The notes under the pieces: generated by a model
Database searches by the model: none
Told to the model about the DNA's origin: nothing
What the model saw: the letters and a program-made list of their open reading frames with translations, nothing else
DNA from: Hirudinaria manillensis
Taxonomy: Eukaryota; Annelida; Clitellata; Hirudinida; Hirudinidae
DNA length: 64,000 nt
NCBI GenBank assembly: GCA_034509925.1
Contig: CM067526.1
Span: 7,090,501 to 7,154,500 of the forward strand
Direction: 5' to 3'
Made by a program: the position numbers and the translations under genes
In this document: positions 1 through 64,000 of the stretch, in pieces
Layout of the letters: each line of letters begins with the position of its first letter
How positions within the stretch are numbered: the stretch's first letter is position 1

Positions 1-2525
1 TCATCGTCGTCATCATCATCATCATCATTCAGTGGCTTCTTCGATGCTTCGGGGAGGCGATAATTCAGGCAATATGGCTGCCACGGAGAAGCAGAGACAA
101 ATAGAAAGGATGATCAAAGGAAGTTCTTTTGCTGCTTATTAAAAGCAGGAGTGGAAGGAGCAGATAATTTCCAGATTGATGCAACTCCGTTCGAAACGAA
201 CTTTCAAGATATTTTTTCCCCTTGAATTCCTCCAAATGCGTTCCTGAATGTTTCCTGCCAGGTTGCCATGACGACGTGCTTGAATTGACGTTGACATCTC
301 TCGATGACTTCGAAATGACTAATGGGGAATTCTAATGTTTTATTTTATTTATTTAAATGCATTCCGTGAATCATCACCATCATCATCGTGATCAACAACA
401 AAAGCAACATCGTCGTCGTCGTCGTCATCATGGCCTTAGCAAACATGGTTCGATTTTCCTTCTTTTTAGCCACTCGCTTCTGTGATCTCCGAAGTTAAAG
501 TTTGAAAAATTATGATTGGCCGTCAGAAATTAACATATTCGTACGCATAAATTATGTTAACGACCAGCGGAATGGCAATAGTTCGGAAAAACTGTGGCAC
601 TCCGGAATATTTCCTCCTCACTCTTACCGTATTTTCCACCTTTTTTTAGCGGCTAATATGATTGGCGAGAGGGCGGGTGACGTTTCCATGACGTCACGGG
701 CACGCCTTTGAGTGACGTAGAAATGAAAGTGATTGTCAGCCGTCGGAGGAGAATTAAAGTGGAAATTAGCTGCAGACCACCCACGACGAACAACAATGTA
801 TTCAATTCTTTCGATATTTTTTTCCCTCCAGCAATCCGTGAGAATGATGTGATGCATGATGATGATGTCGACCTCAATACCTCCGTATGCCACGACCTCA
901 CGACCTACAAATTCTTCCTCTGATTCGTCAATTCCTTACGCAGCACTTAACGCGTAGAAGACGGCTTTGGAAGCATAAAATTTAAAAGTCATTTCCAAGA
1001 GGAAATGTCGGTCCTGCAACGAATTAGAAGCTTCTGCGCCGGAAAACTCCAATTGGAATCGAAAGATGAAAGCATCATAAAACAGGGGAGGGTTAGATCC
1101 GGATGGAAGGATCCGTGGCGACAGGAGAAAGTGAGATGGATGGAACGGGGACGGGTGTTTATGCTCCATTTGTTTATGAATCTCTGCTTGTGGCTACGCA
1201 TCGATGGCTTCCGTTTTTTTTTTCTTTCTTATTTCGTGAATTTTTACCTCCTTTCCTGGATAATCTGATCGTTGTTTCAAAGTAATTTATATTATAATAA
1301 AATATTAACACATTAACAATAAGAGAAAGTAAATTGATAAGTCTTCGTTGAATTAATGAATTTATTTATTAACCTCAAAAACTCAATTCAATACGTCTCT
1401 CATGATTCAAAATACTTAAAAAAGGCATTAAACTTTGATCATACAACGCCCGAAAACATTTTTTGTGGCTATTCTTTCAACTTTTCTTGTGTATGGACGG
1501 ATGTTTTGTTTATTTTTGTTGTTGTTGCTATTGTCAGGATTTCATGGGTCGATGTTGGAACCGCTTTTGATGTTTTGGCCTTCTTAAAACAACGACCAGC
1601 AACAACGGCTTAATGCAAAGCCAGGAATTCAATGATGGATTGATGGAAAACAAAGTACCGGATGACAAAAGAGGCAGAATGAGACAATGGACCTCCTTCG
1701 TGATGTCTTTCTTCATTGTTCCCTCCTTCAAAAGCCTCAATTCCCGCCGAAACCCGCGGATCCAGGAAATTATTTTGAAAGCATCTGCTTCCCAAAGTTG
1801 TGAAAGAATTGCATGTTTCGCAAGAAAATTTTATCAAATAAAGAACAACCGATCGATAAAGAAAAATCCAAGAATTATTTTTAATTTAATTTTCCATAAA
1901 AATGCAACAATTTGACGTTGAATTTGAGAAAAATCTCATTTTTTGTTCACTTAAAGTCTCTGTTCCTGGATGGAAATGAATTTCTGGCATCATCCGAACA
2001 TTCTCATCTCGAATTTCGATTAATTTACCACTTTGTTGATCAGATTTTCTTGACATTTGTTAAAATGATTTCATGTATTTAACATTAATGGAGTGATTGA
2101 AAACATGAAAAATGTATTTAAATAATTGAAAACGTAAGAATTAAAATCCGAACAGCCCACCTCTTGTTGATAAAACACTGAAGTCTCCTCTCAAACAACG
2201 TGTCAAGAAGCAAAACGTTCGAAAAATCTTTCAAAGAGAAACAAAATCTGATTTTTTTAGGAGTTAAAAGTTATTTTCACAATATTCTTTGATCAAATAT
2301 TGCAAATATTCAAATAAATATTGAAAATAATGGAATAAATATTGAAAACATTCTAATATTCAAATTGTAAGAGTCATGAGATGTCCCCTTTCATTAGGCG
2401 CCAACGAAGCAGGCGTTTCGGCGCTAATTTTCCGGGCTTTTAACGCCCGCTGCGATCATCGCGTGGAAATCATTGCATACAAATTTATATGCAATCGGCA
2501 ACATTTATGCGTCTTGACCACGTGT
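1..2525. other. Noncoding region with ATC/GTC microsatellites
   Basis: No open reading frame here has splice signals, codon bias or a recognisable domain. It opens with a (ATC)n tract at 1-29 and has a GTC/ATC tract at about 403-431. A perfect CRE palindrome TGACGTCA lies at 689-696 and an X-box-like site at 262-275. The rest is AT-rich DNA. Confidence 0.6.
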
Positions 2526-2757
2526 GGTGTTGTTGATGTCATGTTGTGTTGCAGTGTTGTTGATCTCATGTTGTGTTGCAGTGTTATTGATCTCGTGTTG
2601 TGGTGTTGTGATGCTGTGTTGTGTTGCAGTGTTTTTGATCTCATGTTGTTGTGTTGTGATGCAGTGTTGTTGTGTTGTCGATGTCATGTTGTTGTGTTGT
2701 TGATGTCATGTTGTTGTGTTGTGTTGCAGTGGAGTTGATATCATTTTGTTGTGTTGT
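2526..2757. repeat. Imperfect GTTGT-rich minisatellite
   Basis: A degenerate tandem array of roughly 20-35 nt units built on the words GTTGTGTTGCAGTG and TTGATCTCATG. Reading frames through it (rich in C, V, L on plus; T, Q, H, N on minus) are by-products of the repeat. Confidence 0.75.
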
Positions 2758-2888
2758 GCAAAAAATATCTTACAAAAACAAATGTCACGGTTTATTTGCA
2801 TAATGTTATGCTCTTTGACAGGAAATCAGTAAAACTTATTTAAATAATTATATTAAGTAAATTTCCTTAAGCATGGTAAGTTTTAAGT

Positions 2889-2889
<1 letters not shown>

Positions 2890-2975
<86 letters not shown>
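2890..2975. repeat. (TAA)n microsatellite
   Basis: About 28 almost perfect TAA units. Confidence 0.95.
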
Positions 2976-4421
2976 TTTAATAATCAATTTATTGTAATAC
3001 AATTAATATGATTGCCATAAATAGTATCTTTATTAATAATAATATTGCCATCAAATCATAATTTATTTTAGATAAACGGCATTATTAACTTATTATATTT
3101 TATGCCTGATTTTCCACTCAATACGATGTCAAAGAAAAACTAATTAATACTTTTTCGTTCATTCAATCGTTCTGTATTCATTTTGCAATTACAAACGATT
3201 TCTCGATCGTTGTCAATGTAATTTGTACTTGTTGTTGTTGTTGTTGTTGTTTATAAAACACAGTAGAAGCAAGCGATAGGGTCGTCCCTCGATAGGAGTG
3301 CATTGCTTGTAGGTGAGTGGTGTCGATGATGCTGATGATGATGATGATGATAACGACGACGACGATGACATTGTAATGATGATAATGATTAAATTTCATT
3401 GACGATGATAATAGTGATGATGACAGCGCAGCACTCAGAATTATGGGCGCCTGAAAATATGCGCTGCGAGAATTTTTCCTCAGTTGTTTTAGGTGCAAAA
3501 CTGATGAGTTTCAACTTCTTCGATGGTCATTTTAGACATTTTAGCTTTAAATTTAAAATTATGAAATTACTTTATTTGCTCAAATACCTTTCTAAATTTA
3601 GTGTTTATTTATTGAAATATATTGTTTATTTAATAGTTATTAATTAGAATCTAGAAAGTAAGATAATCTAAGATATTTATTTTTCAGTGATTTTGTAGAA
3701 TTTGCAATCTATCTTTGACCTTCTTAGGAAGCATCTTCCTAGACAAAAGACGATGTTCGGATGGAGCATTTTATTTTCATTCGTGGGATTTTAAAATATT
3801 TACAAGTAAAAATTTATCTCGTTTATTCAGAATATTTACGAATACAATACTGTTAATAAAATATTAATAAATACCAAAAATACGTAAATTACAAAAAAGT
3901 TGAATTACAAAAATAATTTGAAGGATGACAGAAAAATAAGGAATTTCAATGGAACCACTTTAAGACGGTCATCTGATTAAAATTAAATTTTAAATTTAAT
4001 GGCAGAAATTAATTTTAAAATACTTTAAATGTAGAGTTCCTTCGATTGATTTTAATCCAAATGAAGATTCTTTCAAGGATATTATTTTAATGCGTCCAAG
4101 TTATATAATAATAATTATTATTATATAATTATTAATTAATGTTTAGAATCATTATAATTTTTGTAGTTTTTAATAATTATAATATTATCACTAGTATTCA
4201 TAGATCTGTAATTGCTCTCAATATGGCATAATGATTTATACTATTTCTATATCTCTGCAACATTTTTGATTCGTACCTATTATGGAAATATGGTAAACAT
4301 GTTATTGTAAATATGTTTATTTTATTTATATATTGTGTATTTATTGATATACATACCTGTTGTATCTTTAATGACTTGCTATAGTACTTTAACCACAACA
4401 ATACCTATATTTACATAAAGA
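2976..4421. other. AT-rich noncoding region
   Basis: Contains a (GTT)n run at about 3229-3250 and a mixed GAT/GAC tract at about 3325-3420. The rest is AT-rich with TAAT-type simple sequence. No supported gene. Confidence 0.6.
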
Positions 4422-4835
4422 CGGAGCCGGTGACGGAAATTTCTGTTACCGTGCGCTGCTTTAAAGAAAATTTAGAGACCAAGTCGATATTGCTGGGCGG
4501 CAGGGATGACGGTAAAAAGGCCACTGAGAGTCGCAGAGGCTAGGTGGCTTCGCTTCAGTGGGAGAGTGCAGAGACGAAAGAAGAAGCCAACGAGAGCTTT
4601 TAATAGTCGCTCCAGTCTGGCAAGTTATGGCATAAAGAGGCCAAAGAGAGCCTTCCAAAGCCTAAGCTCTGGAGTCCGCATGTGGACCGTGGGGACCGCA
4701 GGGACATCCGGCTGATCACCGGATGCGACCCACCCCCGGAGAACGTCGGGGGTTTCAAAGGGCGGAAACGCTCGAAGATGGGGGACGTTCTCTGAAGATC
4801 CCTGTCGGAAAGCTCTGAGGAGGAGTTTCCATCAT
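4422..4835. other. GC-rich structured block, probable retroelement or RNA-gene relic
   Basis: A sharply bounded GC-rich island in AT-rich DNA. It opens with a 24-nt imperfect palindrome (4428-4451). Further on it has a 7-bp hairpin (4705-4711 with 4719-4725), a 7-bp hairpin (4732-4738 with 4747-4753) whose 8-nt loop GAGAACGT is complementary to 4785-4792, and a stem capped by a GAAA tetraloop (4760-4773). No convincing reading frame crosses it. I infer a structured RNA such as the untranslated end of a retroelement, a SINE or a ribozyme. I cannot assign a family. Confidence 0.45.
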
Positions 4836-6348
<1,513 letters not shown>

Positions 6349-6762
6349 ATTATATTATATTATATTATATTATATTATATTATATTATATTATATTATAT
6401 TATATTATATTATATTATATTATATTATATTATATTATATTATATTATATTATATTATATTATTATATTATATTATATTATATTATATTATATTATATAT
6501 ATTATATTATATTATATTATATTATATTATATTATATTATATTATATTATATTATATTATATTATATTATATTATATTATATTATATTATATTATATTAT
6601 ATTATATTATATATTATATTATATTATATTATATTATATTATATTATATTATATTATATTATATTATATTATATTATATTATATTATATTATATTATATT
6701 ATATTATATTATATTATATTATATTATATTATATTATATTATATTATATTATATTATATTAT
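6349..6762. repeat. (TTATA)n pentanucleotide array, ~83 units
   Basis: About 414 nt of a TTATA/AATAT pentamer with a few phase slips (near 6461, 6496 and 6612). The unit is the same word as the AATAT simple satellite known in Drosophila, which shows only a shared motif, not relatedness. Such A+T pentamers unwind easily. Confidence 0.95.
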
Positions 6763-7312
6763 CTAATTTCTTTCGTTTAATTATTTACTTTCTACATTGA
6801 ATTTAGAGTCTTTCGACGATTTCTTGCGTCAAAAAAAGATTAAAATTTCCACAAAGAAAAACATGGCTGCAATGAAAGTGACAAAGAAATTGTCGATTGA
6901 GAGGCAAGCAATTCCGCTAAACGTCTTGAATGTATTGTTAACGTATTATTTGAATAAATTATTCAATATCTCAGATGAAATTAACATATCATAATATCTA
7001 GGATAATTTTTATCATATAATAATATCTCAGATTCATGTCTTCAATCATGACGGGGTGCTGAGCATTGGAGCAATCCATCAACATGCCGAACAAGAAATC
7101 TGTTCTTGGCAGCAACAAGCAAGACCACGTGACTTGAGGTCAACTAATCACGTGATCTCTTTCCTTCATGACGTCATCGTCGATCTACAAATGCATTGTT
7201 ACAAGGAAAAATTTTGATTTCCTTTTCAGACAAAAATATCCTTATTCTTCGCGTTTCTTTATCTTTGAATATTGACATGTCGAACATTTATCGATGTTTT
7301 GAATATTTATTG
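6763..7312. other. Noncoding region with E-box and CRE palindromes
   Basis: No gene supported. Within 51 nt it has CACGTG (7126-7131), TCACGTGA (7148-7155) and TGACGTCA (7169-7176), a dense cluster of bHLH-ZIP and bZIP type sites that could be an enhancer or promoter. Confidence 0.4.
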
Positions 7313-7881
7313 ACATTTTTGATGCCTAAAGATCCTGCAATTAATTAGTAGTGGAAAGCATAAATTACGGAGAGACTGGAAGACGTGTGTCATGCTTGAT
7401 TGATTTCGTCTCATAAATACCGATCATGTGAAGTAATTAAGCATTTATTGACGTATAAAGTCATTAAGCATCTTACAGACAAACATCTTCGATGCGAGCT
7501 TCGCGTTTGCAAACCGTTGATTTCCTGCTTCACGTACAATTAACTAACGTAGTCGACTTCAATTCGAAATTGGTTATATAAATAAATTACGAGAAATTCC
7601 CACCACAACCACCACCACCATTATAAACCACCACCAACATCATTAGCAACGGCAACCACAACGTCATCAAACGATGCATTGAAGTAGCAACTTGTCAGGA
7701 AGTGAAGCATCAAGCGCTTATGAAGCTCATCGATCGACAATCAATAAAACAACAACAACAGCCTCAACAAAGTGTCACATTTTGTAGTTTATTTAAATAC
7801 CCAAGGCTTAGTAATTGTTTGCAGAGAAATAAATGAATTTTTAATTAAATTTTCTCAAATTGCTTTTAAATAACAAAATAA
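7313..7881. repeat. Duplicated segment A, first copy
   Basis: 569 nt nearly identical to 9309-9880. The only clear difference I found by eye is one CAA unit in the run near 7750. It is noncoding and holds short ACC and CAA runs. It forms the left end of the first unit of the A-B duplication. Confidence 0.93.
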
Positions 7882-8190
7882 ACGTCTCACGTGGCGTTTT
7901 AATTCTTTTTACAGAAATCTCTCGTTAATCATTCTTGTTGGTGTCCTCATCCAACCATCCTCATCCATTCCATCTGTCCACACATCCATCCATCCATCCA
8001 TCCATCCATGCGGCCATCCATATAATGTTTTATTACTGAAGACAATCAATTGGTCTGAATGAGTCTGAAATATCACGTTAAAGGTTTGTTTTGCCGCAAA
8101 AGGTGGGTGAAAACAGTTCTTGTCGTTGAAGTCCTGGTGATGTTGCTACAGCACTGTTGTTGTTGTTGTCGCCTTGTAACGCTAAAAATG
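7882..8190. other. Unique 309-nt spacer between A and B in the first duplication copy
   Basis: It sits where the second copy has 3.86 kb with the Ig-receptor gene. I see no similarity between the two spacers. It contains a CATC run at about 7983-8010 and no supported gene. Confidence 0.7.
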
Positions 8191-9309
8191 GAGAAGGTTT
8201 TAAATCATGAACGGTCGAATTGTTTTCAATCTCCTCCATCCTTCATTCCTTCATTCATCAGTTACATTCCGGCCCTGCTCCCATTCCGAGTCTTTTGTCT
8301 CTTTCAGCAGTTGTTGTTGGCGGTGTTTCTGGTTTTGCTGGTTTTGGTAATGATGAAGTCGGTAGTTGTTGGAGTGATGATGATGATGACAATGACGACG
8401 ATGACAATGAATATGATGATGATCTTAAGAGAGCCAAATAGCAACAGTTATTAATCGCCTGCAAGTTATAACATCACATAGTATATTAATTTTGTTACCT
8501 GCTAGAAGATAATATTAATATCACCGAAAAATAATTAATATATAAATAAGTTATAATTACAAACCATAGACATGATATTATTAATGCTACCCCTATCAGT
8601 TCTTGGCATCTCCTATGATTTCATGCTTTTAGCGTTCATCCATCCATCACAAACATCGCCATTTTCTCCATTCCTAATGTTTTCAATCAACAAATTTAAG
8701 TTGAAATTAATTAAATTATCGCAATGTTAATAAACGGAATTAAAGGAATAAATAATAAATTATTCTGAAATTTAGAAACTATTCTTAAAAGGTATAGCTG
8801 GAATTTCTTAATTTTTACTTAGATTCCATTTTAAGCGGATCGTCTTTCTGTGACCAAATCCATTGTTGTCGAATTTTTTTAAACTTCAGTCCTCTTCAAA
8901 TCCATGGCAAAGAATTTAAAGAAGGAGATCGAAGTTGTTATTGTTATTGTTGTTGTTGTTGCTGTTGTTTAGTTGATTGTTATTTCATCGTCAAACCGAT
9001 GAGTATTTATACTATGTTTATATTAAATTTGATATATTTGGCGTATTTAAATATTTATTATATTCTGCCCTTTCAAGAAAATTGACAATTAAAATTAGTG
9101 ACACACGCCAAACATCCATCCAATCAATAAACCATCCATCCATCCAATCAACCAAGAATTAAATAAAAATCACAGCATCCAAGTGCATTCAAACAAACTT
9201 CTAAAGCAATTGAAGCTAAATAGTCCATCCTTCCATCCATCCGTCCAACCGATCGTTGATTGGATTTTTCAGTTTAAGAAATATATATATATATAAAATA
9301 AGTTAAATA
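8191..9309. repeat. Duplicated segment B, first copy
   Basis: 1,119 nt nearly identical to 13739-14891. Visible differences are two substitutions (near 9217 and 9260), a missing ~32-nt stretch of CATCC-type repeat and a 2-nt AT length change. It holds short GAT/GAC, GTT and CATC runs. The small reading frames in it are identical in both copies and have no known homologue. It abuts segment A' directly at 9309. Confidence 0.93.
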
Positions 9310-9880
9310 CATTTTTGATGCCTAAAGATCCTGCAATTAATTAGTAGTGGAAAGCATAAATTACGGAGAGACTGGAAGACGTGTGTCATGCTTGATTGAT
9401 TTCGTCTCATAAATACCGATCATGTGAAGTAATTAAGCATTTATTGACGTATAAAGTCATTAAGCATCTTACAGACAAACATCTTCGATGCGAGCTTCGC
9501 GTTTGCAAACCGTTGATTTCCTGCTTCACGTACAATTAACTAACGTAGTCGACTTCAATTCGAAATTGGTTATATAAATAAATTACGAGAAATTCCCACC
9601 ACAACCACCACCACCATTATAAACCACCACCAACATCATTAGCAACGGCAACCACAACGTCATCAAACGATGCATTGAAGTAGCAACTTGTCAGGAAGTG
9701 AAGCATCAAGCGCTTATGAAGCTCATCGATCGACAATCAATAAAACAACAACAACAACAGCCTCAACAAAGTGTCACATTTTGTAGTTTATTTAAATACC
9801 CAAGGCTTAGTAATTGTTTGCAGAGAAATAAATGAATTTTTAATTAAATTTTCTCAAATTGCTTTTAAATAACAAAATAA
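9309..9880. repeat. Duplicated segment A', second copy
   Basis: 572-nt copy of 7313-7881, longer by one CAA unit. It begins at the exact nucleotide where segment B ends, which marks the tandem-duplication junction. Confidence 0.93.
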
Positions 9881-10390
9881 GCAAGTGAAGCACGACAAAT
9901 TAAGCGCGACAAACGAAGCATGACCTTTATGCTTTTTTTTACCTTTAAGGTAGATTTTGCAACTATGGGTTCTGCCCATATGCGTTACGTTGCGTAGGAA
10001 GTGGGAAGGATTATTGTAATTACTAGAGATAAAAATTTAATTAATATTAATAAATTATTGAATTAATTATTCTGATTACAAATGTTTGTTGAGAGAAGCT
10101 TTTCTGATTTATTTCTTAATTAATAACGAGGATTGTTAAAGTGAGCTAGCGGCTACTAAACATACTACCCAACACGCACATCAACTTTATATTTATGCTA
10201 TGCTTCTCTCTTCCGGTTAAAACATGTAGAAATTGATGTTTGAATTTGTTTCGAGTCAAGCAGTTTATTTCTGGTAATGAAAGAAAGCATTTTATTGTAA
10301 AGCAAAAGTAAATCAGATATGAATAGTCAGTTAAAAAGCCTCGATCATTATTGACCTTTGTTGCCTTTGAATTTGTTTCGAGTCAAGCCA
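9881..10390. other. Upstream region of the Ig-receptor gene
   Basis: AT-rich and present only in the second duplication copy. It should contain the promoter, but I see no clear TATA box or initiator. Confidence 0.4.
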
Positions 10391-12372
10391 ATGTTGAAGA
10401 AATATTTTGGTTTCGCTTTTGCTCTTCTCGTATATGGTTAGGCAATCATTTGTTTCTGTTATTTTATCGGAAATTCAATAAAACTCTTTGGAACTGTGAG
10501 AGTGATTTTGATGAGAGCAACAATATTATATCTCAATCCCAAAATTAAAGCTTCATACGGAATAAACTTAATCGAAATTGATTCAAATATAGAACATTAA
10601 AATTGTATTTATTAAAAGATATTCACATTTTTATTCCAGCTTCATATCTTGAGAACTCGGCAAAAACTAAGGCAGTGGTAGCAGTTGATTCAACAATAAT
10701 TGCAGAGAAAGGAATGAACGTTACTATTGAGTGCAACAAATCTTGCAATTTCGATTCTCCACTTTGGACGTATAAACAACCAAATGAAGCAGCTTTTGAT
10801 GACCTCATTGTTGTGGGCAGTGGTTCGATTAGGAACAAAATTCCTGGACGGAAGGATCTGTGGTATAACATCATAAATGGCGCAAACTGTAAGCAGACTT
10901 TGTTTCTACCTGAAATCCAGTTTAAAGCAACCGGAGTTTATGCTTGCTGGGAAGGCTTATTGGCTAAAGGAGTGACAAATGTTATTGTTGTTAGTGAGTG
11001 ATATCGATATGTTATCAGTCTATTTAAACTTTGTTAATGATTATTTTTTTAATTAAAAATTCACAGATACAAACAAAAATTGTTCAATTGAGCCTGATTT
11101 CTCAGACTCAGAAAATATCCTTCTGAAACAAAACGATTCAATCACCATCAGATGTTCTTTCCAATATTCAGCAGATCAATCATGCATCGCTACTCCCATT
11201 TGGACAGATCTCACAGGATACAGAAATTTAACGATATCCGCTAATGATTTCGAAGCCAACATGGATGACAAACACGCATGGATCCATTTCGAACCTGGTG
11301 CTGATATAAGAAATGGAACAAGATTCAACCTATCCGTTGCTTTTAATTGTTTTCTCACAAACTCCAGCGACAAAATTCACAGTTCAGGACGATATTATTT
11401 TGGTCTTATACCATTCAGAATTTATGTTGACGGTATGTCTTAAAATGTGTGTTTAGTTTAGATTTTCGCGGTTGATTTTGGTACTGAATTGGTAATTGGT
11501 ACGGAACAATGTTTGAATTGCAATTTATTTGGTGGAATTATTATGTCAAATACAGAATTCTTTTTAATGAAAATATGTTTTTCTTTTTAGGAATTTCTTA
11601 CAACACCTTAATCATAGTTGGGATCAATGCATCTCTTGCAATCCTCATCATCTTCTTCCTCTTCCTTGTTTTCCTAAAAAAGTTTTCCCAGCTGTGTTTT
11701 GGTAATTATGTAATTTAAATGTTCAACTTAACCTTGAGAACCTCCAATTGGTATTCTATTTTTTATGCGACTTTTATCTCAATTGGTTTAATATCTAAAA
11801 CTTAATTGAGGATAATCTCCTTTTAAGATTAAAGTAACATGATTATCCATTATTTAGTCAAGTATCACCAAGGTTTTACCTCCACTTACTTCCTCTTAAA
11901 AGATATTTATTACTAATTAGCTCGCAGTAATGAAAGGACAAACAATGACATCAGCGATTCGGATGCAACAGCAGTTTCCAAAGTCGAAGGTTACGTTGGA
12001 ATCAGAAAAGACTTACGACCTGAAGATACTAATATCTATTGTAATAACCCGGGGTCCTCAAACTAATTATAGAAGGTCAGGTTTATTGAAAGTTGTCAGA
12101 TGGCTTGGAAGATGTACAATGCTTAATTGATTAAGTCTTGAAATCTGCTGTTTCTCTAACTCTCGCTCTGCTTTCCGAGATAAATCCATTTGTCAAGGTT
12201 CCTAACCAAAGAGTCTGAATAGCACCAATTAATTAATTCTCAAATTATATTGCCACTAAATTTAATTAATTATTAAATTAATTAATCTGCAATATAATTT
12301 TAATTAGTCTTCAATTTATTGGATCTAGGGATCCAACACTATGATGCCATTGGCGATGGGAATTATGAATAG
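10391..12372 (+). CDS. Two-Ig-domain transmembrane receptor with tyrosine-motif cytoplasmic tail
   Basis: Six exons reconstructed by eye: 10391-10436, 10640-10993, 11067-11432, 11591-11701, 11921-12040 and 12329-12372. They total 1,041 nt, about 346 residues. All five introns are phase 1 with GT-AG ends, typical of immunoglobulin-superfamily genes. Exon 1 encodes a signal peptide (starts MLKKYFGFAFALLVY). Exon 2 is a V/I-type Ig domain: first Cys in TIECNKSC, core Trp in LWTY, and TGVYACW matching the D-x-G-x-Y-x-C motif. Exon 3 is a second Ig-like domain with RCSF, IWTD and SGRYYFG; Phe replaces the expected F-strand Cys. Several N-x-S/T sites occur. Exon 4 encodes one membrane helix (SLAILIIFFLFLVFL) followed by basic residues. 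The tail is acidic and Ser/Asn-rich with tyrosines in GYVGI, NIYW, HYDAI and GNYE; two have the Y-x-x-I spacing of SH2-binding ITIM-like sites but lack the usual hydrophobic residue at -2. If the exon 5 donor is not used, the frame ends at 12066. AATAAA lies at 12838-12843. Likely a cell-surface recognition or adhesion receptor; ligand unknown. Confidence 0.75.
12242..12300. repeat. Inverted repeat in the last intron of the Ig-receptor gene
   Basis: Twelve-nucleotide arms (12242-12253 and 12289-12300, AAATTATATTGC and its complement) enclose an AT-rich core of TTAATTAAT words. It could be a small foldback element. Confidence 0.5.
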
Positions 12373-13738
12373 ATTAGGGATCCTGGCAAGCCAGAATGCA
12401 TCGTTGACTGTTTCCATAAAGATGAGTAGTCTACCACCACAGCCCAGTGAACGACATTCAAAAAATGATTCAATGATTTATTTTTACTTATTACCCACTT
12501 TTTAATTGAAATCGTATTCAACCATGAACTTCCAATTAAGCTTTTCTTAATTTGACAATTTAGGTTGATAATTATTGATGATTGACAAGAGTTTGTAATT
12601 AACATTCCATCCAATAGTCCTGCTAGTGGTCATTAACAACATTAATGAATTTCATTCAGTTTTGATGCAGTTTTGTAACGTTTAACAACTTTTCTGTAAT
12701 AATTTATTCATCCCGTTACTAATTCTTACATGTTCACAAAATGGAAATATGAACAAATCTACAATGCCTCCAGAGTCTTTCACCAGGACGATGCAGAAAA
12801 AAGACGTTGGATTATGGAAAGGATTCTCTCAGCGAAAAATAAATAAACTCTTGAAGCAATAATAAAGCAAACTATTAATTTAAAAACTGTGCGGTTGATC
12901 AAGAATTTGTAATTTAACAATGCGTTAAAACAGTGCAATGTAATAATCCATTAATTGCCACTGAGACATGGCAATGTCGATATTGCAAGTTACATTCTTT
13001 TGTCCTCAAAAATTAATCAAACTTAATTAAACTTCTCGATGGAACTCCTAAAATAGCAAATTCAATTTTGAAACTATTAAACTTTTAAAATATTAAATAT
13101 ATCCATTCATGAATAAAATTTTTAAATGGAAGAACATTAATTTCTAAAATGTTCGTTATTAAATATTTAATTGATACAATTTAACAAGGAAAAAAACTTT
13201 AATTTCTTTCGAGGCGCTTTCTTGTCTAAATGACTTTTACTTTCACTGAAACGATGACTAATAGTTAATTCATAAAACAATCTTCTAAAACAGTTATTAA
13301 ATTAAGAAGTTTCCCTTCTGGCAATCGTTATCTGCCGTTTCTTCGAATTAATATAAAATAATTTAAAATTCTGTCAAAACAATTCATAACAACATAGAAT
13401 TAAATTAAAAAAATTTCAGAAAAAAACTTAAATTTGGTTTCAAGCGCCCAAGAATAGAAAGATATTTTGCTGGCCTGGTTGAATGTAGGAAATTGACTTA
13501 ACTACATAATTAACATAAATAACATAATTAAAATTGCTAAATTAACTAGAAGTAAGGGTTACAGCTTGGCATTTGCAGACAATGCAACTCTGCAAATAGA
13601 TTCCTGATAAGAATCAACTATTCAAGTACATTACAGTCGCTAACAGTTCCATAATGTATCTCTAAATTCTCTCAAATTCTTATTTTGCAAAAAGATCTTA
13701 TGCAATATTTAAGAAATAATATTATTGTCTTAAAAACA
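12373..13738. other. 3' flank of the Ig-receptor gene
   Basis: AT-rich. Holds a possible polyadenylation signal (12838-12843) for the receptor and no other gene. Confidence 0.5.
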
Positions 13739-14891
13739 GAGAAGGTTTTAAATCATGAACGGTCGAATTGTTTTCAATCTCCTCCATCCTTCATTCCTTC
13801 ATTCATCAGTTACATTCCGGCCCTGCTCCCATTCCGAGTCTTTTGTCTCTTTCAGCAGTTGTTGTTGGCGGTGTTTCTGGTTTTGCTGGTTTTGGTAATG
13901 ATGAAGTCGGTAGTTGTTGGAGTGATGATGATGATGACAATGACGACGATGACAATGAATATGATGATGATCTTAAGAGAGCCAAATAGCAACAGTTATT
14001 AATCGCCTGCAAGTTATAACATCACATAGTATATTAATTTTGTTACCTGCTAGAAGATAATATTAATATCACCGAAAAATAATTAATATATAAATAAGTT
14101 ATAATTACAAACCATAGACATGATATTATTAATGCTACCCCTATCAGTTCTTGGCATCTCCTATGATTTCATGCTTTTAGCGTTCATCCATCCATCACAA
14201 ACATCGCCATTTTCTCCATTCCTAATGTTTTCAATCAACAAATTTAAGTTGAAATTAATTAAATTATCGCAATGTTAATAAACGGAATTAAAGGAATAAA
14301 TAATAAATTATTCTGAAATTTAGAAACTATTCTTAAAAGGTATAGCTGGAATTTCTTAATTTTTACTTAGATTCCATTTTAAGCGGATCGTCTTTCTGTG
14401 ACCAAATCCATTGTTGTCGAATTTTTTTAAACTTCAGTCCTCTTCAAATCCATGGCAAAGAATTTAAAGAAGGAGATCGAAGTTGTTATTGTTATTGTTG
14501 TTGTTGTTGCTGTTGTTTAGTTGATTGTTATTTCATCGTCAAACCGATGAGTATTTATACTATGTTTATATTAAATTTGATATATTTGGCGTATTTAAAT
14601 ATTTATTATATTCTGCCCTTTCAAGAAAATTGACAATTAAAATTAGTGACACACGCCAAACATCCATCCAATCAATAAACCATCCATCCATCCAATCAAC
14701 CAAGAATTAAATAAAAATCACAGCATCCAAGTGCATTCAAACAAACTTCTAAAGCAATTGAAGCTAATTAGTCCATCCTTCCATCCATCCGTCCATCCGC
14801 CCACCCTCCCATTCATCCATCCGTCCAACCGATCGTTGTTTGGATTTTTCAGTTTAAGAAATATATATATATATATAAAATAAGTTAAATA
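13739..14891. repeat. Duplicated segment B', second copy
   Basis: 1,153-nt copy of 8191-9309 that retains an extra ~32 nt of CATCC-type repeat near 14792-14823. It marks the right end of the duplication. Confidence 0.93.
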
Positions 14892-15114
14892 TGATAAATA
14901 CCAAGAATAAGTTGGACAACAATTCCTCTAGAAAGTTTATGCTGCCGTTTCGATTAACACGAAGTCCCTCCCATCATCTGGTGATCTGACCCAGATTAAA
15001 GAGGTCAGTTGCTCCATTCGTAAAACTAGCACATGTTTCTCTTCTCTGCCTTATTTACTGACACTTTGTGGTCTTTCACTTTACCCCCTGTGTCCTATTT
15101 CTATCCAATCAGTC

Positions 15115-15175
15115 ATTCAGCCATCCGTCCGTCCATCCATCCATCCATCCATCCGTCCGTCCATCTATCCATCAT
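15115..15175. repeat. CATC/CGTC tetranucleotide array
   Basis: Alternating CATC and CGTC units. The variants differ only by CG versus CA, the change expected from CpG deamination. Confidence 0.85.
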
Positions 15176-16860
15176 GACAGCATTTAAAAAAGCAAATAAA
15201 TCAACAATAATCCAAGAGTTTAACTCTTGCGGAACAAATGATGAAACTCGGCAGCTGTTCCTGGAATGAGGAGGAAGATAAAAATAAGGAAAAGGAAAAC
15301 AAAGCTGAAACAGAAATGAAAGTCTTTGTTGAGGGATGAGTTAACATAAGATCCAAAATGTTTTAAAAATGTTTTTCAGTCTTTAGAGGATGAAATACGA
15401 CAACCGCACCATTGTCAACAACACAATTGTTCGACTAGAACAACAAAAACAACGACTAAGACGAAAGCAACTTTCAGCAACAACGCCGGCAATAGCAAAT
15501 CGAATCGCTCGGTTGAAGGAAGGATATTTGGTGGATAACAGAAGAGGAAAGGGATTATTTCGAACTCTGGCGATGTGAAGACCTCGATTAGAAAGTCCTC
15601 GATGGGACTTCGCTTCGAGAAAAGAGACCGAAATGGCGGAATATTTTCGAATTCTTTTCGAGAAGATGCTGGAAAATAAAATATTCATGGGACACAAGTT
15701 GATTATTTTTGACTTCTCCCTTCTGCTGTCACATCATCCACCCATCAATATTTTCTCTGCTCTCCTTTATTAAATTACTCCCTCACTCATCGCTGGACTC
15801 CTTGTGATATTTCTTCAAAAGGAAAATATTTTTTAAAGCTACCAACTTGTTGCATTCATTGGGATTTTATTAAAACTGGAACATAAAGGAAATGGTCCTA
15901 AATGCTCGGTTGTTTCAAATGATTTTTATTTCATTAATTAATTATCGTTAATTACTACTCATTTATCAACGAGGTAGGTTGCTCCGCGGGTTATACGGTT
16001 AATTCATCGACTTGGTTTACGGCTTATAATTCATACTTGTTAATTTAAATATTTAGGTCTTATTCAGTCAACTTGCATGTAAGAGAAACTATTAATAGAG
16101 TAGAACTCGAATTTTAAAAAAATCCTCGACAAGAAGTCTTGTGCTTCTTGCTACTTTTTTCAATCATTCCATCATTCTCAAACCACGTGTCTAGAATAAC
16201 ATGAGGTTTAATTGATGAGCAAGATAAAAGTTGGAAAATCCCGAACCGGCACTGTGATTGAAGGTCATTGGCTCCATGACGTCATTACAGGGAGCGGAAG
16301 AGGAAGTAAGCCCGGGAAGCAATAAAAACTACTAAATCGATCAAGATTCCTGCATCCTGTTTTCTTTATTGGCTTTTTGCTGATCACAGAGTTGAGAGGA
16401 ACCACACACGTGACAGAAACAACACCAAGACCCCCGAAGACGTAAAAGAATGTCGATATATGCTACTTTACAGATGAACTCAACGTCCATCTCTGTTGCT
16501 TAAACTTTTCAATAATTATTTTCTTGTCTAAATCATTACAATTTATTTCTAATAAATTAAAAACATTTATTTCTTTAAAGCAAGTATCTTTGTTAAGTTT
16601 GTATGTTACCAATTTATAAATGATATACAATGCTATAGTAAGTTTGCAATTATAAAATATATCATATGAAGTCTTTCTGCATATCATACTTTTAAATGCA
16701 TGATTCACAGATTCATAGAAATGAGAATATCATGACTGCGTACTTCACTACCACCCTTTATCTTTACCAAAGAATGCTTCAGAAAGACATGGGTTTCATT
16801 GAAATATTTTTATCGCACTAGATGGCACTGCTAAAGACTATTTTGTACTTGACAATTTTT

Positions 16861-16940
16861 TGAATGAATGAGTGAATGAACGGATGGACTGACGGACTAA
16901 CGGACGGAGGGGTGGATGGATGGACGGATGGACGGACGGT
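16861..16940. repeat. GAAT/GGAC/GGAT tetranucleotide array
   Basis: Mixed tetranucleotide array whose GGAC and GGAT units again alternate between CG and TG at the unit boundary. Confidence 0.8.
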
Positions 16941-17797
16941 AGTAAGAAACGAATCTTATGAAACACTGTGTTAGAAAGCATTTGAAAGCATTGGGCAAGA
17001 ATATGGAGCCAATTAAGATGTTGTTTATAAATTCCTGATTATCATCATCAAAGTAATCATAAATAAGAGTTTGTTTACATGAAGTGCAATCACGTACAAC
17101 ATCTTGTTATTGTGGTGGTTGTTATCGTCACAATTTATTCGATGTTCATCTGTCGAATAAATGTTAAATATTGTAAATATTCAAAATTAAGTCAATAAAT
17201 TCTTTGCTACTATTAAAGTTACGCGTCATCGAAGAAACTTAACTTAATTCATCTAATTTTTTTTTTTTAGCAAATTGGTGGCACAAACGCAAATCCGCGT
17301 AAAATTGTTTTGATGAATATGTTACTTTGCTATTTGATTTTGCATTTTCAATTATTTTAGAAATTACAGTGTCACTCAAAAACGACTGATCATCCAAGCT
17401 GCAATGCTTGAAGCAGCTACATGAGGAATTTCAAAAACAGATGAAATTGAAAAGCAAAAACATTTTATTTCCAGATAAATCGACCATTGATACACACACT
17501 CAGTGATAGAAACGATGTCGAAAAATATTTTAGTGCAATAGAAATTAAAATCATATACGCCCGATCGCGTAATTGCCCTTTGTGTTTGCAGTAACAAATA
17601 TTTTGATAAAATTACATGACATTTATAAAACCATCGCTTAAAATAATAGTACAAATGATAAAATATATAAAATTATTATTCATTGTAGATCGCTGTAATG
17701 TCTAAAAATGTATTAAGGGCTTTAGCGTCAATAAGACTTCTTTATTTTGGTCCGCTTTCGTCAGTCCTTTAATTTCGTCTTGGTCGCTTATAGAGCA

Positions 17798-20700
17798 ATG
17801 GATTTCAACGCTGTGTGTGGGATAAGTATTTCTTTATTGAAAAACAAAATCTTAAATCTGAATGGAATGATGAATTAGATTTTAGTTAAAAAGTTTGTTG
17901 CCGTTTTTCTAGCCTGTTGCGGACTCCGAAGATAATTTCAAATCTAACTCGGAATGGGAAGGGTTTGACCTGATATTCTTATTAGAAAATTCTAATTTAC
18001 ATTAATTTGCTCCTATTTGTTGGTTTGTTGTGAATATAATTCCTCAAGTTTTAAACATTAGAGAATTACAAATAAAATATTAGATGTTAAAGTCTTTTAA
18101 CTGTGAGTTTCAAAGCAATAATATGAGAGACAAAAATAACTTACTAGCTGATTCAATTATTCCACTAATCTTTTTTTTGTTTAATTCTTCAGTCTTGCTG
18201 GCAAGCTTGAAGAAGTTTTTCTTCGTACACTTTCCAATCAAAAACTACCCCTTGGAAAATCACCCTCAGTAACTGAAGAGCAGCAATGGAATAAAGTTGG
18301 TGAAAAGTTTCAATTTGGTGACCGGGAATTAACTTTGACTCGACACTGGATCTCTGGAGTCGCTTCATCCTCTCCTGAAAAGGATTTTGATTCGGAGGTA
18401 GTCAGTCCAAAAAGAAAAGAGCAGGGTTGGTTTATTTATTGTTGGAAGTTAATAGAATTCAATCATTTTTTTCTATGATGTCTGTGATATTAATGAATTT
18501 CTGGATTTTATTATAATTAGAAACATCACTTGTTAATAGGAAGCAACAACAATAAACAAATTAGAATTGATGAAACACCAAAAGTTTGGTTGGACTCAGA
18601 GTACACTTCAAACTCCTTTTTTGAACCTGGCACTCTACGATGTGACACTCAAGACTTCCATTTATGTTATGGCCTTAAGGATTTCATTATACTATATTTA
18701 GGTTACCATTCATATGACTTGTGTTTTACCTCAAAAGAGCCTCTACGCACACTTTCGGAGGCCATTGGAAGTCATTGGTAAGTTCACACAATTCATGCAA
18801 TTTGGTTTGGTAAATATTTTGGTCAATTATGCTTATAGATTCAGATTTTTTATTTGGTACATTGTACATAAATAATTAGCATTAGAATTTGCTTACTGTC
18901 ACTGATGACAATGTCATTGGTATTTTTCAGCCAGGTTCCCCTGTTTGTTCAATTTCAATATCCACGTTATTTCCGTGGCATCTTGGAGCATTCTGGCCTA
19001 AAAACATCATTTGAAATGCTTTATCTCCGTAGAGGCTTCCGAAATTTTTACTCAGATTTCATGATATATTTGGTTGGTATTCATGATTAGTATGGATATT
19101 AATTGCCATTTATGAATATTGATAATGGAGGCACATTTGAGGAACCAAATGAAATTTTGCCATAATTCTTATTCATAAGAGCCTAATTGATAATGTAAGC
19201 ATGTGAAATTTTCATGGTTGTTATTCACAAAGAAAAAACATGGGATAGAAGTAATTCCTAATACTACTAAGTTATCTGCAAGGTTCACTTACACCGTCTA
19301 TGAGAGATTATGCTATCCATGTAAAGCCTTACCCCCTGGTATGTTGTTATCTGCTTTTTGATGAATATTTGTCAACATTCTGTTATGTCTGTGTTTCAAC
19401 CAATAAAACATGCACTCTAATTTCATCCCAGAATTAAGTAATTTATATTACTACAATGAACTTACAATGAATTATGTTTCATTATCAAGATAAGTGCTTT
19501 TTAGCATGATATGAAATTAATAATGATTATGTAATTCAATTATTTTACCAATGCGAACAGATTTGGCTTCCTCGGCAACTGATTTTGGAATGAAGGAATT
19601 GTATCATTGGGATGGCGCTGAATCATGGTGAGTGTTAAATGATTATCAGTCCATTCATTTATATTCATCCACCTCATATAGTTGGTCTATGTTTCTGTTC
19701 AGTCACCTCTTACAGCATTTACACTAGTAACTAAACACCATATACCCTTATTTTGTAGCGAGTTCAACCTTTATCTCAATTGGCCAAATTATCAAATCAC
19801 TGCCTTTGATGTGTGAGTGATTATGATTTTGATTAATATTTGAAGCAATTAGCTTGAAATTTTTCATAATTACTCGTAAATGCAATTTCAAGGGATTTAG
19901 ACCTTAATACTGCTCCTGAATGGTGGCTTCAGGCCAAGTTTTCAGATACATCGGAAGTTCCATTGGGTTTGGAATTTATAAAGATTCATTTTTACCAATT
20001 TATATTCCACTTTAGTGATTATTTATATAAATAAGATATCATCATAGGCGTTATTAAATCTGTATTTAATGTTATTTATATAAATAATATAATTCCTATG
20101 GTAACACATAATAATTTATATATGATATTAAGGGGAATGCCTAAGAAGGTTCCTTGATATGTGCTATCCACTACCATCACCAAGTTTCCAAACCCGTTTA
20201 ATAGAAGAATATGTAAAAATGAGTAAGTTACACTTTTAGATTTTAATAAATTGGCATTTTATTGAATTAAATATTGTTTTGAATATTTTGAGATTTAGTT
20301 TATTATCAGTTGAAGTAGATTTAATTGTTTGATATTTGAATAATATCATGAATTCACTAATAATGGACAATGTGTTTGTCTCAACTTATTCCATTCAAAC
20401 CAAATTTTAGAGGCGTCTGTGCATTTTTAAATGACTTGATGTAATTTGATTTTAAGCATTTCATAACTCAATGTATTCATTGCTTCAAAATTGTGGATAA
20501 TTAGTCTTATACTACAACCACTAAATAATTATCTTTAATTGTAGAACTATTCAAACTGTTTCATCAGCATTACATTTTTATCTCATATACTACTGCATTA
20601 TAATAACTTAATTTTAAACATTATATCAGTTGATGGATCCCTGACCAGGCAGTATTTTGGGTCAAAGTTCAGGAATGACATCTTTAAACTCAGCCATAAA

Positions 20701-23700
20701 TCTGAACATTCACTCATTCCTCCTGAATCATTTCATGCAATTCTTAAGGTTGGTTTTGAATTTATAACTTGTGAGGATGGTCATAGCATTTTTCGTTGCA
20801 TAGAGATTGAAATTATACATTGGTAATTTATTCGTGCAATGCTCTCTTTAGGAAAAATGGACCAATTTATAATATGCCGTTAGGTTTAAAAGATTTTTTT
20901 AAATTTTAGTTTTTGTTTTCTCGCTCATCTCAACACTCCTGTGCAGACAACAGTGCATCAATTGCTGAGGAAGTTTATGACTCCTTCTCCCTTCCGAGCA
21001 AAGTAATCTAATTACATAATACTATCTATTATCATGGTGAATGATATTAAATGAGTAAAATATAAATTAAACATTTAGGAAGTATCAAAATACTTTGTGT
21101 CAGCAAAGGATTCTGACCTCATGACTCGATTGGCAGTGTGTTTATGCATTGTCAATAAATATCATGGAGGTATTAGAGCTGTCAGTCAGCTGTGGGAGGA
21201 GTTTATTCTGCAGGCGCAATATTACAAGGACATCACATTCGCTAAAAAGTGAGTATTTTGAGTTTTTTAAAACTAGGGGTGTACCAGAATGTGACTCTGA
21301 AGTCAAAAATCTGATTTTTCCCATGACCAGCAGGATTTGGTCATGTTTGTTATAGTTTAGGCAATATTTTCAGTAAGATAAATTAAATCTGACATTCAGA
21401 TGTAACTTAAGTGGTACCTTGCAAAAGTTGACATTAACACTGCAAATGCTAAATGGATTTGTTTTGCCAATGATGATGGCAATGGATACAGAGCCCTCCA
21501 TATTGTTGAAAGATTGTTTCGAGGAATTGAATCTAACAAAGAAAAAGAAACTTCCAGCAAATGTTGTTCTCGGCACTAAAGAGGGCAGATGTAGGCTCCA
21601 GATTTGTTTGACTGGAATTCTTCATGAAATCCCAAAAGTATCTTCACTATCTACTGGAGACATAAGTCTATATTAATAGCACTGGCCTCCTTTTGAGCTA
21701 AATGCAGAAAAGTCAATCTTTTTGAAGCACAACCTATTCCCGGTTGACAGTCTTGAGGGATTGCAAGCATTTTGCTTATAAGTGCATTTCATTGTTTTTT
21801 ATTGTTAACCAGTAAAATTATCGAATGGTTTTACTCAGTGAGTTCACTGAGAATGTTAACCCAAATAGAATATAATATCCGATCAAATTTAAAGTTGAAC
21901 TTGGGTGAGCTTTGTATGGATTCCACAAAATATAATCCAGCACATCCCGATTTGTTGATGTTCATACTTTATGTATGTACTTTTTAGTTTGATTAACATG
22001 ATCATTTTTTAATATTTTGTGGCCATGGTGACCATAGTTATTATTTAATTAAGCAATCAAATAAATAAGGAATGAATAAAGTTTGTTAATTATTTATCCA
22101 AAGATATAGAAGGAATATGGGTTGCCTGTTGCCACCTTGGAATATTCAGGTAAAACCCACTTGGGTTCTGATGATGATGTTTCATTTAAATGATGACTTG
22201 ATTACTTGGAACTGAATGCCTTTCTGTGATAAATTTGATGTTGGCCTATCAAATTAATTGCTAAATTTGGTAATGGTGTTGAAGTTTGGATGTTGGTTTT
22301 GCAGTAAACTTTGTTTTAAATTCAGTACTCATTATGACCATTCAACAAAATTTAGATTCTGAGATTATCATTGATGGAGCCCTCTGATCTGGTATTTGCC
22401 TTCATGCCTTTTCTCATCCAGTCAGCTGTCACCACCCTTAAAAATTATCGTAAGTTTGATAGACTGCTTTTACTAGACAATTGGTTGCAGTTTTTCATTA
22501 ATGTTACTTAGATTTGGTATGTGATATTGTTATATTACAACAGTGTCTGTAAAAGAATTTTATTATTATTATTATTAAATAATCACTGGAAAAAATTGGG
22601 ATTTTTTTTATCCATCAGCTGAATGCAAGAATTCTTTTCTTAAAGAACATCTCCTCAGAATTGAGGAAAAACTGAAAGATATTTGGTGTGATGAATCAAA
22701 ATTCAAGAGATGTGAGGTGCAAGTTGTTTGAATGTTTCTGATGGGGTTGTGTGGCTAAATAGAATAAGTGAATGCATTTAAGTAGCAAATATTTTATTTT
22801 AATTTTCAAATTATTTGGCATTTGTTTTCCTAAATTTCATATCAAGGAATTCCTTGCCAGGGGTTAATACAAAGTGTAGCATAAATGCTAAATTTGAAAT
22901 TATTTCATATGCTGATGTAAAGCATAATATTATCTACTAATATCATCTAAATCATGACATTAAAATAAACTTCAACCTAACTTTATGCCATGTTATTAAC
23001 AGGACCTGGTACGTTATGTGACACTCATTGAACAGAAATTAACAACCATTCAGTACATATTGGAGAGGTTAAGGCCATATGTTCTGACTCTTAGTGATAA
23101 TCAGAGAATCAGTGAAGAAGAGCTTCAGAATTTTGTCTCTGATCTTGTGGAAAACAGAATAGTTTTAATTAAGAACCATAAAGAGAATCCCTTTGGCATG
23201 CTCATTCATAATTTCTTCCTTGAGAACTTGGAGGTAATGCGATAGTACTTTATGATGTTCTTTGTGGGTAATGCAATCACCTGCTATTTACTGGTTTTAT
23301 TTCTTCAGCCAGATGAAGATTGTTGTGATTCTGATTTTGAATTCGAGGTAATAGTTCTTTATGATAGAGATTTTGGGAAGAAATACATTGCATCTTCACC
23401 CTTCTGTTTTTTCTTCACAGTACTTGAGAGATGCTTGTGATGATCCAGATTCACAAACCAGTTCTATCCAAGAGGCTTGTGTAAGAGAATGCAACCTGTC
23501 TTTGTGATGATGAGTTTGGGGCAAAACATGTGCAACATAATATTTCTCTTCACAGGCTGTAAATGAACCCACAAGTGAGTGTGACACTCACGTCCTTGAT
23601 GAAAAAGTCACTTGGGGCCAACTTGACAAATTTCCAAAACTATGGAGAAAGGAGTATATCTTCACACTTAAGTCTAAGCCGACAGATCCCTCACAGCAAC

Positions 23701-23807
23701 CTTACACTCAGCTACTTCGCTGTTGTTATTCTGGCGAGCTCATGATGGCAGGCGCATTCACCTCTGACTTGACTTTTGGTGAAAGATATGCATCTGGGAT
23801 GTACTAA
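17798..23807 (+). CDS. RAB3GAP1: Rab3 GTPase-activating protein catalytic subunit (RAB3GAP1 orthologue)
   Basis: Exons read by eye: 17798-17812, 17913-17962, 18193-18397, 18521-18777, 18931-19072, 19233-19338, 19561-19627, 19759-19812, 19893-19966, 20133-20222, 20630-20748, 20910-21002, 21079-21248, 21400 to about 21590, then 22356-22449, 22619-22716, 23003-23233, 23309-23347, 23421-23480 and 23556-23807. Phases match across the joins up to exon 14. One or more exons between about 21590 and 22356 are unresolved. About 800 residues are visible; the human protein has about 980. Diagnostic matches are SEWEGLAGKLEEV near the N-terminus, CQVPLFVQ and TSFEMLYLR in the first third, CLCIVNKYHGGIRAVSQLW in the middle, and WRKEYIFTLKSKP plus the C-terminal AGAFTSDLTFG. 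In animals RAB3GAP1 pairs with RAB3GAP2. The complex stimulates GTP hydrolysis by Rab3 and acts as exchange factor for Rab18 in vesicle release, ER shape and autophagy. The first exon (MDFNA) is the least certain. No break was seen, so the gene is probably functional. Confidence 0.93.
21591..22355 (+). other. Unresolved part of the RAB3GAP1 gene
   Basis: The family has about 100-150 residues between the CLC-x-x-N region and the ILRLSLMEPSDLVF segment that I could not place. The frame entering at 21400 closes at 21674-21676, so its donor lies earlier; GTAGGC at 21591 after EGR is a candidate. Open stretches near 21680-21770 and 21827-21950 are candidate exons without a clean splice solution. 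Confidence 0.4.
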
Positions 23808-24759
23808 AATTTATGCATTAAATTGCTGACTAAAAAAGACTGAACATTGTTTGCTTTAACTACTTTCATGGATGTGGTAAATACTACTGGTGTGTTTACG
23901 AGGATATTTTATTTGATTACGTCCTTACTTTATAAAGAGTTATTAGCTGTTTAAATTCATCAATAGCCAAATAGACTAGATTCTAATAATTAGTTGACGC
24001 AAATCTAGTAGCTCTAAGCATTCAGATATTGGGTTTGTTGCGCTCATCTTGCATTTGTTGGGATTTACCTCAGGGTAAGGATTGAGAAGGTTTAATGAGC
24101 ATAGAAAAATTTGTTAATTTGGGAGAGGGGTGAACTGGATATAGCGAATGAGGGATTGTATTTGTCGGATTGCGGAGGTTGTATGGTTGCATGATTGTAT
24201 CACAAAAGTAGCATGGTGCTTTAACGTGATGCCAATGATTTTTAGAAGACTAGGGGTAAATAAAATACAATTTTTTAAAGTATATTATAATTTGAAGTTA
24301 ATTTAATTTAATTGTGGCTGCGAAAAGTTCTATGTAAGAAAATGTCTGAATGTCGTTCCAGCAGAAAAAAAAAACAGTGGTAATAATTCATAAAGTATGA
24401 TAGATTACCTGCCATGTAAGCGTTTTAAATTTGGGACCCTTGCACTAATTTTTTTCTACAAATCAGTTATAATTTTTCAATTTGATTTGAGCTGAAATGA
24501 TTACGAAAGGTTTGCGGTCTACGCTCTCTTAATGACAACACTGGAGTTGTTAATAATAATAATAAATTTTTGGCGTTATTATCTGGTTTTTTTTGTATTG
24601 CTATGATATTGTTATAAAAAAAATTATACACTCTATTTTTGGGGAAAAATTAATCAATGATGCAGTCAATTATTTTACAGAATGTGTGATCTTTGCAATG
24701 TAATATATTGGTAAACATGTCGCTTTTAGCGCGTTGTTCGTAACAAAGTTTAATAAGTC
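23808..24759. other. Intergenic spacer between RAB3GAP1 and the KEN nuclease gene
   Basis: AT-rich. It should hold the 3' UTR of RAB3GAP1 and the promoter of the next gene; neither is clear by eye. Confidence 0.45.
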
Positions 24760-26887
24760 ATGATGGGAGAGGAGTCGATCAAATTAAAATTTACAAATGA
24801 GAAGAATATTTCTAAATTCTCCAAGTTTGTTAAATATGAATTTTTATCGTTATATTACGGCCGTATCAGTTAGATAGATTTTGTCTATCAATTATATACA
24901 CTAAGATTTTACTTTAACATTTAAACCATCAAAATACATTTTTACCTGAAGACCTCACGCCAATCGTTCGCCTGCGTTTCTGAGCTGACATTTGCTAATC
25001 ATCACTCCAATTCGCAATTCTCACATAAAATCTAGACATTTCCCATCATTCCTATTCTAGTTGCATGGTCCTAGACCATGACTTTAAATATTAGGTTGAA
25101 TTTTCTTTTCTTTTTTGAGGCTTAATGGATCATGATTGCTTGGCCAGGAAAATAAATGGCATGACATTCTCTTTTGTAGAGGCCTATTAGAGTCGACAGA
25201 AGTACTAATAAAATCGTATGAATCAGGCGATTCGAGAGCCAGCAGAGAAAAGGACCAATTAACTCGGTTGAAAGACGCAAAGAATACAATCAAATTGATA
25301 GCATATGTTAGTATTCAATCTGATTAGATAATTCGATTATTGAGAACTCAAATTGAAGTAAAGTGATTTGAATTTCATTAATGAAGATGTAATGTTTACT
25401 TTTCAAAAAGTACAATGATTTTTTGCATCTAATGTTGAATTTGAGTGGTGGAAAACTAAATGACATACTTTAATTTAGGATGAACAAGCAGACAAAACAC
25501 TTCTGGTGTTTCCTATGTATGACTCGAACCTACAACGTTTTCTGGAGGATAATAGGGAAACCACAGATTTGATGCAGTCAAAGATCATTGCTCTTCAAAT
25601 CATAGCAGGAGTTAGTGAACTGCACAAGAGAGAGATCGGTAAAAATCTGAATTAACGCTAATGCATTATTATATTTACTTATTCTATAGCCAAATTTAAT
25701 ATAATTATTTATAATTGCAAATGAAGTTCATGGAAATGTTACGCCTTGGAGTATAGTGGTGAGACATGGAGGTGTTAACAACAAAGAAGTATTTGTGGCC
25801 ATCTGTGACTTGAGGAACTCAATAAAGATTGGAAACAAGACCAGCTTGGTATCTTTTTCCAAGGAATTTTGCGCCCCTGAACTCACTGATTCTTCAAAAG
25901 CATCAGTAATTTAGATTAAATTTTGTTTATCACAATTTTATTGTAATTTTATTATATAAAATATAATATATATATTAAATTTTCAGGTAACTACCTCAGT
26001 CGACGTCTACAGTGTAGGCAAAATATTAAAACAAGTCTTAGATTGCCAATGGTATTTGACAAAGGATGGCGAACGAAAAGAGATTGATGTTTTTGATAAA
26101 TCATCAAGTAAAAAATGAATATTAATCAAATTTTCATACATAATTTACATGTTAAATTTACAATAGGAGGGCACACTCTCAATCGGATGTTTTGTGACAC
26201 TCCAGTCAGGGAAAAACTCAAACACATCAGAATGTACCCCTTCTTTTGGAGAAACAATGCCATACCTAAGTTTTATGAAGTTTGTTTATAATTCTACTAT
26301 TTTCTAATTGTTATTTAAGCATACTTTAGAAAGCTATAAATTAACACTTTTCTGGCTTAAATCTTGTTTGACTTAAATTATTTCAGAGTGCTTACAGTCT
26401 GTCTAAACGGAAGAGAACGCTTGAAAATATGTTGTTGAAAGAATCTCATTCATGGAGAATATCAGTCCCTGAAGCACTCATGACTGGTAAATCAATTGTT
26501 GGAAAATCAATTCAATTCTTTTGTTCTTTAAAATATGTTTATATTGTGTTAAAGGAATGGAATCACCATCGGGGAAGAAAATCAAAGAATATTGTGACAA
26601 CTATGAAGATCTTTTACGATTCCTGAGAAACCTGGTAAAACCTGGAGACCAAAATCTTCATTATTTTATTTTTATTTTAATTATCATCTTTTCAGAGTGC
26701 CCATCCAGAAACTAAAGGATCACAACAATTGGAAGGCGGTCGGATCTTTTGGATGAGGAACACATTTCCTGAAGAAACTCTGAAAATGTTTGACATTATT
26801 TTTCCCCACGTCGACAAACTTTTCCACGACGAGTTCATGAATGGCGCCCCTCTAGATTGCCCTCTTCTTGCATTGCAACATCGATGA
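24760..26887 (+). CDS. Sensor-less pseudokinase-KEN endoribonuclease (IRE1/RNase L-like)
   Basis: Nine exons: 24760-24868, 25182-25306, 25479-25638, 25727-25905, 25987-26107, 26167-26279, 26387-26486, 26555-26634 and 26696-26887. All have GT-AG borders and matching phases and total 1,179 nt, about 392 residues. Residues ~1-245 are a kinase fold. The Gly-rich loop is not recognisable; EVLIKSY supplies the VAIK-like Lys. The catalytic loop reads HGNVTPWSIVV, so Asp of HRD is Asn, and DFG is DLR; the APE motif survives as CAPEL. I infer a pseudokinase. The rest is a KEN RNase domain: MYPFFW at its start (compare HPFFW in IRE1) and LLRFLRNLSAHPE, which keeps the Arg, Asn and +5 His of the IRE1/RNase L active site, with a nearby Tyr in EYCDNYE. 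By family knowledge KEN domains cleave RNA when dimerised. There is no signal peptide, membrane segment, ankyrin repeat or luminal domain, so the activating input is unknown and the protein is probably cytosolic. The first exon and its splice are inferred from phase and resemblance to a kinase N-lobe; exons 2-9 are strong. Confidence 0.85.
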
Positions 26888-27335
26888 TTAGCTTTGGTTG
26901 ACACATCATTTCTTTTGGAGGGGCAGTGTGTTTGTTGATTTTGTGTTCAATGTGTTTTCTGCGTGATCATTAAGATCAACTTATGACCTGATGATTATGG
27001 CTAATGCCAAAATACGTTCTAAAACTGCTACAAATACTTCTGCAAAAGCAGTAGTTGTGTTGCATTTGGTAATTTTTTTGTGGTTGAGAAGAGAGTTTGC
27101 CATGACACTAACCATCGATAGGGCAATCCTCCTCCAAACATTGTCCCAACCATACTGCAGTTCAAACATAAAGGCATTTCATGATTCTCACCAGTTGTAA
27201 AATGCCACTTAGGGACCACGTAACCATGACAACCGAGTGTAAAACATTATAAAAACTTATAAATAGTTGTTGGCTAAGGATGAGTTTGGTTTGGCTTAAG
27301 ATTCTGTTCTGAGTGAGTCTTCTCAGTTATTATCA
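26888..27335. other. Spacer after the KEN nuclease gene
   Basis: Short open frames on both strands (for example 26991-27200) show no homology I recognise. An RFX-type X-box (27220-27233) lies 103 nt before the next open frame. Confidence 0.4.
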
Positions 27336-28196
27336 ATGACAGATCTCGAGAGTGATGTGTGGGAAATGCCCACCTACACCGCGGAACTTGAAAGCGATTT
27401 GATCGTGAAATTGTCAGAGAACCTCTCCATAACTGAATCAACTCATTCATTGGATCCTCATAGTTCCGATGACCATGGAACAAGAGACAACGATTCACCT
27501 GAGGCAGCCACTCGGGGTATGGAGACCACAATAGACTTCACGTAAATGGTGGAAGAAGAAAAGGAGATCAGATTGGAACCCGGAAAAGTAGAAGAAGAAA
27601 AAGAAGAATGTGATATGAAGATTTCATCTGCGGACGAACACACGAAGGGGGATGGCGACGAGGCTGAACAAGAAGCTTTGAGTCTTTCTGATGACGTTTG
27701 CGATGAAAGCATCGCTGAATTTGGGAAGCGAATGGAACTACAAGTCGAACAGGATGTGACATCAACAGACGAAGTTGAACAAAACGGAGAAGATGAGTTT
27801 AATGAAACGGTACTACGGCTGTGCAACGCTTTCCTGCAACTCGTACATGTTTACATAAACCGATTCGGAAATTCGTAGAAACTTTGACAGGTTCCTGCAC
27901 AGAAAAACAAATTAAAAGTCGATATTTCGGCTCATCTCAAAATAGAAAGAAAATTTCAGTCAGAGCCCGAAAATTCAACCAGAAACGGTATCTTATCACA
28001 GTCATACAAAGGCTGCTTGCACGAAGAAGACGAAACTTCCATCGAACAACGGAAAAGGTCAGAGAAAAAGAAAAACGAATTACACGATATTTTAGAACAT
28101 ATTCTGCGATTTGTCACTTTTTTTGTTTCCATGCTTGGTTCGTACAAATTCATTCGAGTAGATGAATCAAGGGGAAGCATGATCAGGAAATTTTGA
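27336..28196 (+). CDS. Putative acidic protein with C-terminal hydrophobic segment, first part interrupted by TAA
   Basis: An acidic Ser/Thr/Glu-rich frame runs from ATG 27336, is stopped by TAA at 27543-27545, and reopens in the same frame at ATG 27546. It continues to about 27809, where ACG is followed by a possible GTACTA donor. A phase-matched exon starts after TTTCAG at 27960 and runs to TGA 28194-28196. Its frame (SEPENSTRNGILSQSYKG, then HEEDETSIEQRKRSEKKK) is acidic and charged, then has a hydrophobic stretch HILRFVTFFVSMLGSY. Product unknown: disordered acidic N-terminus, basic patch, and possibly a tail anchor. Either 27336-27545 is an upstream ORF whose stop abuts the main start, or this is one ORF broken by a nonsense change. 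A GTAAAT donor exists at 27542 but the nearest in-frame acceptor would give only a ~33-nt intron, shorter than any other here. Confidence 0.4.
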
Positions 28197-28200
28197 AACA

Positions 28201-28890
28201 ATGATACACCAACGTGTCGTGGAACATGAAAGCATTCAAATGACGAAGGTTGAAGAATGTGAGTGGATGGCAGAACGAAGGAGTGAAAAAGAGGATAAAA
28301 AAAAGAACAACAGCCAGAAGAAACAAAACAAACATCAAATGCTCCTCCCTCCGAACAAGTTCAAACGACACCTGAAACTAGGTACAAGCAGCCATGAATA
28401 GTACTGAATACCAATTAGCATGAATATTAATAAGAACCACTAGCGCGAATACTAATGATGAATATTGATCAGACCCACGGAGAAAAGAATTCGAAGAACT
28501 TGAATGACTGATCATCGAAATTCCCGCATACCTGCCGTTGAAAAACAAGAACCACCTTGGATTCCCTTCGAAGACTTTGTAATTTGAGCCCATCGCGACT
28601 TATGCTCGGAATGTTTCTGGAAAGGAGACCCAACTTTGAACTCCGGTCACCAATGGACCATCGGCAATGGTCTTCATGAACCTCACTCAGGCATGCGACT
28701 TCGAAGTTTCTGATGAAGTGAACGACGGAGATACGAAAAATATACGATATCGATCGACCGCATCATCGACAGTGCGAACAGATTGCTTGAAAAACATGAG
28801 AACGCCCATAGCTTCTGAGTCATCTTGTCCTTCACAAGCCATCCATCATCAGAATCCACTTTTAAACACCCGAAAATATTCCGTCGGGTG
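28201..28890 (+). pseudogene. Fragments of a possible decayed coding region
   Basis: Several short frames with protein-like composition occur one after another in different phases. They are a Lys/Glu-rich frame at 28201-28401, MTDHRNSRIPAVEKQEPPW near 28507-28590, HRDLCSECFWKGDPTLNSG near 28593-28650, and YEKYTISIDRIIDSANRLL ending near 28818. None can be joined cleanly by splice sites I trust. This could be an unrecognised multi-exon gene continuing the acidic ORF upstream, or a pseudogene. No family is recognised. Confidence 0.25.
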
Positions 28891-29803
28891 ACGAAACGTC
28901 TGAGATGAATGCAGAATATCGACCACACTCGACGTTCCCTCATTGTATGCTTGTGACAGTGTGACAATGTGACAATGTGCATCTGTTTCGGATCTGTGAC
29001 GTGGAAACAATGAACAATTGCTGCACCCGGATTCTTTAGAAATTTTGCATCCAACATTTGCCATTGAAATCGTGGGTTCCAGTGCAAGACATTTCCGAAA
29101 TTTAAAGTTTAATGAACAAATCCGAACAAATCAGATTTATTTTAATAACCAAATCGTAAATTAAATTAATTTTCTACATAATCAAATTTATGTTTTTTTT
29201 TTACATACTAAATCCCATGTTCATTCGATTATATTTTAATTAAAAGATATTGAAGGGAAGGTTTAAAGACTCTTCAAAGTACACAAGAGAACAACTCGTG
29301 TTGTGAGTGATTACAAACACACAATTCGAACGAAAATGTTTACGTTCTTGGAATTCCCACCTGTAAAACTTTCATCCGAACGGAGTGTCGGATGGATGGA
29401 CGGACGGACGGATGGGCGGATGGACGGATGGACGGATGGATGGATGAGAGGAAGATCTCAAATAGTAAACGACGAACATCCCAATGATGAATGATCAAAT
29501 GTTCGTGTCCAATAAACATCTCAAGTCAACCACACCACGTTTCATAAACTGTTTCCATCCTACCTGGTGTCTTTCATCATCGTCATCATCATCATTATCA
29601 ATACCAGCTTCTTGAAACATGTTTGACTGCATATCACCACTGGACATAATCATTAGACTATAATTTTTGTTATAATTTTTATGATAATTATTATACTAAT
29701 AATACAATTTTTATAATTTCACTTATTATTATGGTTTTTAAATTTTATTTTCCAGTTCAAAACAAATTGGATTGAAATATCCGAAAAAGCAAATCAAGAA
29801 AAA
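28891..29803. other. Noncoding region
   Basis: Contains a GGAT/GGAC array (29389-29446), a short ATC run near 29576-29600 and AT-rich DNA. No gene is supported. Confidence 0.5.
29389..29446. repeat. GGAT/GGAC tetranucleotide array
   Basis: About 14 units. GGAC and GGAT variants differ at the CpG formed with the next unit. Confidence 0.85.
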
Positions 29804-30163
<360 letters not shown>

Positions 30164-31003
30164 TATCTTGAAGCACAAACTGTTGAAAACACTTCACAGT
30201 TAAAACCAATTAAGTGTTAATAAGTTATTAATAATAACCATATAAATAATAATAAGCATTTCTATGACGATTTTAATCTCTTTATTTTAAGATCCCAGTC
30301 TTGTAAAAGGCCGACCTAAATTCTCATAATTTCCATCTGCGATGTCCGAGAGAAAATAATTAACCACCATAATTACCTCCAAGATCATCACCACAAACAA
30401 CAACAACGTCATCATCATCATCATCATCATCTTCTTCTTCTTCAAAGCGAACGTCATCATTAAAATGATGAAAAGACCAAATGGAAGTTAAGCTAAAAAT
30501 TCATATTGGATTTCAATCCTCAGAAATAAAAAAAAAATGAAGACATTTCTAAGGTTATTCTGCGATGGGATCATTCTCAGCCAAAAAGATTTCAGAGGCT
30601 AATAAATGAATGAATGAATAAATGAATAAAAGAATAATTAAATGAACGAAGGAACGAAAAAACGAACGAATGAACGAACGAATGAATAAATAAAAGCGTT
30701 GCTTCAAAAACAAAGAACGGAGGACGAATAAGAATAAGAAAGACAGCAGGGGTTCCAAAAACTCCATTGTACACTCGTGAAAGAAGCGTAATGCATATTT
30801 CGTGCATATTTCATCATTAAAGTGAAAAATTACAAGTTTATGTTCTTTCCAGGGTTTTGTGAGCGATTTGAAACTTAATGTTTACAATGGAACTTAAAAC
30901 TTAAAAGTTTACAATGAGATGCGAACGAAAGTTTCCATGGCAACCTGGCTGTTGTTGCCGAAACCAAGGATGGGGACTTTAAAATATTGGACAGTAAAAT
31001 AAT
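30164..31003. other. Noncoding region with ATC/TTC and GAAT/GAAC arrays
   Basis: An ATC/TTC run lies near 30410-30445, a GAAT/GAAC array at 30600-30695, and a perfect-looking RFX X-box at 30931-30944 (GTTTCCATGGCAAC). No gene is supported. Confidence 0.5.
30600..30695. repeat. GAAT/GAAC/AAAT tetranucleotide array
   Basis: Mixed tetranucleotides; GAAC and GAAT units alternate, again a CG/TG difference at the unit joint. Confidence 0.8.
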
Positions 31004-31306
31004 AATATTAATTGACATTTTATATTAAATTGAATCAAATATTCATAAATTAATTAAAAAATATTTAAAACATTGAACGTTGAAATATGATGACAAGGGG
31101 AATGAGAGTCTGCGTGAATGACGTTGTCTCAAAGATGTTGAGTACATCATCATTTGTTTTATTGAGTACATCAACAACATCATCATCATCATCTTCTTCT
31201 TCTTCTTCTTCTTCATCATCATCATTTGTTTTATTGAGTACATCAACAACATCATCATCATCATCTTCTTCATCATCATCATCATTTATGTTATTGAGTA
31301 CATCAA
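31004..31306. repeat. Duplicated 303-nt segment C, first copy
   Basis: Nearly identical to 32365-32667, with a T/C difference near 31110 and ATC/TTC unit differences. Inside it a ~55-nt unit containing TTTTATTGAGTACATCA is itself repeated with ATC and TTC runs. The Ser/Thr-rich plus frame and Met/Lys-rich minus frame are repeat by-products. Confidence 0.92.
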
Positions 31307-32364
31307 ATTAAATAGAATATAGTAATATATTAAAATATGTGCACGAACGTTACAATCATCATCATCATCGTCGTCGTCATCATCATCGTCATCGTTATCA
31401 GTACCATCATCACCATCATCATCATTCTTGCAACCATAAAGAAGGAAAGACTTCACGTCAAAGCCATAAAATTGCATGGACTTCCTTTCCACATTACGAC
31501 CAAATCCACCAAATTTGCCACGTCAACCGTTGTGAAATCAACCATCGTATCTCCAGAAAGCTGAGTTGTATCAGCATTGTATCAGCATATCCACCAAGTC
31601 AGCTGTGATCACGATTGCGTAATCACCCAGCATATATCAATGCATGATGTCCATGATATCATCCAATGCATCGGTCATAGTAATATCCATGAAATCACCC
31701 AGCATATCAATCCAGGGTATCAATCCAGGGTATCAATCCAGGGTATCATACATCTCCATGCACCACTCCACACGTGGAGCTGAAAGACTTTGTGTTCGAA
31801 AATGATATCCTTATTAAATGTACAAGCCAATGAACTTATTCTTTTGCTAATCAAGACACGCCCATCGTCGTGACGGCGATACAACGCTTCAACGACTGGA
31901 GTCGTGTCTAATAATTAATTAATTATATTATAGTTATTAATTAATTATAGTTACTAATTAATTAATTATATTATAGTTATTAATTAACTATATTTACTAA
32001 TTAATTAATTATATAACAGTTATTAATTAATTATATTTACTAATTAATTAATTATATTTACTAATTAATTAGTAATTATTAATAATTAATTAATAATTAA
32101 TATCAATAATTAATTAATATAACAACTAAAATATAATTATATAATTAAATAATTAAATATATAATTAAATATAATTAATTAAATAATTAAAAATGTAATT
32201 AAATATAAATAATTAACAATTAATTAATAATTTAAAAGGTCATCAACAGAAGATGATGATGATGATGATGGAATACATTAAGATTACATGAAAATGTATA
32301 AACTCATGATTAGATGACATGCTACCATTGTATTTTGATTTGATTTTCCGACCGGAATTAATTA
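31307..32364. other. Spacer between C copies with ATC tract, a 13-mer minisatellite and AT satellite
   Basis: ATC/GTC tract near 31356-31425. A tandem of ATCAATCCAGGGT lies at about 31706-31748. From about 31910 to 32230 the DNA consists of degenerate TTAATTAAT/ATTATAG repeats. A short open frame at 31577-31783 reads through the minisatellite and is not supported as a gene. Confidence 0.6.
31910..32230. repeat. AT-only degenerate tandem repeat
   Basis: Units of roughly 30-45 nt built from TTAATTAATTATA and TTACTAATTAA words in several copies. Confidence 0.75.
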
Positions 32365-32667
32365 AATATTAATTGACATTTTATATTAAATTGAATCAAA
32401 TATTCATAAATTAATTAAAAAATATTTAAAACATTGAACGTTGAAATATGATGACAAGGGGAATGAGAGCCTGCGTGAATGACGTTGTCTCAAAGATGTT
32501 GAGTACATCATCATTTGTTTTATTGAGTACATCAACAACATCATCATCATCATCTTCTTCTTCTTCTTCTTCTTCATCATCATCATTTGTTTTATTGAGT
32601 ACATCAACAACATCATCATCATCTTCTTCTTCATCATCATCATCATTTATGTTATTGAGTACATCAA
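32365..32667. repeat. Duplicated 303-nt segment C', second copy
   Basis: Copy of 31004-31306. The internal ATC/TTC repeat then continues for about 80 nt with one more TTGAGTACATCA unit. Confidence 0.92.
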
Positions 32668-35401
32668 CAACAACATCATCATCACCATCATTTATATTAT
32701 TGAGTACATCATCATTTGTTTTGTTCAGTGCATCCACATTCATCCATTTTATCGATTTTGCTCGGCAATCGGAAAATCTATTGGAAATTGCTTGGAATAA
32801 TCTAAAATAAATGCCATCCTCGATGATGACAACTTGTTTCAAGCACACGATTATGATGATGATGGCGACGACGGCGATGATGATAATGATGACAATAACG
32901 ACAGTGATGGTGATAATAGTGGTAGCTGGGACATTTCAGTGTAATAAAATATTTATTGACTGATATCATAAATAAATGAAAAGGAAGGATTTTGTTCACT
33001 TTGAACGTTTAACGCAATGAAACGGAGTCGATGAGAGAAAGTTCAATAACGACCCCGTGAACGACAGGAAATCCTCGAATGATTGCGAATCATTAAAGTC
33101 TGCCACAATGGAACTCGAAAGACCCTCGGATGCACTTCGGTCGTCACGGTTTCTCGAGCTGGTCGTCGTCATGGCAATCCGGCAACAAGTGCCCTGTAAT
33201 TAATTTCCGCCCGAAATCGTAAACAAGTCACACGTCCATTCAGACTTTTACTACTCCTTAGATTGTCATTCTCCTCCTCGTCGTCGTCGTCATTATTATT
33301 ATCATCATTATCACCACCATCTTCATCTCTATGGACCCTCACTAATATTGCTAGCACCTTCATCGAGACTTGCACTGCTTGTAAATGCCATAACCGTGAT
33401 AGCAATATCAACAGTCTATGTTTTCAGGTAGTTTCGTCGTTTGTATTGTTTTTAATAAAACGTTTATTGCTATTAAATATTTATTTGAAATTAAATATTT
33501 ATTTAAAACTTGCTGTAATTCGCTGCATAATTATAAATCGAATATATTGAATTGAGGGGCATTTTTATTGCCCACAAACGAGAGTCCATATTTATTACGT
33601 TCAAAATTAAGATTTTATGTTTTTTTTTTAAGATTCAAGATTAAATTAAGGGAGTTTAAGAGTTGTTTTCGGTTAATTAAAAAAAGTTTATTTATAAAAT
33701 TATGTGCAAATTTGAGTTGAAAAATTAGTCTTGATTTAATGCCATCACATTTTCCCACAAGATCCCAGAAGAACAGGAACAACAGCCTGATGCGGCCCGG
33801 ACACGGACAAGGGCAAAGGTTGCGAGGGCCGCAACGTTTGTAGACGGTATCACCTCTATGAAGTTTCAAAGTTTGCTCTCGTCAAGAGTTTCGTTTTCTA
33901 CTCGATTTGAAGACAAATGCATTTGTTTCTAAAAGTAATTATTCTAAATATTTTCTTGACAAAATATATGTAAATAATTTGATAAAAATGCATTTTAGAA
34001 ATTCATTCAAGCATGCACGGTCGGGTGAAGTTAAAATTGGAGGAAAGGTTCGACTGCGAAAAGAGATTCTGTACTTTAAGAGGCTCACAAGAACAGGTGC
34101 GACAGTCACGCATGGCTGGCTTCGAACCAAGTGTTCTTTCGTTTTTGTTTATTTTGAAAGCTTAGATGCAAAACTTAAGCAAAATCGATATTAAAAACAT
34201 CGGCTTATAAAGAGGATGCTTTAAAAAAAAATATCCCCATATGTTGTCAAAGATTCCTTTTGCAACAGGATAGTAAAATCCTGGAACTGCCCTTCCAAGT
34301 CCAAAACTCTGGCACAGTCTCATGCTTCACTAATATTAATAGTTAACTAATTATAATTATCAGTAATGATAATATTAAATTAATAATATCTGAATTTGAT
34401 TTCAATCATTTCCTAACTTACAGTCTTGTTGAATGTTTTGTATCTTTTGGTTAAAGTTCAACAAACCGAATGTTAGTGGCCGTAGAGGCCCTAGCAGCCC
34501 TAGGGGTCCTTCGGTTTGATAACTAAATTTAATAATTTATTTATTTATTCATTTATTTTATTTGAAAAGTTACTTCAATCCACGTGCAAAACTTCTGCGA
34601 CAATCAATCAGCCAATCATCGGCTTTTCACTCACACGTTCCCTCGTCCTCAATCGGTCACTCATCGAATCCCCCGAATCCAAGCATGGGACCCTGATGTA
34701 TCCTGAGATGCAAATAAGGTCCATGAATCTCAGCTGATGGTCACCCAAGCATGTCACCTTTAAAAGGAAATACGCATCGTCCAAGCGCTTCACGTTCTTT
34801 ATCGGGTCCACACCGAGTTCATTCAGGCGTGACCGTGGAAAGCAAAGAATTAAAAGCAATGAATAAACATGTCCGCGGTTGCTATGGAGACGTAAATATG
34901 CCGGAAAGAAAATTTCATTATGCTTTATTTTTATTAACACAGGATTGTTGATAATCCTATTGTCGTCTGATGTAATAACCTTAAGCTTATTTTATCCTAG
35001 GAGTTATTATTAATAATAACAATAATAACGATATTATTATTTTTTTAAAATTATGAATACTATTTTTTATTTTATTATTTACATATCACTATTGATTTTT
35101 ATATCAAGAAATACATCAAAAGCCAGACCAATAACTTTAGATGGATATCGGAGATGCAAAAGGTTTGTAAATATTTTCCACATTATTAAAATCTTTTTAT
35201 AACAATTCGCAAATTCGAATGATTTGGTTAATTATTTCAAAACTTGAATAGTTTTATAGGCCATTTATTTATGATTATATCTAATTGCTTAATTATAATT
35301 ATTTATCCATAATTACATCCAATTGCGTAATTACTTGTGACTAAAATGGCTATTTCCTTAGGTTGAGAGATTTCTTATGTTGTTACTGTTGATGTTGACG
35401 A

Positions 35402-35476
35402 TAGATGACGTCATGGAATGACGATGACGACGACGATGACGATGATGACGACGACGATGATGATGACGATGACGAG
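35402..35476. repeat. GAC/GAT trinucleotide tract
   Basis: Interspersed GAC and GAT units; the two differ by CG versus TG at the joint with the next unit. Confidence 0.85.
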
Positions 35477-36991
35477 TTTGTCACGGAAATGGATGAAGAT
35501 GAAGTTGCTGATAGGAAAAGCAAAGGCTGCTGTCTTTGATTAAGAATCGCCCGCTATCGTTATCATCACCACCATAACAATTATTGTCATTGAAGTGGTC
35601 AATGAAGAAGTATAATCAGTATTTCAGATGGTAATAATAATAATAACATAATAAAATAACATAATTAAATAAATAATAAATTCAAAATTTAAAAAAAAAA
35701 GATGTTGTTTCTAAAACATATTGGTCGAACAAATGGGTAGTTTTAAAAGTTGCGAGAGAAATGTTGAGGAATGGAGTGAGTGCTGTCTATAAATAGACAC
35801 AGGAAGTGGTGGTGGATCCGGGGTGGCATTGAAGGATTGCAAGGACATCCTTCAAGATGGAAAAGGTGAACTGGATTCACTGAGAATCAACGTCAGACGC
35901 GACCTTTTCCGTCTGCTTATAAAATATTTCTTGGCGCGAATAATCTTGCGTCGCCGTGTCGGTAGGCGCCGGAAATAAATTCTCTCGTGAATTTTCCGAC
36001 GTTTTTCATTCGTTTAATGTTTATTTATTTATAAATATTTTAAACAATTTACGCCGAATTAATCTGAGAAATTGAATTATCACGAATTCCATTTCCGATC
36101 GAAAATAATTTCTAAAAAAATCTTTTTATTTTTAGTTTTTATTTCAAATATAATAACTCAAATATGCAGATTAAACATCAAATACGATAGCATCAAGTTG
36201 CGCGGTCAGCAGGTGTTGTACCTGGGTGGTCCCAGGGGAGTTAAGTCCCGTTTATGGGTAGGCAGTGATGAGTAGTTGTGAAGTCGTTGGTTTGATGTTC
36301 AGTAGTCTTTGTGTTCATGATTTCAAAGGTGGAAGTAGAAGCAGACGATTTCATTTGAAGAGGGATGGAAGCATAAACACGTTTAAGTTTGATTTTTTTT
36401 TTTACTTTTATGTTTAAATTTCCATTTTTTATGTTAAATTATTTCGTTATTAACATTTGTTATTATTATTATTATTGTTATTTGTTATTATTATTTTGTT
36501 ACTCAAAAGGTTATTAGACTATTGGCATTTAATGAAATCCGATGGCCAGTCGCGAGTGAATAAACGCGACGTGAATATTTAATGAACTGTTTGCCTTGAT
36601 GTTTCAAAGCAAAATCTAATTTGCATAACTAAAGGAAAATATTCTGCAGTTTGTTTTAATGAATTTCTTATCCTAAATAAGCAACAACTTGATAAATATC
36701 ATAATATAATATAATATTTTTTTATTTATGAGCTCTCATCTTTAATTAAATTATTAATAAATTAATAATTATTAATAAATTAATAAATAAATATTAATTA
36801 AATATAAATACAAATAACGTAATTAATTGAAGACATAGAAGAGAGAATTTTATATTCCGCCTTGAAACATGTCAAAAATAGGAAAGTTTTGATCCAATTG
36901 GATCGTCATCATCACTTGGTAATCATTATCACTTTTCTGAATGTAATTCTTGTAATGCCTTGAAAACGTTGTAATGATTTGAATCCAGGTA

Positions 36992-37062
36992 TAGTACTTT
37001 GTACATACTTTGTACACACTTTGTACATATTTTGTACATACTTTGTACATACTTTGTAAGTA
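36992..37062. repeat. TACTTTGTACA minisatellite
   Basis: About six to seven copies of a 10-11-nt unit with small changes. GTAC palindromes recur every unit. Confidence 0.8.
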
Positions 37063-37234
37063 CTTTGCAGTACTCTTGGTTTGTATTTAATAACAACTTT
37101 TGATAAATTCGTTTTAATAACTGATAATTGGTTTTATGCAATGTTTTGCAATCCACGTCCATGTTTCATTTCCTGACAGGAATGTACATGTTGTTGGTTA
37201 GGTGGACGCTTATGACACTCTTGTTCAGAGCTGC

Positions 37235-37240
37235 GGTGAA

Positions 37241-37275
<35 letters not shown>

Positions 37276-37277
37276 AT
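37235..37277. repeat. (AAAT)n microsatellite
   Basis: About ten AAAT units. Confidence 0.9.
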
Positions 37278-37427
37278 ATTTATAAATATAAATAAAGCAC
37301 CTCACATAAATTTCAAGCGGCCTGTTTAAGGAATGGCTAATGAATTGAGCATCTTTTATTTTCGATGCCAACGTTTCATGTTCCTCCACAGATCCTGCAG
37401 ATTACGAATGTCTCATTGAAGACTTCA

Positions 37428-38101
37428 CAAACAAACAAACAAACAAACAAACAAACAAACAAACAAACAAACAAACAAACAAACAAACAAACAAACAAAC
37501 AAACAAACAAACAAACAAACAAACAAACAAACAAACAAACAAACAAACAAACAAACAAACAAACAAACAAACAAACAAACAAACAACAAACAAACAAACA
37601 AACAAACAACAAACAAACAAACAAACAAACAACAAACAAACAAACAAACAAACAAACAACCAAACAAACACACAAACAAACAAACAAACAACCAAACAAA
37701 CCAAACAACAAACAAACAAACAAACAAACAAACAAACAAACAAACAAACAAACAAACAAACAAACAAACAAACAAACAACAAACAAACAAACAAACAAAC
37801 AACAAACAAACAAACAAACAAACAAACAAACAAACAAACAAACAAACAAACAAACAACAAACAAACAAACAAACAAACAAACAAACAAACAAACAAACAA
37901 ACAAACAAACAAACAAACAAACAAACAAACAAACCAACAAACAAACAAACAAACAAACAAACAAACAAACAAACAAACAAACAAACAAACAAACAAACAA
38001 ACAAACAAACAAACAAACAAACAAACAAACAAACAAACAAACAAACAAACAAACAAACAAACAAACAAACAAACAAACAAACAAACAAACAAACAAACAA
38101 C
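37428..38101. repeat. (AAAC)n microsatellite, ~165 units
   Basis: About 670 nt of AAAC with a few AAC, ACC and CAC slips between 37585 and 37935. Because the unit has no stop in any frame, it gives long reading frames of K-Q-T-N on plus and V-C-L-F on minus; these are not genes. Confidence 0.97.
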
Positions 38102-39758
38102 ATTTCTTTCGTTGATTTCCATGGCCACAAAAAGTCAAAATGCTTTTGTTGTCGCCAGGTGCCTTGCTGTCCAACGATTGCTGTTAAATCCAAGACTTGT
38201 TCAGAATTTTGTGAATAAAAAGTCTTATTTTAAAACTTCCGTGAAAATGTTGTCACAAATTCTCGTCCAAGGCTTCCAGTGAAATGAAGATTACTTTCGA
38301 ACTGACCAATTCTTGAACCTTTTTGCGTTTCAAATCTTATAACAATTTTGAACATTTTTCAAAGCTAATAAAATAAATTGGTTTAATATTCAATTATAAT
38401 TCAATTTTAAGCAATAGACAACCATTTTTACAATTCGTGTGGGTGGTTTTCCAATGATTTCTTTGTCCAAATCTTCATTAACAACCAGTCACATCTTTTC
38501 TTATTACGGTATTACATGCGTGTTATGCTCGTGACATTACAACACTTTTCTTACCAACAAATGGACATAATTGGGACTTAATTCCTAATTAATTCATAAA
38601 ACATCTGCAAGTCAAGCAAATTGCTATCAAATAAAGTGCATATAACATTAAATAAATAAATATATAAATAATAACATTAAATGAAAATGTGTATAATTAC
38701 ATTAAATATAGATATTTATAATAACTTTAAATATTAAAATATATATCAAATATACCATAAAAATGTGATTAAATGCAACTCCACAGCAATTGGTTACCAA
38801 AGACTTTGAAATAGTTTGTAAAATATATAAAATATACGTCTAATAATAAGAGGATATTTTGCCAAACCTCTCTCTCTTTTGTGGGATAATTTTTATTGAA
38901 TTTTAAATATATAAATATAAAATATAATTACGAAATAATATTTACATTATTCAAACAATTGAAACCATCCCGTAGAGTTGAAAGTCATTTACAATTAAAC
39001 CAGAAAGTGAATGAATAAAAGCTCCCAAATGATTAGAAATTCAGTGGAACAGAAAAATTATTATTGTTATTATTATTGTGGTTATTATTATTATTATTCA
39101 TAATTGTAAACGCTTATTAGCATCGTAATAAGTTTTTTAATTAATCGAAATTTACGATTTAATTACGATCAAATGAAGAGCAATTCAGAGCCGTCTGCAA
39201 GCGATGCAAAGCTGCAAGAATCGACACCGTAGGGGAGGAAATAAATCACAGCGGGAGGTCAGACCGGGGTCAAACCGAGGTCAAGCCAAGGTCGTGCCAA
39301 GTGAAGCGTGGAGAGGGCGGGGTAGGATGGAATATATCATCGGAGCCAGAAATTACTCAGCATTGTGCCGAGATTATGCGGCCCTGAATGCCGTACAAAT
39401 GCGATCAGCCATGGATGCTGCAAGGAGTCCTTTGTCATCCTTTGTCATCCTTTGTCTTTTTGCTTCTTAACCGTGTTTCCTTAAGGTGCTTTATATGCTC
39501 TTGTAAGTCCTTGTTCTGTAGTGGACCGTGGTGTTAATATGTTTAATGCGAGGTGTTATCATGTTAGTGCGTGTTGTTATTATGTTAAAGAGAGATGTTA
39601 ATCTGTCTGTTAATGCGTCGTGTTATTATATGCTTGGTGTTATTATGCGATTTTGTCAGGTATTGATAGCTTTTATGTTTTTGCTATGTTGCACATTTCA
39701 TAGCTTATTATTTCACATGGTTTTAGCCATGTTAATTTTAGGTTCAATAAATTATTTA

Positions 39759-39866
39759 GGGGAACTACAGAATGAAATTGAGTGTAGTCTTAATCTTACT
39801 TGATATAATAACTAATCAATCATTTGTAATTATGTGTAATTACATTATTATAATAAGTATTCAAGT
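39759..39866. repeat. Duplicated ~108-nt segment D, first copy
   Basis: About 93% identical by eye to 40387-40493; contains GAATGAAATTGAGTGTAGTC in both copies. Confidence 0.85.
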
Positions 39867-40031
39867 ATTTGTACTTATTATTTGCATAATCGTCCCATTG
39901 ATAGGCAACTTGTGATGCGTGGATGGTCTGATGTCGGGCATCGTAAACGTTGCATTTGGATCTTTTCGATGGCTTTCATTTAACTGCAAACGAGGATACA
40001 TCCGTGACTCAAGAAAGTAAAAGAAATAAAA

Positions 40032-40155
40032 CACATTTATTTATTTATTTATTTATTCATTTATTCATTCATGTATTTATTTATCTATTTATTTAATCAT
40101 TTATTTATTTATTTATTCCTTTATTTATTCATTTATTTATTCATTTATTTAATAC
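40032..40155. repeat. (ATTT)n with ATTC variants
   Basis: About 30 units of ATTT with ATTC and ATCT changes. Confidence 0.9.
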
Positions 40156-40386
40156 AATATGAAAAGAAACGAACGAACATTTATCAAATTTACTTGCAAA
40201 ATATATATTTATATAAAAAGTTTCCTAAAAATGCCTTCATATTTGATTTATTTTTAACATCGGATTCTTTAATTGGAAATTATGTTCATCTTTTGAGATA
40301 AAAACTTCTCCTGTGAATATAATCTATAATCTTCTATAATCGTCTCAGACAAGAGAGGAATAATTACTTTAAAAATAAATCATGAA

Positions 40387-40493
40387 GGGGAACTATAGAA
40401 TGAAATTGAGTGTAGTCTTAATCTTACTTGATATAATAACTATTCAATCATTTGTAATTAAATGCAATTACATTATTATAATAAGTATTTAAG
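40387..40493. repeat. Duplicated ~107-nt segment D', second copy
   Basis: Copy of 39759-39866 with a handful of substitutions, so older than the A/B duplication. Confidence 0.85.
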
Positions 40494-40845
40494 TGTTTAT
40501 CGTAATCGTGGAGAACATAATTCTGAAATATTTATCCCCGTCACGTATTTGGTGCTGATATGAGCTAAGTAAAATAAGGTGTGATAAGCAATTTTTATTG
40601 CTCGATTCAACATGGGCCCCTAATCTCGCCCAAAGAAATAAAAGCAGACACAATAAAGAGGTCGATTATAAAAACTGTTATAACGTCGAATTAGGTCGGA
40701 GTTTCTTGCCTTCCGGGCGATAATAAAGGTCAGAGAGCGCAAAAAAGTGAAATCGTTAAACGTTGCTTCGAGAAACATTCGCCCGAATTACGTTCAACTC
40801 TATGTTGAACGCTTCGAATAAAACGTCGGCCATTTCTACCGGAAA

Positions 40846-40890
40846 CAAGATGGCGACATAATAAACATCGTTTGTAATCAAGATGGTGGC
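40846..40890 (+). promoter_or_regulatory. Paired YY1-like sites
   Basis: CAAGATGGCGAC (40846-40857) and CAAGATGGTGGC (40879-40890), 33 nt apart, match the core of the YY1 consensus AAGATGGCGGC. They lie in a locally GC-richer stretch. A promoter or enhancer is possible, but no adjacent exon was found. Confidence 0.3.
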
Positions 40891-41967
40891 CCTAATAAAA
40901 ACGCCTTATTACGACTGGCAGCTGGCTAAAGACGTTTCGCGCCCAAATAGGCAGACGACAGCGACTTGACCCGAGCTGACCTCTGGCGAGATATTTTCTT
41001 ATTTTTGATCGTTTAATGCTTTTGTTTTTCATGTTTTGGCCGCCTGTGGTTTGCTGATTGCCGTTATAAATGGGAATAATAAGAATAATAATAATGTAGT
41101 AATAATATATTATTATTTATTACAATATATTATTGTCGTTGTTGTTGCTGTTGTTATTGTTGCTCGAAGAAAGAAAATTATATTCTAAACGAGATGTTGA
41201 AATCTGACGAGTGTTTTTGAAATTCACTTTTAATCACCAGCTTCACTTTCACTTCAAACTAAATTCTTCTTTCCATCATTTTAGAGTTGTTCAACAGTGA
41301 ATCATTATGCAAATTAACTTGTTCAATTGTCGGCATTTTATTTCTAATTGCCATAGCAACATGTCGATGCTACTTTTCCTAAATGGAGACTTTCCAATGT
41401 TTAACGCGCTCAATTGCTTTTCATTTAAATCCACTGATTGGGTTGGTCCGATTCGAATCACGTGGTCTTAATCACGTGATGACGATTTATAGTTACCTTG
41501 AAGGTTTTTCGTATCTTTGGGGATTTCCAAAGAGAGGAAAAGAAACGTAAATTTTTCCGGGCGAATTGCCACGTGATAAAAACAAATAAGGAATGCTTTT
41601 CCTTAAATTTTCCAAGTTATCGCCCACAAAGCATGTGATGTTGTGTTCCTCAGATCTTCTGCAGGCACATGTGCAGAATCTCACGCGAGAAAACTTTGTG
41701 AATCCTTCATCTACCGTTTTTGCATCATATTTTTGCGTCTATGAGCAATTGTTTGTTAAACTGCGTTAACAATTGATTATTATTATTATTATTAAATTAT
41801 ATAAAAATAATATGGCTAATCTTAACAGGGCAAAGAGGTCGTCATAAAAGTCTTCTTGGCTCTTGTTAGGATTGAAAATGGAATTTATAAATTGATGCCA
41901 ACTTGTTTACGACATCATGAGGGCGACGACAAGGAAGACAACAACAGCAGTAACAACAACAACAATC

Positions 41968-41998
<31 letters not shown>

Positions 41999-43247
41999 TA
42001 ATATTAACAATGTTTACATTGAGATGCAGAACAACTGACGAAGATGACGTTGTTTTCATTCTTTGGTTGATGCCGAAAATATTCAAACAATGTTTCACGT
42101 TTTTACGTTAGTGCTCTAAGATTGTCATGTTAAAGAATGCATCTATGAGAAATAATAATACTAAAAAAAATAAATAATTATAATAAAAAGAATAAGTAAT
42201 TATAATAAAAAAGTATTAATAATTATAATAAAAAGAATAAATGCAAATTACGATAAGAAAATAAACGAAGCATATCAATCGTCCTAAAGCTTTGTTTAAC
42301 TCCTTAAATGCATATTATCGACCACGATTTATTTCAACGCCAGCTAGTTTTTCTTTGCTCATTAAACAAAAATTAATAAAACTTCAAACATTATAAATAT
42401 TTTAATATTTCAAATAATTTCAGTTAAGAAATAATTTTCAAAATGAAATCAATTTGTACTTTTTAGAAGCAATAATTTTTGGAAATGAAAAGATTTTGAT
42501 TGAACGACTCGGGCACGAATTGACAAGGAATTGTTTAAAATCTTTGCATACATTGCATCGCATCAACAATTCAATCATTCATTAATCACTTTTATCCTTC
42601 TTTCTTTCATTCACCTTCAGTCCTTCAATTCATTCAATTCTTCAAGCCATCTCGAGTCCTTTAACAGGATTTTGTAATTCATTCACCTCCTCAATCACCT
42701 CGACGCATTCATCTACCTCCCCATGAATCGTAGAAGAGGTGCATTCATGCACCTTTGTGCATTCGTTCACTTTAAAAAGTGCATTTCGTGGTTCACATTT
42801 ATCGCCAGTCATAGGACTTCATTGATGGTTACCATAACATTTAAGTTGGAATTACTTATTATTACTATTGTTATTATTAATATTATTATAAGTAATTATT
42901 TCCATTTCGGTTGATGTCTATAATAAATTTATTATCGCCGTTTTTTTTAAATCAAGAATCGAACAACATAAGTATGGCTTAAAAGCGTAACTTTATGCTT
43001 ATTTTCTATTTCCTTTTTGGATTTCGTGTGAATAAATTATTATAAATAAGCAACGACCGCATGACTCATTATAATTATTTATTATAATTATTTTATTATA
43101 ATTACTTATTTTAATTACTTCGTAATTTCATAATTAATGATGAAATGTAATAAATGTCTTTAAATTCTTAATCATCCTTAATTTATCATCCAATGACGTG
43201 AAAAGAAGCAATTTAAACATCGCAACCTTCTCCCCAAATGTGGAACA

Positions 43248-43450
43248 CGATGACGGTGATGATGACGGTGATGATGATTATGATGACGAAGATGGAGATG
43301 ATGGTGATGATAACAAGACAATGATGGTGATAAAAAGGACAACGATAAATAAGCATGATGATGATGATGATGATGACGACAGTGATGACGATAATGATAA
43401 TGATTATTACGACGACGATGATGATTGTGATTACGATGACGACGACGACG
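43248..43450. repeat. GAT/GAC trinucleotide tract
   Basis: Interrupted GAT and GAC runs. The Asp-rich plus and His-rich minus frames are artefacts. Confidence 0.85.
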
Positions 43451-43653
43451 TTGGCACTGATGGCTGGAAATGATGTGCTCGCGTGTAATGCTTGGTGAGC
43501 AGTTAACTTGCAATGTCGATGACGAATGACCTCAAAACATCGGTTATTATTTCCAACCCCAAGCCCTGACCTTTTGACCCGCGACAGACCAAATATTTAT
43601 TGCCGGGCTTTCCCTTCCATTCACCCTTTAACGACTCGTCTGCTCCAATTCCA

Positions 43654-43695
43654 GTTACCATGGTAACCCGATAACACAACGGTTACCATGGTAAT
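43654..43695. promoter_or_regulatory. Twin RFX X-box motifs
   Basis: GTTACCATGGTAAC at 43654-43667 is a perfect palindrome of the RFX X-box form (GTTNCCATGGNAAC). GTTACCATGGTAAT at 43682-43695 repeats it after a 14-nt spacer. By family knowledge RFX factors bind such sites, often near ciliary genes. No gene start is evident next to them. Confidence 0.45.
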
Positions 43696-44077
43696 CGTCC
43701 TTTTCTCGGTGCAAGTAAATAATGCCCCATTTGTTATAATATTATCACTAATTTAAATTACGATTAATAAATATTGCTGCTAAATTTAATTTCTTTACGG
43801 TAACATTTCAAATGTTTTTACGATTTATTCATTTATTTATTTATATAAATCAATTTAACATAGATCAAGTTAATATTTTAATTTAGGTAAATAATTTAAT
43901 TTCTGAATAAAACGTAGAAGCAACGAAATGATAACAAAGTAATTTCAAATATCAGCAGTGATTCCATCTTCATGTTAAACATTCTGCATGAAAGATTTAT
44001 GTCTTCTGGATTTACGAGTCAAGCGATTTATTGAAAACATTTATATCAGAGATATTATTGTTATTAATTCTTTTCAA

Positions 44078-44081
<4 letters not shown>

Positions 44082-44126
<45 letters not shown>
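44082..44126. repeat. (ATT)n microsatellite
   Basis: About 15 ATT units. Confidence 0.92.
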
Positions 44127-44129
<3 letters not shown>

Positions 44130-44959
44130 ATTGTTATTAATTTATAAATACTCCATTGCCATCATAAATTCATTAATTATAGTTGTTCTTGTTAATAAAA
44201 TTAAATATTTTTAATTAAATTCATTTTAAAACTCAAAATAATTTTGAAGTTTTTGTTAAATAATTCAGAATTTCAAAGAAATAAAATAAATAATAATAAT
44301 ATTAAAACATTAAAAATGTTTTATTTATTTATTTATTTCTGAAACCCAAATGAAACATTATAATTTTAACGATTTATTATTAATAAATAAATTCTTAAAA
44401 CAATTCAAAATTCTTTTGTAATTACAGAAATATTTACAAAATCGAATTATTTAATATTTTTAATCGTAAAGCAATGTCATCTTTTTTTTAATCTTAAAAT
44501 GCATTCATTTTTTACAAATTAATTCATTCTCCATGTAATACAAAGTGATACATGGTATGTTGGAGATGATACCATCTTTTTGTTCACGATGATGATGATG
44601 AAGATGATAATAAATGCTGTATTGCATAAAGTTCCAAACTCATACGTCGTTCACCCCGAAAGATTGCAACAACAATGGAAATAAATTAAAAATAATAAAT
44701 TATGACAAATATGTTTCATAATAATATGAAATAATATGAATTGTTGGAATTAATAAACTCGAGCACGTCATAAAGTCATGTATTTAATAGAAGTGCTTCC
44801 TGCTCTTATTGCTATTCACGTAAACAAAATTCCTTTTTCAATATTTTCTTCCATATTCCACTCCTTCCACCTCAAAGTGAAGATTTCCAATACAATGGAA
44901 GTGCTTCGAAATGGGAATATGGAAAAGTTGGCGTGCAAACCACCGTGCGTCTCCAACAT

Positions 44960-45055
44960 TCATCCATCCATCCACCCACCCATCCATCCGTCCATCCATC
45001 CATCCATCCATCCATCCATCCATCCATCCATCTATCCGTCCATCCCTCCATCCCA
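44960..45055. repeat. CATC/CGTC tetranucleotide array
   Basis: About 24 units, mostly CATC with CGTC and CACC variants. Confidence 0.88.
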
Positions 45056-45539
45056 ATCACCTTCTTAAATATTCATGTACAGGCAACAATAGAATCGGTG
45101 CTTATAAATTGGATTTACGTTATTTCAAAAACATGCTCATGACAAACACTAAGATTTCACGGCATTCACGGTTATGATAACCATCTTCTCCTTCTTCAAA
45201 AAAAAATCTATAAATACCATCCCCATCGTCATTGTCATCATCACCATCACAACCATCATCGTCTTCGTCGTCATCATTATCATCACCACAACCATCATCA
45301 TCATCATCATCACCACCACAACCATCATCGTCATCGTCGTCGTCATCGCATCGAAGACAAGGATGATTGGGCTGAGGGCGTTGCAATGTTGGCGTAATAG
45401 GAGGAGGTGAGATTGCATTCATTTGTGTCGATGTCCGCTCAGGGGATGGGTCTTTGAAATTGTTCCTGCAACGACAATTTTTACAACGACGTTTGTATCT
45501 TGCGCCTGATTACTTCGCACAACAGCTTTGTGTGGAACG

Positions 45540-45605
45540 GACAAACGGACGGACGGACGGACGAACGGACGAGCGGATGGATGGATGGATGGACGGAATC
45601 GATGG
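45540..45605. repeat. GGAC/GGAT tetranucleotide array
   Basis: GGAC units on the left grade into GGAT units on the right, then revert. Confidence 0.85.
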
Positions 45606-47003
45606 ACGAATGGATGAATTACATAGTTTTGATTTCCGAAAAATAAATACAAAAATCATCTTTATAATTTCATTCCATCGGTGCATAATTTCTTTCCTGT
45701 TAGAACTTCAATGTCATCCAGGGGTCACCCTGATGATTTTAATTATGATTCTAAAATTAATTATAATTTGATTCTGCCATTAGAATAACCTGCATAACTT
45801 TATAAAATATTATTTACTTTGTAATGGTTAATAATGGAAATATTTCTATTTAATTTTAAATCCTAATATTAAAAGGAGTTTAAATTTCTTAAAATTCAAA
45901 AGAAAGGAAAAAAATAAATGAATTGTTAAAATATTTAAGTTGCAATTATTTGTCTGTCAGAAATTTTTATAATTTACGTATTTTCTGCCTAAATTTCTTT
46001 GAATTTCTCACATTTTCCGATTTATTCCTACAATTTAAATTTAAAACATTTTAAAAAATAATTTTAATTTCTCCGATTTAATAATTTAAAGCGTTTAATT
46101 TATTATTGAAGAGTCTCGTACAAAAACCATTTCCAGACATAAATTTAACAAAGCATTTATTACAGAAAAGGCTTTTTTAAATTTAAAAAAATGCGTTTGC
46201 AATCGTCAGTTTCAGGTTTTATAAAATAAAAGTCATTTATCATTCTCAATAAAAAGGAGGGGAATGGTCATCATAATCTTAATACGTCGTCGGCACATCA
46301 GCATTATACAAAGATCCTCAGCATTCTGTGGTTGTGGAGACAATGATGACGATGATGACGATGATGATGATGATGACGACGACGATGACGATACCGAGGA
46401 AGAGAATATTGTTGAAATGGTGACAAAGATCGTAAATCGAAAAAGTTTACATAGCTGTAAATTTGCGAGGCATTGACCCCGTGGACAAGGTTCAGAAATT
46501 GAAAAGCAGAGGTAAAAATATAAATATTTTATTGCCATTTCTCAAATTACATTAAAATAAACATTTTATTGCAATATACATATATAAATAAACATTTTAT
46601 TTAATACATCAAGTAAAACTCTTCACCACACAGACATGTTTATCACAGACATGTTCAACTGTGTCAATCCCGAGCACTCGCGCAACTTCCGCTGTTGTTG
46701 CTGATGTTGTTGTTGTTGTTTCTGTTGATGAGGATGATGAGAAGGATGATGACGGTGATGATGACGATAGAGAAGATTGTGTTAGATTCGTAAATGATAA
46801 TTTGTTTCACTGATCTAATTTAAAGTAAATAGTAACATAAACATACATAATATATTACAAAGTAACGTGTATAAATTATTAAATAAATAAATAACTAGAA
46901 AATATAAATTCCATATAATAAGATATAATATTTAACACGATATTATATAATTACCTTATATGTAACTCAAATTTATACAAAATAATTTAACACCGTTTAT
47001 TAA

Positions 47004-47049
47004 TAGCAATAGCAACAACAACAACAACAACGACGACGACGACGACAAC
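47004..47049. repeat. (CAA)n-(CGA)n compound microsatellite
   Basis: Six CAA units pass into five CGA units and back to CAA; the two differ by CG versus CA. Confidence 0.85.
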
Positions 47050-50000
47050 AACACGGAAGCTGAATAATAACTTATGGAAAGCATTCGTGACCCCCTTGAA
47101 AGTCATTCCAATCCAGGTGAGGTTCACTCACCTGGTGATCGTCTAAAGGAGATTGAAATGCATTTTAATTAACAAACCTATTTCCTCTCGAAGATGATAA
47201 ATATGATGTTCGTCATAATTATAATCATAATTAATATTGTAAAATAATATTTATCATCGTCCTTCATATACGGACCATAATAACAATATCATTATAATTA
47301 CTAATAATATTACATAATATACTGAGATATGATTTATATGATCATAACATTACTATAATAACGTAAAATGGATGGATGGATAATTACAACGTAATGTAAT
47401 TTAATCATAATGTAATGCGTAATTATAATTATAAAAATATAATAACATCGTTATTTATTTTATTATTAACAAGAATAAAATAATTACAGCTCACGTGAAT
47501 AATTGTATTAAATTTGGACGGAAATCATTGGGAAATATCCGAGAAGCCATGCATAGTCGGAGTTCAAAGGGTTCGTGAAATTTTAATCCAAAGAATTATA
47601 TTTAATTATTTTCCAAGAATTTTAATAATGAAATTAATTTGATTTCTTTAAAAATATTTCCAAGCAATTTATTTGGCGCTTGATCTTTTATCCGTGATTA
47701 AAATTTAAAACCAAATCCGACTTAAAACCCAAATTATAGGAAACGATTTGGAAATTAATTTGCATTAGGAGACATTTTGAAAGATTTAAAAATTATTATT
47801 ATTACTATTATTGTTATCATTATTATTATCACGTCGTTCATAATTATTTTATTTTATTTCTGTTGTAATATTATTAATTATTTATATTGTAATAGAATAT
47901 CCATCATTCTCAGAATTGGACAATGTTCAATATTTGGTTGTACACGATTTAAACTGATTTATTTAATAATAAGGTAAAATATCATTAAATTGGAAAATGA
48001 ATTGTAATTGGCCAAACGAGTGCATCTCATTTAGTTTCACGTCGCCATACTCTGCTTCCTTCATGTCCTACTCATCCATTCCAACTTTTCATATCATCAT
48101 CATCGTCTTCATCGTCATCATCACCACCACAAACATAATCGTCCATCCATCCATCCATCCATCAACTAGTCAAATATATATATTACTATTCAATATATTA
48201 ATTTTTACGATGAAACAAACGAACAAATGAGATTATATATTATTTCTTTCACAAATTTGGTCGAAACAAAATATTCGTTATCTATATTCTTGATGAATTA
48301 AAAATAGTTATTTGTCTCATAGTTTTATTATAAATATAAATAATTATAAATTATTAATTTACATATTGCACATTAATTTATTACATGACAATGATTAATG
48401 TCTTATTTCTGCCGATTTTAACATTTTATTTCGTAAATTTCTTAAAAAATGGAGAAACATTCCCGTAATTGTTTCCGTGATTGATCTGCTACTGGCTTGA
48501 TTATGTAGCATTTTTTTAAATATTCTTAAAAACGAAAATTGTATTTCTTCTATAATTTAATTTATAAATTTAATTTATGTTTATTCAATATATTGATTTG
48601 GATTTAATAACAAACATCATATTTTCAGCGCAATTATTAAGTGCCTAAGTCTTCGATAACTTTTTTTAAAATAGATTTTTAATGTTTATCGAATATAATT
48701 CTAGGAAATTAAAATCTAATTTTAAGATTTTAAAATAAAATAATTCGCAGGCTTTTCATTAAAAACGTTCCAAATGTTTGCGTTTCAATTCCTTCGTTCA
48801 ACTTCCTCCCCGAGTCGCAACCGGTTTCCATGGAGACGGAAATTTGACACAAAATGTTTTTCATCCGAGCATGAAAGGGATCCAAATTACTGAGAAGAAG
48901 ATCCTGTTGTTGCTGTTGTTGTGGCGATGATGATGATGATGATGATGTTATTATTATTATTATCATCATCATCATCATCATTATTATTATTATTGTTATT
49001 ATTATTTTAAATGCATAACCGACAGAGTATCACTACCACTACTGTGATATCACAATCACTTCTGCAGAGAATCACTATCATAATCGCACCATCACGATTC
49101 GATTGTCACGTGTCTGGCGTTGATTCTTTAATTAGAACAAGAAATTGAAAGCAAAGAATTAAGTCCTTCCAAGATTTTTCGTTAAAAACAAAAACATTTT
49201 CAAGAAAATCTGAGAAAATTTTCCAATTTTTTTTTTTATTTCTGGTTTAAATTGAAGATTTTTGTTTCTTTTTGATTCACTGGTAACTGAATGATACTGC
49301 ACTGGTGTGATTGCCGAACTAGTATCACCGTCAGAGTATCATTATCATCACCGAGTACCATTATCATCGTCGTCATCAGTAATTATTATGATCACTCATA
49401 ATATCATTCGCAAACTTATTATGACGTTAAAGTGCCACTTTTATGAGCAATAAAATAATTGGAAGCAGTTCAAAGAAAGGAAATATATTTATATTTTTTA
49501 TATTATTTATATTATTTATATTTTAATTCAACAATTTATTTATTTTCCAGGAAAACGTTTAAAATATTCAGAAACACAATACAAATTAATGTAAAACATT
49601 CAGTGAAGCACTTCTTGGAAAAAACAAATTTCTTCCATTTTGTCGAGTTCGTGTTTTGTGTGAGCACAAATTTTTATGTTTAAAAGCTAAAAACGTTGTC
49701 GTTGTCGCTGCTGTCGCTGACGTCGTCGACGCCTGTGTCGCCGTGGTCGCTGGTCGTCGCTCCTATCATTCGTGCGCCAGTTTCATTTTATTGTTTTTGT
49801 TCGAAATCTCAACTGCGAGAAATTGATGACTTCCGAGACTTTTAATGCGCGCTGTGGCTTCAGACAAAACAGCCATTTATAATAAATACAATCATCATCA
49901 TAATCATCATAATCATTGCCATCGCCGTCGTCGTCGTCGTCAACATGAATTTAGCAAATGACTAAAGGAATTCATTTGTAAAAGTTAATAAATTAAAAAA

Positions 50001-50626
50001 AAATAGAACGATTTGAGAGGTAATGATTGCTGAGGGCGCATCTTTGTAAAGTCAACGTAAATTATTACATTCTTATTGTTGCTATTGCATCGAGTTGATT
50101 ACAATGATGGTATTTGGGGCGACGATGACTATGATGATGGTGGTGGTTGTGATGATGGTTATAACGATGAAGATGAAGATAATGATGATCATGGTGACGA
50201 TGATGATGATAATGATAAAGGTAATGATGATGATGATGATGATGATGATGAATATGATAATTATGAAGGAGGGCCAAGGTGACGATCATATTGACGAAGA
50301 TAAATTGAGGAGCATGCCGGGTTTAAGCACAAATATGATTAATTTCGAGCCACTGCGTCATTAAATCGAAAGCATACGAAAATAAATTCGGTGCGTAAAA
50401 TAATAAATTCATAAATTAATAAAAATAATAATTCCATAAATGGATAAAAATAATAAATTCATAAAAATAATAAATTCATAAATTGATATAAACAATAAGC
50501 CCATAAACATTCATTCATTTCATCATCACATCATCGCATTTCCAAACGCCTCCAAAGTGCCATTTTATGACAAATCCTTATCAAAAGAATGAGATAAAAA
50601 AAATTCATAACGGCAACAGCAGCAGC

Positions 50627-50663
<37 letters not shown>

Positions 50664-50670
50664 TACCCAC

Positions 50671-50848
50671 CTGAGGAAGAATATTGTATGACGATCAGGA
50701 AGACGAGACCGAGAGCGAAATTGTGGATTTGGAGAGATTTCGATAGCTTCCTCATGGAACTGACAAAGGAGGAATTAAGGGGAGCACTGAGTACGTGGGT
50801 CTCATTGGAGTTCATTTTCCAGTCATTGTTGGTGGTGGAGACCTCCAT
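50671..50848 (-). CDS. Possible first exon of a type II membrane protein
   Basis: On the minus strand ATG at 50848 has a favourable context (CCATGGATGG) and an in-frame stop upstream. It opens 59 codons ending at a CAG|GTGGGT donor (intron from 50670). The peptide has a hydrophilic N-terminus, a basic MRKLSKSLQ segment and one hydrophobic stretch IHNFALGLVFLIVIQYSS, the pattern of a signal-anchor as in Golgi glycosyl- or sulfotransferases. Immediately inside the intron is an (ATT)n tract. No further exon was identified, and a plus-strand frame (50688-51041) overlaps it, so this may be chance. Confidence 0.28.
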
Positions 50849-51478
50849 CCATGGAAATGCAAGTCATCAGGATTCTTGGAAATTCAGCAAAGCAGTACAC
50901 GTGCCGCTTTTGCATCGCCCTGTCGCCACTTTGAACGATCAAATGATTATTTTGAATTTACGATTCTCATTTGCAATTACAAGCCAAAATTTAGACTTAC
51001 AATGTAAACTCGTAAATTGTACTTTCAACTCATTACATTGAACTTTTCTTCTTCATTACTTTTCCTTTCTTCTTGTAAATCTTGCAAGTAGGTCGACCTG
51101 AAAGCAGTTGAACAACGATCAAGTTCTGCGGATTCACAAATATCTTATTTCTCTTTCATGAATAACTTCGGTGCCAAAATAAATAATTATTTTACTAATA
51201 TTCACTAATATTTTTAAAATTACGTATAATTTAATAATATAATTACTTCACGGCTATAATTTATTATTTGTAATAAAATTACCATTAACGCTTCCATCCA
51301 TTTGGTAATAATTATCATCAAATCAATGTCTCTCAATTGAAAGAAAGCATTAAGACGTGTGTGCAATCACTTTCAACAATTTGAAGGATTCCAAAATCTA
51401 CGCCGTCGGTCATACTTTATTTTTGCAGCGTACCATTATCTCCGATTGGCACTTCTTTCGCACTCCATAGCACCCACT

Positions 51479-51530
51479 AGCAATCCTTGGCAATCCTTGG
51501 CAATCCCTGGCAATCCCTGGCAGTCCGTAG
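51479..51530. repeat. CAATCCCTGG minisatellite
   Basis: About five copies of a 10-nt unit, CAATCCTTGG changing to CAATCCCTGG. Confidence 0.8.
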
Positions 51531-53936
51531 CCTCGAGTAATGTCGAAGATGGAAAAAGTATCGCCGAAGTCTTTAAGCTACCACCTCTTATTCCAGGGCA
51601 AGACGAGACAGGTCATAAATTTGCACTTTGGTGAAAGCTTTCCCTTATTTATGATTCCACGCGTCAGCTTTGAGTTGTTCATTGTTGTTGTCATGGTAAT
51701 TATCACCGTCTTATAAACTATAACAAGGTTCTAACTTCTCATAATTATAATCATAATTTAATCAAAAATTATAACATAATCATCGCCGTTACTTTCTTTA
51801 ACTGTGACTTATTTCTCATTTTATTTTAGATATTAATTTTAAAGATCTTTTTCTACTCCGTTTTCTTCAATTCATCAATTGAAGAATTCCATTGGCTGTT
51901 TGGAATTTGGTGTTGTTGTTGTTACTGAAATCCATATTCCAGAAATGGATGGAAGGATGGGTATATGAATATATAGGTGGAGAGACGGACGGATGGGTGG
52001 ATGGATGGACTACCGGACGGATGGGTAAATGTCATTGATATAATGGAAGAAGCTGATAGGAGCATAACAGATTAAGGATGGATGGATGGATGGAGAAATG
52101 GATAGGTGGGTCATCGGCGGACAGATGGATGAGAAGATGGATGGAGAAGGGAATGATTGAAGAGATGGACGTGTCTCCATGCAGCAGACAATCGTCCCTA
52201 AGTGATGCAATCCATCAATCAAAGCTAATGAACATAAAATTGCATCCACCAAACTGACCATCATTATGTTTTAAATAAGATTTCAAAGCCCATAACCTTT
52301 CACCTGTGACCCGGGAAAGTTTAAACACCGGGCTGCAAGTGCGTCATCGCTTGCGGAATAAGAAAGTAATCAATTAATTAATTAATAACTAGTTAATTAA
52401 ATTGTGTAACTTTATTTAATTTAAATTTGCAAAATCATTCTTTTTAAAGTCAAAACAGGAAAAAAAGAATTTGGCTCGACCAGAAACCATTAATCATGTG
52501 ATATTTTTTAAAATTATATTATTAAATTAAATTTAATAATAAAAATATAAATATAATTTTTATAATTATGCATTAAATTCAGTGAAATAATAAAAATAAA
52601 TCCTCATAATTTCATGCTCTCCCCCGAATTATTTTCTTTTCAGAATTTCCTCGGAACGACCGGAAATAAGTCGCCTCCTTGAAAAGATTTAAAAAGGAAT
52701 TCGATTCAAAAGTGGAGAATAAATGTTCTCCTTTCATTCGCCATTTTGTTCTAAGCCTAGGAAGCCCTTTGTGCTTCGCTCTCCGAGATCTTCTCCCGAT
52801 GACCTTCACTTGGACTCCATGACCTCGACCCTGACCTTGAGAGGACGGAATCGGAAAAACCCTCCTCAGCTGGTCATCTGTAGGAGTCTTTCTCGAATGG
52901 CAGTCACAAATCATAGAGTCACGCGCGTCTTTACAGACCTCAACGAAGAGCGTAACAACAGATCACACACACACAAATGAACACACACACGGGAACCTGC
53001 AAGCGCACCGACAGAAAATCACGTGCACACGGACGCAAACGCTTGGCGTCCATCATCATGATCGATGCCCATCCACCACTCCTTGGAAGCAAAAAACTAA
53101 ATACGCCAATGAATCTCTGGAGCTTGCACCACGTGACTGATGACATCATGAAGATAGCAACGTGCTCGAGAAGGAACTCTTCATTCACTTGGCACGGATT
53201 TGTTACAACTTTCAATGAGTATTTCGTGATTACACAACGTGATGATGATGATGACGATGATGATGACGACGATGAAGATGACGTTTATGATGACGTTGAT
53301 GCTGGGGTCGACGATGTGATAAGTGGACGCTTGAATTTAAGTTTGAATTGAAGTTATTAATAAATGAATTGAGGAAAGTCACATTATACAATTATGTTAT
53401 ATAATTATTTTACAATTTTTTTTTACAATTTTCTTTCTCATGGTCTGCAGCCACTGGCTACAATTGGGTTTGTCTAAAGGTCCAACCAGACGTCATGAAG
53501 TCGTAAAAGTTGATTGATGTCACAAGGAGAATGGAAAGTCAAAACTTTTACCCAAAAAAAAAAAATCTTCTTTCGTTTTGAAGAAACTCCAACCGCATTT
53601 CGAGCATAGAACAAATGTTTATTAAGAAGTACTTCTATTAACAATCATTAATAGCGAATGATTTCATGTCTCAATAATAACGATTTTCTTTATATTCACA
53701 TAAGTATAAATCTCCGTAAAGAATATCGCATCCCTGGGATTGCAATGGAGAGCAGACGTGGGTGGATCGGGAACTTGGAAAATGAAAACATTTATGACGT
53801 CGGCGCTAAATCCAGAATCAATTGAGTTAATGCAATTGGCTGTCAATCCATAACAAGCTCCAGATATGTTTCTTTTCCAAATCGTCCGCACAAAGACCTT
53901 TATTGAATTACAAGTCCATTCCATCGAAACGTCTTA

Positions 53937-54010
53937 TTTTGTTTTATTATTTATTTTATTTATTTATTTTGTTTTATTATTTATTTTATTTATTTATTTT
54001 GTTTTATTAT
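53937..54010. repeat. 30-nt tandem repeat
   Basis: About two and a half copies of a unit containing TTTTGTTTTATTATTTATTT. Confidence 0.85.
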
Positions 54011-56091
54011 TTCATCGGCAACATATTTCCTGTCCCTCCGATGACTTAAAATGTTTTAAAAACAAAATTCCAAAGTATGTGAACTTAATTATTAATATTA
54101 TTAATTATATTATGTCATAAAATTTTCTCGAAATCTTGAAACTTGGAGCAGCCAATTATTCCTGGTATTTATTTATATCAGCTGACAAATGCCTCTTTTT
54201 GAGACGAAATGTATCGAGATAGCAATGCACTCGAGCGCTTCATTCCCTGGATTTTCCTCTTTCATCGGATCTTTTCGTACATTCCAACATTAATATTAAA
54301 AATCTTCTTTAAAATTTAAAAACCTTTTTATGCTTAATTAATTTTTTTTTATAATTAAATTAATGCCTTTTATGTCATTAAACGCATTTAGTTTCCATTT
54401 TTATCATGAGAATAGTTTTTATTTTCGTAAATCTAATTACTTCGATTTCAAGGAGTATTATTATTATCATTATTATTTTGTAAATATTATTAATTCACAA
54501 CCAATAGGGCGACAGCTTCAAATGGATTGCATCGATTGAATATTTAACGTTGAGCATCAACAATTTGAAACAACAAGGGCTAAGGAGATGTTTTTACAAA
54601 AGCAAACCGTCTTTTTGAAAGAGTTGATGGAATGATTTCCAGGGTGAATGAACGAAGTTGTGGAATGAAGGAATGAAATGGAAGGAGTGAATGAAATGAA
54701 TGAACGAACGAACGAACAAACGAATGAATGAATGAATGGAGAGGTGAAAGAGTGAGGGGTTCGGAGTGATTGATGAGTCACTTGTTCGGATTAAAAGGCG
54801 TAGTGCAATTACGAGTCATTTCAAAATGAAGGACGTGGATACGACCCATCGTAAGTACTTTATAAAGGGACACTTAATGTATCAACATAACGATGATGGT
54901 GGCGATGACGATGACTTTGATGGTGACGACGACGACGACAATGAAGATGATGTCACCACAAAAATGGTAGCATCAATAAATAAATAAATAAAATAAAGTC
55001 TTAATTTTTGAATCCTCTGATCGAAACACGTCTCTGAAATTCATTCGCTTAGTTGAAAGCGAATGCGTCACTTGGAATCTCCAGGCTATTTTTAGCGATC
55101 TTCCAGCGGGCGGATCCAACACGTCACTCCTTGTTTGCAATTTCACGTTTCCGTGGATGCCGTGACGTCATCAATCACATGACGTTCGATTGGACGTAAA
55201 AATTAGATTAATGAGATTTAAATTTAAATCTCCTTTTAATCCTTCTTTTCCTATTATTAATGACAAATTGATTGCATGACTTCAATCAAAAGGATCAATC
55301 AGTTTCCGTCAATCAGTGGGAATTGATTGAACATCGATTCGAGTTGCGAGACCTCCGTCACGTGACGGGCTTAGAATAGCACCAAAACTGGATCAACTTT
55401 ATGTCCAGGTGTATGTTGTAACTTTCCGATGAACAAAAGATAATTTCATCTCGTAAACATCAACTGATTACGACTAAAACAATCGCTTGATGATGAAATT
55501 AAATTTATTAATTAACCAATTTTCACTAATTTAATAATTCCTTCGTCAGGGAGCGCCACACAGATTTATCTCCACCACTTTCGCCTGGATTTTATTTGAA
55601 TATAATTTAATCGCTTAATAATAATTAATAGAATCAAATATTTGAATTAAATCGGTTATAAATGATAAATATGGTTTTTTTTTCAAATAGATTGAATGTG
55701 AAATATTTAAATCAATTTGGCTCCATCTATAATGTTTAGCAAAAACAGGTGACACTTCATTACTACTCCTTACTATCGTAGACATCGTCATCATCATCAG
55801 CATCATCGTCGTTCTCATCATCAACGGCATCATCAACTATCATCATCATCAAAAGAGAATTAGGTTCAAAACCATTATTCAGAAAAAGCCACTCTTCGAA
55901 TAGCCTGTTATTCAGGATGTTGATATTATTCCACAATTAATTGCTATTATCATAACAACTAATATTATATTAGTTTAATTGTTTCATTATTATTATTATA
56001 TTTTTCTTTCTTCTTCTCGGTCTCACAGCCGGTGATGAATGAATGCTGAGCACTACCAGTGCTCTCAGCGATTCATCCAAGTACTTTCCGA

Positions 56092-56127
<36 letters not shown>

Positions 56128-56262
56128 TGTTTATTCACAATCACGGCCTCCGCCGGAAAACAGTGACCCCAGATCCCAACAAGGGATCACAGGCAGTCAC
56201 AACACATCAAGCCCAAATAAAATTAAAACAGAAAAACAGTCATGAACAAACAGAAACAACAA

Positions 56263-56350
56263 GCAAAAGTCCAAAACTTAAACCAAGTAATTCAATTATA
56301 CACGCAGCAAAAGTCCAAAACCCAAACAAAGTAATTCAATTATAGACGCA
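56263..56350 (-). repeat. 44-nt tandem repeat in LINE 3' UTR
   Basis: Two head-to-tail copies (56263-56306 and 56307-56350) differing at a few positions. It may vary in number between copies of the element. Confidence 0.9.
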
Positions 56351-56385
56351 GCTATATACAGTTATATACAAAATCCAAATCATTG

Positions 56386-59300
56386 TCAGTTCAATATTCT
56401 TCTTAATATATGTGCTGTCCCACACAAAGCGATTTTCTGCGCCTCAAGAGGAGATGGATTTCCAGGGATGAGATCCAGGTAATCTTTAAATTTCTTTGAT
56501 GTCATTCCTAATGCACCAACAACCACTGGTATTACCTGAGATCTCACACCCCACATTCTTTGGATTTCAATCTGTAGGTCTTTATACTTTGTTAATTTTT
56601 CCATCTCCTTCCGAGGCACATTCACATCATCCGGGACAGCAATATCAATTATTAGACATTTTCTTCTCTTCTTATCATGGTAAGTCAGATCTGGTCTGTT
56701 TGCAGGGATCGTTCTATCAGTTATTATTGGGTAATCCCACATCAACACTCCATGGTCGAACTTTGTAATTCCATTCGGTGTATGTTCGTACCATTTAGTG
56801 GTCAGTGGGATTCCGCATTCCCTGCCGATTCTCCAATGAATATACCTGGCAACTCTGTTATGCCTCTCTAAATATTCCGTTGCAGCCAGCATGCTACATC
56901 CTGATATTAAATGGCTAATGCTTTCAATATGCTGATGGCACATTCTACATAAGCCATCAGCATCTTGATGCAAAATCATCTTTTTAAAATACTTTGTCTG
57001 TAGGGCCTGGTCTTGAGCTGCAATTATTAGACTTTCTGTTTCAGCCTTCAGGTCACTCTTTCTGAGCCATTGAGTACTTGATTCGTTATCTATGTTTGCA
57101 TTGTGAAGATTTTTGATGTATTGCCCGTGCAGCGGTTTCCCTGTAATTCTTTTTAACTTTTCTATTTCCAGGGCATTTTTGAGTTCTTTTCCCAGATGTT
57201 CTTTTGTAACATTCAAATTATATTTCAATTTAATTTTACTTGTTTCTGTCTGCAGGGAAAATTTTTTCCTAGATTCATCCCATTTTCTTACCAATTGAAT
57301 CAATCTTCCATCTGTTGCTGCAATATATTCTCCCAGATTGAGGATGCTTTGTTGATACGCCGATAACAGTTCAATTATACCTCTACCCCCATTATTCCTT
57401 TTCACATACAGTCTGTCAATATCTGCTCCTGGGTGGTGCATTCCATTCATAGTTAGTATTTTTCTGGTTTTTCTATCACACTTTTCTATTTCTGATTTTA
57501 CCCAGGGAATTATTCCAAATCCATATGCAAAAACTGGTACTGCAAAACTATTAATTGCTGTTGTCTTATTTTTGGCACTAAGCTGAGTTTTAAGGATTTT
57601 TCTTAATCGACTGTAATATTCCCTTTTTACCTTTTCTTTCATCAATTTATTATTTAATCCATCCCGTTCCTCCATTCCAAGGTATTTATACATCTCCTGT
57701 ATCTCGAGAGATTTAATTTCTTCTTTTCCATCATCCATGAGTTCAATGCCTTTTGCGACAACAGGTTGTCCATATTTTATTTCAATTGTTGCACATTTTT
57801 CAGTTCCAAATTCCATACATATGTCTTTGCTGAATATTTCTACAACTCTTATAACTTTTTGCATATCCTCATGTTCAGATGTAAATAACTTTAAATCATC
57901 CATATAGAACAAGTGACTAATTTGTTCTTTGTGTATTCTATATCCCAGTCCAGTTCTGTTAATTAAATTAGATAGTGGAATTAATGCTATGCAAAACAAT
58001 AAAGGTGATAATGAGTCTCCTTGAAATATTCCTCGATTTATTCCTATTGTTGTTGTTTCAATGTCACCACCGTTATGTCTTAGAGTCATTCTGGTTTTCC
58101 ATTTCAACATTGACTGAGCAATAAACTGAACTATAACATCATTAACATGATAAATCTGCAAAGCTCGAATAATCCATGAGTGAGGGATACTGTCAAATGC
58201 TTTTCTGTAGTCGATCCAAGCAATATTTAGATTCTTTTTAAATTTCTGAGAGTTTTGAACTATCATCTGACTAATAAGTAACTGATCTTTGCATCCTCGG
58301 GATCCTTTTCTACATCCTTTTTGTTCTTCTGGCAGAATGCTGTTACTTTGAAAGTGGTTGTATATTCTTTTTGATATAGCTGCTGTTAATATTTTATATG
58401 TTGTTGGCAGGCATGTGATGGGTCTGTAATTCTTTGCTTTAGACGTCTCCTGTGATTTTGGCAACAAATATGTAATTCCTTCTGTCAGCCAAGTTGGTAT
58501 CTTAGATGGTTCCTTCATTATTTCATTGTAAGCATCTGTTAAGTGTTTATGTAGAGCAGTTAACTTTTTAAACCAGAAGTTGTGAATTTTATCTATGCCT
58601 GGACTTTTCCAATTATGTGACTGATTAATTATACCACTGATTTCTTCAACTTGAAAATCCCTCCATTCATATGCATTTAAATTTGCATATATTTCTTCTT
58701 CATATTTAATCCACTCTGCATCAGAATTATAATGTGTTTCCTTTTCTAAGATGTTTCTCCAAAATGTGTCAACTGTATTTAATTTAGGTGCATCTACTAT
58801 TTCAATCTGCTTCGAACTAATGCTTCTGTAAAATTTCTTGGTATCATTACGAAACATTCTGTTTTGATGGTATTGTTCACTTCTTTTACTGTACCTTCTT
58901 AGTCTCTGAGCTTTCGCCTGCAGTTTCATTGTGACATCTTGTTCAAGTTCATTAATTTGGTTTAAGGACATTGTGTTCATCCCCATCTGTTTCTTGTGAT
59001 CCAGATTTCCATTTTTAAATTCCTTTATCATAGATAATTGTTTTCTGTATCTGTTTATTGTTTTCTGGATTCTCATCTTCCAGTTAGCAACTTTAAATCT
59101 CACAGCAACACGTTTTCTTTCAAATTTTTCACCTGCAATCAGAGATGCCACTGTATACACTAATTCATTTATCTTTGTCAAGTCTAAAGTCATTTCTGTT
59201 GAAACTTTGAGGAGTATTTGATTTGCTAGTTTTATTGTCTCTTCAGCTTGTCTTGGGCTTGTAATTTTATTCAAGTTTTTCCTCTCATGTATTTTAATCA

Positions 59301-59943
59301 TCTTGATCTGATTGAATTTTGAGATTAATTTATTTTCAGCTTCTATCATTTCTTCTGATTTGAACTCTCTGGTCAATAAACTTTCTTGTCCTGAGTCTGC
59401 TTGGTGTTGTTTGTAGATCAAATTTTCCTGCTGAGAATTTGAGTCATCTTCACTCTGACATACCTCTGATCCACAAATTTGTTCCACATCTAAGTCTGAG
59501 CCTCTGAGTTTTCGCTTCACATCTTCATCAATTTCTGCTAAATCAAATTCTGAAAGTTTCTTCTCTTTTAAAATATATCTTCTGTGATTGCTCAGATTGT
59601 TTGGATTCATGCCTGGGAATATTTCAGGATTTCTGCTTCTCCAGATATTGTAGGTAGCTATTGTTACATTGCCGTTGTTTGATTCCTTTGCAAAATAATA
59701 TGACCAGATTACATCTTTATACTGTTCGTTTGTCCATTTCTGTCTTCTTTTATTTACACATTTCACATCATCATTAATTTTATTTTCATTTTTCATCATC
59801 ATGTTTTTCTCCAGAGAGAATGCAAGATTGTCTTTAATTTCATTTTCAATGCTATCCTTTTTTCTTGAGTCATTTACCTTAATCAATTTCAAATTCTGTG
59901 GCTTCTCATGTCTATCAGCTTTATTAATGCTTAACTCTTGCAA
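56386..59943 (-). CDS. LINE ORF2: reverse transcriptase with C-terminal PD-(D/E)XK endonuclease
   Basis: About 1,185 codons. Order: charged N-terminal region (~1-400), reverse transcriptase with YRPITCLPT, IAWIDYRKAFDSIPHSW, GIFQGDSLSPLLFC and the catalytic FYMDDLKLF near residue 680, then a zinc knuckle CRMCHQHIESISHLISGC (C-x2-C-x8-H-x4-C) near 1000. Near 1085 is the endonuclease core RPDL followed by KCLIIDIAV, with downstream KEMEKLTKYKDL. This is the restriction-like endonuclease layout used for target-primed reverse transcription. The frame starts at a non-ATG codon: it is open from inside the end of ORF1 (60-odd nt overlap), the ORF1 stop lies 3-5 nt before the listed start, and the first in-frame Met is about 47 codons in. 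Translation may rely on reinitiation or frameshifting. No internal stop is seen. Confidence 0.92.
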   Translation of the reverse strand: MQELSINKADRHEKPQNLKLIKVNDSRKKDSIENEIKDNLAFSLEKNMMMKNENKINDDVKCVNKRRQKWTNEQYKDVIWSYYFAKESNNGNVTIATYNIWRSRNPEIFPGMNPNNLSNHRRYILKEKKLSEFDLAEIDEDVKRKLRGSDLDVEQICGSEVCQSEDDSNSQQENLIYKQHQADSGQESLLTREFKSEEMIEAENKLISKFNQIKMIKIHERKNLNKITSPRQAEETIKLANQILLKVSTEMTLDLTKINELVYTVASLIAGEKFERKRVAVRFKVANWKMRIQKTINRYRKQLSMIKEFKNGNLDHKKQMGMNTMSLNQINELEQDVTMKLQAKAQRLRRYSKRSEQYHQNRMFRNDTKKFYRSISSKQIEIVDAPKLNTVDTFWRNILEKETHYNSDAEWIKYEEEIYANLNAYEWRDFQVEEISGIINQSHNWKSPGIDKIHNFWFKKLTALHKHLTDAYNEIMKEPSKIPTWLTEGITYLLPKSQETSKAKNYRPITCLPTTYKILTAAISKRIYNHFQSNSILPEEQKGCRKGSRGCKDQLLISQMIVQNSQKFKKNLNIAWIDYRKAFDSIPHSWIIRALQIYHVNDVIVQFIAQSMLKWKTRMTLRHNGGDIETTTIGINRGIFQGDSLSPLLFCIALIPLSNLINRTGLGYRIHKEQISHLFYMDDLKLFTSEHEDMQKVIRVVEIFSKDICMEFGTEKCATIEIKYGQPVVAKGIELMDDGKEEIKSLEIQEMYKYLGMEERDGLNNKLMKEKVKREYYSRLRKILKTQLSAKNKTTAINSFAVPVFAYGFGIIPWVKSEIEKCDRKTRKILTMNGMHHPGADIDRLYVKRNNGGRGIIELLSAYQQSILNLGEYIAATDGRLIQLVRKWDESRKKFSLQTETSKIKLKYNLNVTKEHLGKELKNALEIEKLKRITGKPLHGQYIKNLHNANIDNESSTQWLRKSDLKAETESLIIAAQDQALQTKYFKKMILHQDADGLCRMCHQHIESISHLISGCSMLAATEYLERHNRVARYIHWRIGRECGIPLTTKWYEHTPNGITKFDHGVLMWDYPIITDRTIPANRPDLTYHDKKRRKCLIIDIAVPDDVNVPRKEMEKLTKYKDLQIEIQRMWGVRSQVIPVVVGALGMTSKKFKDYLDLIPGNPSPLEAQKIALCGTAHILRRILN

Positions 59944-59945
59944 GT

Positions 59946-60827
59946 CTATAAATTCTGTTTCTTGATCAGGACCACATGGAATGAACCTGGTGTTCCTCTT
60001 ATTTTATATATAAATCTGTCGGCTTCTCCAGTCTTGGCTTTTTCTTCTTTAGCTTTTTCAATCAACTTTTTACAACTTTGTCTATCTTCAATTGACAAAT
60101 CATGACTGACAATTAATTTCTTGAACTTCATTAGACCTTTCAGTTTATAACAGCTCTCAAGTATCATGTTTTTAAGGCTGAAGTTGTAAAACTTTACAAT
60201 CATGGGTCTATCTTTACCTTCAATTTTCTTTCCAATTCTGTTCATTTGCAAAACATCTTTTTGATGATCAAATTCAATATCAAATGCTTTTAACAATTCT
60301 GTAAGAAATTCCTTGTCATTACTTTTTTGGTCAGACATACTCTCTTTCAAGTTGTAGAAAACAAGATTGTTTTTTCTTTGCTCCCTGTCTTCTTTTATTT
60401 CAGTTGCAGTCTTTGTTTTGATAACTGAGTCTTGAACTGATTTCACATTTCTGTTCATTTCTTGAACATTGGTTTTAAATAAATCAGTCCATTTTTCTGT
60501 TTCCTTTACTTTGTCCACACTTATTTCATTCAACTTGTTGCCAAATTGTTTGAATTCCGCATTTAATTTGTCCAACTGAAGTTTCCAGTCTTTCATCTCA
60601 TTCATTTGTTTTTGGATCATACTTTCGTGTGCTGTTCTTTCTTCTATCATTGATTTGATTTGAGCAATATCCTTGGTTATGTTTTCAATGTTTTCGTCAA
60701 CTTGATAACATTCTACAATTTTTTTCAGCACGTCTACATTTTCTTTTACACATTTATCACAGATGTGTAGTCCGATCATAGTTGCCGAAGCCGCTATTTC
60801 CTTTCTAATTCGGACCGCGTCCGTCAT
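59946..60827 (-). CDS. LINE ORF1: RNA-binding coiled-coil protein
   Basis: 293 codons from ATG at 60827 (ATGACGGACGCG on the minus strand). The N-terminus has a possible metal site HICDKC at 21-26. About 40-145 is Glu/Lys/Gln-rich with heptad-like hydrophobics, a probable coiled coil for oligomerisation. RKNNLVFYNLKES at about 153-165 begins an RRM-like fold, followed by RPMIVKFYNFSLKN and a C-terminal basic part (LSIEDRQSCKKLIEKAKEE, then YKIRGTPGSF) resembling the L1 ORF1p C-terminal domain. By family knowledge such proteins coat the element RNA and act as nucleic-acid chaperones. It ends at TAG and overlaps the open ORF2 frame. Confidence 0.85.
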   Translation of the reverse strand: MTDAVRIRKEIAASATMIGLHICDKCVKENVDVLKKIVECYQVDENIENITKDIAQIKSMIEERTAHESMIQKQMNEMKDWKLQLDKLNAEFKQFGNKLNEISVDKVKETEKWTDLFKTNVQEMNRNVKSVQDSVIKTKTATEIKEDREQRKNNLVFYNLKESMSDQKSNDKEFLTELLKAFDIEFDHQKDVLQMNRIGKKIEGKDRPMIVKFYNFSLKNMILESCYKLKGLMKFKKLIVSHDLSIEDRQSCKKLIEKAKEEKAKTGEADRFIYKIRGTPGSFHVVLIKKQNL

Positions 60828-60951
60828 TTCAACTTTTTTCGAGTGTGGCGTATAAAAGTAATAAATTTATTAAAATTTATATCGATAATATACGCTAAAA
60901 CAATCGAATATTAATGAAGTGCGCTGCAGAGATCAGCACGTATGAGCGTTA

Positions 60952-62019
<1,068 letters not shown>

Positions 62020-64000
62020 CTATAGTCCAATTCGCCGGCGCCAACGTTTATGAGTTCTGCGCTTATGGAATTTCCACATAAGGTAGGTGTCCAGCAAAAC
62101 CGATGTTGCCAGGTACATCATGCCGTTTCTGGACAGACCGATGCCCCGCCATGACAAGTAAGATCTGGAGGATATTACACCTCTGAAGTTGCATACAAAG
62201 GCGGTTACTATGATCTTCGGAGAGATAGCACCCCCAGGGCTATTGTTAGACATCCAGATGTGGATGTCTTTGGAGTTATATTTCCCTGTCTTGGATGAGT
62301 GGACCTCGTCCAGTGAGGCGGTATCAGAGACAATGGTGACGTCGCATACGATTGAATCGTCCTTACTCCACGCGACTAGGTCAGGGACTCTGATGCCTTC
62401 CTCAACTGGTATCCTCGGCTCGATTTTGGTGAAGTACCCTTTCTCGGCCAACTTCGTTTCCAGCCGATGGACGAGGTTGTTGTGCCTCTCTCGTCTCGAT
62501 ACATCCATTCCTGGACAAACCTGGAAAATGTGATCCAGGCTCTCGGTGACTCTGCAACCGGCGTCACACTTGGTGTTTACCTCTGGATGATATCTGGAAA
62601 CCCGGAGATTGCATGGGAGGACGCCTGCTCTGACCTTTAAGCACTTTAAGTAGTCACTCGGGAACAATCTTGAACGCCCATCCGCGATCCATTCACTGAT
62701 ACCGACACCCTGGAAAAAGGACTGGAGTCCAAATCCGTCTACCGAGCTGTAAAGGCTCTCGAGAGTCTCTTCCTTAAGTCGTTTTTTGGCTGACGACTCC
62801 GAATTTAATTGCCCGAACTTCCTGTGTTCTCCAAGGACGATGCTGTTGTCCTTTAGAGTGTCGAGCAAGAATTCGTCTTCATTGCTTTTCGAGCGAGCCA
62901 TCATAGATCTCATTCTGCTGGTTCTGATGAGTGGAACCCACTTTCTGAGCTGCAGTAGTCCCAATCCACCAAATTTCAGCCCCGCATGGAAGAAGGCGGT
63001 CGGCGTGTCTTTTGGGAGGCGCAGCCATTGCCTGACGGCAGATCTTACTTTCGTGTCTGCAGCCTTTAGAGATTTCAAAGAGATTTTATTGAAGGTAAGA
63101 TAGTGCACGAGGCTTGGAATAAGGTTCGATCTTAGGGTGTAGAGTTTTTGATTTGGCTTTAAAGGAGCTCTAGATATTGCATGCAAGGATTTATGCATTC
63201 TGTCGCCTAGTGACGCGTATTTCATTTTTGGGCCAATGTCAATTCCAAGATATCGGTAGGTGTCGAGAATGTTCATTGCCTTGATTGGCAGCTGGCTGAC
63301 ACTGAGGTAAGAATCCGGGTCAACAATCCAAGGACTGTTTTTCTTTTGCACTTTCGCTCTCAGTGAAGAACATTTTTGGGCATTCATAATTAGTCCAACT
63401 TTTGCCAGAGATTCCTCGACTTGTTTCAACAACATCCTCATTCCAATATCAGTAGAGGATAGCAGGATCAAATCATCTGCGAACGCCAAATAATTGCATT
63501 TGACTGATGAACTAACATCGCCAGTCACACCGATGGATTGGTCTACTTCTGACATCACCATGTCGATAACCGCGTTGAAAAGTAGAGGAGACATTGGATC
63601 TCCTTGCCTGACTCCTCTATTAACTGGTATGTCCCGACTCAATTTGCCTCCAATCTTCATTTGAACTGAACAATCGCGGTAGGCCTCTGAAATGTATCTC
63701 AACAAAAAAGGAGGAGTTCCCAATCTGTGAGCCGCTCTTACAATGGACTGGTGTGAAACCGAATCGAAGGCTTTGGTCACATCAATGAACGTGAGATTGA
63801 GATTCTGTTTCTGTTCCTTCTTTTTCTGTATGATTGCTTTCACGAGCCATATATTATCCGCCAGGCCATCACCGTGTCTGAAAGCCTTCTGACGATTTGA
63901 GATGGACCAGTGTGCGAGCATTCTCTTGCTCAGCAATCGGTGAAATAAACGACCGATGATTGATCCCACCGTAATTGGTCTAAAATCCTCTGGCTTCAGA
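62020..64000 (-). CDS. R2-like LINE ORF, C-terminal ~660 codons, runs off the window
   Basis: Open from 64000 to a stop at 62020. It begins inside the reverse transcriptase at KPEDFRPITVGSIIGRLFHR, so the N-terminal part lies beyond the window. Visible motifs: TFIDVTKAFDSVSH, GVRQGDPMSPLLFN, catalytic LAFADDLILL, a zinc knuckle CDAGCRVTESLDHIFQVC (C-x3-C-x7-H-x4-C, the R2 spacing), and the endonuclease core VPDLVAW with CDVTIVSD (P-D-x12-D). These place it in the R2 group. It ends with a short basic tail. No internal stop is seen. R2 proper inserts into 28S rRNA genes; here the 3' end adjoins a TTA microsatellite and no rRNA is in the window, so the element differs in target or was inserted elsewhere. 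Confidence 0.92.
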   Translation of the reverse strand, partial: LKPEDFRPITVGSIIGRLFHRLLSKRMLAHWSISNRQKAFRHGDGLADNIWLVKAIIQKKKEQKQNLNLTFIDVTKAFDSVSHQSIVRAAHRLGTPPFLLRYISEAYRDCSVQMKIGGKLSRDIPVNRGVRQGDPMSPLLFNAVIDMVMSEVDQSIGVTGDVSSSVKCNYLAFADDLILLSSTDIGMRMLLKQVEESLAKVGLIMNAQKCSSLRAKVQKKNSPWIVDPDSYLSVSQLPIKAMNILDTYRYLGIDIGPKMKYASLGDRMHKSLHAISRAPLKPNQKLYTLRSNLIPSLVHYLTFNKISLKSLKAADTKVRSAVRQWLRLPKDTPTAFFHAGLKFGGLGLLQLRKWVPLIRTSRMRSMMARSKSNEDEFLLDTLKDNSIVLGEHRKFGQLNSESSAKKRLKEETLESLYSSVDGFGLQSFFQGVGISEWIADGRSRLFPSDYLKCLKVRAGVLPCNLRVSRYHPEVNTKCDAGCRVTESLDHIFQVCPGMDVSRRERHNNLVHRLETKLAEKGYFTKIEPRIPVEEGIRVPDLVAWSKDDSIVCDVTIVSDTASLDEVHSSKTGKYNSKDIHIWMSNNSPGGAISPKIIVTAFVCNFRGVISSRSYLSWRGIGLSRNGMMYLATSVLLDTYLMWKFHKRRTHKRWRRRIGL

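Follow-up and report, generated by a model that had tools for sequence, protein, structure and literature searches.

Insertions produced by template switching (FoSTeS/MMBIR) typically combine an ectopic donor copied with its introns, near-blunt joins with 0–1 nt of microhomology, a small deletion at the target and a short tandem duplication in the neighbourhood. Among receptor families, the KIR and LILR genes of the vertebrate leukocyte receptor complex form clusters of short immunoglobulin superfamily (IgSF) receptors whose tails carry tyrosine motifs and are truncated in some members. KIR genes, which are clustered, vary in content. Botryllid receptors, according to the available part of one source, have V-type Ig domains, carry Y-x-x-I/L/V as a core motif and vary in gene content between haplotypes; the Botryllus FcoR proteins are 520–610 aa long, have sushi and C2-type Ig domains and are paired with fester genes (PMC12065747).

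Here we describe a locus of the leech Hirudinaria manillensis that can be set beside all three. The stretch analysed (henceforth the window) comprises 64,000 nt at C1:7090501–7154500 of a 148.4-Mb genome in 23 contigs, with a G+C content of 32.5% and no Ns. According to the available part of its description, the assembly was built from 23.80 Gb of HiFi reads (mean length 18.73 kb) and consists of 13 scaffolds of 14.76–8.30 Mb (N50 11.46 Mb), 9 small scaffolds and the mitochondrial genome (PMC10671345); from the 23.80 Gb we compute a depth of about 160-fold. Our preferred reading, to which we give a probability of roughly 0.77, is a duplicative, templated insertion of a complete receptor gene, together with the interpretation of that gene given below; the figure is separate from the question of a single event.

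A tandem duplication with a gene in one copy

Self-BLAST matched segment A (7313–7881) to A' (9309–9880), the two differing by one 3-nt indel and by no substitution over 569 nt, and B (8183–9251) to B' (13731–14799) at 99.6% identity. By alignment, B and B' remain alike as far as 9309 and 14891; they show 2 substitutions over 1,119 nt, and in addition B has a deletion of 32 nt and an AT run differs by 2 nt. Repeats of 0.57 and 1.1 kb at more than 99% identity rule out chance. A and B are separated by 309 nt in the first copy (7882–8190) and by 3,858 nt in the second (9881–13738), and the receptor gene is confined to the second spacer. All of this agrees with the original prediction, which had put the near-identical pairs at these positions, the spacers at 309 nt and 3.86 kb with a gene in one only, and the join of B to A' at a single base: B ends, and A' begins, on base 9309. 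The idea that A and B are separate units was discarded, as they are one segment split by the event. A, the 309 nt and B make up a single continuous segment of 1,996 nt, in which no gene was recognised, and 1,996 nt is also the period of the tandem repeat. The second copy carries, in place of the inner 309 nt, an insert of 3,858 nt that contains a complete receptor gene.

7313..7881, plus strand: segment A, left side of the 1,996-nt segment (first copy)
7882..8190, plus strand: 309-nt middle, with a (CATC)n tract at 7983–8006; absent between A' and B'
8191..9309, plus strand: segment B, right side of the same segment (first copy), with a 32-nt deletion that the other copies lack
9309..9880, plus strand: segment A', left part of the second copy
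9881..13738, plus strand: ectopic insert, an end-to-end copy of C1:2446897–2450737 (gene d1)
13739..14891, plus strand: segment B', right part of the second copy, continuous with the flank of the segmental duplication

The locus as a whole lies in a segmental duplication that occurs in four near-identical copies, with more diverged pieces on C1, C6 and C12.

2071 to at least 26500 of the window, plus strand: part of the window belonging to the segmental duplication, excluding the second copy and its insert
C1:7.170–7.189 Mb, plus strand: sister copy, with A-B at 7.175 Mb
C1:7.403–7.416 Mb, plus strand: sister copy that begins inside B
C1:8.299–8.316 Mb, minus strand: sister copy, with A-B at 8.311 Mb

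The sister copy at 7.403–7.416 Mb is uninformative on the insert since it begins inside B. The receptor is absent from both informative copies (2/2), which read A-320-B at 7.175 Mb and A-309-B at 8.311 Mb, the (CATC)n tract differing in length between copies; receptor gene content thus differs between paralogous copies within one genome. Several variants are common to A and A' (7636) or to B and B' (14293, 14468 and a 1-nt gap after 14530) and absent elsewhere, indicating that the tandem copies are each other's nearest kin and that the duplication arose at this locus. The tandem copies differ at 2 of 1,688 sites, as against 12 of 1,725 in comparison with the 7.175-Mb copy (p = 0.013) and 11 of 1,725 with the 8.311-Mb copy (p = 0.022), the sites for these sister-copy comparisons having been counted by hand from the alignment and then tested. 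The tandem duplication is therefore younger than the spread of the large duplication, and the earlier claim of a recent tandem duplication stands.

The receptor gene

The gene has five exons separated by phase-1 introns and an open translation of 340 aa; within the insert, 510 nt precede its start codon and about 1.67 kb follow its stop.

10391..10436, plus strand: exon 1, start codon and a signal-peptide-like stretch (by eye)
10640..10993, plus strand: exon 2, domain D1, placed in the Ig V-set family by its family profile
11067..11432, plus strand: exon 3, domain D2, with four invariant cysteines
11591..11701, plus strand: exon 4, putative transmembrane segment (hydrophobic stretch by eye)
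11921..12066, plus strand: exon 5, putative cytoplasmic tail with one YxxI motif remaining and the stop within the LTR
12040..12338, no strand given: solo LTR (TG...CA), with target duplications CTAT at 12036–12039 and 12339–12342

The predicted product is a single-pass membrane protein whose Ig V-set domain is accompanied by a cysteine-rich second domain and a shortened tail. It differs from that of array gene d1 by one residue, located in the transmembrane segment, and there are two insert-d1 substitutions in coding exons (11620 and 11685). The solo LTR lies in the last coding exon and ends the tail early in both genes; the same site is filled in d1 and empty in a second array gene, d2. Elsewhere in the genome copies of this LTR occur as pairs 0.6–1.5 kb apart, from which it belongs to a short LTR element. 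An ITAM-type tail (YxxI/L x6-12 YxxI/L) is absent from the window gene and from d1, each having one YxxI motif. The window protein probably serves as a recognition receptor of immune type whose signalling is reduced.

The donor of the insert

A whole-genome DNA search with positions 9881–13730 (3,850 nt) matched C1:2446897–2450732 (d1) end to end at 98%, 4.65 million bases away from the window. The same search gave a second match at C1:2432508–2436095 (d2), at 92–96% and without the LTR. Over about 40 bases past each end of the insert d1 continues to resemble d2, while the window shifts abruptly to A' or B'. Given that the likeness of d1 and d2 runs on past both ends, the array is the source, and the direction of copying, from array to window, is shown by these flanks.

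The insert is not uniformly similar to d1. Its 5' part (9881–11468) has 1 substitution in 1,588 nt, which does not differ from the 2 in 1,688 between the tandem copies (Fisher p = 1.0), and its 3' part (11469–13738) has 39 in 2,249 nt, a sharp change (p = 2.8e-8) that also exceeds the divergence between the tandem copies (p = 6.7e-8). In that 3' stretch d2 agrees with the window against d1 at 14 sites, and with d1 against the window at 21. Either the donor was an allele or recombinant differing from the assembled d1 downstream of D2, or the 5' part was converted later. The 3' part is too divergent, so that the argument from equal age for a single event draws on part of the insert only.

Origin of the rearrangement

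The rearrangement is real, recent and of a known kind. Its joins are as follows.

9308..9310, no strand given: J1, end of B and start of A'; base 9309 (A) is common to both, a 1-nt microhomology
9880..9881, no strand given: J2, A' and insert; base 9880 (A) fits both, a 1-nt microhomology
13738..13739, no strand given: J3, insert and B'; about 0 nt of microhomology, with TAAAAA common just upstream

An (AT)7 run (9281–9294) lies 14 nt before J1. No target-site duplication or terminal repeats were seen by eye at the insert ends (9880|9881 and 13738|13739), and the target site lost 309 nt; insertion by a transposon was rejected on these grounds.

In the proposed mechanism the 1,996-nt A-309-B segment, itself within a low-copy segmental duplication, would have been copied in tandem, and in the second copy a 3.86-kb DNA copy of the array gene at C1:2.447 Mb, introns included, would have replaced the 309 nt. 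We give about even odds to the idea that a single repair event based on replication, by microhomology-mediated template switching, made all three junctions. In it the polymerase would have jumped back from the end of B to the start of A, then to the receptor array and back to B; the fork may have stalled at the CATC tract and the AT run, which lie close to breakpoints. A single serial switch accounts for tandem copy, loss and insertion together, and the similar divergences fit, but junction microhomology of 0–1 nt is also compatible with end joining. The same junctions and the same donor would be expected if a tandem duplication came first and a later break in the second copy lost the 309 nt and was patched from the array. 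That order of events, which the separate breakpoints of the two operations and the varying length of the CATC tract within the 309 nt would suit, we consider possible but clearly the weaker option, as no unfilled tandem duplication was seen among the segmental copies and the 5' insert and the tandem copies are indistinguishable in divergence. Less probable again is that the insert was first an allele in a single A-B segment and that unequal exchange with an insert-free chromosome made the tandem; this predicts exactly the observed order, A-309-B followed by A'-insert-B', but requires a non-homologous exchange at 9309, and the copies differ at just 2 of 1,688 sites.

Two further explanations concern whether a gene was gained here at all. 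The original prediction had allowed for loss or gain, and of these it is gain that held: two complete A-B sister copies are without the gene, and its source is at C1:2.447 Mb. Three near-identical copies beside the window make it conceivable that the gene was once in all of them and was differentially lost, but both complete gene-free copies keep the same 309 nt at the insert site, and array sequence runs past the insert ends only at 2.4 Mb; loss from the sister copies was rejected and has next to no probability. The prediction had also suggested two haplotypes assembled in tandem. An assembler might have joined these, or a stray copy of an array gene, given that the evidence is one assembly and that the 3' part of the insert could be a d1 allele. 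Such an artefact is very unlikely, as the joins are sharp, non-homologous and without overlap, the flanks left of A and right of B are unrepeated, the window has no Ns, and single HiFi reads of the mean length given in the available part of the assembly paper should span the whole 7.6-kb structure (PMC10671345).

The receptor array

The array at C1:2.367–2.467 Mb covers about 100 kb in a single orientation and has 25–26 paralogues: pairing of the two domains gives 25 genes on one strand (one with a partial D1) and a weak candidate at 2.419 Mb. A genome protein search returned 69 matches, all on C1, with 56 in the array, 4 (the exons of the window gene) in the window and 9 weak ones at 2.50–2.52 and 2.97–3.02 Mb; the window gene is the sole copy that it detected outside C1:2.36–3.02 Mb. 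In grouping many related membrane IgSF genes whose products have signalling tails, the array agrees with allorecognition or histocompatibility loci of the fuhc and Hydractinia ARC type; the window locus, which has one member, does not. What had been called a receptor locus in the window is thus a single outlying copy, and the receptor locus is the array. As a separate observation, a homeodomain query gave 11 near-complete matches (those of at least 88 bits among 64 matches) with 78–92% identity on C2, C4, C9, C10, C12 and C13, which by their sequence we take for many Hox-like genes of a bilaterian. Their number led us to drop a ctenophore origin, suggested at first by the 13 chromosomes, since ctenophores are not known to have Hox genes; the tunicate marker GH6 gave no match, a result without weight as no control gave a signal either.

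The D1 alignment contains 23 of the 26 domains, the window one included, and the D2 alignment 22 of 26. Searched against the PDB with an E limit of 1, the D1 family profile hit 1,020 distinct sequences; among the best 60 of these it matches IgV chains, with polymeric Ig receptor as the best (E 1.1e-7). In Pfam, with an E limit of 0.01, 8 of the 23 D1 domains hit V-set, and the window D1 searched alone had no Ig match. By the family profile D1 is accordingly classed as Ig V-set. For D2, none of 22 domains matches Pfam at E up to 0.01, and there were 0 PDB matches at E up to 1. D2 is the better conserved domain (41–96% identity to the window copy, against 28–90% for D1). Among 11 close pairs dN equals or exceeds dS in 3 for D1 (one a tie) and in 0 for D2, a mixed picture that we do not read as diversifying selection. 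Tails were recovered above the score cut-off for 12 of the 25 array genes, d1 among them, and fell below it for the other 13; of the 12, at least three Yxx[ILVM] motifs are present in 10, ITAM-like spacing in 8 and an ITIM-like motif in 3. Among the first 12 of 626 papers matching terms for leech or annelid Ig receptors, taken by title and start of abstract, no description of such an array was found.

Comparison with known systems

The window offers a very young, readable case of a receptor gene leaving its array, with donor, target and three joins in one assembly, and the rearrangement shows how such receptor genes can spread. It also leads to a leech array whose V-set receptors in many cases have ITAM-like tails; should that array prove polymorphic, the molecular basis of annelid graft rejection or immune recognition would become testable. 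The window insertion as such does not support a self-recognition locus with presence/absence variation. Speculatively, and with the odds well against it, the array could be a leech counterpart of the leukocyte receptor complex and a polymorphic self/non-self locus, templated insertion could seed new loci, and the window copy could be a newborn, presence/absence-polymorphic one with a curtailed tail.

Like template-switch insertions of the FoSTeS/MMBIR type, the window insert has an ectopic donor, introns, 0–1 nt of microhomology, a 309-nt loss and an adjacent tandem duplication; unlike them, the copied piece is a complete open gene cassette from a receptor array, and a replication origin is what we infer for it. 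With the fester and FcoR genes of Botryllus, as far as the available part of their description goes, the leech array shares multigene membrane receptors, Ig V domains and Y-x-x-I/L/V tails. The window protein differs from FcoR, in that same part, in having 340 aa and a V-set domain beside an unmatched cysteine domain, and its family forms a single-orientation array. Like KIR and LILR, the leech genes lie in a tandem array, encode short IgSF receptors that have tyrosine motifs in their tails and include truncated-tail members, but the leech is a protostome and the likeness to vertebrate genes beyond the IgV family is one of architecture alone. In that structural sense the array resembles both allorecognition and leukocyte-receptor clusters.

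Segmental duplication around the receptor gene

The A-B-A'-B' tandem duplication is surrounded by a larger segmental duplication, of which there are four near-identical copies, all on chromosome C1. Downstream of the tandem duplication, window positions 18501-26500 are given as 100% identical to the copy at 7.18 Mb and as 92% identical to a minus-strand copy at 8.30 Mb. The extent of this region and the frames seen in it are:

2071 to 26500 or beyond, segmental duplication
23000-23242, plus strand, exon-like frame inside the segmental duplication
25479-26304, plus strand, kinase-like frames (likeness judged by eye)

The frame at 23000-23242 gave a weak, sub-threshold Pfam match to the Rab3-GAP catalytic C-terminal domain (E 0.015), and none of the five frames in 25479-26884 had a Pfam match above the curated cut-off.

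Receptor array and solo LTR

The array of V-set receptor paralogues (C1:2367000-2467000; loci L026-L029 and L036-L065) holds 25-26 two-domain genes with YxxPhi tails, all in the same orientation and mostly spaced 2.6-4.3 kb apart. Remote relatives occur on either strand at 2.50-2.52 and 2.97-3.02 Mb of C1. Within the last coding exon of the window's receptor lies one further feature:

12040-12338, solo LTR

It belongs to a short LTR element, with numerous copies across several chromosomes in a whole-genome DNA search, the matches including paired copies separated by 0.6-1.5 kb.

Other elements

At the right end of the window, where G+C is locally high (47%), one of two LINE-type frames reaches the window end:

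56389-60003, minus strand, LINE-type reverse transcriptase (Pfam RVT_1, E 2.6e-29)
59949-60866, minus strand, additional frame overlapping the preceding one
62023-63999, minus strand, LINE-type reverse transcriptase (RVT_1, E 1e-33), reaching the end

Elsewhere in the assembly (G000), COX1 gave three matches:

C3:11667942, short match
C23:31-1371, match on the apparent mitochondrial contig
C9:3026446-3027786, full-length match on a chromosome

The C9 and C23 matches score equally. Either the gene was recently copied into the nuclear genome, or a contig has been misplaced.
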